Notes under the pieces: model-generated
The model's input: only the letters and a program-made list of their open reading frames with translations
Databases searched by the model: none
What the model was told of the DNA's origin: nothing
Part shown: positions 1-64,000 of the stretch, one piece after another
Layout of the letters: the number at the start of each line of letters is the position of its first letter
How positions within the stretch are numbered: the stretch's first letter is position 1
Position numbers and translations under genes: made by a program
NCBI GenBank assembly: GCA_951217055.1
Contig: OX578276.1
Location: 17,963,430-18,027,429, forward strand
Length of the DNA: 64,000 nucleotides
Reading direction: 5' to 3'
DNA from: Gerris lacustris
Taxonomy: Eukaryota; Arthropoda; Insecta; Hemiptera; Gerridae

Positions 1-1
1 T

Positions 2-3000
2 TTAGCTAGCTATTCTCATCACTTGAGCTATATAGAAAATAGTGCTTTCCATGATTTGCGATCAGATTTAGAAACTACTAAACAACGTGCTTTACTAGCA
101 ATAACTGAAAATCAAGAACAACAAGAGAATCAGATCATGGAGTTAGGAATTAAACGACATGTTGTTAGTTCTGTTCGTCAAGATAAAAACAAGCACCGCT
201 ATGATACTATACCTGGTAGCAGCTATAAGGACACTACTAATGTTGACGGGTTGATTGATAAGTTGAAAGGTGAGCCACAATTATTGGACACTTGGTTACA
301 GTTAAAATGCATCGAACTTACCCGCTATAAACTTGAAGATTTATTTTCTAATTTTGATGCAGTAAAAAGCAAGTCCCTTGAAGAACAAGGTCAGCCAAGT
401 GATTTAGAAAATAAATTAAAAGATATAGAACAGCTCTTCATTGAGAAGTATAGACTTGCTACGTTGCAAGAAATTGCAAAGCAGTTACCACCTTATCAAG
501 AAGTTACAGATAATATAGATTTTACACTGGAAAGTGCAATAAGATGCCTAGTTGAAGATAAAGGAAAGGATAACATCGCCCATCCTATTTTGGGAACTCT
601 AAATCAATATCTTTACGAATATAATAAAGAGCAACGTGAGAAGATCTCTAAATTTTGCGAAGAAGAATTGCAGAACAGCAGTGAAATTCTGAAACCCTGT
701 TTGAAACTGTTTGAAGAAAGAAACTCGGATGCACATGCAGATATTAAAAAGATCTATGACAAATATGAAGAACTTGTAGAAAAACAGGAAGGTCCGCTAT
801 CTCAGCCAAGGCATGCAAAAGCATTCGATGTTTGGATTGAAAGTATTAAATGTTGTAAAGATATGCAAAAAGAGTACAAAGATCACATTCTAGAAAAAGG
901 ACCAAAATCAGATGGCTATAGGGAATTATTGGCCAATATCTTTGATGTTAATATAAGACTATACGCTGAAGATCAAGATAACGAATTATACCTGCAAGAT
1001 AATCACAATGCTTCATCTAAAAAGGCTGTTCACGTATTATATAGAGGTAATGAATTCATAGAATTAAATATCAACAAAAACTACTTAAGACTGGAAGAAG
1101 AAAGAAAAATAAAAAATGATCTTTACGCAAAGATTCTTAAAGAAATTGAGCCATTTAAGAAAAAACAAGAGTTTGATGATTATTTAAAGAATGCAGCCTT
1201 TTTAGCTGATAACGCCCTTTTAGAAGATGATCAATATTTTAAAGAAGACGTAATTAAAAAAATCATAAAATACTTCACTGGTGAGGAAATTCAAGAGTTA
1301 AAGCCACGGCTTGAAAAAATTACATTTAAATATATTGGTTCACAAGGAATTTTGCATAATGTATTGAAGCGTTTTTCTAGTGAAGGAAAACATTTATCTT
1401 ATCAAGAATTGTGCTATCTAATAAATTCAATTTTATCTTGTATTATTGAAGATAGAAAACTGCAGAACACTTTTTGTTGGATTGTTGCTGCACATTCTCA
1501 AAGAAATTGGATAGACGAGTTGATATTGCTGCAACTCGAAAATCATTTCAAGAAACAGTTGGATGAAAAATCTAAATGGCGAGAATACTTATCGAAAATA
1601 GAAAAGAAAGAGGTTTTGTTGTTATTTGGTGCAAAATTAGATCTCGGTGGCTCAATTTCTACCCGGTGTATCGAAGACACTTTACATCTATTGAGGAATA
1701 TTTCCAATGAAACAGTAAGTCTAGAAGGACTAGAATTATCTGAATGGCCTTATTTACTCAAAGAAAAATATTGGCTATGTAAGCTGTTACCACTAACAAA
1801 CTGGCAAGGAAATGAAGAATTACAAACAGCTTCTTATTATCTTTTGTCTATAGAGAATTTAGTTGGCACTGATTTAGTAGAGAAATTACTGAAAGCTCTG
1901 GAAGAAAAAAATCAAGTGTTGTCTCCTGATGTGCTTACTAACATTTTATCTAATTTTCATCTTGAAAAATGGAACCTGACTGAAGAGGAATTAAAAACCA
2001 TTCGCAATTGTAACTTAAGTGAATGGGCACAAAAAATACAGCATGCATTTACTGCTGATCAGAAAGATCGAGATATAACACAACTTGTCAAGTTAATAAA
2101 AGGTAACGCTAATACCTCAAAAAAAATTACTGATAATTTATTAATGATTGCGGATTCTATCACGAGTATTTGTGATAAAAAGTATGTAATCGACGGAAGG
2201 TCTTTAGGCAGTTTTACCGAAAATGATATTACAAATTGGGTAGAAAAATTTCAAAGTTGTATTACGAATGAAGGAAAGCAAAATATTAAGAATAAAATTC
2301 TTGCTGTAGTAGATAGAGCGATAGAGCTAAAAAGAGGATTTAAGCTCCGTGATACTCAAAGATTAACTGTATTAATATTACTGACAAATGATAGTAACAC
2401 CTTAGCACAAGTGTCTACTGGAGAGGGAAAATCTTTAATTGTAGTAGCAGCATCGGTTATAAAGGCACTTTGTGGGGAGAAAGTAGATATTATAACTAGC
2501 TCTTCTGTGCTAGCTAAACGTGATGCTGAGGATAATAGAGATATCTATAACTTATTTGGTATTAACGTATCACATAACTGTAGTGAAGACATTGAAAAAA
2601 GAAAGGAAGCGTACTCAAGCAACCAGATAGTATATGGTGATCTATCTAATTTTCAACGTGATTATCTGTTGGATAGATTTTATGGGAAAAATATTTTGGG
2701 AGATCATGATTTTTCAAATATAATCATCGATGAAGTAGACAGCATGTTGCTCGATAAAGGCAATAATATGCTGTACTTATCTCACGATCTTGCTGGCTTG
2801 GATAAATTAGAATCTATTTATATTTATATTTGGCTGTGGATTAATAGACCTCCTTTGGACCATGAAGATATTGTCAATTCTTTTGACATTCAAGCAATTA
2901 AAGAAGCAGTGGTAAGTGACTTATATGGATTAGTGAAAAAAGAAGATATTGCAAAGCTTGGACCTGAATTAAGTGAGCAACATAAATATGTTATATGGGA

Positions 3001-5311
3001 ACGTTTGGTTAAAGCTGAGATTTTAGACAATCAGGGTAAATTATTAAAACAAAATATTGATGATAATAAACTCAATGAAATACTTTTACCTGAATTCTCT
3101 AGATATAAAGATCGTCTCAATTACCTTTTAAAAGAGTGTATTGAAAGAGAAATATTTGTACATGTCCCTAACCATCTAAGGTCGTTTGTTGAAAAGAACC
3201 TGGAATCTTGGATTCAAAGTGCAATAACTGCGTTTTCAATGAAAGCAGGACAGGATTATGTAGTGGATGTAGATAGAACTGGAACTAGTCCAGATCGTAA
3301 TCCTAATATAACAATTCTAGATAGAGACACAGGAACAGATTTAGCGAATTCTCAATGGGATGATGCATTGCACCAATTTTTACAACTCAAACATGGATGT
3401 AAATTATCTTTGCAAAGCTTAAAAGCTGTTTTTATCTCTAACGTTTTTTTCTTTCAATTGTACATTAACTTATATGGATTAACGGGCACTTTAGGGTCGC
3501 AAAGAGAAAGAGATTTACTGCGGGAAATATATAAGGTAGACTTTGTAACTATTCCTACAGCTAAATCTAATAAATTTCACGAGGACATGTCCATTTTAGG
3601 TACTGGAAAAAAGGAATGGATAAATCACATACGTAATGAAGTAAAAAAACTCACTGAAAAAAAGAAAAGGTCTGTATTAATTATCTGTGAAACGGTGAAT
3701 GATGTAGAAGTGTTACACAAAGCTCTTGGGGGGAAAGATGCAAAACACATCCATACCTATATACGTGATTACGAAGAGTTCCATTTTGCACAGGTTAACA
3801 AAAAGCTGGAGCAGGGGCAGATTATTATTGCAACAAACTTAGCAGGTCGTGGGACTGACATAAAAATTACAGAAGGATTGAGGAAAGCAGGAGGGTTGCA
3901 TGTTTGCTTAACTTATTTACCTAGCAATATTCGGATTGAAAAGCAAGCGTTCGGAAGAGCAGCAAGATGTGGAGATAAAGGTTCCGGTCAATTAATCGTT
4001 ATAGATTCAATAGGAAAAGAATACAGTAATTCAAGGATATTAAATTTAAAGAAAGAGCGTGATGCGGAAGAATTACGTCGAATATCAGATATTAATGTCT
4101 ACTATGAAACTCAGATTAAAATGGAAGAAAGCTGGTTAAAAACATTTAAAGAGCAGTACGAAAAATTGAAAATAAACCTTGATGGTAATAATGTACCTAC
4201 TGAAGTTAAGGGAATTCTGTTACAGAGCTGTTTAGATAAATGGGCTTTCTGGTTAGACGAAAATAGTAAATGTATAAAGAATATAAAGGATGAGCAAAAC
4301 ATAAGGAATTGTAACAGCTTGCTGGATAAGTTTATATCGCAACTAAACAATTTAGATACTTCATATGATGAAGTTTCACTTGATAGCAAAAGCTGGCTAC
4401 CTTGGGTTGAAGAGAATCCAGCCCAAATGGTTAAACTTGGTAAGTACCTCTCTCAGAATAATAAGCACGATAATGCCATTAAATTGTTTGATGAGGTCAT
4501 TAAGACAGAACCGTATTTTTCTGAAGCTGCACATTATTACAAGGCATTTGCACTAATAAAAAAGATTGACTGGGAACAAAAGCCTTTGGGAGAGAGAAAT
4601 AAGCAAACCTTGGATGAATTCAAGGAAGAATTGCGAAAAGCTGCATGGCTTTTTGATAAGCACAGAACTTTTGCTATGAATGCAGCAGGTATTATCGGTA
4701 AGCTTAAGGAAACGAATAATAAAAATATTGTTCAAGTCGAACCTTACGAAGAACAAACAAAGAACGTTGCTAACCTTTATTATATGTTTTCACGATCATT
4801 AGATGATATTTTTGGCCACACTATTACTCCTCAATCTTTTATTAATTATGAAATTAATGAAGTGCTGGCTGAAAGAATGTATAAAGATCTTCTTGAAATG
4901 GGTATCTTAAAAAAGCCGAGAGTAAATAAGAACTTTTCCAAAGAAAGCCTAAAAACAATCAGTTCTAATTATGGAGTATTGTTCGAAACATTAAACAATT
5001 TTCTTTCTGGATATCAGGACATAAATTTAAAAGAATTTCAAGAAGCATTAAAAAAAGCTGTACCATTACCTAGCAAAGAAAAATTTTGGAAATTGCTGAT
5101 CCAAGAACAAGTCTTATATGAAGAAGTTAAGTATGTTGTAGTTGACAATGAAAGATTAAGCCAAATTGATCCTTCACTATTGGACATTTTAACTAAAAAA
5201 AAGTTGAACAAGCAAACTCTTGAGCTCAGCAATGAGCAAATTCTTCTAAATGTAGTATGGATTACGCAAAATAAAAATTACGATAACGTCTTTAAAAAAA
5301 GGAATTCGTAG
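2..5311 (+). CDS. SecA-like ATPase part of a giant bacterial-type gene (5'-incomplete, then frameshifted)
   Basis: The frame is open to the left edge of the window. The first candidate start at 23 is TTG, so the true start probably lies upstream. Numbering from that codon, a SecA-type helicase motor is clear: Walker A STGEGKS at 798-804, DEVD at 903-906 where SecA has DEAD/DEVD, GLTGTLG near 1152-1158, NLAGRGTDI at 1272-1280 and FGRAARCGD at 1310-1318. The last two correspond to the SecA AGRGTDI and GRSGRQGD motifs. The roughly 800 residues before the motor are charged, helical and not recognised. A TPR-like helical stretch follows near 1460-1515. Normal SecA is about 800-900 residues, so this is a SecA-motor fusion and not a housekeeping translocase. 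No intron is visible. Insect-type transposons follow on the same molecule, which favours gene transfer from an intracellular bacterium into a host chromosome. The donor is unknown. Motor identity is confident; function and expression are not. Confidence 0.8.
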   Translation, partial: LASYSHHLSYIENSAFHDLRSDLETTKQRALLAITENQEQQENQIMELGIKRHVVSSVRQDKNKHRYDTIPGSSYKDTTNVDGLIDKLKGEPQLLDTWLQLKCIELTRYKLEDLFSNFDAVKSKSLEEQGQPSDLENKLKDIEQLFIEKYRLATLQEIAKQLPPYQEVTDNIDFTLESAIRCLVEDKGKDNIAHPILGTLNQYLYEYNKEQREKISKFCEEELQNSSEILKPCLKLFEERNSDAHADIKKIYDKYEELVEKQEGPLSQPRHAKAFDVWIESIKCCKDMQKEYKDHILEKGPKSDGYRELLANIFDVNIRLYAEDQDNELYLQDNHNASSKKAVHVLYRGNEFIELNINKNYLRLEEERKIKNDLYAKILKEIEPFKKKQEFDDYLKNAAFLADNALLEDDQYFKEDVIKKIIKYFTGEEIQELKPRLEKITFKYIGSQGILHNVLKRFSSEGKHLSYQELCYLINSILSCIIEDRKLQNTFCWIVAAHSQRNWIDELILLQLENHFKKQLDEKSKWREYLSKIEKKEVLLLFGAKLDLGGSISTRCIEDTLHLLRNISNETVSLEGLELSEWPYLLKEKYWLCKLLPLTNWQGNEELQTASYYLLSIENLVGTDLVEKLLKALEEKNQVLSPDVLTNILSNFHLEKWNLTEEELKTIRNCNLSEWAQKIQHAFTADQKDRDITQLVKLIKGNANTSKKITDNLLMIADSITSICDKKYVIDGRSLGSFTENDITNWVEKFQSCITNEGKQNIKNKILAVVDRAIELKRGFKLRDTQRLTVLILLTNDSNTLAQVSTGEGKSLIVVAASVIKALCGEKVDIITSSSVLAKRDAEDNRDIYNLFGINVSHNCSEDIEKRKEAYSSNQIVYGDLSNFQRDYLLDRFYGKNILGDHDFSNIIIDEVDSMLLDKGNNMLYLSHDLAGLDKLESIYIYIWLWINRPPLDHEDIVNSFDIQAIKEAVVSDLYGLVKKEDIAKLGPELSEQHKYVIWERLVKAEILDNQGKLLKQNIDDNKLNEILLPEFSRYKDRLNYLLKECIEREIFVHVPNHLRSFVEKNLESWIQSAITAFSMKAGQDYVVDVDRTGTSPDRNPNITILDRDTGTDLANSQWDDALHQFLQLKHGCKLSLQSLKAVFISNVFFFQLYINLYGLTGTLGSQRERDLLREIYKVDFVTIPTAKSNKFHEDMSILGTGKKEWINHIRNEVKKLTEKKKRSVLIICETVNDVEVLHKALGGKDAKHIHTYIRDYEEFHFAQVNKKLEQGQIIIATNLAGRGTDIKITEGLRKAGGLHVCLTYLPSNIRIEKQAFGRAARCGDKGSGQLIVIDSIGKEYSNSRILNLKKERDAEELRRISDINVYYETQIKMEESWLKTFKEQYEKLKINLDGNNVPTEVKGILLQSCLDKWAFWLDENSKCIKNIKDEQNIRNCNSLLDKFISQLNNLDTSYDEVSLDSKSWLPWVEENPAQMVKLGKYLSQNNKHDNAIKLFDEVIKTEPYFSEAAHYYKAFALIKKIDWEQKPLGERNKQTLDEFKEELRKAAWLFDKHRTFAMNAAGIIGKLKETNNKNIVQVEPYEEQTKNVANLYYMFSRSLDDIFGHTITPQSFINYEINEVLAERMYKDLLEMGILKKPRVNKNFSKESLKTISSNYGVLFETLNNFLSGYQDINLKEFQEALKKAVPLPSKEKFWKLLIQEQVLYEEVKYVVVDNERLSQIDPSLLDILTKKKLNKQTLELSNEQILLNVVWITQNKNYDNVFKKRNS
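5291..5311 (+). other. Frameshift in an A7 run joining the SecA-like and OTU-like reading frames
   Basis: The upstream frame reads TTT AAA AAA AGG and stops at TAG 5309-5311. The -1 frame is open from 5299 through the same A-run to 7710, with the same base composition and Lys/Glu-rich style. One base lost or gained in the A7 run at 5294-5300 explains this most simply. A programmed -1 shift is less likely, because the zero-frame codons do not form an ideal X-XXY-YYZ heptamer. Confidence 0.75.
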
Positions 5312-7710
5312 AGATTGTAGGCAAAAACAGATATGAAATACTAAAAGAAAAAGGTGTACTTTCATTTAACAAGAAGGCGGATATAGACCCAAGTAAAATT
5401 GAATCTAGGGTTCTTTCTTGCTATGATTCCATTGCTATAGAAGATTTCACTAATAAAGCAAATATTACAAAATCTGAAGCTGAGAAAATTTTAGCAGAGC
5501 TTGTTGAACAACAAGTTCTTGAGAAGAAGGATGACTCAGAAAATAGTGTTTATGTACTAAAAATGGAATTTGATCAAATTAATCAAGTTCAGCTTTTTTC
5601 ATGTCCAGTTTATGAGAATGCTGTAAGGGGATTATTGTCTGTATGTTTCTCCTATAGAATTGCTCTTCAAAGAATTGTAGAACAGATGAAAGAAAATGAC
5701 TTTCCTATCCGCCTTCAATTAAAGCCCAAACCACATCAAAGTTTAATCATGGAATTATTAGACCAGAAGGTAATCAGACCTACTACGGTCACACCTGAAG
5801 ATGAAGACTTAGAGGAAAAGTTAAGAAGAAAATATAGTCAAACAATGAGTATAGATACAATTAGAAATATTGTTAGCACTTTGAAAAGATCAAGAGGTTT
5901 ATTGAAAGCTTTGAAGGTTCCTGATTGTAAACTAAAATCTTTCACGGAATTATATGGTCAAAGTATAGAAAATACAGAAGAAGTACGCATATTTTTTCTT
6001 AATGGATTAGATCTACTTCTACAGTTAGAAGAGAAGAAATGGACCCTAAACATGATTCTCAACACCACAGCAGTATTGGCTTTGGGAATATGCCAAATAG
6101 CCGTAGGTACTTTAATAGAGTTATTTTCAGTGGCTAGTATGACTCATGTTGGTGCTGCGCTTGTTGATCAAGGTGTAAATGATCTCTTCTTTGCGATGGG
6201 TACTTTTAAATCAGGTTATTTTAGTTGGGAAGCTTATGGCCAGTATAAGCTTGAAAGTATTTTGACCACTGCCATTACTTATGGCCTGGGAGCTTTCCTT
6301 TCAAGAGGTGCTAGGTTATCTCGTTTTGGTAAAAAACTAGCTGGATCTAGCTTTAAAGTTGGTGGAAAAACAGAAATGTGTGGCACTCAATTAATTAAAG
6401 CTGTAGGTTCGAGGGTAGTAGGAAAAGAAGTTTTAAAACGTATAATATTAAAAGCTACAAAAGGTCTTACGCTCGGCTTTGCTTACGCAGGAGTTGATAC
6501 AGTTGTTGAAAATTACCTTCAAGTACTATGCAGAGACATAGCATCTAGCATTTTATCAAACATTGAGCAAGAGGTGGAAAAACATAACATTTCTAAAAGC
6601 TTAAAAAAACTCTATGAGGCATTGGGAAAAGAAAAGGCAAGGAATATAATGAATGATTTAACCAATAGTGTTTTTACTGAACATGAGTTAAATGCAAAGT
6701 TTATTTCAATAGCTAACAAGATTGAAAGTAGCGTAATTCAAGGAATTGAAAATGGTCTTAGAAGAAGTAAACAAAATAGTAAGTTCACCAATCGTATGCA
6801 TACTATCAACAGATTGAATGTTTGGAAAGAACGCTTTAATCATATTGCTGAAATAATAACAATGGTTGGTAATTTATTAGATAAGTTAGACAAGAAAATA
6901 ATAAAAAAATTAGATGGAAAAGTTGAAAATCAAAAACGGGATGGATACGAGGAGTTCAAGAAAGAACATATTGATCAATGGACGTCATTGATTCGCGAAA
7001 AAGCTGGGCAAGTTGTATCAAAGCATATTATAAGCCCTATCCTTAATAAAGGCGCCAATCTTCTGGTTAAACATGTAGGAAAGGAATTGCAAAAAGAATA
7101 CAAGTCTTACAAAGAAAGTGGGTACTTAAAGCGATTAAAAGAACTGAAACAGGAGTATAAGGAAAGGCTACTGAGTGAACAACAATGTGACAATAGATTT
7201 GAAATAAAAGACCATATTACAGAAAAATATCATAAAGATTTGCTAAAGTTGATGATTAAAACTAGAAATCCTGACTTACTCGCAGATATAGTTCGAGAAA
7301 ACATTCCAATGGACATGACATGCGTTAGTGCTTGTACTCTAGCAATATATAAGGTACTAAGAGAACGTGGAGTTGAGATTCCAGGACTAACAATTATTGT
7401 TGAAGGAGATAGTGGTATAAGAAAATTAGATTTCTCTTCAACAGATAGAGCGGAAGGAATAATTATTAAACTTAAGCTTCAAGATAATCATTTTCAGTTT
7501 AGTGGAAGTGGTGTATCGGAAAGCAGCAGAGTCGGTGAATCAAACAACAATTGTTTATATGAAGCTTTAGCACAAGCTGTACCTGAGGTCAGAGATGTAA
7601 CTCCAGAAATGTTCAGAAATTTAGTAGCTAACTGTATAGAACGTGATGAAGGAATACGGGATTGTCTTGGAATACGGAGCCTTGCTGGATGTGACATGTC
7701 AGGAGTGTAA
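5299..7710 (+). CDS. C-terminal half of the giant gene: hydrophobic hairpin plus OTU-like cysteine protease core
   Basis: The frame is open from 5299; the first ATG is at 5563, giving 715 residues. Numbering from that Met, residues about 164-190 and 230-247 are hydrophobic and glycine/alanine-rich, and could be membrane-inserting. A long Lys/Glu-rich helical stretch follows. Near the end, NNNCLYEALAQA (Cys at about 664, codon 7552-7554) resembles the catalytic Cys block of OTU deubiquitinases (usual form D-G-N-C-L). The following VTPEMFRNLVANCI resembles the next OTU helix. The catalytic His expected downstream is not found before the stop at 7708-7710; the frame appears broken again near 7640-7710. 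SecA-motor plus OTU architectures suit host-interaction proteins of intracellular bacteria, but the role here is inferred. As it stands the protein probably lacks a complete active site. Confidence 0.6.
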   Translation, partial: KEFVEIVGKNRYEILKEKGVLSFNKKADIDPSKIESRVLSCYDSIAIEDFTNKANITKSEAEKILAELVEQQVLEKKDDSENSVYVLKMEFDQINQVQLFSCPVYENAVRGLLSVCFSYRIALQRIVEQMKENDFPIRLQLKPKPHQSLIMELLDQKVIRPTTVTPEDEDLEEKLRRKYSQTMSIDTIRNIVSTLKRSRGLLKALKVPDCKLKSFTELYGQSIENTEEVRIFFLNGLDLLLQLEEKKWTLNMILNTTAVLALGICQIAVGTLIELFSVASMTHVGAALVDQGVNDLFFAMGTFKSGYFSWEAYGQYKLESILTTAITYGLGAFLSRGARLSRFGKKLAGSSFKVGGKTEMCGTQLIKAVGSRVVGKEVLKRIILKATKGLTLGFAYAGVDTVVENYLQVLCRDIASSILSNIEQEVEKHNISKSLKKLYEALGKEKARNIMNDLTNSVFTEHELNAKFISIANKIESSVIQGIENGLRRSKQNSKFTNRMHTINRLNVWKERFNHIAEIITMVGNLLDKLDKKIIKKLDGKVENQKRDGYEEFKKEHIDQWTSLIREKAGQVVSKHIISPILNKGANLLVKHVGKELQKEYKSYKESGYLKRLKELKQEYKERLLSEQQCDNRFEIKDHITEKYHKDLLKLMIKTRNPDLLADIVRENIPMDMTCVSACTLAIYKVLRERGVEIPGLTIIVEGDSGIRKLDFSSTDRAEGIIIKLKLQDNHFQFSGSGVSESSRVGESNNNCLYEALAQAVPEVRDVTPEMFRNLVANCIERDEGIRDCLGIRSLAGCDMSGV

Positions 7711-8290
7711 AGTCTCTGACCATTTACAAAGTCGCCTTGAACGCTTTTTTCGTTTTAGTGGAATTACACAAAGGGTGTCCGAACAAACAAATATAATTAG
7801 AGATGAAGTAGTCACAACTGGAGCAAGTCAATATCAAGATCAGAGTAGCAAAAAAGGAAGAGATATCCATGCGGCTCATGTAATGTAGTCAGAGCTGGTA
7901 AGATAAATCCCATGATAGCAACCCGATCTAAGAAGCATTATAAGGAACTTGTAAATTTTCTGGTCATACAAAAAAAGTTCCCAAGTATGCAAACGTGTGG
8001 GCATGGAATAGGTGGAAATATTGATAAGTTTTAAACAAAGAATCAAAATAAAATATTAACCATACATTTTAAAGGAAATCTTACCGACAAAGATATAAGC
8101 ACAATAATAGACATTAAGGAAGATTTCATAGCCCAAGTAGACAAAGAAATTAATACAGGAAAGCTTGGTGACAAAGAAAAGTCGAAGCTCATAGAGACAA
8201 AGATTGCTTTAACCGATGTTACAATTGAATCACTGTTTGAAAATTGAAAGAATGGATATTCAGTTGGCAAAGGCATGGATGTTTATCAAT
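7643..8290 (+). pseudogene. Degraded 3' tail of the SecA/OTU gene
   Basis: Coding-like sequence continues past the stop at 7710 but jumps frames. Frame 2 is open 7643-7888 and frame 1 resumes around 7865. An in-frame TAA lies at about 8032-8034, after which the same frame is open again to a TGA near 8245. The peptides keep the Lys/Ile/Asp-rich style of the upstream ORFs, for example TIHFKGNLTDKD near 8060-8095. At least two shifts and one stop mark this end of the gene as a pseudogene. Confidence 0.55.
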
Positions 8291-9319
8291 AGGGAAACAA
8301 CGGTGGTAATTTTCTCTATTCGTTCTCTACATTTCTATTACGGAAAGTTTAAATTCTAAATTGAATAGAGAAGCAAGTCGTAAAAATTCCACACTTTTTA
8401 ATTATGTCGATCAATTATTTTGATTGATGAATAACTTGGTGAATTTGGCAATAGTATTGATATCAATTTTAGCAATAAGCATTGTCATTGTAACTTTAAT
8501 TTTCTCTTATTTATACCATTAAAAATTGCTGTGTAGTATCACAGTCACAGTCACAATCCTACCCACTAATCTAAAAGTGAGTGAACTTGAAGATGATATA
8601 GAAAAATTAAAAACGAAAAATAAGTCGCCTAAACAGGACTAAAAGGATATAAAATAACACTACTCCGAAAATGTATGAACAATCATGGATCGGTGTAGCC
8701 AAGCGGTTAGCGATAAACTGACAACAACTCTGAAAACTGAAACCTAGGTCTAAACACCAGAGAGATGAGACATGTTTCACTCTGATAGTTTCATCCACTA
8801 GATGAGTAGAGAAGCGGGATCCTACAAAAGATGGCTGGACATGGCTCACTTGGTAAAGATGGCCTGGAATAAAAAATCAGCGAATTCTGTACCCATATGT
8901 TAAATATAAAAAAAAAGAGTCAAAATTATTTGTGCAAAAACTATTGAGAAAAGGGAAAATCCAGAATTTACCTAATGATCTATTGAGCATCTAACTACCT
9001 GTCACCTTCATTTTCTTTTTATTTTTGATTGATCCTCGCCATCCTCAAATTCCAGTATAATTAATATAAGTGAAGAGACATCCTCAAATCCCAAATATAA
9101 TTAATTTTAGTGAAGAGGCATCCTCAAATTTCCATATGATAAATTTTAATGAAGTAACTTTTTGCTCAATTTCTAATCAAGTGATGCCATTGCTGAATTG
9201 AGTTGTTTGTGTCCTTAGAATTTGTTATATTAAAGAACATAAACTTAAATTTATACTGGCCCAACCCTCTGAACGCGTTTGGATCCACTGTGATTCCATG
9301 CAGTGCTAAGGCTGGTGGT
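8291..9319. other. Non-coding stretch after the transferred gene, with a weak tRNA-like relic
   Basis: No gene is seen. At 8694-8775 the phrase TAGCCAAGCGGTTAG fits a tRNA box A, and GGTCTAAACACC about 40 nt later is a poor box B. This could be the head of a decayed tRNA-derived SINE. From 9040 to 9150 there are three loose copies of a unit with ATCCTCAAAT and TAATTT-type AT blocks, spaced about 55 bp apart. Confidence 0.3.
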
Positions 9320-9573
9320 GGTTGGATTCCAAGTAGATCCAAACGGTGGTTGGATTCCAAGTGGATCCAAACGGTGGTTGGATTCCAAGTGGATCCAAAC
9401 GGTGGTGGGATTCCAAGTGGATCCAAACGGTGGTTGGATTCCAAGTGGATCCAAACGGTGCCGGTGGTTGGATTCCATGTGGATCCAAAAGGTGGTTAGA
9501 TCCCAAGTGGATCCAAACGGTGCCGTTGTTTGGATCCCAAATGTTGCCGGCGGTTGGATTCCAAGTGGATCCA
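9320..9573. repeat. Tandem 28-bp minisatellite with a BamHI-site core
   Basis: About nine head-to-tail copies of a roughly 28-bp unit containing GGTTGGATTCC and GTGGATCCAAACGGT. Internal units are nearly identical; outer units carry changes such as a GCCG insertion. Because 28 is not a multiple of three, the array gives open frames in several phases on both strands. These ORFs are a by-product of the repeat, not genes. Confidence 0.9.
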
Positions 9574-10332
9574 ACCACACCCTTCTGGCACTCCGCAGCT
9601 CTTTTCCTTGTGTCTCAGGCAGAACCCTCTTACAAGAATCCGGCAGATCCGCTGGCGTTTGTATTCACAGAGGATCCCAACAACAATGTTTTTAAACCAT
9701 TAACTTTTAAATCGTGTAATCTCATGTGGTATTATTTAAAACCGCCGGAAAAATAAAATAAAATACAATACAATAAAACACGTTGAAAGTAAAACTGAAA
9801 TTAAAACATTCACCATAGGTTATATGTTTTAACCCTCAGAGCCTAAAATATTAAAGCTTCCTAAGATTAAAATAAAAAAAGAATACCTTTGTCTCCATTC
9901 ATTAAAAATTGATTTTTATTAATGTAGAAGTGATTTTCGAATATATTAAGGTTAATTGGTAAATTAGGCTACAGGTAATGGGTAGTTAACGTAACCTAAA
10001 AATATATGTAAATCGTATATGGATAGCAAATTTTAAAACAATTTTAATATTTTTTAAATTAGAAAAAAAATATTATTTTAGAATATAAATATTGAATAAT
10101 TACATAATATTAATAATTAAGTTATAACAAGTGAAAAATAAATGGTAAATACATATGTGGTAATTAAGTGGTAGGTATATTATGTATAAGTTCAATGCTG
10201 TACCAATAATCCGTTTTTCCTGATTTTCAGTTACGAGTATGATGGTATTTCTATTAAAATCGTTTATAAAATAAATTATATGATATAAGCAATCATTATG
10301 ATATATTTTAATTTTATTAAAATTAAATAATG
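9574..10332. other. AT-rich non-coding DNA
   Basis: Very AT-rich from about 9760. I see no gene, RNA or well-defined repeat. Confidence 0.5.
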
Positions 10333-10474
10333 TTATTTTAATTTAAATCAAATTATAATTATTATTTATTACGGGAAACAGACAGTGAAAAATACACTCC
10401 TGCGCAGGAATGTATTTTTCACTGTCTGTTTCCCGTAATAAATAATAATTATAATTTGATTTAAATTAAAATTT
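10333..10474. repeat. Near-perfect hairpin MITE, arms about 65-70 bp
   Basis: The arms run from the ATTTTAATTTAAATC phrase on the left to its reverse complement on the right and meet at CTCCTGCGCAGGAATG near 10397-10412. There is almost no mismatch or loop. A related sequence (AAATCAAATTATAATTATT, then GGGAAATAGACAG) occurs at about 35514-35560 inside a hAT element, so this is a family. Confidence 0.85.
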
Positions 10475-12179
10475 AAAATTTCCGTAGTATGGAAACTACC
10501 AAAAACTTAAAATTGAATTTATAATGTTATTTTAAAATTATAATTATGAATATTAATATTTAAAAAAAAATTATATTATATATATTGAAGTAAATATTAT
10601 AATATTTAAACGTTTTTTTTTAGTGAAAAATGAAATATTGTATCATTTAGTTTTAACATTTTCTTTTAAACAAATACAGGTTGATTTTAAAAAACCCGCA
10701 ATTTTCAAGGTTAAATATACAAACAAATTGGTTTATGCCATTATTTTAACCACATTGAAAAACAATAAATAATTGATGTATGAAAAATCATAATCCGTAA
10801 TAATAATTAGTAATTATAATAATGAAGCTCAAAAATACTAAGAAAGGTCTTTTGGGACAGATCAATTGCAATGTGTGCAATCGCGAGGTTAGGAATCATT
10901 GGGCCGTTTTTATTTTTACAAAGAAAACGGCAGAGGCGTCACTGAGACATCAGACTGGGGAAATATTCAGTAATACTGCTCTTATCATCCGAGGGAAATT
11001 TTGCAAAAAAACAAAGTGCGTTCGTCGCAAAGAACACCATATGCCTGATGTTACTTCAAACATATGCATAAATTATTTATTGTTTGTTGATATTGGTAAT
11101 AAAATGACATAACCTACACGGTCATTACTGTGTATTTATGGCTGAATTAAGAAAAAAACCATATGAGGTTATGATTAAATGTAGACTGTTAACTCGCCTT
11201 ATAAAAAAAAACAGAAGGAAGTAACCATCTAAAGAAGGTGTGTGGAATGTTCTTCTTTAGGCTGTTACTCCCCCTATAAAAGCAGAATGAAGTAACCATT
11301 TAAAGAAGGTGTGTGGAATTTTCTTCTTTAGGCTGTTACTCTCCTTATAAAAACAGAAGTGTGATATTCCTTTCTTTGAAAGTACATTGGACTAAACATC
11401 CCTTTGTCTTAGTTATTAAGACAAAGAAATGTGTAAATAATTTTACATTTATATTCTAATAGAAAACATAAGGGAGCAACAATTTAAAGAAGTATCTTGA
11501 TATTTAAGTAGGTTTTATAATAATGCAATTTGTTAATAAAAGAAAAAATTATCTTATATTTTTTTCTTTTTTTTCTCTTGATGAATAAAATCATCAATAA
11601 TTTAAATTTATTATGTTGGTATATTTAATATTGAATAATTATACAATTAATTATTTTTTTCTGTTTATTAATGTTATTTCTTTTTAAAATGGTTTTATAT
11701 CACAAATTATAATGATATATGTGTACTTTATTATATGGGTTATTTGTTATACTTGTATGATTTATAAATTATAATTATGAATTTTAAACATTTTTAAAAT
11801 TATTGTACATTGAAGAATTAAAATAAATTTTATGAAAAAGATTAATATATGATTATAAAATTAACAGTTTTATCTATTAAATTGACATTTGTTTACAAAA
11901 TATCTGGCATTCATATTAATGTAGATTTCCTATTAATGTAAGTTGTTGTAGGAAAAAATGTATCAAGAATTCAAATTTATTATTTTAGTCTAAGGAAAAT
12001 AATTCAATTAATTATTGTACTATTAATTATTTTTAATTATGAATTGTATTCCATTTATAATGAATGGGTTTATAAAATAAATTATAATATAATAATGCAA
12101 TACTTATGATATATTTGTGTTTGTTTTTGTCTTTTTAAATTAAATACATAAATGAATTTTAATCTTTTTACTGTATTCA
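10475..12179. other. AT-rich non-coding DNA with a short three-copy direct repeat
   Basis: At 11183-11345 three copies of a 71-76 bp unit occur, each with CTTTAGGCTGTTACTC-like and AAAGAAGGTGTGTGGAAT phrases. The adjoining 11347-11425 segment reappears inverted at about 40640-40725, so this is part of a dispersed transposon. A 96-codon ORF at 10822-11112 shows no recognisable domain and I do not call it a gene. Confidence 0.5.
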
Positions 12180-13128
12180 AGATTAAGAGACAAGTAAAGT
12201 TAAATAAAAGAAATTCTCAAGATTTAGAGTTTAGATCCTCTGTTTCCAACTCCTTTTCCATCCTTGCAGGCGTGCCTCAAGGTAGTATTCTTGTTCCTTT
12301 CCTGTATTCCCTTTACACAACTGATATCCCCGTACACCCAAATACTATAATAGCCTCCTTTGCCGATGATAAGGCCATCCTCTCGACCAACTCAGAACAC
12401 TAATTAGCATCCCTATCCCTCCAAAACCACCTCTACAGCGTCGAAAAATGGGCAACGAAATGGAGGATAAAATTTAACACCGAAAAAAGTACTCACGTAA
12501 CATTTACCCTAAGACGAGCTACCTGTCCTCCCGTTATTCTAAACGGATCCGATCTTCCTGTGGCTAGTGAAGTGCGGTACCTAGGACTTTTTTTTGACAG
12601 AAGACTGACTTGGAACGTGCACACACGACACAAACGAACCGACATGAAACGACGCTACAAATTACTTCTAAGACTTCTCGACTATAGGTCTAAACTCACA
12701 TTAAACAACAAATTAACCATATATAACACCATTATAAAGCCTATCTGGACCTACGGACTTGAACTGTGGGGAACTACCAAGCCGTCTAATTCCTACAAAA
12801 TCCAATCCCTCCAATCAATTATCCTTCGCAAAATCACCAACGCCCCATCCTACGTAACCAACCTAACAATCTACAATGATCTGAATGTTCCTTTCGTCCA
12901 TGATCTTGCATCCTCCCGCTACAAATCCTTCCACTCCAAGTTTTCTACTCATCCTAATCCCCTTATCCAAAATTTATCCTCAATCACACTCCCAGATAAC
13001 CCCCGCAGACGCCTCAAGCGTAAGTTGCCACGTGACCTACTGCAATAATGAGACACTTAATTTAAACAAAAACCGTGAGTGTCACTACTGAGTGAACTTA
13101 CTCACATCAAGCGATTCAAGCTCTTTTG

Positions 13129-13202
<74 letters not shown>

Positions 13203-13322
13203 TTTGTTATTATTATTTAATTACTTTTACTATTGTACAATTCCAAAAATTGCACTCAGTCGCTTGTTACGATTGTAAAATTGTAGTTGTGACTAAAGAA
13301 ATAAAGAAAAAAAAAAAAAAAA
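12180..13322 (+). mobile_element. 5'-truncated non-LTR retrotransposon (Jockey-like reverse transcriptase 3' end)
   Basis: One frame from about 12182 to 13048 encodes the end of a LINE reverse transcriptase. It has VPQGSIL (thumb/palm entry), FADD in place of the usual YADD catalytic box, EKWATKWRIKFN, VRYLGLFFDRRLTW and WTYGLELWG, in the order typical of Jockey-clade elements. A single in-frame TAA at 12401-12403 breaks it. The 5' part, including any ORF1 and endonuclease, is missing. After the stop come a TTA microsatellite and an A-rich end near 13304-13322, consistent with a LINE 3' tail. It is dead as an element. Confidence 0.85.
13131..13203. repeat. TTA trinucleotide microsatellite
   Basis: About 24 uninterrupted TTA/TAT units in the 3' region of the LINE remnant. 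It encodes a spurious poly-Tyr frame. Confidence 0.95.
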
Positions 13323-14606
13323 GATTTAGAGATAAGAGAGCTAAATCTTGAAATCTCAATTTGACCCACTTCCCGAATACCTAGAAAGCTAAAACTTGCA
13401 GATTATTTATTTCAGATTAAAATACAATAATCAGTCATCGGTTAATTAATTAATTAGTGAACTCTTAATTTATTTTTAGTTTGTCTCCATCTCTGAAAGT
13501 TCCAAAACAGAAACAAAATTTGAAACTTTGCAGTTATATTATGTGTAATAAGGAAAATTATTGGGAAACCCAAAAAAACATCCCTCAAAACCTAGGGGTT
13601 GAACATTTATTTTATCGGAAATAATGTGTGTTAATAATAATGTTAATAGAAAAAATTATGTGGGGTGCAAAAAGAATGGAAGGACACCCTGAGTACAAAT
13701 ATATATTTGGTTTCGGCTGTATACCAATTCATCTTTTTGTCATGTGTACGCAATATTTGTTTAACAAATTAACGAAAAAATCTTTAAAACAAACAGTTAT
13801 TCTTTGTCTAAACACATAAAATGCTTTTTAAGGAATTTTTATTGAAATTTATTTTATAGTTTATTTATTTATTTTATTTTTATTTATTTTTTATTGGAAA
13901 TTTTATTTATACCCCCCCCCCCCCAATAAATAAATAAATATAACAACAAATCTTAAAATGTATTTTTATAGAAACGGATTAAACTAAGACACTTAGAAGT
14001 AGTTACATTGCGTTTCGACGTGATAATAAATGGTGGTTATAATATTTAGGTTCGTGTTAGGTAAGACATCCTGTATAGACATATTTTGCTAGAGAAAAAA
14101 TTATAATTAATTTAAAAACTTACTCTTACTTTTCGACAAAACATAAAAAAATAATACAAAACAGTAACTGTCTAAAATACTCAATTGTAAAAAAATCACG
14201 TCATGTTAAAAGTAATTTTTTTATATTAATAATATTATCTTAATATGCATTAAACTTCAAATGTCTCAAATAATAACAATAATAATAATAATTATTATTA
14301 TGTGGAAAAGAATATTCCTACCATATAATAATAATAAATAAAATATAAAATAACTAACTTCATCTTTAAGTAAAATTATTCTTTTTTTCATTTATTCATT
14401 TTTCTTTTATTAATTCTTTTATAACTGGCCGGGTAGAAGTGATGCCCCCATTGAAGCCAGGCCCGTGTGCGGTTGACCCCATGCACACGACTAGTTGCGG
14501 CCCTGCCTGAGAATTAAGTATTATCTGAATATAAACAGCTATTATCTGAATGTAACACAGTATATCCTGTGTTTGCTTTGAGTCGACACCACGATGCACC
14601 ACACCC
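13323..14606. other. AT-rich non-coding DNA
   Basis: Contains a C13-14 run at about 13911-13924 and TAA/TTA microsatellite patches near 14275-14300. No gene is seen. Confidence 0.5.
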
Positions 14607-14640
14607 CTGAAGATGCTTCCAGTAGTGGAAGCGAAACGTC
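14607..14640 (+). ncRNA. Hammerhead-ribozyme-like motif (candidate)
   Basis: CTGAAGA is followed by a perfect 6-bp stem (GCTTCC/GGAAGC, loop AGTAGT), then GAAACGTC. This matches the CUGANGA-stem II-GAAA order of hammerhead cores, except for one extra U before stem II. Stems I and III were not established. It lies in an insertion of about 190 bp next to a fold-back element. The same layout recurs at 20939-20969 and 34226-34256. Confidence 0.35.
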
Positions 14641-15703
14641 GGACTTCACCCCCTTCGTGACTTGGATTTCACCGGAAACCCAAGCTGTTTATGACGAATC
14701 TACCCGCGGAAGCCTACGCACCAAATTATCTGAATAGTTAATTGAATAATTTATTATTGATATTTATTACACATAAATAATGGGGACATGGGGAATAGTG
14801 TATTGCTACTAAAAAAGGTATATTTTATATTATTTATACCTCATAATTATTGTATTTAATACTAGTGATGCGGTGCATGAAAAACTCGCGTAGAATTGTG
14901 CTCTTATATGGGCCATACTATGTTCTCAATATAGCTACCAGGATAATTTTTTCTGTTAAAAAATGACATATTCTTATGCCATATTTTTACCACCCTCATT
15001 TTGGCCATATTTGTTGCAAAACTTTTGTTAGTTACATATTTTTTTCCTACTCTTAAAGACCTTTAAAACATCTTATGGCATGGCATGCTGACTAAAAACT
15101 TGTTCTTTAGATGTCTGCAATATTGGCATCTTAAATTTGAAGTTGCAATACACTGAGATCCAGTGAGCCGAATTTCGTACAAAGTCATAAGTTCTGGTAG
15201 AAAGAGCTGTTTTCTTTGTCTGTACATAATATTTATTAAATAGAGTTAAAGCAAGCTCGCTTTACACTCGCCTGTTGTTACAGCATTTGTACATAATCTT
15301 AAATTGAAAATATTATTGCAGGCTCGCTTCGTTACCTTTTTATATAGGATTTATATAAAATGGTTATTGGTTACCTGTAATAACATCATCTACAAATGCT
15401 GTATAAACCGGCAAGCGTGGGAAGCCTGCAATAATTTTTATAAAATAATAATAAATACAAGGAAAATATGATAAGTAACTTTATAAATAAAGATTGAATT
15501 CATGCCATTAGGGCAAAATACCTTTAAAGGATGTATTAACTATTATTTTTTGTAGTCCTTCTTCATTGTCGAAATCTTCAAAATATTAAATGTAAAATTT
15601 TAATAATAGATAATTACTTTTTTATATTCTTAAATTCCTATAAAACGATGTATAAACATTTTATTATTCGTCCACAATTTTGGCAACCATCTTGAAAATA
15701 TGT

Positions 15704-16090
15704 AGGGGCTTTTCACACCGAAGTAGCAAGTCGCAGGATGCATGCGTCCTGGTGGCAAGATGCATGCATCTTGAACACCGGACTGTATAACTGAACGAGA
15801 GCTTTCACACCGAAGTAGCAAGTGCGACGTGCATCCTAGATGCAAGTGGCACGTGCGACTCGAGAACCAGCCGGCTGGTGTTTATTGGCGTACACCCTTA
15901 TTATTATTTACATGCCGCCCTACATACATTTACATGTGCCCTACATACATCGGATGATTGATAATTCATCATTTTAACCCAAATGCACTGAAAAAACTGA
16001 GGAGTTCAAATAAAAGATATAAGAAGATGCAAGACGCACATGCCACTTGCGACCAGGACGCAGAGTGCATCTTTGGTGTGAAAGGCCCCT
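15704..16090. mobile_element. MITE with AGGGGCTTTTCACACC termini
   Basis: The left end AGGGGCTTTTCACACC and right end GGTGTGAAAGGCCCCT are inverted repeats with one mismatch, 387 bp apart. A second internal copy of the end (GCTTTCACACCGAAGTAGC) lies at about 15801. The flanking duplication is short and ambiguous (TA possible), so the superfamily is not assigned. The arms are rich in TGCATCC/GGATGCA words. Confidence 0.7.
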
Positions 16091-17511
16091 AAATGTGAAA
16101 TTTTAATAGTCACATATTCTTTTTCTACTCGTTGAGACCTTTAAATTGATATAAAATTTGTCATGTTGACTAAAAACGTTTTGTTTAGTCGTCTACTATT
16201 TTGGCCGCCATCTTGAAATTATTAAATGTGGAATTTTCAAAAACTATACAGTTATCACACATTATGAAATGCACCTCTGTACTAAATTTTGTTCAAATCC
16301 ATCAATTTTTACGCCAGAAAAAAATAAGTGGTAGCTTGAACTTTTTCTAAATAACTACTTTGTAGAATGAAATTGAAAAAAATCACCTTACTTAATCTCG
16401 AGGCATAGCCGAGTGCTGATAATTATCTCGAGGGGAATCCTGAGGTTCTTATTATAGTTTATATCCAGAAGGGAGACAGTACACACAAGTGCATGTTATA
16501 TCGATAATATACAACAGTTGTTAGCACTTTGAACAGCAGATATAAGATATTTACATTTTAAAACTAATCAAAATTGGAATAAAACGCTAATTAAAGGTTA
16601 TTTAGGTTATTTTAGATGCAAGTGTATACAAATCAATGGTCATTAATAAGCATAACTAACAAAAGGCGGCTAAACAGCAGTTTTGCCAACCTGATTTTCA
16701 ACGCCTTCGTTACAATAGCCATTCATTCTCTTCTCTACTACAAGTATTTACAAAATAATTATGTTGAAAATTCTTCTTTTTCTCACTGGTATTCGAGTAT
16801 TTATTTGTTCAGGGAAGAAAAGTCTCACTTTACTCGATCTAATAATTAAACCGAAACAGCTCCTTTTTCTCCCTTCTGGAGATAAAACTCAATTTCAAGT
16901 CAAATCATCCAGCTAAATCTCTATTTATGATACCCTAATGTTCGGTTCACCGGCGGTTAATATAACTTTTTTAAAAAAAAAAAGAAAAAAAGAAGTATTA
17001 GGAATTATAAAATACGATCATACAAGCTTTCTCTAGTGAAATATACAACTATTCTACAAGGATTACTCCAAATCTACAAGGATTTGATACTATGGTTTCA
17101 CAGTAAAGAACCAGATTACACTTAAACGCAATAAGAACCAAAAGATAGATCAGTAACTTGTTTGCCTTGTTATGTTAGTTCGTTTTTATTTTTTTCCAAA
17201 ATGAAGGTTTAGGTAGCACACTTGTCTAAAAGAATGTTCTGTGACAAAATTAAATAATAGCAAATAGTACTAAGAAATGCTCTTCAAGACCTTTAAAACG
17301 ACGTATGGCATACGTCGTTTTAAAGGTCTTGAAGAGTAGGAAAAAAATATGTAACTAACAAAAGTTTTGCAACAAATATTGTCATAATGAGGTTGGTAAA
17401 AATATGGCATATTACATAAAATAATTATGAAGCTCTTCCAGGTTGAATAAGAATATGTCATGTTTTAACCGAAAAAATATCTTGGTAAGCCATATTGAAG
17501 ATGGCCTAGAA

Positions 17512-18428
17512 CAGGGGTTCTCAAACTTTTTCTTCCATAGACCCCCTGTAGGAATTTTATTTTTTTCATAGACCCCCTACCTAAGGAATATATATAATAT
17601 ATATACACATCTAATTGTGTGTGTGTGTGAAACTAGTGTGTTTTAAATACTGAAAACAGCATAAATATGTTTAAATATCGTGGGTAATTTACCAAAACCA
17701 CAAATGTACTAATCTGAAATGTATATGACATCTGGAAAAATGCTCTATTTTCCGATGTTGAGGGTGAAAATTTGGAAGTATGGAATTTTCCGATTCGTTG
17801 TTTTTGCAAAATATTGACGATATACCTTATTCACATTATTTTTAATTATAATATAGCTTTATAGTTCAGTAAAAACACGATAAAAACAAATAAAATAATA
17901 TATTCTTAGCAGGGGAGCGCCGCGCTCCCCCGCGACCAATTGTGTAATGAACATGAGTGCGACCACTCGAGGGTTAACATAAGTTACTGTTCAAAAATAA
18001 AAATTGTACAGTGAATAACACTCAGATTACATTTAAAAACAAGCTAGTAACATGTTTTTGCCGGTTGAAGGGGTAGGTGGTATGGTGGGGGGGGGGTTAA
18101 TTTCGGGATTAAACTCTCATATCAAAACATTGGACATATTTTATAAGTTATCAAAACATACTTTTTCATTACTCATGCTCACTTCCTCCCCAAATCTAGT
18201 TTATATTTACTTATTATTTTTATTACAATACGAATACGTTAATATTCATTTATAAATATTATTTTATTTATTTATTTATTTTTATTATTTTTATTTTTTT
18301 ATTCATAAATTTATTTTTTACTAAAGAGACATCCATAGACCCCCAATAGACCCCTTGGTGATCATAGACCCCCCATGAAGTCCCATAGACCCCCAGGGGG
18401 TCCACATGGACCCCTTTGAGAATAGCTG
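17512..18428. mobile_element. Non-autonomous hAT element with 8-bp target duplication
   Basis: It begins CAGGGGTTCTCAAAC and ends TTTGAGAATAGCTG, flanked on both sides by GCCTAGAA (17504-17511 and 18429-18436). Repeats of CATAGACCCCC crowd both ends. No transposase ORF is seen. Confidence 0.85.
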
Positions 18429-18633
18429 GCCTAGAAGATGGATATAGTATGGCCGACATAAGAGCACAATTTTACGCGAGTTTTTCATGCACCGCATCAC
18501 TAGTATTAAATACAATAATTATGAGGTATAAATAATATAAAAATATACCTTTTTTAGTAGCAATACACTACTCCCCATTATTTATGTGTAATAAATATCA
18601 ATAATAAATTATTCAATTAACTATTCAGATAAT

Positions 18634-20209
18634 ACTTAATTCTAGTTATAGAACTGTACCCATGTTTTATGGTGATCAAATCATCATACTTTAAATGAAT
18701 TGACCAAGTATGTAGGTTTTTTTTTTATCATCTAACTATACTCCTGTCTCTAGTATCTAACTGTTCCCAAAATATATACAATTTTTCAGATTTTAAAGGG
18801 AAGAAATATTCTTTCATTAAAATATCGATGTATGGAAAAGTTTTTAAAACTTTTTTTTTGTTTTTGACAAAAAATGAATTTACTGTACTTTTTTTTTAAA
18901 AGATTCTTCTTTTTAAATTGATGGTGGAAAAACACAATTTTAAAAGCATGTAGTCCTAAGATGAATTGGTACAACAATGAAACCAAATATAATATCTATG
19001 ATCTGCGGAAAACCCGCTTAAGTCATTTTTCTGAGAGCCAAAAAACGATCGGCTTTACCAAGCAAAAAAAAGTTATAAGAAATAAAATTATAGATTTCTC
19101 CTAAACGGCTATGCCTAGGACGTTAAAACCTTTTGGTCTGTTATCGATTGTCAAAGCCTTTTTAGAGAAATAGTTTATTCATTGGTTATCATATTCAACT
19201 TATGCCATATGATTTACGTTTTTTTGTCCTTCGACGATTGTTAAAAAAATGTTAACGATAGTTCGATAAAGGAGCTATGATTAAATTTTTAAATGATGTA
19301 AACATATTTAACACAACAGAAATAAACATTTCTTTATTTCTACCCAGTAATAATTTAGTAATATAAATTAAACTGACAGCACAGAAAAATATATAGCAGT
19401 TTTATATAAAAAGGCCCTCTAATTTAGGACCTGCAGAAGAAAAGCTTATACATGTATATATTATGTGGCTTTAAGATGTAACAGATTTAAAGAGAATTCA
19501 TTAAATTCGTTTAATTAAAGCTATTTAGTAAGAAAGACAGTTTGAAACTGAATTGAAAGAAAACAGTCGGTTCGAGACAACTCAGACCCAGACTAACTTT
19601 CTCGTATACGAGTACATAATTAATTTGTCCAGTTTTCCCATTTATCTGGAATTTTGAGTTTTCGTAGTTACATTTAATTATTATTAAATATTTTATCAAA
19701 ATTTGCCATAAAAATTACTTCTCTCCAGTGGGGAATCGAAACCAGCCACTCGCCATGCGCGTTCAAAACTATTTTCTCAGGAACTAGGTGTTTCCCGGGA
19801 AAATGACATATCGTTAGATGCGTATTAAATTGAACTACGTACATTTAAAAAAAAAGAAATTAGATAACATTTTTGAAAACGTTTTTGGGGGCAGCGCCCA
19901 TAAATTTGGAGCTAACATTTATTTCTCGATTTCGCCACGGGGTATGATTTTCCTGATCCAAATTTCATCAAAATTGGGTCAGTAGTTTAGGCTCCACGCG
20001 TCTGCCCAGACTACAGACTACCGACAGAAAAAAAAAAAAAAAAAAAAAAATCATAATACTTTCTCTTTATATGAAAGTAAAATACAACGTATAAGAAGTT
20101 TGATAAATAGATTCTATAACATGCTTACTTAGTCATGATTGTTACAATATTTATAAAAAGGTCAAGTGTGTGCTGGTCAGCACATAGCGAGGGTCCGTAG
20201 GCCACACTG
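18634..20209. other. Non-coding DNA with one copy of a dispersed repeat
   Basis: About 19560-20085 is a copy of a repeat also found at about 25605-26030, 26588-26690, 28740-29240, 40320-40620 and 60660-60925. Its hallmarks are GTTTAGGCTCCA, a CTTTCTC-ATAT-GAGAAAG end and, in most copies, the tRNA-like box B GGTTCGATTCC. It may be a SINE or the 3' end of a longer element. The rest is AT-rich, with no gene. Confidence 0.55.
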
Positions 20210-20828
20210 TATAGAGATGATTAGTGTGACGTCACAAAAGCTTTCGAAAATTTAACTCAGTGTTTGTTATGTTCCTTTTTCTTATCACCTCTTATCAAAC
20301 CCATGTAAAATGAATGGGAGAATTTTCTCAACTTTTTAAATAATTAATTATTAAATTATTATTGATTTATAAGAGTTTTCACCCTTTGAACATAGTTGTA
20401 CCAAGTCTTTTTTAACGAGTGTAACAAAGAAAACATTAAAAACTTTCGTTTCAGTTATTTAAAATGAGTATTTGTGTGAAGGGTCATATCATCGAAAAAG
20501 CTATTTGAGTTATTAATCTTTATACTTGATTTTTTGTAGTTCCTGTTGCCATAAAAATTCACAGGGTGAGTTCGTGTTCATATTGTGTGTCCGAAAATAA
20601 ATTTTCCTCATGTTTAGAAACTCAATGAAGTATACTCAGGGTACAGGACTTGTAGAAAGATAGTGATACTTAATCTGCCAGGTAATAAAAGATTATCTTC
20701 AAATGACGTTATTAAACTTAACACCTTCTTTAATTATTATCATATGTTAATTCTGTTTGACGGTATCACCACAATAAAACAAACTCACAATAATACTTTT
20801 TTAAACCACTAGAAAGGCAATTTTTAAT

Positions 20829-21867
20829 ATATATGAAAGTTGACTATGTGTACCCTCAAATACTTTAATTATATAGCGTAGTGGATCCTTTAGGGTATAG
20901 AAAAAAGAGAGAAGTGTTCACTGCATTAAGTGTTTGGCGACGTTTCGGCCTTCCCGGCCATTTTCAAGCCTAAACAACAGAATTTATTGTATTACAATCG
21001 TGTTCCATTACATAACAAGACTACAAATACACCAGGAGGACAAAATAAAAAAGTAAGAATTACCTAAGAAAAATTACACTTGTGATCGTGTGGTCATTAA
21101 AATAATCAAAATCTAATAGGAACTAAAAACAGTTCCGTCGTCTGTACATCCAAAACAAAAACGTAGCATCTACAAAAATCCTAGTGATCTAATGGTAAAA
21201 TAAAACCAATAACAATACGTACAACATAACAAATAATAACATAATAAAAACTATTGACGTTGGGTAACTATAATTATTAAATTGATCACAGATATAAAAA
21301 CTAGTAATAAAACATTATTGGTTGTGTGATGATAACTCGACTATCCTCTCTTATCATTATGTTATCACATCAGTAAATAAAACATCGATTTCAAGTTTGT
21401 AATAATAAAATTCAAATAATAATTAATACAGTACTATTTAGACGTTAATAAATTGTACTTGAGAAATGGCCTGAATTAAAATAAAATAAAATAAACAAAT
21501 TATTGATCCGGATAGATAAAAATCTCATCATCACACAACCAATAATGTTTTATTACTAGTTTTTATATCTGTGATCAATTTAATAATTATAGTTACCCAA
21601 CGTCAATAGTTTTTATTATGTTATTTGTTATGTTGTACGTATTGCTATTGGTTTTATTTTACCATTAGATCACTAGGATTTTTGTAGATGCTACGTTTTT
21701 GTTTTGGATGTACAGACGACGGAACTGTTTTTAGTTCCTATTAGATTTTGATTATTTTAATGACCACACGATCACAAGTGTAATTTTTCTTAGGTAATTC
21801 TTACTTTTTTATTTTGTCCTCCTGGTGTATTTGTAGTCTTGTTATGTAATGGAACACGATTGTAATA
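20829..21867 (-). mobile_element. Penelope-like or other target-primed retroelement fragment with a head-to-head inverted repeat
   Basis: It is absent from the sister transposon copy B and flanked by a 12-bp duplication GCAATTTTTAAT (20817-20828 and 21868-21879). That size suits target-primed insertion. It contains inverted arms 20990-21331 and 21527-21867 of about 340 bp with high identity, and a unique end 20829-20989 carrying a hammerhead-like motif on the minus strand. Penelope-like elements often have inverted pseudo-LTRs and hammerhead motifs. No reverse transcriptase is present, so the assignment is tentative. Confidence 0.5.
20939..20969 (-). ncRNA. Hammerhead-like motif, second occurrence (candidate)
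   Basis: On the minus strand, CTTGAAAATG is followed by a GGCC/GGCC stem and GAAACGTC. The core is degenerate compared with CUGANGA. It shares layout with the motifs at 14607 and 34226. Confidence 0.25.
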
Positions 21868-22116
21868 GCAATTTTTAATGTTTTCTTATCTTACATTGTT
21901 AAAATAGACTTAGTATCATAACGTTCAAAGGTTGAAAAGTCTTATAAATTAATAATAATTTAATAATTAATTATTTAAAAAGTTGAGAAAATTCTCCCAT
22001 TCATTTTACATGGGATTGATAACAGGTGATAAGGAAAAGGAACCTAACAAACCGAATCGAATAAATTATCGAAAGCTTACGCCATCTTGTGACGTCATTA
22101 CTAATCATCTCTATAG

Positions 22117-23339
22117 TTTAAGTGGTACCCTATTGATAGTGTTTTTTAAAATGCTAAAAAGCTTACTTTGAACTATCCTATGGGTCTGATATTCTCAAAA
22201 CACATAAACAAACTTCTGATAAAGTATTTTTATGCCACTGAACCGGACTACAACCATATAAATACATCGAAAAGACCATAATTATAAAAAAGCGTATTTT
22301 GTCAATAAAAAATAAAATAATATTTTTTTCGAAATTTCCAAAAAGTGGTATCTTTACTTTTGGTCGAAGAATGTTCAGGAATTTTTTCAGATTTTTTTCA
22401 CTTTTGCACGTTTTACACCCGCTTCAAACTCGCCTACGCTCGCCCTACCAAAGTTATAAGTTATAACTTATAACCAAAGAATTATATATTTTTGTAATCA
22501 GCTCGACGTACCCTTTCATATGATACCCCTCACGGTGTCGAAAAAAAAATGTAAAATTTTTAACCCTTAAGTTTTTTTACCCTAATTGTTTTGAAAAATA
22601 TTGTTTTTAAGTCGCTATATTTTCAAAATATCTGGGTAGGTACAAGACACATACATGCCAAAATTCAAAGTGATCGGACGAAAGGTGTAGCCGTGAGAGC
22701 ATGTGGCAGGACGGACGGACAGACACACGCAGGAAAATATAGGGGTCCTTGGTTTTGCCTACGGACCCTAAAAATACGGTTTTATTACTTTAACTTATGT
22801 CAATAAAGTACAAGAATTTCTTGAGTGACGTAGTGAAATGACCTTCACCATCTTTCATGTTTTGCACAGCTAAATGCCAACGAATTTTGATTTTTCTAAT
22901 ATTTTTACGTTCCTACATTTTAGGGTTTTGTAGATACTTCTCAAAACCCTTATGCCGAGGGTGATGTGTCCGTCTGTCCGTCGATCTTTGGTTCATAGCG
23001 CCCGAACTGTTTAAGCTTAAGTGCCGAAATTTAAAACACTGGTGCAACTTGTTGACCCAACTTCAGCAAAAATATCCAGAGTTAAAAATTCAATATGGAC
23101 ATGGTCGAACCAGGGACCCTTGAGGTCGAAGAAAAAAAATTATAATTACATAAGGGGAATGCTTAATCATCTACGAAACCTTAAAAAATACTTGCATGCA
23201 AGTACTTTCCTGTGATTTTTATTATTTTCTTTGTTTCTCATTCCCGTCATTTATAAGCTTTGGATTCTTCAAAATAGCCCACTAGGATATTTTCTTTTGT
23301 TTCATTGTTGAACGTACCCCTTTTTGGTGAAAGATCTAA
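22117..23339. other. Non-coding DNA
   Basis: AT-rich with short patches of transposon-like sequence (GGACGGACGGACAGAC at about 22712; CCGTCTGTCCGTCG at about 22970). No gene is seen. Confidence 0.45.
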
Positions 23340-23640
23340 TGCCAAAGCTACCAATTACCAATACCAATTAATTTAATAGGAGGTTCTGTTGGATTTCTAC
23401 CAGACCAAGCTTCTTCAGGTGTCAAACCTTGATGAGATGCTGTTGGACTGCGGTTTCTTATATAGGCTGATGTTAATATTAACTCTGCCCATAAACTTTC
23501 AGGATTTCAGGTAGGTTTTTTGACATTAGGAGTCGTCTAGTTATTTTGACTAAGGTTTGGATGGCGCGTTCGGCCACACCGTTTTGTTGTGGAGAATATT
23601 CGACAGTAAGTTGTAGTTAAATACAAAATTGTGAAAGACA
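23340..23640 (-). pseudogene. Ty1/copia integrase relic
   Basis: The reverse strand translates, with stops and shifts, to YSPQQNGVAERAIQTLVK followed by an MSKNLPE-like helix and, in another frame, AYIRNRSPT and TPEEAWSGR. This is the C-terminal integrase core of copia polyproteins (QNGVAER, YIRNR, P-E-WSG-KP). No LTRs are found nearby. It is a short dead fragment. Confidence 0.75.
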
Positions 23641-24093
23641 ATTTTTAAATTCGTACTTATTTCGATTTTGAAAAATGTTATCAATTTTTTAAGTTCTGTA
23701 GAACCAGTGAAAATTGGAGAAAAAATACTTTCGAGGAAATTTTGTGCTCTTTAATTTTGAATTGAACCATTTTGTCGACAGCAGCTGTTTTAAGTTATAA
23801 GCGAAAACACGAAAAAATCGTGGGTTTTAGCCAATCAAAAATTCCCTACCCTGTTTTAGAGGTCGCAAACTTGGATTGGACATCTCCTAATCGTGCCTGA
23901 GGACACACACAAAAAAAATCGTATCCTGCACAAAAAGCAAGGTGGACCCCCTATTTGAACCTCTCGTGACTGGACTATTTATATGGTTGTTAAGTTATAT
24001 AAATAAGAATTTATAAAAAGATACATTTTGGTTATAATATAGTTAAAATTATAAAAAAGATTAAATGATATAAATAATTGCGTTTGAAATAAA
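23641..24093. other. Non-coding DNA up to the inverted-duplication breakpoint
   Basis: No gene or repeat structure identified. Similarity to the right arm begins at about 24094. Confidence 0.4.
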
Positions 24094-26332
24094 TAGGAGA
24101 ATATAGAAAATGTTAAATATATAAAAGATATCATTTAACGCCTTATTGTTGTAAGCTAGAGCAGTAGTTCTTAACCCCCCGCGACTAGTGTGGAAAGTAA
24201 CATTTTTAATGCGAGTGTGGAGTTTGCACCCGAGCGACGGCGAGGGTAGTAAAACCACACGAGTAAAGTAAAATTCAGTTTTCGCACAAGTTGCGTACCG
24301 TACTTTATCTACGATGGTTGGATTTTAATAATAAATGCAGAAAAAAATATTTAATAAACTTTCTGTTTGCAAGTTCGTATTTCTCTTTTGATCATTTGAT
24401 AAAGATGACATTAATTCATTAGCTATATTTTGAGCCGAATTAATTATTTCGGGAGGAGTATTATTCTCCTCATTTTCGTCATAATGACATAAATCAATAA
24501 TTGTTTTTAAAACAAAAAACTCTATATAAACAGTTACTTTAATTAAACAAACAGCAAATTAGTTTTGTTAAATGTTAACTCGCTGATCGTGCGTTAAGGA
24601 GAAGAATTCTTCTCTTTTACCACATTAGGGCGGAAAAAAAGGAATTATGAAACACGCATGCGCAATGAATACAATTACGTAAAGAATCACTTTCTACGCA
24701 TCTAAACAGAGATACAATGTTTATATTTCGTATCAATCGTAGATAAATAATATTCTTTTCAAATTTCAAAACTTTGACCGGGGGGGGGATTCAAACAATT
24801 GATTGAAATTGGTAAAAAGTTTAGAAATGTTGGCGCTACAAATAAGCATTAAAATTAAAGCGATACCTACAACTTCAAAAAGTTCTAATTCTAAGTGGGC
24901 GTAACTAGTGTTGTAAAAAATTATATTTCGTATCCATCCAGCAGTGTATGGCTTATTAGGGATGAGTTTATAAAAATAATATGTAAATTACCGATTTTTT
25001 AAAAAAATGTCTATTCTATAAAAACCCTATCCAAGTGAAGTCTATTAATTGGAGGCAGTAGAGTGTTCAGTGCCCTACCTGGACTCCAGACCTTGTGATG
25101 GTGTCGATATTATTCATTTAAGTTGTTTGGAAGACAAAAATTTAGCAGCAAAAAGGAAATCCAATAAAAAAGGTTAAACTTGTTGTTAGTTCAGCTTATA
25201 AACAAAAACAGGACTCAATGGTAAAAAAAAGGACGCTTTAGTTCAATTAATAAATAAAATAATTATTCCTTCATTTTATGAAGACATAAAAATGTATAAA
25301 TTATTTTATTTGTGTTTGAATTATAATTATCATAATATTATTATTTTTTTTTTTTTTTTTTAACTTTTTATACCTACCTGATATGTTTTATACTATATCT
25401 ATTTTTTTTAATAAGTAAGAAAAATACAAGTATAGCGTACAATACCTATGCATGATATACTGCTTATGCATTTTAATGTTTATTGCAGCAATGATTGTAT
25501 AATTATTTATCGATTATAATAAATAATATTTATTTAATATTATTAATATTTTTATAATATTATAATATTATAATAAATACTCAAAACTGTTTTTATTTTT
25601 TACTTTCTCATATAAAGAGAAAGTATTGTGATGGCACGAAAATTCGATTTTGATGGATTTTCACGTTTTGAGTCCAAATTTTGGGGGCGCTACCCCCCTA
25701 AAACTCTGAAAAAACGTGAAAAAAAATATTTCTCGAAAACGGTTCCGACGATTTTGATTAAAAAAATCTATAATGTAGCCCATTTAAATACGAATCTAAC
25801 GATATAAGCAGTTTTCCCGGTAAAAATCTAGTTCCTGAGAAATAAGCTTAAAACGCGGACGGAGAGAGCCCGGGTTCGATTCCCCGCCGAGGAGATGTTA
25901 TTTTTATGATACATTTTGATGAAATGTTGAATAATAATGAAATGTACATACGAGAACTAATAAATGGAAAACACTGGGCCAAATAATTATGACCTCGTAT
26001 ATGAGAAAGTTTGTCTGAGTTGTCTCGGATCGATTTTTTAAATGTTTTATTTGTCTCTCGACCTATTTCAATTTGACTGATTTTACTTTTCATTGTCATG
26101 ACATTTTATGATCTCATTTTCTTTTATTCAATCAATATTACTTCATTCAATTTGAATAAATTATAGAAATCAGTAATTATATTTTTCCTATTTCTTTGTT
26201 TATTTCTAATGTGTAACAACTAAAAAGATTGTGTGCCATAGAGTCCAAGTTAATTTGGACATATCTAAATGTCATTATTATATAAAAATGGAAAAGTAAT
26301 ATTATTTTTATGGGCACTCGAATAGTATAGAC

Positions 26333-29300
26333 CAGGGGTTCCCAACCTTTTTCCTTCATCGACCCCTTTAAAAAAAATGATTTTCTTCATCGACCCCCTG
26401 CATTTTTCCATTAATATATAGCATAAAACTTTAGCAAAATTTTAAATATTGCACTTAAAAATCCTAAAAGATAACAATTGTGCTAAGAACTTGGACAAAA
26501 AATTAGAATAAATTGGCTTATATAAGATTTCAGACAACATAGATATAAACTTGATTTCAGATATATAGATACTGTAATTGGACATTTTTTACTTTCTCAT
26601 ATAAAGAGAAAGTATTGTGATGGCGCTAAATTTCGATTTTGATGGATTTACACGTTTTGAGGTCCCCTGAGTCCAAAAAAGACTAGAAGCTAAAAACCAC
26701 GAAAAAATTTTGCGCCGGAAGGTTATAGTCATGTTATAGTTGAACTCAACAACAGGTTATAATAATAGTTTTTATTTACCGTATCAGTTTTAAGTTATGT
26801 TTCTTCTTCTTTAGCAAATTTTCATTGGAGTAATTTACTAATGTGCCAATTATAGTGCCATATTTACTTTTTTATTTCATTACATTAATAAAAATAAATA
26901 TTGTTTTGATCAAAATTGTTTCACTCCCTTTCAAGAAAATAGTGAGAAAGAGAGCTCGTACTTCACCAATTTTTAAGTTCTGCAAAAACACTATAAACGT
27001 TAGTGTGAACTCAGACTCCTCGAAAAAGAAAAGAAAAACTTTCTTTAGCCAGAATTCAGTAATAAATCGTGAATATATATTTCTAAAGAATTTCATTAAT
27101 GTAAAAGAGAACTGTAATTTATGTTAAAAAATCAAAACAATTTTGACTGATGTAAGAATCGGTGGAAAATTAAATAAATTTACAACCATACGAAATTGGC
27201 AGTCTATTTCTCCTTTATTTATTTTTATTTTTTATAACAATAAAGGGAATAATGCAGCTTTTATGAAATTTAAGTGAGCTGTTTTGTTGATTTCAAAGAT
27301 TAATGTGATTATATCAACGTTAATTTTATACTCCGGGTACGGGGTATAACGAGTAGTATTTTTCTTAAAGAAATGTAATAAATTATAAGTCCTATTCCTA
27401 TTGAATATTGAAGCTTATTCAATTCAGCTAAATTAAACTATCACAATACTTTTTTCAAACAAAGACCAGCATCTTTAGTATTCTTTATCATAAGTTTTAG
27501 TCTTAGCCTAGCAGAGTTAAAAATAATTGTTCTATGAAAAATGTAATATTTTCCAGACTGATTCCTGTTATTTTTAGGTACCTGTAAATATTTTTATTAT
27601 CACAAGTTTAGATTGTACAAATTAAAAGAATTAATATTGACTCCACTCTTCATTTCCAATCCAAGTCTTGGAAGATGAACAAGTAGTTCCCTTTTCTTGC
27701 TTCCTACAAATACTTAAATGTTACCTTTATACAGAAAAAAATGATTTACTACATTTTACAATTTATTTATTAATTACTATTATTCAGATAAATACTAAAA
27801 AAGTAACGCATAACATAATGTTCAGTAAACCCATATAACGTTCACGAGTTATAAGTTATAACCAGAGACCTTCAAATGCCTTTTTGCCATGGCGCCATAC
27901 TAAAATGCCACATTTTGCCTATTTTTCGGTAAAAAGCCACATTTTGCCGTTTTCCGGTAAAATGCCACACTTTGTGCCACATTTTGCCTTATTTGGGCTA
28001 AGTTCTGAGAAAAAAAAATAGAAATATTCTAATATTCTAAGGGGTTCTGCTACAACCCATAAAAACAGGTAAGATACGCCTTGCAGGGCAGAATTCCAAG
28101 GTGCTGAGGATTCCCCAAGTGACGTGGATTCCTATCTTAGGGTAGTGACACACTTCGTCTCGGGTAGAAGTTCTAAGGTTAAAAAGAATCAAGTTTAAAG
28201 CCGCGTGTAGCAAATAATCTGGGGAAAGACGCAGGTAGTGTTGTCGTGTTCAATACCAATTACCCTTAAAAGGCATAAGTAGCATACTTAGAGGATAACC
28301 ATTTGCACATTCATAGTAATATTGAATGGTTTAGGGATTAACTCCTCCTTTAGAAACATAGTGTTATATTTTGGGTTTTTTGCTAACGGTGCCTCTTCCA
28401 GTCTCAGGTGTACCTGAGTCAGATACTTGACCAATATCATTCCACCTCTCTGGTTGTTGACAGTTATTGTATTCTTTTAGTCTTCGAACTTTCCCAGTGA
28501 TTTTAAACTTTGTTTGTGTATTACATTTTTTGACCATGCCAAAGAATAGAAGTAACCGAACTGCCCTGCTCTGACAGCGCTGCATACATACTGACAGCGG
28601 GGGTGTGTTTAACTTATAACCTAAGAGTTATAACTTATAACCTTCTCTTGTTGTTGAGGTTTAATTGTAACCTATTATCTAGGATTGTAACCTCCCGGCG
28701 CAAAACTTTTTCGTGGTATTTAGCTTCTAGTCAAAAAAGTGGTTTTTAAAAAATGTCTGTCTGTCTGTCGTCTGTGCAGACGCCTGGAGCCTAAACTACT
28801 GAGCCGATTATGACGAAATTTGGCATACATGTTCACAAAAATCATACCCCGAGGTTAAATCGAGAAATGAATTTTAGCTCCAAATTTGTGGGCGCTACCC
28901 CCCAAAAACTCTGAAAAAACGTGAAAAAAAAAATTTCTCTAAAACGGTTCCAACGATTTTGATTAAAAAATTTTAAAATGTAGTCCATTTGAATACGAAT
29001 CCAACGATATAAGCCGTTTTCCCGGAAAAATCTAGTTCCTGAGAAAAAAGCTTAAAACGCGGACCGAGAGAGCCCGGGTTCGATTCCCCGCCCAGGAAAA
29101 GTTATTTTTATGATAAATTTTGATGAAATGTTTAATAATATTTAAATGTACATTTGAAAACTAATAAATGGAAACACTGGGCTAAGCAATTATAAACTCG
29201 TATATGAGAAAGTTTGTCTGAGTTGTCTCGGACCGATTTTTTTTTTTAACATTTGGCCTGAAATTACCTATCATTGTAAAGTCACTATAGCTGACATAAC

Positions 29301-29936
29301 ATATCTCTTTTAAGTGTTCAGTGTACAGTGCACATTTGTAACAGTTCGCTGAAAGAAATTCTTCTGTAATTTCTCTTAATCTGAATTTATAATATCGAAC
29401 ATAGGTATACATTATCGAACATGGGTTTATACATCAAAATGCTGTTTCTACAAAAAGTGGATTCATCAAACTGCACAAAAAATTTACTAATTTTCTTTTA
29501 ATAAATTTAGGATTTTTCAGTATCTTCTGACATTTCATTCATACGACGTTGAGTGGAGTAATTACAGAGCGGAATACTTTTTAAAACTGGTCCAGGGTTC
29601 ATTTTCATAACTGTTTTTATTACCTTTTTTTATTGCTGGTGGGCGATATTAATTTTTCACCAGTGGGGTGTGGATGTCCGGCTTTTGCAATTAACAAAGA
29701 AATATTGTAAGAGGCTTCTAATCCACCATTATTTACTGAAGTTGACGGCTTAAGAAATTATTTAATTTTAGTCGTAGAACGATACGAAAATTGTTCTTTT
29801 AGATTCTTGAAATAATCAATTTTCAAACTTTTAAATTTATCAAAGACCCCCAGTAGATCCCTGGAATACTATTGACCCCTTTTAAATTTCCATAGACCCC
29901 CAAGGGGTGCCACCTGGACCCCGTTGGGAACCCCTG
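26333..29936. mobile_element. hAT-type element of 3.6 kb, non-autonomous
   Basis: It starts CAGGGGTTCCCAACC and ends GTTGGGAACCCCTG, with the 8-bp duplication GTATAGAC at 26325-26332 and 29937-29944. TCGACCCC/CATAGACCCC blocks cluster near both ends. The interior contains two copies of the dispersed GAGAAAG repeat and no transposase ORF. In the right arm only its 3' end (from about 60320) and fragments remain. Confidence 0.85.
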
Positions 29937-30900
29937 GTATAGACTAAGAACCTAAGTCAATTGATTTTCAGTATTACTATATTTAAGTCTTTATTTATTT
30001 AAGAAGAATTATGTAAAACAAAAGAACATTTAAAAATAAGTTACTTGTCTAAATGCGATAGCCTTGTCACTAACAGGCCATATTTATTTCAACACTGAAT
30101 TTACTAACTAAAGACAAAGACTAAATGGAATTGTGCCTGATCTCATTTTATTTGACATGTTATATAGTTTATGTATGATGTTGATTTTTGTACTTTTAAT
30201 TTTAGTAAATAAATTACGTATGTTAATTTATAAAAAATGTCTTACCAAATTATTTTAAACCCTTGTGTACTAATATGCAATTTTCTTATTTTTTTTTTTT
30301 ATGGAAAATCGTCACAAGTACTGATTTTAATTGAAAAATTGCCTAAAAATTAAGCACTGAGCTTAATATGTAAAAATTAGTAGTGTGGCTAGGTTTTCTG
30401 AATTATAGAGAAGAAGTTAATATACTATTAAGCAAATCCAACTACCATAGGGTCAATTCGACATAAAAAAAAATAGTCACTTTTTCTTTTGCTTCTCCTG
30501 TAAAATTTGAAAACACGGTTTTGTGACGGTCTTCTTCCAAGCCGTCGATGTATGTATCATTTTTTATTTTAAAATATAATAATCTATCTAATTTTTTTTT
30601 TTACACATACCAAAATACTTCGTATTTTATTTTTAATTATACGTATTTATCTTCTGTGTCCGTTCCACGAAAAAGAACTGTACCTCTAAATTGTTTGCCC
30701 CGATGTAACATGGAAACCGGAATCGACGGCATCAAAACTAACGACTTACTCCTATAATAATACCCACCCAATTGTAATTCGACATCTGCCACAGCCTACA
30801 ACTTTGGAGTTTTTCCTTATCTCAAGCAAGCACAGCATTAGAACTTTCAACTTATCTGGACTTCCTTAAAACCTAGGAACCAAAAGAGGTGTTTGAACTT
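29937..30900. other. 3' flank of H2A, non-coding
   Basis: Unique AT-rich DNA repeated near-identically at 59350-60310 in inverse. No gene is supported; the 69-codon ORF lacks any recognisable feature. Confidence 0.5.
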
Positions 30901-30907
30901 GAATGGT

Positions 30908-30923
30908 GGTCCTGAAAAGGACC
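30908..30923 (-). promoter_or_regulatory. Histone 3' stem-loop of H2A copy 1
   Basis: Minus-strand GGTCCTTTTCAGGACC, 30 nt after the H2A stop. It fits the metazoan replication-dependent consensus GGYYYUHHUHARRRCC, with ACGGTCC and ACCACC flanks as in the other histone genes here. It directs SLBP/U7-dependent cleavage without a poly(A) tail. Confidence 0.95.
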
Positions 30924-30953
30924 GTTTGATCGTGATTCCTGGATGCAGGTTTT

Positions 30954-31564
<611 letters not shown>

Positions 31565-31936
31565 ATGCCTCCTAAAGCCAGCGGTAAAGCCATCAAGAAA
31601 GCCGGCAAGGCTCAGAAGAACATCGTCAAGAGCGACAAGAAGAAGAAGCGTAAGAGGAAGGAGAGCTATGCCATCTACATCTACAAGGTACTGAAGCAAG
31701 TTCACCCCGACACCGGTGTCTCCTCTAAGGCCATGAGCATCATGAACAGTTTCGTTAACGATTTATTCGAGCGCATTGCCGCCGAAGCATCTCGCCTCTC
31801 TCACTACAACAAGCGGTCGACCATCACCAGCCGGGAAATTCAAACGGCCGTGAGGCTGCTTCTCCCTGGAGAGTTGGCCAAGCACGCTGTCAGTGAAGGC
31901 ACCAAGGCTGTTACCAAGTACACTAGTTCTAAGTAA
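31565..31936 (+). CDS. H2B: Histone H2B (copy 1)
   Basis: A core histone of 123 residues with no intron. It opens MPPKASGKA, has the basic [27 protein letters not shown] block, and continues with [41 protein letters not shown] and the terminal TKYTSSK, all standard for animal H2B. The ATG at 31565 is preferred over the upstream in-frame start, because MPPK is the universal start. The same 123 residues are encoded by copy 2 at 52539-52910. A canonical stem-loop lies 25 nt after the stop, so expression is expected in S phase. Confidence 0.97.
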
Positions 31937-31961
31937 ACAGTGCCGGAGGGTTTATCAAAAC

Positions 31962-31977
31962 GGTCCTTTTCAGGACC
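31962..31977 (+). promoter_or_regulatory. Histone 3' stem-loop of H2B copy 1
   Basis: GGTCCTTTTCAGGACC with AAAAC before and ACC after, 25 nt past the H2B stop. Confidence 0.95.
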
Positions 31978-32717
31978 ACCAAATTTATGATGTCATTCAC
32001 TCTTAATTCTGATTAAATATTTAACACCTAAAACGCGACGTCCCTGGCCTCAAAGCGTACGTGATGTAACTTCAATAGGTGACTCTTAATGATATAGCGC
32101 AATATACAATTGTTTTGCCAGACTAGTGGGGGTGTAATGTTCATGGTATGAACTCCCGTTTGGGTAAGCAGTAAGTTTCTTATGAACATGTGTCTGAAAA
32201 TCGCGCGTTTACGAGATCTAGGTATCTAACCACCTACAATTTAATGCATTGCGACATCAAACCTCGAAACGATATTAAACGTTATTCGTGTCGCTTGAAA
32301 ACAATTATTCGTAAATTATGTTGAAGGCTTCAGGGCAGGAGAAGAATTGGGATCGAAAAAGATATATCGACATCTATGTCCCAACCCTATTCGACATCTC
32401 CACTCAGACGTCTCTATAGCTGTCTCACTCTTTCAAAAACACGCGACACAAAAACACATTACCCTCGGCATAAGGGTTTCGATAAGTATCTACAAAGAGA
32501 TGTTAAATTGGAATTTCAAGGAAAGATATGATGAGGAATCGAGAGCTAAGAGAAAAAACTGAATTCAGTCAAAGATGTGGTTGTAGCAGCACAACATTTC
32601 ATTCATTGACATTGAAGATTAACGATGCATCTCCAAACTCTCCACAGCTTATAATAATAAGTAGATTCATATCATGACTGAAAAACGTAATTTTCTGTGC
32701 GTAAAAAGTTCAATATA
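31978..32717. other. 3' flank of H2B copy 1, non-coding
   Basis: Moderately GC-rich and near-identical (inverted) to 51759-52497. No gene is supported; a 71-codon frame is conserved only because the whole arm is duplicated. Confidence 0.5.
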
Positions 32718-33561
32718 CAGTAAAACCTGCTAAAGTGACCACCCGTGTATATTGACCACCTGGTCAATGTGACCACTTTTTCATGGTCCCTTCAGAAATT
32801 CCATACTTTCTGTACATTTTCTTCTGCTTATTGTGACCATCTGCCTATTTTGACCAGTGACCACCTTCTTCTGGTCCCTTGAAGGAAATTTATTTCGGTT
32901 AAAGTGACCAAAGTAAAAAAACGATAAGAAAAAAAAAAAAATAATAATATTTTAGAGTACCTATAATAATGTTAAAACATTGGTTTTAATTGAATTTCTT
33001 AGAACTCATATACTAGTTGTTGCAGTATGAATAAAACCCACTTCACTTTCTTCCTGTTTTATAAGAACTATTTAGAAGGATTTTAATTCAAAGAAATTAG
33101 TAAAATGAAATAATTCTTGTTGGTTCTTAGAGTTGACTATAAATAGTAGAACATTTCTCTGTATTTTTTTTTTTTTTTTTTTTCACTTCATGCTCATTTC
33201 TTTGGAATAGCTTCTTTTTGTCTGTTAGCTGATTTTATTTCATGTTCAGTTGTTAGTTTGATTTAAAAGAAGAAAGGTGTAACTATTATTAATGTTATTA
33301 CGTGCATTGTGTATTTTGAGCTGAAATTATCTCGAAAAAATTTTAGATTTTACAATTGCATGTAAGTACATTCAATACATGTTACTACACATGTTTTTTT
33401 TATCTTTTTATAAAAAAAAGTCTCATCTCGTTTTGGCCTAAATTGCAAAAAATTAGCTAATCATACTTCAGAAAGGTTTTATTTTTTACTCTAATTAAGA
33501 TTTTTTTTACTCTTTTCTATAAACTTATGTGTGTAACATTACAGAAAAACCAAGAACGAGC
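32718..33561. mobile_element. pogo-like MITE, truncated by the duplication breakpoint
   Basis: It starts CAGTAAAACCTGCTAAAGTG after a TA, as in pogo/Tigger-type elements. The distal end is lost at the inner inverted-duplication break. The complete copy is at 50817-51757. Confidence 0.75.
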
Positions 33562-33606
33562 GCCAAAAAGATAGAGAGTTGGTGGTCGTGAGGGAATTAA
33601 CAGTGA

Positions 33607-33648
33607 ACCAAAAAACCTGCTGCCACCAAGAAACCTGCTAAGAAGTAG
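33607..33648 (+). pseudogene. Histone H1 C-terminal remnant
   Basis: Fourteen codons encode the H1 tail [13 protein letters not shown] and a TAG stop, followed by the H1-type 3' flank and stem-loop. The 33607-33786 segment is the inverse of the 3' region of the real H1 (37589-37670 plus 34826-34917), so it is one arm of a local inverted duplication. Confidence 0.85.
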
Positions 33649-33671
33649 ACTTATTATATATTAGTACAAAC

Positions 33672-33687
33672 GGTCCTTTTCAGGACC
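33672..33687 (+). promoter_or_regulatory. Orphan histone stem-loop behind the H1 remnant
   Basis: A perfect GGTCCTTTTCAGGACC retained after only 14 H1 codons. Confidence 0.9.
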
Positions 33688-33786
33688 ACCAAACCTTGTT
33701 CTAGTTGACTTCAATCTCCTGTCAACTGCAATAATACAAGAAACCTTGTGGAGAAGGGCTAAAACGTAGACTTAAAGGATAAACCA

Positions 33787-34825
33787 CGTAGTCGACTTAA
33801 TAATTCTAGTATCAAAAACATCTAATATTGAGGTAACTTTCAACATCTTCTAATGATCAAAATAATTATAAATTTCAGAACATCTACATATTAATAATTA
33901 TTTGGACAATTTTATTAATGTGATTTTTTTTTTTTTTAAATTGAGCCAGAAAGTACACTTTAATTTGTGAATATTTAAAATGGAAAAAAAAAAAAAAAAT
34001 AATAATACTTACAGAACCGCAACAAGTTACCATTCAAACTGCATAGAGAATTCAAGAAAATATTCTAAAATAGGAGAAAAAAAAAAAAATTTTGTTAATA
34101 TTAAAAATTAAGGAAATGGTTCTTGCATATTATGACACTGAACACATACCATTTTTATGACTAGAGAGGCTAAAGATAAAAAGAAACAACAATATTGTCA
34201 CCACAATGTTCTTTTATAATTAAAAGACGCGTTTCGACTTACAATGTCATCTTCAGTATGCGCGTTAACTTAGTAAGAGTGAATGCTGTACTAAGCTAAC
34301 TATTTTACAAATTTTATGGTAAACTAACAGCGCAAGGGGGGTTAGGCTAGGGTTGTGTGGATAGAGGGATTAAGGAAGGAAAAAGGGTAAGGGGTATGGA
34401 GTTGAGATACAAGTTGGAACCCAATAAAGGTATAATTCAGGTAAACATTTCGTTTTTCAACATCTTAAAGCTAAACAATGAATCCTTATATTAGTACAGT
34501 AAAAATTAAGCTCCAACCCAAACATTCAAAAAAAAAAGTTCTACCTCATGCCAAATTGTTCTATACCCTCCTAGCAGTAAGTGGTAAAAAGTTGCACCAC
34601 TTTCAGCGTCGTTTATAGTTTAACAACATAATTTACGGGTTGTATGGCAAAAACTAAAAATAAATTTAAAAAATTTCACATTTTCTCGTATGACACAGGT
34701 ATTTGCTCAGGTATTTCTTGAGGAATTTTAGTTATAGTTATATAGTACAGTAAAATTAGATCAAAAACTGTCCAAACCCAAACATCCAAAAAAAAAAGTT
34801 CTACCTCAAGAAATACCTGTGTCCT
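33787..34825. other. Spacer of the local H1 inverted duplication
   Basis: AT-rich DNA without a gene. Two direct copies of an AACCCAAACAT(C/T)CAAAAAA unit followed by GTTCTACCTCA lie at about 34516 and 34774. A hammerhead-like motif sits at 34226-34256. Confidence 0.45.
34226..34256 (-). ncRNA. Hammerhead-like motif, third occurrence (candidate)
   Basis: The minus strand reads CTGAAGATGAC, loop, GTCGAAACGCGTC. The CUGAAGA...GAAAC arrangement and short GAC/GTC stem repeat the layout at 14607. Confidence 0.3.
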
Positions 34826-34917
34826 TTAAGGTTTATCCTTTAAGTCTACGTTTTAGCCCTTCTCCACAAGGTTTCTTGTATTATTGCAGTTGAGAGGAGA
34901 TTGAAGTCAACTAGAAC

Positions 34918-37580
34918 CAGTGGCGATCCTGGCTCAAAAGTTCAGGGGGGGCTAAAGCCCCCCATGTTTTGCGGGTGTAGTATACATTTTAATATACCAG
35001 GAAGGACTCATTTGTATGTTATATGTTGTTGCAGTCCTTCCCAGAGGCAATTCTAGGCAATTTTTTCGTGAGGCTAAACAATTAAATTCATTCAAGAATG
35101 TTATACTTGCCATTGAACTGGGACTGGGAAGTTCTATTGTAAGTATAGTTGGGGCTTATCTAAAGTCTCCTATGATACTTACCATATCATCACAGAAGAA
35201 AGTATTGGTCTTTAAATAATAATCATTTTAACATGAGGATAACAAAAGGATTGGTTTAAAAACTGTAAAGGTTAATTAAAAACTTATAAATTGTCAGAAA
35301 CCATATAATATTTATAGATAACAAAAATGTTAAAATTAACATGGACGTCGACAGCAGTGCATTATTGGAAGGAAAATATATAAAATATGACCTCTCAAAA
35401 CAGCGTTTTTATGCTTCTTTGAGGTGAAATTTGATTTTAATTCTTTTTCATAAAATAAATTAAACTACTTTAGTTGGCACAAAAGTATGCACAAGTACTT
35501 TAATTTTTAAATTAAATCAAATTATAATTATTATTAACAATGGGAAATAGACAGAGAAAAATAGACCCCTGCACCGGGACTCGAACCATATATATTATAT
35601 ATATAATATATTTCCGTTACAGTGCTCTGACCAACGAAAACATTTTAATACAATCTTAAAAATAGTAATTGTAAAATAATAAAAGTTGTGCACCTAATCA
35701 TGGCAGATTAAATAGATCAGGTAATAGCAATTATGCAATATTACTTCACATCTATAATAAACTGTGTCATTTTTTCAATAGTTGTGAAAAACATGTTTTC
35801 TTAGGGTGGTCATAATATAAAGTTTAGTCCAAAATGGGACATTGAATTTTGGGAAGGTGGTCGAGCTATTGTAGCCCCCCGACGAAAGTGGGGGCCCTAG
35901 CAAAAATTTGATAAAGAAAAGATTAGGTTAGATTAGGTTTTCGGACATTATTGGTAAAACTTCAACTGCACTACTTGGCCCACCTATTTCGTACTGTCCG
36001 ATTTACTTAATTTTTTTTTTACAGAATTTGTCTTTTTTACAGTATCTCTGAGCAAAAACGATTCCGGTTGTAGCATCTCGATAAAATCAGAATTATATTT
36101 TATTTATTTATTTTTATTTTTTTTATATTCGCAAAGTGTCACGTTTAAGGGGGCAATGATAGAAGGTCAAAAAAATGTAAACTTAACCTAATTTTCGTGC
36201 ACAAAATTGTCAATTTTTGAAAATTGGGGATGCACTCCCAGAATTTTCATTGCCCCCACAATAAGGTATAAAAATGAATTATTTCAAAATTTTAGGACCA
36301 GCCGTTATAGTTGGGGGGGGGGGGGGATTTTGTTTGGGTATATTATGATTTATTTAACCAATAAGGAATGCAAAATTTAAAAAAGAAAATATATATTTGT
36401 AACTTACGATTCAGCATCTTTCATTTGATACCTACTCGAAACTTTAAAAAAATATAAATTTTTGAGTTTACCACATTTTTGCGACTTGAACAATGCTCAT
36501 ATTTAATTTTTAACTTCTTCCCGTGAAAATATAAACTTAAAACTACAAAATCATCATTAAATTATTTTATCTACTTGCGGCAGCAAAATGAGGCAGTATT
36601 GAACTGATTTCGGGCAGAGAAATGTGATTTTACTGCCTAGGCGGTAAAATGAGGAAACATTAAAGATGGCTAGGCAGCAACATTTTTACTTTTATAATGT
36701 TGGCAATGACAGTTAATACTATTATCTCAATCTTATAAAATTATATATATTATAGTTTAATAAGTAATATTTAATAAATAACCGTTTTTATAATAAAATA
36801 ATTTGTTTATATTTGTTAATTCTGTTAAATAAGTTCAATGAATAGTAGATCTTTAATTAAAAAAAATACGGTCACTGGCCACACTGCAGCTTCATGAAAA
36901 CATCCAACATCCATTATATTGTTGAAGTCATTCTAGATTAGACTAGCTACTTTTCTTGATTTATCCTAGTTACTTCTTTTCTTTAAGCAGAAGCAGAAGA
37001 ATATATCTTTAATACTTTTGTTAATTTGTTAGTAAAAATATAAATAAATATTTTATGTTCCGTGCATTATTCATTCAGAAGTTATGTATGCTATGAACGT
37101 GTGTTTTGTATTTTGTTGTTATAGCATCACTTTGTTATTCACAATTTTTATTATTCCCAAGCTTCATATTTGATTTCTTTATCAACATTAATTATAGTTA
37201 ATACTTATGTTATCTTATTAATATGACACATAGTAATTAGCTATGTTATATTAATAAAGATAGTATTTTAGCAGTTTAATTTTTCTGCCGCCCGTAGATA
37301 AAATATTGTATGCAACAGCAACAAGGCAGCAAAGGAAACATTTCTGCCTCGTTTATTCATAGCCTGTCCTTCGGCTCGGAGGCTAATCAGTACTTCAGTC
37401 GGATACTACTTCGGAGGCTAAAAATAATAATAATAAAAAATAAAAAATTTCTTCAAAAAAATTTAAAGGTGGGCTAATTTTCTTTCGGGGCCTCGGGGGG
37501 TCTAATTTTCTTCCAGGGGGGGCTAATTTTCTCCCAGGGGGGGCTATAGCCCCCCCTGCCCCCCCCTAGGATCGCCACTG
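34918..37580. mobile_element. hAT-type element of 2.7 kb inserted in the H1 3' flank
   Basis: It starts CAGTGGCGATCCT and ends AGGATCGCCACTG, with the 8-bp duplication ACTAGAAC at 34910-34917 and 37581-37588. G-rich and C-rich blocks (GGGGGGGCTA, TAGCCCCCC) lie just inside both ends. No complete transposase is seen; a 67-codon ORF at 35016-35219 is unrecognised. A tRNA-like segment lies inside. Confidence 0.88.
35557..35640 (-). other. tRNA-like relic or SINE head inside the hAT element
   Basis: The minus strand reads GTTGGTCAGAGCACTGTAAC (box A and D-arm style), then an AT-rich insert where the anticodon arm should be, then GGTTCGAGTCCCGGTGCAGG (box B and T-arm style). No anticodon stem can be formed, so it is not a working tRNA. 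Confidence 0.5.
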
Positions 37581-37598
37581 ACTAGAACAAGGTTTGGT

Positions 37599-37614
37599 GG
37601 TCCTGAAAAGGACC
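37599..37614 (-). promoter_or_regulatory. Histone stem-loop of the truncated H1 copy
   Basis: Minus-strand GGTCCTTTTCAGGACC, 23 nt beyond the stop of the truncated H1. Confidence 0.93.
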
Positions 37615-37637
37615 GTTTGTACTAATATATAATAAGT

Positions 37638-38195
37638 CTACTTCTTAGCAGGTTTCTTGGTGGCAGCAGGTTTTTTGGTTGCCGCGGCCTTCTTCGGCTT
37701 GGCTGGTGATTTCTTGGCCGCTGGTGTCTTCTTGACCGTAGATGCCTTTTTAGCGATGGTCTTCTTTGCCTTGGGCACCTTAGGTTTGGTTGGAGTTTTG
37801 GCGGTTTTCTTCGCTTTCACCGCGGCCACTTTAACCTTCTTAGCAGCAGTCTTTTTAGGGGTACTAGCAGATTTAGTCTTCTTCTCGGCGGAAGCCTTCT
37901 TGGCCCGTGGTTTCTTCACAGATGCACCTTCAGAAGAGGCCTTAGCCAACTTGAATGAGCCGGATGCGCCCTTCCCTTTAGTCTGGAGGAGAGTGCCTGC
38001 GACAACGGCCGACTTGAGGTACTTCTTGATGAACGGGGCGAGCTTCTCGGCGTCGATCTTATAAGTGGTGGCGATGTACTTCTTGATGGCTTGGTTGGAT
38101 GAACCACCTCTCTCCTTCAAGGCTGCTATGGCGCTCACGACCATCTTTGCCGTAGGAGGGTGAGCGGGCTTTTTGGCAGCAGAGCTGGCCTTCTT
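37638..38195 (-). pseudogene. 5'-truncated tandem copy of histone H1
   Basis: It is nearly identical to the full H1 at 38282-38917 but starts inside the KKASSAA segment, about 26 residues into the protein. Upstream it joins C-rich sequence and the end of the neighbouring hAT element (the CCTAGGATCGCCACTG phrase). The open frame runs on to a GTG at 38220-38222 made from the transposon end; there is no ATG. The repeat offset is 644 bp. One visible difference from the full gene is VKKPRAKK where the full gene has VKKPLAKK. The winged-helix domain, basic tail and 3' stem-loop are kept, but the promoter and start codon are lost. Confidence 0.88.
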
Positions 38196-38242
38196 CCCCC
38201 TGCCCCCCCCTAGGATCGCCACTGACTAGAACAAGGTTTGGT

Positions 38243-38258
38243 GGTCCTGAAAAGGACC
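38243..38258 (-). promoter_or_regulatory. Histone 3' stem-loop of H1
   Basis: Minus-strand GGTCCTTTTCAGGACC, 23 nt after the H1 stop. Confidence 0.95.
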
Positions 38259-38281
38259 GTTTGTACTAATATATAATAAGT

Positions 38282-38917
38282 CTACTTCTTAGCAGGTTTC
38301 TTGGTGGCAGCAGGTTTTTTGGTTGCCGCGGCCTTCTTCGGCTTGGCTGGTGATTTCTTGGCCGCTGGTGTCTTCTTGACCGTAGATGCCTTTTTAGCGA
38401 TGGTCTTCTTTGCCTTGGGCACCTTAGGTTTGGTTGGAGTTTTGGCGGTTTTCTTCGCTTTCACCGCGGCCACTTTAACCTTCTTAGCAGCAGTCTTTTT
38501 AGGGGTACTAGCAGATTTAGTCTTCTTCTCGGCGGAAGCCTTCTTGGCCAGTGGTTTCTTCACAGATGCACCTTCAGAAGAGGCCTTAGCCAACTTGAAT
38601 GAGCCGGATGCGCCCTTCCCTTTAGTCTGGAGGAGAGTGCCTGCGACAACGGCCGACTTGAGGTACTTCTTGATGAACGGGGCGAGCTTCTCGGCGTCGA
38701 TCTTATAAGTGGTGGCGATGTACTTCTTGATGGCTTGGTTGGATGAACCACCTCTCTCCTTCAAGGCTGCTATGGCGCTCACGACCATCTTTGCCGTAGG
38801 AGGGTGAGCGGGCTTTTTGGCAGCAGAGCTGGCCTTCTTCTTAGCAGGAGTGGATTTACCCTTTTTAGGGGAAACCGGGGCAGGAGCTGCGACTTCAGTT
38901 TCAACCGTGTCGGTCAT
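38282..38917 (-). CDS. H1: Histone H1 (linker histone)
   Basis: A linker histone of 211 residues with no intron. The acidic/proline N-terminus [20 protein letters not shown] leads into the globular winged-helix domain, about residues 37-110, with [37 protein letters not shown] and the [16 protein letters not shown] wing. The tail is Lys/Ala/Pro-rich with many PKK and KKA repeats and ends KKPAKK. It binds linker DNA at the nucleosome exit and compacts chromatin. The start ATG is at 38915-38917 (minus). A TATA-like CACTATAACAT lies about 40-50 bp upstream. The 3' stem-loop marks it as replication-dependent. It appears to be the only complete H1 in the window. Confidence 0.96.
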
Positions 38918-39890
38918 GATGTGTAATGTGAGAAGAGAAATTTTTAAGAGTCAAAAATGTTATAGTGGGTAGAAATTTCATGATAATTTACACCAACCAA
39001 CGGCCCTTCACGAAAGCAGTTTAGTTTTACCACGACAGTTTTGCATTTAACACTCTTTCTTTAGCTTTGTCTGCTATCGAAACCCACTTTTATTTACATT
39101 GGGGTTCATTCGGCATCGGCCAAACTCATCACGTATCTTGAGGCTACCTTCGGACGTAAGGAGTCGGTCGCCGAGACCTTTGCTTCAATCAATATTTGCC
39201 CTCAGAAAAATCTTCACTTGAAACGCCTGAGTACGGTCTCTCCGGAGAAATCTTGTCGTCCTGACCCTACCGGCACATTCAAAACGAATAGGTGACTACG
39301 ATGTAACTTTAAAAGACTCCAACTTTATTTTTCAGAGGCGAGTCTACCCTTGTTTTACTCTTGCGTCGCTAAACGGGCCATCATCTTCAAACACTTCATC
39401 ATGAATCCTGATAGGGAGAGTTGAGAGAAGATAATTTATTTCCTAAATGACTATTCCAGATCTAATAACAAAAATTCAAAGAATACTTTTATAGTGCAAC
39501 AACATTATCGCGGCCTTGACGATGGTGTTTGAAGGCAATACAAAGCGTCACCGTTGAAGCAAAAAGGAAAACTCATTTGACATCACCAGGTAACAGGCAC
39601 AGGTCAAGCTACCCCACTTTGGCCAAATAGAAAAAGGGTTAAATTTCTTGCATCTCGCATTGCTTCTTGATCAGACGTTATGCCGCTTTCATTGTTAATA
39701 ATTATTAGTTAATTTAATTTTTTTAAAAAAAGCAATATGTAACATGCTTTATTAACATTTAAGAACTGGTAGGCTACGTTGAGGCAATTAATTTACTCCT
39801 TCCAACCAGCAAGTCTCCCAGACTTTATTTAGTTAGTTTTAACATCATTTCTATAGATTCCTTACTTGTTCTTACCTATTATAAGATAAA
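38918..39890. other. H1 upstream region
   Basis: It carries the H1 promoter (TATA-like at about 38956-38966; GTTGG/CCAAC near 38998) and then a GC-richer unique stretch at 39090-39620 with no gene I can support. Confidence 0.5.
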
Positions 39891-41820
39891 TTAATTTAAA
39901 CCTGGAAAAAGTAGCCACCGAAGGGACCGGCCAAAAGTGGTCACCTTAGGCAGGTGGTCAACATACCCAAAATGAGTTAAAAGAAAAGTGCTCATTCTTG
40001 GTTTTTCTATAATGTTACACACATAAAGGGTGAAAAGGAACTTTTATAGAAAAGAGACACAATTTGTAAATATAGTAAAAAATAAAACTTTTCTAAAATA
40101 GCTAATTTTTTACAATTTAGGAAAAAACGAGGTGAGACATTTTTCTATAAATAGTTGAAAAAAAAATGTATTTGAGGCAATTTCAGCACAAGATACACAA
40201 TGCACGTAAAAAACACGAAAATTAAAAAAAAAAAAATTACACCTTTCCCCTTCTAAATCAAACTAAGAACTGAGCAAGAAATAAAAGTTGCTAACAGAAA
40301 TGAAGGAGACATCCAAATTATTTCTCGAAAACGGTTCCGACGTTTTTGATTAAAAAAATCTAAAATGTAACCTATTTAAATACGAATCGAACAATATAAG
40401 CCGTTTTCCCGGGAAAAATCTAGTTCCTGAGAAAATAGCTTTATACGCAGACGGAGAGAGGTCTGTTCGATTCCCCGCCGAGGAGAAGTTATTTTTATGA
40501 TACATTTTGATAAAATGTTCAATAATAATCTCAGTTTTCCACGAACACTAGTAAATGGAAAACTCTGGTCTAAGTAATAATAAACTCGGATATGAGAATG
40601 TTTGAGTTGTCTCGGACAGATTATTTTTTAGAATATAAATGACTTTGACTAAATAACTATTAAGACAAAGGGATATTTAGTCCAATGTACTTTGGGACAA
40701 AGGAATATCACACTTCTGTTTTTATAAGGGAATTAACAGTCTAAAGAGGTACATTTCGTACATTTTCTTTAGATTGTTACTCCCCTCTGATTTTTTTTAT
40801 AAGGGGAGTAACAATTTAAAGAAGTGCCACCATCTCTACTATACGCAGTCAAGATGACCTTTTTTATCAGTATACGAGAACGTCCAACGTAACATTTGAC
40901 TGCATTTACAATGAAATAAGTGCTGAATGCAGGCATGAGGTTACTAATTTCAAGAAGCCAATAACGGTGGAGGACCTTCTTCATTATTCTGTGAATTGTC
41001 TCCCACTCCTGATTAGACTTTTTTCCATTAGACGTTTCCATTCTTGTAGTCTTCGCATTTTATAACGTCCAAAATTATTGGATGTGCACGAATTTCAAAA
41101 CAAAAAGAACTTTCAGTACTCATAATTTAACGCGCGATGATGACACTCGTACGACTAAAAACAAACTGGTTTGTTTTTAGTCGTATCGCACTTACCTGAG
41201 GTTCGTCCGATCTAGATAAAGTGGACACCCCGTTAAGAAGCCTGTGATTGAATTCTAATCTACGATGCGTTTAATACGATGAGATAGCGGATCAAACCAA
41301 AAATGCTTGAACGACAAGTTCGTGCGAGCTTCTTATCTCTCAATTAGGACCCTTCCCTTATATGCTATATGCTCGATCACTTTTTTATTTTGGTCGTACG
41401 AGACCAAGCACAACGCGCGATCATTTACTCGTACGATGGCCGTCAATTAGGACGTAGCCTTAGGACCTGCAAGAATGATTTCGTTTTAATAATTTCTTTG
41501 AATTATAATCCTTCTTAATAATTCTTTTTAAACATAAAGAAAGTTAAGTGGGTTCTAATCATATTGCAACAACTATAGTATAATGAGTTCTGAGAAATTA
41601 AATTAAAAACCAATGTTTCAACATTATTATGGGATTCTCACTAAAATGTTATTGGTAATTTTGTTTTACTCTGGTCACTTTAACCGATATAAAATTCCTT
41701 CAAGGGACCAGAAGAAGGTGGTGAGTGGTCAAAATAGGCAGATGGTCCCAAGTTGAATTTCTGAAGGGACGAAAAAGTGGTCAATACACACACTGGTGGT
41801 CACTTTAGCAGGTTTTACTG
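39891..41820. mobile_element. pogo-like MITE enlarged by internal insertions
   Basis: The left end (ACCTGG...GTGGTCACC, decayed) and the intact right end (AGCAGGTTTTACTG followed by TA) match the 941-bp copy at 50817-51757. The middle (about 40310-41510) is foreign: a copy of the dispersed GAGAAAG repeat, an inverted copy of the 11347-11425 repeat, and a perfect 17-bp-arm hairpin at 41150-41185. Confidence 0.7.
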
Positions 41821-43155
41821 TATATTTAATTCCTAAGGAATCTGTTTGTACGGTAACTGATCCGACATTTTTGTCCATTTAATTCAGTACCATTTTAACC
41901 ATACAAGCTAATTCCTAGGAAAATACAGCGTCCTGTGCAATATAATATTAAATGTATATAGGGTAATGCAAAATGGACGCTCTCTTTAAAAATGCAATAA
42001 CTCTATCCGGAATCATGATAAAACGGTCCTTTTCGGCACCTCAACATACGTGCAATCGCTCCTTGGTATGGACACGGTTTGAATGACAGATCTGTTTAAT
42101 TGGAAATTCTTGTCTTGTTGAAGCGAGCTTCTTACAAAGTCTTGAAACACTACAAAACTCCATAACGTGTGTTTAGGCACTTATTAAATTAGATCAAGTT
42201 TGATTTCAAAGAAGAGTTTAGACAGGTAGAATCGAGTCGGGATGTGCTCGCTGTTAATTTAATTATCCTGCCACGAGACATCAACACCTAGCTCAATAAT
42301 CTAATTAGCCTGCAGTCTACATCTTTTCTTCAAAATCTTTAGTAATAAACTAAATAATATAATTATCAAACCTATCGACTAAAACATCCACATTTAATCA
42401 TTTAGCTAAATTAGCTTGCCAGACACCTTTACCATTACTCTTAAATTCTAACTCAGTGTTGCTTCAACCTCCATACCGTGCTTATCGATCTAATATTCTC
42501 ATTTTTATCTATTTTTCGTCAGTACTGACTAGTTTTACCATTTCATACATCACTTCATCATAACAACTATCATTAATACTTTTTATAATCAATCATCTTT
42601 ATTAGCATTATTAACTTCTCTCTTTAGAGGCAATTCTTTCAGTATCATCTGGGTACAAATCTGGTGACTAGCGAGCCGCTAGTCACTGCACATCTCCCTA
42701 AAGAAGTATTGTTAAGAAGGGGAACTTTTAGGACAATTATACATAATATTTAAGGGCGGTTGTGTCCACTGTATTAATATAATTAAAATAAAAATGCAGC
42801 TTAAATACGCGTTATGTTCCTATAACCTGCTGATGTAAACAAATTATAAGCAAGCTTGCATAATCAGTCTTGCTGACTTCAGCAAAACAGCAGATATTAT
42901 TATATATGATGGAGCTCTAGGCTCCTAGCTCACTTTATTATTACTTTTCTTTAAGTTCACTTCTTGGCTCACTCTGTTATAATTTTTCCAGTGCTTGATA
43001 TCCACGTATCTGTATTTTCTATAATATTAATGTCAGAGTGAAAAAATAAAGTTTTTAAAAAACGCAGTCTTCCGGAGTATTCATTTAACTTACGCTTACA
43101 CCGTCGACTGAGAGCTAGCTAAAGGGGATCATTAGGAAGGAGATATTAATTTGGT
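41821..43155. other. H4 3' flank, non-coding, with a degenerate stem-loop
   Basis: At 42025-42040 GGTCCTTTTCGGCACC is a mutated histone stem-loop preceded by the usual AAAAC, but no histone codons adjoin it. A small perfect hairpin (GTGACTAGCG/CGCTAGTCAC) sits at about 42664-42687. Otherwise no gene is seen. Confidence 0.5.
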
Positions 43156-43171
43156 GGTCCTGAAAAGGACC
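43156..43171 (-). promoter_or_regulatory. Histone 3' stem-loop of H4
   Basis: Minus-strand GGTCCTTTTCAGGACC, 44 nt after the H4 stop. Confidence 0.95.
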
Positions 43172-43215
43172 GTTTGAGATTTAGTGCTTGTCGAGCACCG
43201 AAAAGATTTGGCTCC

Positions 43216-44181
<966 letters not shown>

Positions 44182-44215
44182 GAAGATAATGTGTCATTGA
44201 CACTCCGACTAAAAC

Positions 44216-44231
44216 GGTCCTTTTCAGGACC
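44216..44231 (+). promoter_or_regulatory. Histone 3' stem-loop of H3
   Basis: GGTCCTTTTCAGGACC, 34 nt after the H3 stop. Confidence 0.95.
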
Positions 44232-46476
44232 ACCAACTCTCTATCTTTTCACTTATCACAATTGTGAACGTCTAGGTCTAGAGGCATATATGTCCGTAAC
44301 TAGTCAAAGCATCTTATGTATCCTGTCCTTGTAAGGTTCAGGACCCATGAGGTGGAGGGTTGAGAGAGCCCTTGCAGTTAACAACCTGTCTGTTTAATAT
44401 ACCAGACAAGTAGTGCTGGGCGATTCTCGATTTTTCAGAATCGATTCCAACCCTCAGAATCGTAGGAATCGATTCGTAAGGGGGGGGGGGGGTAGTGTAC
44501 GAGATATCTGGTGGACGCGAGCCTCTCCCGCTCCCCTACACCTACAGGATTTTAATACAATGAATAAATTACTAAAATAGGGTAAACTACCTTCGTCCAT
44601 TTATCTTATATTGATAAGAACACAAAAAAATCTACAAACTATTAGAAAATTACGTTGTAACTGACTATCTGACAGGTTAACGTTAACAATAAGCAATTGA
44701 ATCCACACACACACATATACCACCTTCTTTTCATATTATATTCAATTAAGTAACTGAGTAAAAGTTACAATCGGAAGGACTCGTATCTATTCTGAGGTAT
44801 AGAATCGAAAGGAACCGATTCTGTGTTGGAATCGAAAGGATTCGATTCCCAGGTAGAATCGCAAGGCACCGATTCTGAGGTGGAATCGAAAGGAACCGAT
44901 TCTGTGTTGGAATCGAAAGGATTCGATTCCCAGGTAGAATCGAAAGGAACGGACTCTAATCCGAGATCCGATTCCTCATGTTTATACATGTCTTTTCCAC
45001 CTATCAACATATACATTGATAAATTATATTTAATAATAATAATACATATATTTATAACAATATGTCAATATGTACACAAATTATCTTCGTAAAATTATAT
45101 TTGCCTTGAGCTCTTTATTGCTAAATATAATACGATAAATATTAGGATTTTTGATTTTTGTAGAGAGTGGAGAATTATACCGTTTTAGTACCTAAGTAAG
45201 TACCTGTCCTGGTTATGGTTAAAATATATTTTAGAAATGCTAGAATGGAATATCCGGTATAAGATTGTGAACGGAACCCATTGTGAATGAGGTAGAAGTA
45301 GGAGAGGAGGAACCGATTCCTAGGTAGAATCGAAAGGATTCGATTCCAAGTTGGAATCGAAAGGAACCGATTCTCAGGAGAATCGCAAGGAAACGATTCC
45401 AAACCGAGATCCGATTCCACATTATGTTTTATACTTGTTCTTTTCACTACCAACTGATACATTTTTTCAGGGTATGCACAAATATTGAGAAATTATATTC
45501 TATAATTAAGTGACAGGTCAAATAAAAAAAATATTCAAAACAACTCAAAACTCAAATTATCTTAAAATCTTAATATAAAAAAAAATTAAGATAATTTGTG
45601 TTTTTTTAAATTTAGATATACAATATAGTAAAGAAAACAGCAGTTAGATATGCAATATAATTTTCAATACTTATGATGCAATAATCAGAAAAAAGAATAA
45701 TGGACGATTGTGGAAAGTGGATAAGAACATATATAATGAATAGGGAACCGATTCTGAGGTGGAATCGAAAGGATTCGATTCCCAGGTAGGAATCGATTCC
45801 GTAACGGAATCGAAAGGAACCGGTTCCGTAACGGAATCGAAAGGAACCGATTCCGTAACGGAATCGAAAGGAACCGATTCTGTGGTGGAATCGAAAGGCT
45901 TCGATTCCCAGGTAGAATCGAAAGGAACCGATTCTAATTTGACTCCATATGTTTTAAACATGTCTTTTCCACCACATTTGTTTAGAGCTTAGGGTATATT
46001 GCAACATATATATTGAGAAATTATATTTCATAATTTATTTATATTTATAAAATAATAACAAAACACAAATTATCCCCGTAAAATGTTATATGCCTTGAGT
46101 ACTTTGCAGAACATAATATGATAAATACATATTTAGATTTTTATAGAGAGTGGAGAATTATACAATTTTAATACCAAGTTCTAGTTAAACTATATTTTAA
46201 AGTGCTAGAGTAGAATCTCCGGTATGAGATTGTCAACGGAACTGATTGTAAATGAGGTAGAAGTAGGAAAGGAGGAACCGATTCTGTGTTGGAATCGAAA
46301 GGATTCGATTCCAAGGTAGAATCGCAAGGAACCGATTCTGAGGTGGAATCGAACGGGGTTTTTTCAGGGTATTGCATCATATATATTGCGAAATTTTATT
46401 CAATAATTGAATAATATTTATATATTTATGAAAAAAATTAACAATACCAAATTTACATTGTGCGTATAAATAATAT

Positions 46477-46645
<169 letters not shown>

Positions 46646-46718
46646 AGTTTTAAGTTTTTGGGAGTTTTCATACTACGAAAAGTTTAATTTTTAATTATAA
46701 ATCAATTATAATTTGATT

Positions 46719-46918
<200 letters not shown>

Positions 46919-47233
46919 CGCAGCAAATTTAAGCTTTGATTTATTTGGTTTCTTTAAAATTTTGATAAATTAAATTTAAATGTTTTTTTTTTTTATATAT
47001 TAAATATAATTTTTAAAGAAGACAATTGGTTCTTTTTGAGTATTACTTTCTTTGACCTGTCACTTAATTAAAGAATATAATTTCTCAATACTTGTGTGAT
47101 ATCCTGAAAAAAATTAGGTGGAAGTGGACAAGGAATCGTTTCCTTGCAATTCTTTCTGAGAATCGGGTTCATTCGATTCTAGCTCGAAAGGATTCGATTC
47201 CCAGCTAGAATCGGTTCCATCTTTTCTCATACC

Positions 47234-48460
47234 ATAGAGATGATTAGTGTGACGTCACAAAAGCTTTCGAAAATTTAACTCAGTGTTTGTTATTGTCCTT
47301 CTTCTTATCACCTCTTATCAAACCCATGTAAAATGAATGGGAGAATTTTCTCAACTTTTTAAATAATTAATTTTTAAATTATTATTGATTTATAAGAGTT
47401 TTCACCTTTTGAACATTGTTGTACCAAGTCTTTTTTAACGAGTGTAACAAAGAAAACATTAAAAACTTTCGTTTCAGTAATTTAAAATGAGTATTTGTGT
47501 GAAGGGTCATATCATCGAAAAAGCTATTTGAGTTATTAATCTTTATACTTGATTTTTTGTATTTCCTGTTGCCATAAACATTCACAGAGTGTGTTCGTGT
47601 TCATATTGTGTGTCCGAAAATGAATTTTCCTCAAGTTTTGAAACTCAATGAAGTATACTCAGGGTGCAGGACTTGTAGAATGATAGTGATACTTAATCTG
47701 GCAGGTAATAAAAGATTATTTGCTAATAATATTTTGTTTCTGGTTACTTACAATGTGCATTATATTTAACCGATGTTGGAACATAATGATATATTATACA
47801 ATAGATCACTGACAAGCCTAGGAAAAAGACGTTGATAACGAGACAAAGAGCAGACTGTTATTACTATTATTATTTGTGTATTTTTTGTTATCTATATTAA
47901 CGAGTATTATAATATAAGATATGAGTGCCTCGCATGTATACTTGTTTAAAATTTTGATTAAAAAACTAATTTAATACATTAAATTAATATTACTTAAGTA
48001 CTCTGACATACTTTTACGAAGAATAGCTTTGTCCTCCGAAAAAAATGAAGTATATATGAAATTTTCATAACGCTCGAGAAGGTGGAAGACATAATATACA
48101 AACTAAAATAGAAAAACGATTTAAAAAATAAACAATAAATAAGAACGGACCAGGAAAGTATCGACACAATAAAACACACTCACAATAATACTTTTTTAAA
48201 CCACTAGAACTGCCATTTTTAATGTTTTCTTATCTTACATTGTTAAAATAGACTTAGTATAACAACGTTCAAAGGTTGAAAAGTCTTATAAATCAATAAT
48301 AATTTAATAATTAATTATTTAAGAAATTGAGAAAATTCTCCCATTCATTTTACATGGGATTGATAACAGGTGATAAGGACAAGGAACATAACAAACCGAA
48401 TCGAATAAATTATCTAAAGCTTACGCCATCTTGTGACGTCATTACTAATCATCTCTATAG
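47234..48460. mobile_element. TIR transposon copy B (ATAGAGATGATTAG ends), nested in the fold-back hAT
   Basis: Same ends and inverted arms as 20210-22116, including GTGACGTCAC near the left tip. It lacks the 1-kb insertion of copy A and so serves as the empty-site reference. Its interior (about 47715-48170) differs from that of copy A. No transposase is seen. Confidence 0.8.
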
Positions 48461-48484
48461 ATTCTATTCGAAATCTAAGATGAT

Positions 48485-48627
48485 CAGGAACCGATTGTGA
48501 ATGAGGTAGAAGTAAAAAAGGAGGAGCCGATTCTAAGGTGGAATCGAATCCTTTCGATTCCACCTTAGAATGGGTTCCTCCTTTTCTACTTCTACCTCAA
48601 TCACAATCGGTTCCTGATCATACCGTA
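48485..48627. repeat. Palindrome of GAATCG units
   Basis: Arms of about 65 bp meet near GGAATCGAATCCTTTCGATTCC at 48539-48560. They include AATGAGGTAGAAGTA and its inverse. Confidence 0.85.
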
Positions 48628-49874
48628 GATTGTATTTTAGCGCTCTTAAAATATAGTTTAACTAGAACTTGATATAATAACGTTATAATTTCCACTCCCT
48701 ATAAAAATCTAAAATCTCATTACTTATTAGTTATTAATTATGTACAGTGAAAGTGTTCAAGGCATTCAACACTTTTGAAGCAAGTTTGGTATTGTTAATT
48801 TTTTTCATAAATATATAAATATTATTCAATTATTGAATAAAATTTCGCAATATATATGATGCAATACCCTGAAAAAACCCCGTTCGATTCCACCTCAGAA
48901 TCGGTTCCTTGCGATTCTACCTTGGAATCGAATCCTTTCGATTCCAACACAGAATCGGTTCCTCCTTTCCTACTTCTACCTCATTTACAATCAGTTCCGT
49001 TGACAATCTCATACCGGAGATTCTACTCTAGCACTTTAAAATATAGTTTAACTAGAACTTGGTATTAAAATTGTATAATTCTCCACTCTCTATAAAAATC
49101 TAAATATGTATTTATCATATTATGTTCTGCAAAGTACTCAAGGCATATAACATTTTACGGGGATAATTTGTGTTTTGTTATTATTTTATAAATATAAATA
49201 AATTATGAAATATAATTTCTCAATATATATGTTGCAATATACCCTAAGCTCTAAACAAATGTGGTGGAAAAGACATGTTTAAAACATATGGAGTCAAATT
49301 AGAATCGGTTCCTTTCGATTCTACCTGGGAATCGAAGCCTTTCGATTCCACCACAGAATCGGTTCCTTTCGATTCCGTTACGGAACCGGTTCCTTTCGAT
49401 TCCGTTACGGAATCGAATCTCAGGTAGGAATCGATTCCTACCTGAGATTCGATTCTAGGACAAGGGAATCGATTCCCAGAATCGAAGGGGTAAGAATCGG
49501 GTACCCGATTCTCAGAGAATCGATTCCCCAGCACTACAGACAAGATTCAGGGTACGGGTGGGTTGTTCCTAGTTTATCTATTATTCAGTACTACCAGATA
49601 CAGGTACTCGTATGTACCTGTTTCAAGTACCTAGGTACTTCCTCGAATACTTCATACTACTAAATTTACCTCCCGGCGGGACATGGATCCCAGGGCTCTG
49701 AGGGTCCCGCCGTCACTGAGTACTCCTAATCCCAATAATACTTTACTTTTACTTTCATTTTTTTTTTTTTTTAAGAAAAAATAGATAAAGGTCGAACCTT
49801 TATTTATAAAAAAATAAAAACCAACTCAACGAAATTACAGTAAAAAAGAAAATTGTAATGGTTTTATTTTTTAA

Positions 49875-50048
<174 letters not shown>

Positions 50049-50082
50049 GAAGATAATGTGTCATTGACACTCCGACTAAAAC

Positions 50083-50098
50083 GGTCCTTTTCAGGACC
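50083..50098 (+). promoter_or_regulatory. Histone stem-loop of the H3 fragment
   Basis: A perfect GGTCCTTTTCAGGACC downstream of the H3 fragment. Confidence 0.95.
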
Positions 50099-50816
50099 AC
50101 CAACTCTCTATCTTTTCACTTATCACAATTGTGAACGTCTAGGTCTAGAGGCATATATGTCCGTAACTAGTCAAAGCATCTTATGTATCCTGTCCTTGTA
50201 AGGTTCAGGACCCATGAGGTGGAGGGTTGAGAGAGCCCTTGCAGTTAACAACCTGTCTGTTTAATATACCAGACAAGATTCAGGGTACGGGTGGGTTGTT
50301 CCTAGTTTATCTATTATTCAGTACTACCAGATACAGGTACAACTGGCTAGAAGGATCGTATGTACCTGTTTCAAGTACCTAGGTACTTCCTCGAATACTT
50401 CATACTACTAAATTTACCTCCCGGCGGGACATGGATCCCAGGGCTCTGAGGGTCCCGCCGTCACTGAGTACTCCTAATCCCAATAATACTTTACTTTTAC
50501 TTTCATTTTTTTTTTTTTTTAAGAAAAAATAGATAAAGGTCGAACCTTTATTTATAAAAAAATAAAAACCAACTCAACGAAATTACAGTAAAAAAGAAAA
50601 TTGTAATGGTTTTATTTTTTAACTTATATTTTCAGTCAACAAGTACAGTACAAGAGTCAATCAAGAAACAAGAATATATATAAAAAATAAAATCTCTACT
50701 ATAAATGCATATTAAATCTAATATAATATAAAGCTTTATTTAATTAACTAGATATTTTTAGAGCCCCAGTCTTGGGATAGAAATTGAGAATGCTCAAGAC
50801 ATGTATAATATGTATA

Positions 50817-51757
50817 CAGTAAAACCTGGATAAGGTGACCACCGAAGGGACCGACCAAAAGTGGTCACCTTAGGCAGGTGGTCAACATACCCAAAATAAG
50901 TTTAAAAAAATGCGCTCGTTCTTGGTTTTTCTGTAATGTTACACACATAAGTTTATAGAAAAGAGTAAAAAAAATCTTAATTAGAGTAAAAAATAAAACC
51001 TTTCTGAAGTATGATTAGCTAATTTTTTGCAATTTAGGCCAAAACGAGATGAGACTTTTTTTTATAAAAAGATAAAAAAAACATGTGTAGTAACATGTAT
51101 TGAATGTACTTACATGCAATTGTAAAATCTAAAATTTTTTCGAGATAATTTCAGCTCAAAATACACAATGCACGTAATAACATTAATAATAGTTACACCT
51201 TTCTTCTTTTAAATCAAACTAACAACTGAACATGAAATAAAATCAGCTAACAGACAAAAAGAAGCTATTCCAAAGAAATGAGCATGAAGTGAAAAAAAAA
51301 AAAAAAAAAAATACAGAGAAATGTTCTACTATTTATAGTCAACTCTAAGAACCAACAAGAATTATTTCATTTTACTAATTTCTTTGAATTAAAATCCTTC
51401 TAAATAGTTCTTATAAAACAGGAAGAAAGTGAAGTGGGTTTTATTCATACTGCAACAACTAGTATATGAGTTCTAAGAAATTCAATTAAAACCAATGTTT
51501 TAACATTATTATAGGTACTCTAAAATATTATTATTTTTTTTTTTTTCTTATCGTTTTTTTACTTTGGTCACTTTAACCGAAATAAATTTCCTTCAAGGGA
51601 CCAGAAGAAGGTGGTCACTGGTCAAAATAGGCAGATGGTCACAATAAGCAGAAGAAAATGTACAGAAAGTATGGAATTTCTGAAGGGATCATGAAAAAGT
51701 GGTCACATTGACCAGGTGGTCAATATACACGGGTGGTCACTTTAGCAGGTTTTACTG
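50817..51757. mobile_element. Complete pogo-like MITE, 941 bp
   Basis: The ends CAGTAAAACCTGGATAAGG and TTAGCAGGTTTTACTG are flanked by TA. The terminal regions are full of GTGACCAC and GGTCAC words. No transposase ORF is seen. It spans the inner breakpoint of the large inverted duplication. Confidence 0.85.
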
Positions 51758-52497
51758 TATATTGAACTTTTTACGCACAGAAAATTACGTTTTTCAGTCA
51801 TGATATGAATCTACTTATTATTATAAGCTGTGGAGAGTTTGGAGATGCATCGTTAATCTTCAATGTCAATGAATGAAATGTTGTGCTGCTACAACCACAT
51901 CTTTGACTGAATTCAGTTTTTTCTCTTAGCTCTCGATTCCTCATCATATCTTTCCTTGAAATTCCAATTTAACATCTCTTTGTAGATACTTATCGAAACC
52001 CTTATGCCGAGGGTAATGTGTTTTTGTGTCGCGTGTTTTTGAAAGAGTGAGACAGCTATAGAGACGTCTGAGTGGAGATGTCGAATAGGGTTGGGACATA
52101 GATGTCGATATATCTTTTTCGATCCCAATTCTTCTCCTGCCCTGAAGCCTTCAACATAATTTACGAATAATTGTTTTCAAGCGACACGAATAACGTTTAA
52201 TATCGTTTCGAGGTTTGATGTCGCAATGCATTAAATTGTAGGTGGTTAGATACCTAGATCTCGTAAACGCGCGATTTTCAGACACATGTTCATAAGAAAC
52301 TTACTGCTTACCCAAACGGGAGTTCATACCATGAACATTACACCCCCACTAGTCTGGCAAAACAATTGTATATTGCGCTATATCATTAAGAGTCACCTAT
52401 TGAAGTTACATCACGTACGCTTTGAGGCCAGGGACGTCGCGTTTTAGGTGTTAAATATTTAATCAGAATTAAGAGTGAATGACATCATAAATTTGGT
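51758..52497. other. 3' flank of H2B copy 2, non-coding
   Basis: Inverse of 31978-32717. No gene supported. Confidence 0.5.
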
Positions 52498-52513
52498 GGT
52501 CCTGAAAAGGACC
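52498..52513 (-). promoter_or_regulatory. Histone 3' stem-loop of H2B copy 2
   Basis: Minus-strand GGTCCTTTTCAGGACC, 25 nt after the stop. Confidence 0.95.
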
Positions 52514-52538
52514 GTTTTGATAAACCCTCCGGCACTGT

Positions 52539-52910
52539 TTACTTAGAACTAGTGTACTTGGTAACAGCCTTGGTGCCTTCACTGACAGCGTGCTTGGCCA
52601 ACTCTCCAGGGAGAAGCAGCCTCACGGCCGTTTGAATTTCCCGGCTGGTGATGGTCGACCGCTTGTTGTAGTGAGAGAGGCGAGATGCTTCGGCGGCAAT
52701 GCGCTCGAATAAATCGTTAACGAAACTGTTCATGATGCTCATGGCCTTAGAGGAGACACCGGTGTCGGGGTGAACTTGCTTCAGTACCTTGTAGATGTAG
52801 ATGGCATAGCTCTCCTTCCTCTTACGCTTCTTCTTCTTGTCGCTCTTGACGATGTTCTTCTGAGCCTTGCCGGCTTTCTTGATGGCTTTACCGCTGGCTT
52901 TAGGAGGCAT
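52539..52910 (-). CDS. H2B: Histone H2B (copy 2)
   Basis: It encodes the same 123 residues as copy 1, from MPPKASGKA to TKYTSSK, with an intact 3' stem-loop. Its 5' side is altered. An LTR element begins 40 bp before the ATG, between the ATG and the TATA box that copy 1 uses. The native CCAAT and TATA elements now lie more than 5 kb away beyond the insertion. The adjoining U3 of the LTR reads in the opposite direction. The coding sequence is intact, but transcription from the native promoter is doubtful. Confidence 0.95.
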
Positions 52911-52950
52911 GATGTCGTTGATGATGAGTGATATTGACACTGTTGTTGAA

Positions 52951-53097
52951 TGATACCGTGAGTTCGCCCTGCTCTCTCAATTGGCGCAAAGTCAACCAGG
53001 TTATTCAAATCCCAGGTATGTGATTGGTTGTCCAAAGAGAGAGATCCGAACCAATCAGGTTCAAGCTTTTTCCCACGTTCCTATATAAGGAGCGCAA
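52951..53097 (+). repeat. 5' LTR, first part (split by the inner element)
   Basis: The U3 region with CAATTGG, ATTGG, CCAAT and CTATATAAGG. The inner element interrupts it just after the TATA box. Confidence 0.9.
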
Positions 53098-53142
53098 TGA
53101 TACGGCCTGGTTTGTGGAGGGCCGTGTCACGGGGGTGATGAT

Positions 53143-53158
53143 GGTCCTGCAAAGGACC
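53143..53158 (-). promoter_or_regulatory. Variant histone stem-loop in inner 3' LTR (second in sense)
   Basis: Element-sense GGTCCTTTGCAGGACC. The 6-bp stem and the AACG/ACCA flanks are as in histone genes; loop TTGC replaces TTTC. Confidence 0.8.
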
Positions 53159-53202
53159 GTTGGGCCTGGTAGGTCGAAGGCCAAGGTGGCGAAGGTGCTG
53201 GT

Positions 53203-53218
53203 GGTCCTGGAAAGGACC
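53203..53218 (-). promoter_or_regulatory. Variant histone stem-loop in inner 3' LTR (first in sense)
   Basis: Element-sense GGTCCTTTCCAGGACC with AAACG before and ACC after; loop TTCC replaces TTTC. Confidence 0.8.
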
Positions 53219-53486
53219 GTTTGGGTGTCGATGAAGGGGCAGGGTCTCAAGTCAAAGACAACACGGTGTATGCTTGAGGTCTGGGCGACTGGAGTGGCAG
53301 AAGAGTGGTGGAGTTCAGGTGGCCTCTGAGCTTTGATGAAGCTCAGGAGGAGGTCTCTGAGCTTGGAAGAAGCTCAGGACGGATCTTATCTTCTGCCTCG
53401 CTGGGCAGGGTATATATAGGAATTCAATAGGCGAAAGAGAGGGGCAAGGACCAATGAGAGAGCTCGGGACGGGAAAAGCTCGCTTC

Positions 53487-55319
53487 TCATTGGTCCGGCC
53501 TATTGAATGATGGTTTAACAAAACTAGGTGTTTTCTGGCTTGAGTCGGGCGGTATCAACTCCCCCAACACCCCAGACAGAAAACACCTCTTGTAAGAAAG
53601 CCGCGATGTGCCACTCGCCTGTGCACTCCAGTGTCCAAACAGTTTATTGGAATTAAAATACAACAACTTTACATACAATAGATAGTAAGGAGTGATGACG
53701 GGTGCGAGCTGCGGAGAAAGCACAGGCTGGGAGGCATGAGTGTGGTGGATGAGTGGCGACGGCTGCGGCGGAAGTTCAGGATGCTGTAGGGCGGCGGGCG
53801 GTGTTAAGATGACAGTGTCAGGTGGCGGGGGGACAGGGTCAGGTGGTGGAGGGACAGGGTCAGGTGGTGGAGGGACAGGGTCAGATGACAGAGGGTCCGG
53901 GTCCAATGATCGAGAGTCTTGGTCAAGGTCCGGTGGATGCGGGACAGGGCCAGTTGGAAGAGGGTCCGGTGGCAGAGGGTCAGGTGAATGCGGGACAGGG
54001 CCTGGCAGAAAAGAGACAGGAGGTGGTGAAGTGAGCGCTGGCTGAAAGGGCGAAGGAGTCTTCGACGATAGCACAAGCTGCAGAGGGAGCACTGGCCGTG
54101 GGGACGTACAAGTCTCCGCCAGAAGCGCTGGGCGAGGTACATCAGGTTTCGGAGGGAGCGCTGGATGTAGAGGTAGCGCTGAGTGTAAGAGCAGAGGAGT
54201 CCCGGGTGGTAGCACAAGCTGTGCTGGAGGATATACAGCAGGCTGCGGAGGGAGCACTGGCTGTGGGAATGGAGGTGTCTCCGGCGGTAGCACTGGCTGT
54301 GGAGGTAGCGCTGGCTGTGGAGGTAGCGCTGGCTGTGGAGGTAGCGCTAGCTGTGGGGACGGAGTAGTCACCTGTTGTAGAGGTCCAGCTGGCTGTGAAG
54401 TGAGGGCTGGCTGTGGGGAAAGGGAAGACCATGGTGGAGTGAGAGGTTCCAGAGTCTGCGCTGGGTGACCTGTTTGCGGAAGGAACGATGCCTGCGATGT
54501 TTGCATCGTCGGTGGAGGAACAGATGGCAGGGCAGGCTGTTGCGACGGCATGGCAGCGTATGAGGGCCAGTTTGTGTGAGGTGGCCAGGCAGGTTGAGTG
54601 TACCCACCGTACGTTGGGTAGCTGGGCGGCGTAGAGTAGCCGAGCGGTGTAGAGTAGCCTGGCTGAGCTGTGTACGGTGACCAAGCAGGTTGCTGTGTCG
54701 GCAGAGTAGGTTGCGGCGTCGGCAGGGCTTGCGGAGTCGGCAGGGCTTGCGGAGTCGGCAGGGCTTGCTGCGACGGCAGGTCAAGGTGCTGCGACGGCTG
54801 GGCAAGGTGCTGCGACGGCTGGGCAAGGTGCTGCGACGGCTGGGCAAGGTGCTGCGACGGCTGGGCAAGGTGCTGCGACGGCAGGGCAAGGTTCTGCGAC
54901 GGTAGGGTGAAGTTCTGCGACGGCAGGGCAGGTTGCTGCGATGGTTTTCCGAACCGCTCGCTGAGACGTTCCTCCAAGTGCTCTAACGTTTCGTCAATGT
55001 ACCATGTGTTCTCCCACCAGGCTTTCGCAGCGCCGGTGAGCTGTTTCAACGCAGCGAAGAATTGTCTCTCTCCAGTGATGTTCATGGCCTGGAGGTGAAT
55101 CCTGATGTCTCGAATGAACGCAGCCAGGTCCTCGTTTTCAGCTCCGGAGAAGCAAGGCAGCGGCTTGCTCATGTAGGGGTGCATCGGCACTGCCCAAGGC
55201 GGGTGGTGATACGGATAACCGTATGGTGGATAACCATAGGTGGGGTATCCGTACGGTAGATGAGGGTACCCAGGCGGAGATTGCTGAGGAGGGGCTGATG
55301 AATGGTGTGGACAGTTCAT
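53487..55319 (-). CDS. Gag-like capsid protein with a long Pro/Gln-rich tail (inner LTR element)
   Basis: The first ATG in frame is at 55317-55319 (minus), giving about 610 residues; a GTG lies four codons upstream. The N-terminus is Pro/Tyr-rich (repeats of YGYPPYGYP style). About residues 50-130 look like the retrotransposon Gag/capsid fold (Ty3/Arc type): LPCFSGAENEDLAAFIRDI, AALKQLTGAAKAWWEN and LEHLEERLSERFGKP fit the F-G, L-G-A-W and F spacing of that family. Then come seven-residue SQHLAQP repeats (21-bp units, about 54776-54915) and several hundred residues of Pro/Gln/Leu-rich repeats. No Cys-His zinc knuckle, protease or reverse transcriptase is present. The frame ends inside the 3' LTR. 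It probably packages the element's RNA; the enzyme source must be another element. Confidence 0.75.
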   Translation of the reverse strand: MNCPHHSSAPPQQSPPGYPHLPYGYPTYGYPPYGYPYHHPPWAVPMHPYMSKPLPCFSGAENEDLAAFIRDIRIHLQAMNITGERQFFAALKQLTGAAKAWWENTWYIDETLEHLEERLSERFGKPSQQPALPSQNFTLPSQNLALPSQHLAQPSQHLAQPSQHLAQPSQHLAQPSQHLDLPSQQALPTPQALPTPQALPTPQPTLPTQQPAWSPYTAQPGYSTPLGYSTPPSYPTYGGYTQPAWPPHTNWPSYAAMPSQQPALPSVPPPTMQTSQASFLPQTGHPAQTLEPLTPPWSSLSPQPALTSQPAGPLQQVTTPSPQLALPPQPALPPQPALPPQPVLPPETPPFPQPVLPPQPAVYPPAQLVLPPGTPLLLHSALPLHPALPPKPDVPRPALLAETCTSPRPVLPLQLVLSSKTPSPFQPALTSPPPVSFLPGPVPHSPDPLPPDPLPTGPVPHPPDLDQDSRSLDPDPLSSDPVPPPPDPVPPPPDPVPPPPDTVILTPPAALQHPELPPQPSPLIHHTHASQPVLSPQLAPVITPYYLLYVKLLYFNSNKLFGHWSAQASGTSRLSYKRCFLSGVLGELIPPDSSQKTPSFVKPSFNRPDQ

Positions 55320-55388
55320 GATGGGCGCCACTGGGTTTTACACTCCCAGAAGTGATGTTCGACTAGCAGAGCGTGGGTGGATGTGCGT

Positions 55389-55406
55389 GCCCCACGTTGG
55401 GCGCCA
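55389..55406 (-). other. Primer-binding site of the inner element (tRNA-Lys CUU)
   Basis: The minus strand reads TGGCGCCCAACGTGGGGC three nt inside the 5' LTR. It is complementary to the 3' end of insect-type tRNA-Lys(CUU) plus CCA. Confidence 0.9.
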
Positions 55407-55454
55407 ATATGATACGGCCTGGTTTGTGGAGGGCCGTGTCACGGGGGTGATGAT

Positions 55455-55470
55455 GGTCCTGCAAAGGACC
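55455..55470 (-). promoter_or_regulatory. Variant histone stem-loop in inner 5' LTR (TTGC loop)
   Basis: Same as 53143-53158. Confidence 0.8.
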
Positions 55471-55514
55471 GTTGGGCCTGGTAGGTCGAAGGCCAAGGTG
55501 GCGAAGGTGCTGGT

Positions 55515-55530
55515 GGTCCTGGAAAGGACC
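55515..55530 (-). promoter_or_regulatory. Variant histone stem-loop in inner 5' LTR (TTCC loop)
   Basis: Same as 53203-53218. Confidence 0.8.
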
Positions 55531-55873
55531 GTTTGGGTGTCGATGAAGGGGCAGGGTCTCAAGTCAAAGACAACACGGTGTATGCTTGAGGTCTGGGCGA
55601 CTGGAGTGGCAGAAGAGTGGTGGAGTTCAGGTGGCCTCTGAGCTTTGATGAAGCTCAGGAGGAGGTCTCTGAGCTTGGAAGAAGCTCAGGACGGATCTTA
55701 TCTTCTGCCTCGCTGGGCAGGGTATATATAGGAATTCAATAGGCGAAAGAGAGGGGCAAGGACCAATGAGAGAGCTCGGGACGGGAAAAGCTCGCTTCTC
55801 ATTGGTCCGGCCTATTGAATGATGGTTTAACAAAACTAGGTGTTTTCTGGCTTGAGTCGGGCGGTATCAGCAA

Positions 55874-56423
55874 AATCGAAGCTAAGACACACCGCATGCT
55901 CCGAAAGCTAAACAGCTCCACCAAGCAAGAAGCCACGATAGCCAGAGAGCGGCTCCGGCCCCTCTGGCAAACAGTCAGACAACAGTGAAGCCAATCAACC
56001 ACAGTCATTTACTCTTCTCCATCTCTCTCTTCAGGCTCCCACTCCATCCTGGGACCTCGGCCCCTCGAGAACTTTCACTCTCAACTCTGCTTGTTTGTTG
56101 TCTTCACCTTTCCCATCTCTCTACTCTTCGGGTGCAGTCCTTTCCGCTGTGAATAGCTCCTTTGCGCTGTCTCTAAGGAATTTCTAGCGCTTGGAAGGGA
56201 AACCGACCTTGCGCTGTCCTTGGAGAATTTAGCGCTTGGGATCTGTTGGCAGTGGAAGGAGAGTTTGTCTGGCGGCTTACTGCGCTGGCCTAGCGGCATT
56301 AGCGAGGTAAGTCACAGGGAACTCCCCCCTGCATCCCGAAGAGTCCCTAAACGGTCCTTTTCAGGACCACCTCAAAGTTTGTTTCGCCGCAGAAACATCG
56401 TGACCCACTTTCGCGCCGTATCA
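55874..56423 (+). repeat. 5' LTR of the outer element, second part
   Basis: Continues the split LTR, with a canonical histone stem-loop 55 bp before its end. It matches 57604-58153. Confidence 0.9.
56353..56368 (+). promoter_or_regulatory. Canonical histone stem-loop inside the outer 5' LTR
   Basis: GGTCCTTTTCAGGACC preceded by AAAC and followed by ACC, exactly the histone-gene version, in the sense direction of the element. Confidence 0.9.
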
Positions 56424-56425
56424 TT

Positions 56426-56443
56426 TGGCGCCCAACGTGGGGC
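56426..56443 (+). other. Primer-binding site of the outer element (tRNA-Lys CUU)
   Basis: TGGCGCCCAACGTGGGGC two nt after the 5' LTR. A second partial copy, TGGCGCCCAAC, lies about 115 bp further on, near 56542. Confidence 0.9.
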
Positions 56444-57456
56444 CTACGACTGTGATCTAGGCCTTCGGCACAACCCACCATCTACTGTCAAGCTAGTCAT
56501 CTTCATCGCAACTTCTTTTTCTGGCTTTTCAATAAAAGCCAGTGGCGCCCAACTTCGTTTTCACTTTTAACCTTTCTCCAAGATTTCATCCTCTTCATGC
56601 CTAATATCTACGTTTCCTTCTACCACAACACCGCTCTCATTCTCTGTCACGATCACTCTAGCAGCCCATCACAGCCAGCGTTCTCTCTTTACCCTGCTGT
56701 ACCGCCACCAGCATCTGCCATGACGCCACTGCCTGCTCTCGCGTCACCACTTTTCCTCTCTCGCTACAGCAGCCTGTCCTGCGATGCAACAGCCGCCTGC
56801 CAGTCGTCGCAGCAGCCTGTCCTGCCACCGTACAGCCGCGTCCGCCGCCTAAGCCTGACCTCACGTGGCAACAGCTGCCTGCCGACGCTGCAGCCTGTTC
56901 CGCCGTCGCAACAGCCGCCTGCCTGTCTCCCTCACCACAGCCGCCTGCCTGCCGACCCAGCAGCCTGTCCTGCGATGCAACAGCCGCCTGCCAGCCGTCG
57001 CAGCAGCCTGTCCTGCCACCGAACAGCAGCCGCGTCCGCCGCCTAAGCCTGACCTCACGTGGCAACAGCTGCCTGCCGACGCTGCAGCCTGTTCCGCCGT
57101 CGCAACAGCCGCCTGCCTGCCGTCGCAGCAGCCTGTGGTCCCCAAACAGCACGTGACCGCTGAGCAGCATGTGTGGTTCCTTGGACAGCATGTGATCTTC
57201 TCCGACGCCGCCGGACTCAGTACAGTAACGTTAATCATCACCCAGCTTATTGATCCTCTCGCCTGTAAAATAATATAAAATTTGTTCTCTTTTTCTTATT
57301 TTAAGTCTCATCACTGTAAATGAGCATTTTCCATGAATAATATTGTAACTCTCCATCTTTTCTCTTTTGTATTTTATCAGAATGTTAATAAACTTGTTTT
57401 CAGGGAGGTTTGAGGAGTGTAGTCTGTTCGACTTTGCGTCAAAAGTAGGGGGGAAT
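56444..57456 (+). other. Internal region of the outer LTR element
   Basis: CAGCAGCCTGTCCTGC-type repeats give open frames in several phases (longest 149 codons, 56597-57046) rich in Pro, Gln, Ala and Arg. It resembles the low-complexity tail of the inner Gag, without the capsid core. A direct repeat of about 210 bp is visible (about 56800-56890 against about 56985-57075). AATAAA occurs near 57388, about 65 bp before the 3' LTR. I call no protein here. Confidence 0.5.
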
Positions 57457-58153
57457 TGATACCGTGAGTTCGCCCTGCTCTCTCAATTGGCGCAAAGTCA
57501 ACCAGGTTATTCAAATCCCAGGTATGTGATTGGTTGTCCAAAGAGAGAGATCCGAACCAATCAGGTTCAAGCTTTTTCCCACGTTCCTATATAAGGAGCG
57601 CAAAATCGAAGCTAAGACACACCGCATGCTCCGAAAGCTAAACAGCTCCACCAAGCAAGAAGCCACGATAGCCAGAGAGCGGCTCCGGCCCCTCTGGCAA
57701 ACAGTCAGACAACAGTGAAGCCAATCAACCACAGTCATTTACTCTTCTCCATCTCTCTCTTCAGGCTCCCACTCCATCCTGGGACCTCGGCCCCTCGAGA
57801 ACTTTCACTCTCAACTCTGCTTGTTTGTTGTCTTCACCTTTCCCATCTCTCTACTCTTCGGGTGCAGTCCTTTCCGCTGTGAATAGCTCCTTTGCGCTGT
57901 CTCTAAGGAATTTCTAGCGCTTGGAAGGGAAACCGACCTTGCGCTGTCCTTGGAGAATTTAGCGCTTGGGATCTGTTGGCAGTGGAAGGAGAGTTTGTCT
58001 GGCGGCTTACTGCGCTGGCCTAGCGGCATTAGCGAGGTAAGTCACAGGGAACTCCCCCCTGCATCCCGAAGAGTCCCTAAACGGTCCTTTTCAGGACCAC
58101 CTCAAAGTTTGTTTCGCCGCAGAAACATCGTGACCCACTTTCGCGCCGTATCA
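57457..58153 (+). repeat. 3' LTR of the outer element (uninterrupted, 697 bp)
   Basis: Shows the whole LTR: CAATTGG at about 57485, ATTGG at 57529-57533, CCAAT at about 57556, the TATA box CTATATAAGG at 57588-57597, the stem-loop at 58083-58098 and the end CGTATCA. No AATAAA was found in the LTR. Confidence 0.92.
58083..58098 (+). promoter_or_regulatory. Canonical histone stem-loop inside the outer 3' LTR
   Basis: GGTCCTTTTCAGGACC in sense, about 490 bp after the TATA box and 55 bp before the LTR end. If cleavage follows the loop, U5 would be about 50 nt. Confidence 0.9.
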
Positions 58154-58215
58154 TGAATGTGCTTATAAGCTAAGTAATAGACAAAAGACGTATAAAACCC
58201 CGCACCAATAGAAAT

Positions 58216-58778
58216 TAGAGGCGGAGAACTATCGATAGTTCCGACCATCGATAGTTTTCGATAGTTCGGCCACCGACCATCGATAACTATCGATAGTTTT
58301 CGATAGTTTTTTAAACTCACCCCCCCCCCCCCCTCCACTTAGGAAAATCAGTATAATTTACTTACAAAATTATAATTTATCAAAAACTATCGATAGTTTT
58401 TTTTAACTTAACCCCCCCTCATTCCCACTTAGGAAAATCAGTATCATTTACTTACAAAATGATAATTTATCAAAAACCATCGATAGTTTTTTGATAAATA
58501 ACCCCCCCCCCCTCCCTCCCACTTAGGAAAATCAGTATCATTTACAAAATGAATAATTTATCGAAAACTATCGAAGATTTTTTAAATTCTTACTATAAAT
58601 GATAAGAAATAAAAGGGATAGACAAGCAAAATATTACGAAAAGGTTAATTTTTTAAATTTAACAGTAAGTAAAAAACTATCGGTTGACTATCGATAGTTG
58701 AAAATAAACCATCGATAGTCACCGATAGTCAAAAACCATCGATAGTCCGATAGTACCATCGATAGTTCTCCGCCTCTA
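58216..58778. mobile_element. hAT-type MITE packed with TATCGATA-like sites
   Basis: The ends TAGAGGCGGAGAACTATCGA and their inverse, and the 8-bp duplication ATAGAAAT (58208-58215 and 58779-58786), are confirmed by the empty site at 31467-31474 in copy 1. The 563-bp interior has at least three copies of a roughly 85-bp unit with a C-run, CCACTTAGGAAAATCAGTAT and CTATCGATAG-type palindromes. No ORF is present. Confidence 0.92.
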
Positions 58779-58786
58779 ATAGAAAT

Positions 58787-59299
<513 letters not shown>

Positions 59300-59329
59300 A
59301 AAACCTGCATCCAGGAATCACGATCAAAC

Positions 59330-59345
59330 GGTCCTTTTCAGGACC
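59330..59345 (+). promoter_or_regulatory. Histone 3' stem-loop of H2A copy 2
   Basis: GGTCCTTTTCAGGACC, 30 nt after the stop. Confidence 0.95.
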
Positions 59346-60317
59346 ACCATTCAAGTTCAAACACCTCTTTTGGTTCCTAGGTTTTAAGGAAGTCCAGATA
59401 AGTTGAAAGTTCTAATGCTGTGCTTGCTTGAGATAAGGAAAAACTCCAAAGTTGTAGGCTGTGGCAGATGTCGAATTACAATTGGGTGGGTATTATTATA
59501 GGAGTAAGTCGTTAGTTTTGATGCCGTCGATTCCGGTTTCCATGTTACATCGGGGCAAACAATTTAGAGGTACAGTTCTTTTTCGTGGAACGGACACAGA
59601 AGATAAATACGTATAATTAAAAATAAAATACGAAGTATTTTGGTATGTGTAAAAAAAAAAATTAGATAGATTATTATATTTTAAAATAAAAAATGATACA
59701 TACATCGACGGCTTGGAAGAAGACCGTCACAAAACCGTGTTTTCAAATTTTACAGGAGAAGCAAAAGAAAAAGTGACTATTTTTTTTTATGTCGAATTGA
59801 CCCTATGGTAGTTGGATTTGCTTAATAGTATATTAACTTCTTCTCTATAATTCAGAAAACCTAGCCACACTACTAATTTTTACATATTAAGCTCAGTGCT
59901 TAATTTTTAGGCAATTTTTCAATTAAAATCAGTACTTGTGACGATTTTCCATAAAAAAAAAAATAAGAAAATTGCATATTAGTACACAAGGGTTTAAAAT
60001 AATTTGGTAAGACATTTTTTATAAATTAACATACGTAATTTATTTACTAAAATTAAAAGTACAAAAATCAACATCATACATAAACTATATAACATGTCAA
60101 ATAAAATGAGATCAGGCACAATTCCATTTAGTCTTTGTCTTTAGTTAGTAAATTCAGTGTTGAAATAAATATGGCCTGTTAGTGACAAGGCTATCGCATT
60201 TAGACAAGTAACTTATTTTTAAATGTTCTTTTGTTTTACATAATTCTTCTTAAATAAATAAAGACTTAAATATAGTAATACTGAAAATCAATTGACTTAG
60301 GTTCTTAGTCTATACCA
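59346..60317. other. 3' flank of H2A copy 2, non-coding
   Basis: Inverse of 29937-30907; no gene supported. Confidence 0.5.
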
Positions 60318-62515
60318 GGGGTTCCCAACGGGGTCCAGGTGGCACCCCTTGGGGGTCTATGGAAATTTAAAAGGGGTCAATAGTATTCCAGGGATCTACT
60401 GCGTCTGCACAGACGACAGACGACTGACAGACATTTTTTAAAAACCACTTTTTTTACTAGAAGCCAAATACCACGAAAAGGTTTTGCGCCGGGAGGTTAC
60501 AATCCTAGATAATAGGTTACAATTAAACCTCAACAACAAGAGAAGGTTATAACTTATAACTCGTGAACGTTGTATGGGTTTACTGAACAGTATGTTATGC
60601 GTTACTTTTTTAGTATTTATCTGTATACATATAATAGTAATTAATAAATAAATTGTAAAATGTAGTAAATCAGAGTTTTCGGGGGGTAGCGCCCCTAAAT
60701 TTGGAGCTAAAATTCGTTTCTCGATTTAGCCTCGGAGTGTGATTTTTCTGAGCATGTATGCCAAATTTCGTCAAAATCGGCCCGGTAGTTTAGGCTCCAG
60801 GCATCTGCACAGACATTTTTTGAAAACCACTTTTTTGGACTCAGGGGGCCTCAAAACGTGAAAATCCATCAAAATCGAATTTTCGTGCGATCACAATACT
60901 TTCTCTTCATATGAGAAAGTAAAAAATAAAAACAGTTTTGAGTCTTTATTATAATATTATAAAAATATTAATAATATTAAATAAATATTATTTATTATAA
61001 TCGATAAATAATTATACAATCATTGCTGCAATAAACATTAAAATGCATAAGCAGTATATTATGCATAGGTATTGTACGCTATACTTGTATTTTTTTTTAC
61101 TTATTAAAAAAAATAGATATAGTATAAAACATATCAGGTAGGTATAAAAGGTTAAAAAAAAAAATAATAATAATAAAAAAATAAAATAAAATATTATGAT
61201 AGTTATAATTCAAACACAAATAAAATAAGTTATACATTTTTATGTCTTTATAAAATGAAGGAATGATTATTTTATTTATTAATTGAACTAAAGCGTCCTT
61301 TTTTTTACCATTGTGTCCCGTTTTTGTTTATAAGCTGATGTTTGTTTAACCTTTTTTATTTCGGTGGATTTCCTTCTTGCTGCTAAATTTTTGTCTTCCA
61401 AACAACTTAAATGAATAATATCGACACCATCACAAGGTCTGGAGTCCAGGTAGCGCACTGAACACTCTACTGCCTCCAATTATTAGACTTCACTTGGATA
61501 GGGTTTTTATAGAATAGACATTTTTTTAAAAATCGGTAATTTACATATTTATTTTTATAAAATCATCCCTAATATGCCATACACTGCTGGATGGATACGA
61601 AATATAATTTTTTACAACACTAGTTTGTTCGCCCACTTAGAATTAGAACTTTTTGAAGTTGTAGGTATCGCTTTAATGCTTATTTGTAGGTATAATAGCG
61701 TACTTATTCGCCAACATTTCTAAACTTTTTACCAATTTCTATCAATTGGAGTTATTGTTTGAGCCAACAAGGCCCCCCCCCCCCCCTTTGACTCCCAATT
61801 TCTACTTCTCTGACTACAATTTTGAAAGTTTTTCAAAATTTGAAAAGAACATTATTTATCTACGATTGATACGAAATATAAACATTGTATCTCTGTTTAG
61901 ATGCGTAGAAAGTGATTCTTTACGTAATTGTATTCATGGCGCATGCGTGTTTCATAATTCCTTTTTTTCCGCCCTAATGTGGTAAAAGAGAAGAATTCTT
62001 CTCCTTAAAGCACGATCAGCGAGTTTGTTAACATTTAACAAAACTAATTTGCTGTTTGTTTAATTAAAGTAACTGTTAATATAGAGTTTTTTGTTTTAAA
62101 AACAATTATTGATTTATGTCATTATGGCGAAAATGAGGAGAATAATACTCCTCCCGAAATAAATAATTCGGCTCAAAATACAGCTAATGAATTATTGTCA
62201 TCTTTATCAAATGATCAAAAGAGAAATACGAACTTACAAACAGAAAGTTTATTAAATATTTTTTCTGTATTTATTATTAAAATCCAACCATCGTAGATAA
62301 AGTACGGTACGCAACTTGTGCGAAAACTGAATTTTGTTTTACTCTTGTGGTTTTACTACCCCCGCTGTCGCTCGGGTGCAAACTCCACACTCGCATTAAA
62401 AACGTTACTTTCCACACTAGAAGCGGGGGGTTAACAACTACTGCTCTAGCTTACAAACAATAAGGCGTTAAATTATATCTTTTATATATTTAACATTTTC
62501 TATATTCTCCTATTA
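60318..62515. other. Rearranged end of the right arm, non-coding
   Basis: It begins with the end of the 26-30 kb hAT (ACCAGGGGTTCCCAACG at about 60315), then fragments of its interior and a copy of the dispersed GAGAAAG repeat. From about 60930 it is an inverse copy of 24094-25640. No gene is seen. Confidence 0.55.
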
Positions 62516-62870
62516 GTCAGGGTGCCAAATGGCTATTTTTATGGTAACCTGGAATTAACGTATACATAAATTTTTTTTTCGTTTTTTTGTTCAATAATAT
62601 GTATACTTTAAGAATCCGAGTGATGCCACCCTGTCACCCTTGAGCATTTTCAGAAAAATCAAAATGGCGGCAAATAAATCCTGAAAAATTAAGGTTTTCT
62701 GATTAGATTCAATATGGGCGTGCGATACATCATTTCTTAGGTTTTTGATGTCAAGGAACATGAATCTGAGTGCCTAGAATGGGTTTGAATAAAAATTGTA
62801 TGTTATTTTATAATGTTTTATTTATTTTAAAAAAGCAGGATTCCCATCCTTTATTCAGTACAGGAGGCTC
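62516..62870. other. Non-coding DNA outside the duplication
   Basis: No gene or clear repeat. Confidence 0.4.
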
Positions 62871-62871
62871 T

Positions 62872-63192
62872 TACACGTCCGGCTAGTTTACCCTCTTCCA
62901 GTCGTCCAATCGAGCTGAAACTTGGCACATAGACTCTCTACCACAAAAACATTTTAACAAATTAATTAATTAATTAATTTTTCAATTTAATTAATTTAAT
63001 CAAATTTTATTTTATTTCTATTACTTAATTTTTTCAATATTTAATTAATCCATTTATTTTTAAAAAGTTAGTTAATTAAATTGAAAAATTAATTAATTAA
63101 TTAATTTGTTAAAATGTTTTTGTGGTAGGTAGTCTATGTGCCAAGTTTCAGCTCGATTGGACGACTGGAAGAGGGTAAACTAGCCGGACGTC
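62872..63192. repeat. 320-bp palindrome
   Basis: The left arm (ACGTCCGGCTAGTTTACCCT, then TCGAGCTGAAACTTGGCACA) is inverted on the right. The arms are about 120-140 bp and the centre is AT-rich with ATTAATTA repeats. The phrase GTCGAGCTGAAAC recurs at the right edge of the window. Confidence 0.85.
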
Positions 63193-64000
63193 TAAGAGCG
63201 GGCCCCAAAAGGGTGTCCATGACCGTATAGGATAGGTAGGTAGTAACCTCTTTTAAAAAAAATGTTTTATCTAAAACCATACAAAAAAGTGTTTAAAAAA
63301 GCAAACAAGGCTTCAATACAAAATTCACACATATTCACTAAAAAAAAAAAAAAAAAAAAAATCTGTCAATTGTTGAGGCACATAGCATTCTCGGGTCCTA
63401 TTTCGTAGATACTTAAATGATTTTATGCATTTACAACCCATAATTGTCAAAATTATTTCATTTTCCCCGTTTTTTATATCTGACAAAATTGTTTTGATTT
63501 TTTAGATGAATTAAAGTCTCATTTTAGCAAAATTTAAAGTGCGCAGACGGTTTAAATTAATCTGGGACTATCTGCGGTCTACTTTCGACAAACCACCCAA
63601 ATATCACAAAAATCATATGAGTACTTTTGAAGATATAGGTGAAATTAATTGTATGTTTGTGCGTATGTGGAAGACAAGCAAATGAGGATGAAACTTATAT
63701 AGAACCAAAAAAAGCTTATTATGACCCAACATCCAAAATTCATTAAAATTGGATAAATATAGTTTTTATGACTTGTTGGTTCGCAAAAATTGTGGACAGT
63801 CCAACAGACAGACACGGAACAAGAAATGTTTCGTATGTCTTTTTTAATTAAATAAATGATTAATTAATTTTTAAATTTAATTAATTATCTTTTTAAAGAT
63901 GAATTAATTAATTTAATTTAAAAAGTAATAAAAATAAAATTAATTAATTGGCATACAATCTTTGGAGGGCTAATTAGCTCACGTCCAGTCGAGCTGAAAC
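63193..64000. other. AT-rich non-coding DNA to the window edge
   Basis: Contains an A20-type run near 63341-63361 and TTAATTAATT tracts. No gene. Confidence 0.45.

Follow-up and report, generated by a model that had tools for sequence, protein, structure and literature searches.

LTR retroelements of the Ty3/Gypsy type and their non-autonomous derivatives are recognised by LTRs with TG...CA ends, 4-bp target duplications, a primer binding site (PBS) and a polypurine tract, and in every LTR retroelement known to us the RNA ends at a polyadenylation site within the LTR. In HIV-1, the poly(A) signal lies in R and its copy in the 5' LTR is suppressed by a nearby splice donor. In yeast, TFIIIB or Pol III directs Ty3 and Ty1 to Pol III genes, and the Drosophila element 297, which duplicates ATAT, was reportedly found by Ikenaga and Saigo in 1982 in the TATA box of an H3 histone gene; we know of no histone hairpin in 297 LTRs. 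Histone mRNA 3' ends are formed by the SLBP/U7 pathway, an account of which is given in PMC7026596. Among the listed titles and abstract openings of open-licence papers we found no description of an LTR element with a histone hairpin, and the retroelement content of PMC5706932 concerns yeast Ty1.

The locus considered here lies in a window of 64,000 nt of Gerris lacustris DNA and invites comparison with each of these systems. The LTRs of its element A resemble replication-dependent animal histone genes (RF00032) in the hairpin, its flanks, a CCAAT/TATA promoter and the lack of AATAAA and ATTAAA, but here one or several hairpins are part of a mobile element's LTR, and no U7-pairing element has been defined. 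With Ty3/Gypsy-type elements and their derivatives, A and the nested element B have in common TG...CA LTRs, 4-bp duplications, a PBS, a polypurine tract and, in B, a gag-like stretch seen by eye; they differ in that the A and B copies read contain neither reverse transcriptase nor integrase, and in that a histone-type signal appears to replace the poly(A) signal. An LTR element at the TATA box of a histone core promoter is reminiscent of Drosophila 297 and 17.6, although the letters duplicated here differ from site to site and it is the distance to the TATA box that recurs; the 297 insertion is a precedent for the place and not for the hairpin. Yeast Ty3 and Ty1 likewise integrate close to where the genes of one multicopy class begin, but the targets here are Pol II histone genes. 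As in retroviruses such as HIV-1, a donor-like GAG|GTAAGT stands near the processing signal in each LTR of A; it lies, however, upstream of the signal and within R, the signal is of histone type, and the LTRs of B and of a third family, C, that were examined contain no such donor.

Taken together, the LTR hairpins and the insertions in the switches of histone genes suggest a group of elements that lives off the host's histone-making machinery. Judging from sequence, we consider it fairly probable (about 0.6) that these are a clade of LTR retroelements that would end their RNA by SLBP/U7 histone-type processing and would favour histone-type promoters.

Elements A and B and their hairpins

Element A sits in the promoter between an H2B and an H2A gene (Table 1) and is identified as an LTR retrotransposon by its direct LTRs, TG...CA ends, PBS, polypurine tract and the target duplication TGAA (52947-52950 and 58154-58157). 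Its empty site is preserved near 31525, in an inverted copy of the H2A/H2B region; the two arms of this inverted duplicate (29851-33563 and 50912-60401) are 99.9% identical, and one is without element A. An earlier note, made from the window alone, had described two 697-bp LTRs that both carry the hairpin. The two are identical and both have it, but the 5' LTR is split by element B, of which that note makes no mention and which entered 10 nt past the start of TATAAG in that LTR's TATA box. B is likewise an LTR retrotransposon by its direct identical LTRs, its target duplication GCAA and its PBS, and it shares with A the LTR start TGATACCG, the LTR end CGTATCA and the PBS TGGCGCCCAACGTGGGGC, which we take, in A, to be of the tRNA-Lys type. 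All four B hairpins lie on B's own sense strand, two per LTR.

Judged by the copies read, A and B seem to be non-autonomous: Pfam gave zero matches in the reading frames scanned, gag-pol included. For B's gag-like N-terminal part, none of 135 candidates scored as a homologue, and no frame longer than 147 aa, as might mark an autonomous partner, was present at L079 and L080, where 4.9 kb and 3.0 kb of sequence were covered.

Table 1. Features of elements A and B and of neighbouring histone genes in the window, with A and B insertions in or near histone genes (positions are those of the window; insertions elsewhere are given by locus)
Feature	Position or locus	Strand	Remarks
Histone H2B gene, promoter holds A	52539..52910	-	
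Element A, whole	52951-58153	+	two identical LTRs
Element A 5' LTR, upstream part (U3; CCAAT, TATA)	52951..53097	+	identical to 57457-57603
Element A 5' LTR, second part, beyond nested insertion	55870..56423	+	identical to 3' LTR; starts with target duplication GCAA
Stem-loop, histone type, in A's 5' LTR	56353..56368	+	
Element A internal region, 1033 bp	56424..57456	+	no recognisable gag/pol in frames scanned
Element A primer binding site TGGCGCCCAACGTGGGGC	56426..56443	+	identical word present in element B
AATAAA upstream of A's polypurine tract, rival poly(A) site	57387..57392	+	
Element A polypurine tract AGGGGGG	57447..57453	+	
Element A 3' LTR, 697 bp, TGATACCG...CGTATCA	57457..58153	+	
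TATA box of A's LTR, TATATAAG	57588..57595	+	TATATAA in 30/30 A LTR copies
5' splice-site-like GAG|GTAAGT	58037..58042	+	46 nt upstream of stem-loop; 30/30 A LTRs
Stem-loop, histone type, in A's 3' LTR	58083..58098	+	
Histone H2A gene, other side of A	58925..59299	+	
H2A gene stem-loop (comparison)	59330..59345	+	
Element B, inside A's 5' LTR, antisense to A	53098..55869	-	target duplication GCAA
B 3' LTR, 460 bp	53098..53557	-	identical to B 5' LTR
B second stem-loop, 3' LTR	53143..53158	-	loop TTGC
B first stem-loop, 3' LTR	53203..53218	-	loop TTCC here; TTTC in L016, L017, L067
B open frame, 614 aa, proline-rich	53487..55331	-	gag-like stretch near N terminus, by eye; no Pfam match
B 5' LTR, 460 bp	55410..55869	-	
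B second stem-loop, 5' LTR	55455..55470	-	
B first stem-loop, 5' LTR	55515..55530	-	
A in H2B/H2A promoter	window		duplication TGAA
A in another H2B promoter, same nucleotide as window	L030/L029		duplication GGAC
A at H4/H3	L027		duplication CGAC
A at H4/H3 on C2	L041		duplication ATTC
A at H2A	L046/L062		duplication TTAT
A within H1 coding region	L025/L060		duplication CAGG
A adjoining H1-like gene	L039		
B at H2A	L007/L008		duplication AGTG
B at H2A/H2B	L067/L017		duplication GTTG
B at H4	L069/L082		duplication GGAT
B 1.2 kb from H1 gene	L016		

The earlier claim of a sense-strand hairpin with the flanks of the histone genes in both A LTRs holds: GGTCCTTTTCAGGACC stands at both positions, preceded by AAAC and followed by ACC as in the window's intact histone genes, so that A has the 16-nt stem-loop and ACC of a histone-type 3' end. 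A chance hairpin is ruled out by the 17 matches with at most three mismatches found in the window against 0.34 expected in shuffles. The best Rfam match is RF00032, the histone 3' stem-loop, both for the hairpin of the A LTR, at 28.2 bits (E 1.5e-5), and for that of the neighbouring H2A gene, at 31.7 bits (E 7.5e-7); neither reaches the gathering score of 34, and a scan at the gathering threshold returned 0 matches. Beyond AAC and ACC, 70 LTR/histone comparisons revealed no clear resemblance of the hairpin flanks to histone genes; they gave one weak likeness, of A to H2A, and few others. The former is a 9-mer, CCTGCATCC, common to the 56 nt upstream of A's hairpin and to the H2A gene at about equal distance; its likeness score was matched by three of 300 shuffles, a figure to be read against those 70 comparisons.

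Neither AATAAA nor ATTAAA nor any of six further variants occurs in A's 697-bp 3' LTR, and the absence of AATAAA, asserted earlier for this LTR, turns out to be a property of the family (AATAAA or ATTAAA in 0 of 30 A LTR copies). The CCAAT boxes and TATATAAG that had been noted in U3 are both present, as is the AATAAA said to lie near 57388; a second AATAAA is found in A's internal region at 56531-56536, about 108 nt from the start of that region and past the PBS. In all nine A copies with an internal end read, AATAAA followed by a G/T-rich stretch stands just upstream of the 3' LTR, and the window's B also has an AATAAA in the equivalent place. Within LTRs, neither signal occurs in the window's B or in the C LTR of L004, and the B copies L007/L008 have ATTAAA. 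The order TATA box, hairpin, LTR end, together with the lack of AATAAA and ATTAAA in the LTRs of A, agrees with a transcript beginning in U3/R and ending directly past the hairpin. Histone genes with the hairpin imply a host SLBP. A genome search for the U7 gene gave no match, as did the control genomes, and no shared purine block was obvious by eye in the window's histone genes.

Hairpins in other copies and LTR families

The genome (937 Mb) contains 361 perfect hairpins, 191 forward and 170 reverse, histone genes and LTRs combined; among the perfect hairpins listed, all but six fall in C1:15.0-18.1 Mb. When the genome was searched with the A LTR, 40 of 132 candidates were scored, and 39 of these span the hairpin site (L059 is truncated). 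Every one of the 39 has the hairpin, 33 of them perfectly and six with one end base altered, to T at the first base in five and at the last in one. A second search used only the pattern of LTR end plus PBS and was blind to the hairpin: one or two hairpins lie at most 200 bp upstream in 16 of its 18 junctions (those of L072, the window's B, being taken from direct reading of the window), 13 with at least one standard loop and three with TTCC/TTGC only. At L075 the LTR is again B-like and has a single standard hairpin, the hairpin is broken in L078, an old diverged A copy, and L079, a different element that shares the LTR end and the PBS, has none. The canonical loop of the histone hairpin, TTTC or TTTA, is present in A, in C and in some B copies; five of nine B LTRs (window, L007, L008, L069 and L070) have only TTCC and TTGC. 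The B copies were gathered from searches other than a genome search with the B LTR. Viral contigs yielded 0 with the hairpin and 0 with an LTR/PBS junction.

Family C, reached through the perfect hairpins of the genome, was seen in two solo LTRs, L002 and L004, of about 1.1 kb, with ends as in A and B and the duplications CCAT and TTGT. Each carries three hairpins, of which the middle one has A-U instead of the outer G-C, and these lie far from the LTR end (868-975 of 1100). Besides LTR ends, CCAAT/TATA words and short A-C blocks, A, B and C LTRs align little outside the hairpin; the pairwise alignments are best at the hairpin with AAC/ACC (A-B 24/26, A-C 21/21, B-C 22/24). A search with the C LTR gave 31 matches of 67-100% identity from 22 candidates, on many contigs. 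All 16 diverged relatives fetched (search identity 67-95%), chosen as places whose match included the hairpin part of the LTR, contain one to five sense-strand hairpins under a loose definition of at least 5 of 6 pairs and at least 10 of 16 letters, for which the window gives an expectation of about 0.03 per 280 nt. The loops are on the sense strand and, wherever hairpin and TATA box are both visible, downstream of the TATA box.

The idea was to be given up if most other copies lacked the hairpin, and the opposite was found: it is present in 39 of 39 A hits that span the site, in 16 of 18 junctions, in two more families of LTRs and in all 16 C relatives fetched. Copies on many contigs and three LTR types also rule out a one-off gene conversion from a histone gene. 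The earlier note had proposed a conservation test that includes paired substitutions. Of 35 distinct hairpins, 15 have G-C as their outer pair and 13 have A-U, and cells changed on both sides number 13 against 6.6 in shuffles, a count reached by 0 of 500; all of them are on the outer pair, one of six. Standard pairs make up 93.8% of pair cells, a value biased upward by the preselection for at least 5 pairs, and measures counting pairs or pair types show no excess over shuffles (476/500 and 490/500 shuffles reach them). Within A LTRs the hairpin shows no excess conservation (rank 307 of 682 windows), which says little because the A copies are recent.

Insertion sites

Histone genes have received nine insertions of A or B, mostly in core promoters and with differing 4-bp duplications; histone coding sequences were sought in about 1.5 kb of flank per side for most loci and in about 130 bp for L055-L058. 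Matching 4-bp duplications were found at 26 of 27 sites examined. The duplication begins 10 nt past the start of TATAA in the window's A, in L030 and in both cases of B inside an A LTR (GCAA in the window, GTGA in L032/L052), and 12 nt past it at L027, L041 and L055; the remaining TATA-associated sites lie within the TATA stretch or about 35-38 nt beyond. TTATA occurs within 10 nt at 8 of 27 sites, where nearby positions give an expectation of 1.95 (p 0.0005, under a post hoc rule and with five of the sites, L009, L010, L015/14 and two C sites, found via the hairpin pattern). Six junctions completed later show a TATA box at L055, at L058 and at the B insertion of L032/L052, and none at L056, L057 and L025/L060.

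The A LTR search provided 26 A sites with readable junctions (a junction being missing for L037, L051, L018, L054, L059 and the outer site of L032). Seven of these are in or beside histone genes. A TATA box is present at three others, namely L055, L040/L043 and L058 (the L058 site being in a B-like LTR), and 16 have neither. The LTR/PBS junctions fall in C1:15.0-18.1 Mb in 12 of 18 cases. Uniform-chance figures (3e-26 for 12 of 18, 7e-16 for 6 of 26) give a scale only, as they ignore array duplication and the post hoc nature of the rules.

L032 and L052 (C1:16.935-16.940 Mb) are a second case of B nested in A: the position within the LTR is that of the window's B, the LTR hit is the other one of the pair, and the duplication differs. 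At L058 (C10:23076100-23077050) the window's nesting is reversed, a B-like LTR having received an A LTR into its TATA box. Five full A copies have 0-3 differences between their two LTRs in about 690 positions, and in the window's A and B the two LTRs are identical; such near-identity indicates that the copies are recent. L060 and L025 (C1:15.6426-15.6451 Mb), which share the duplication CAGG, have LTRs that differ at 69 sites plus 60 gap columns, and this element is perhaps chimeric.

Readings of the RNA end and of the clustering

In the mechanism we propose, the histone-like U3 promoter, with its CCAAT and TATA boxes, would start the element RNA, and its 3' end would be formed a few nt after the LTR stem-loop through cleavage by SLBP and the U7 snRNP, by analogy with the known pathway; cleavage there would give A an R of about 480 nt and a U5 of about 50 nt. 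Since such cleavage would operate with no poly(A) signal in the 3' LTR, the RNA is expected to appear in S phase and to lack a poly(A) tail. The hairpin of A's 5' LTR may be skipped, or spliced out with the help of the GAG|GTAAGT upstream of it. New copies would go preferentially to histone core promoters and to the elements' own histone-like LTRs, often just past the TATA box, probably guided by the pre-initiation complex or the histone locus body. The fullest version, a histone-locus parasite that takes from its host the promoter, the poly(A)-free SLBP/U7 3' end and the S-phase timing and integrates close to the TATA boxes of histone genes and of its own LTRs, is tentative, and we would give it slightly less than even odds. 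If the proposal is true, retrotransposition would be tied to S phase, the element RNA would escape poly(A)-selected RNA sequencing, and SLBP/U7 processing would be usable by a non-histone gene; the histone-promoter insertions are a natural test of integrase guidance to a Pol II core promoter and of effects on histone supply.

Several points stand against a histone-type ending. The hairpin in the 5' LTR should stop the RNA early unless it is suppressed, the several hairpins of C relatives exceed the need of one 3' end, and AATAAA is kept upstream of the 3' LTR in A and is present in the window's B; to these are added the non-standard loops of B, the broken hairpin of L078, the hairpin-free L079 and the ATTAAA of L007/L008, as well as the lack of excess conservation within A and of more pairs or pair types than in shuffles. 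Strong U7 pairing can, according to PMC7026596, substitute for SLBP, so the B loop variants need not be dead. The hairpin might instead be a selected SLBP-binding signal for export, translation, stability or packaging of an RNA polyadenylated at another site, as the multiple hairpins per LTR in B and C, the distance of the C hairpins from the LTR end and the AATAAA with G/T-rich sequence kept in A would favour. An RNA polyadenylated upstream of the 3' LTR would, however, be without the terminal R repeat that strand transfer requires, and 30 of 30 A LTRs are free of AATAAA and ATTAAA; we regard this reading as unlikely. Because all nine A copies keep the upstream AATAAA, some RNA at least may be polyadenylated, and a minor but serious possibility, compatible with histone-type processing, is that two kinds of RNA are made, a polyadenylated mRNA that stops at the AATAAA of the internal region and a genomic RNA whose end is set by the 3' LTR hairpin. 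Both signals do occur in the same copies, and B has its AATAAA in the matching place, but A's internal region encodes nothing recognisable, so no mRNA is needed.

It is also conceivable that the LTRs acquired histone DNA by recombination or gene conversion while living in histone arrays and that the hairpin is a by-product with no role. Many copies are located in such arrays, the hairpin is not excessively conserved within A, and the 9-mer shared with H2A would fit; yet three or more LTR types have the hairpin, as do C relatives on many contigs, with sense-strand loops downstream of the TATA box and G-C or A-U outer pairs, and the flanks past AAC/ACC are, the 9-mer aside, not clearly histone-like, all of which makes this origin very improbable. 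The preference for histone promoters has its own counterweight in the 16 of 26 A sites without a histone gene or a TATA box close by. Duplication of arrays together with their insertions, and poor removal there, could have produced the clustering instead of targeted integration. Arrays are duplicated, also in inverted orientation, L069 and L070 have a common 5' flank, and array duplication does contribute to the clustering. The differing duplications of the nine histone insertions nevertheless argue for separate insertion events, as do two A copies (LTRs differing at 17 sites) at the same nucleotide of two H2B promoters, with TGAA and GGAC, and the two entries of B into an A LTR at one position, with GCAA and GTGA; as a full account of the clustering, duplication is in our view quite unlikely.

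The window holds several further features. In the H2A promoter, an insertion at 58216-58778 with inverted ends TAGAGGCGGAGAACTATCGATAG and the 8-bp duplication ATAGAAAT, not present in the inverted copy near 31470, resembles a small DNA transposon of the hAT type, the type being suggested by the length of the duplication only. An H1 gene is tandemly duplicated at 37552-38840 (645-bp unit, 99.8% identical), and a perfect inverted repeat of 634 nt (45821-46454 and 48782-49415) encloses repeats of 27 and 8 nt. At 23-5311 lies a 1762-aa frame with SecA DEAD and P-loop domains (Pfam), in an animal genome.
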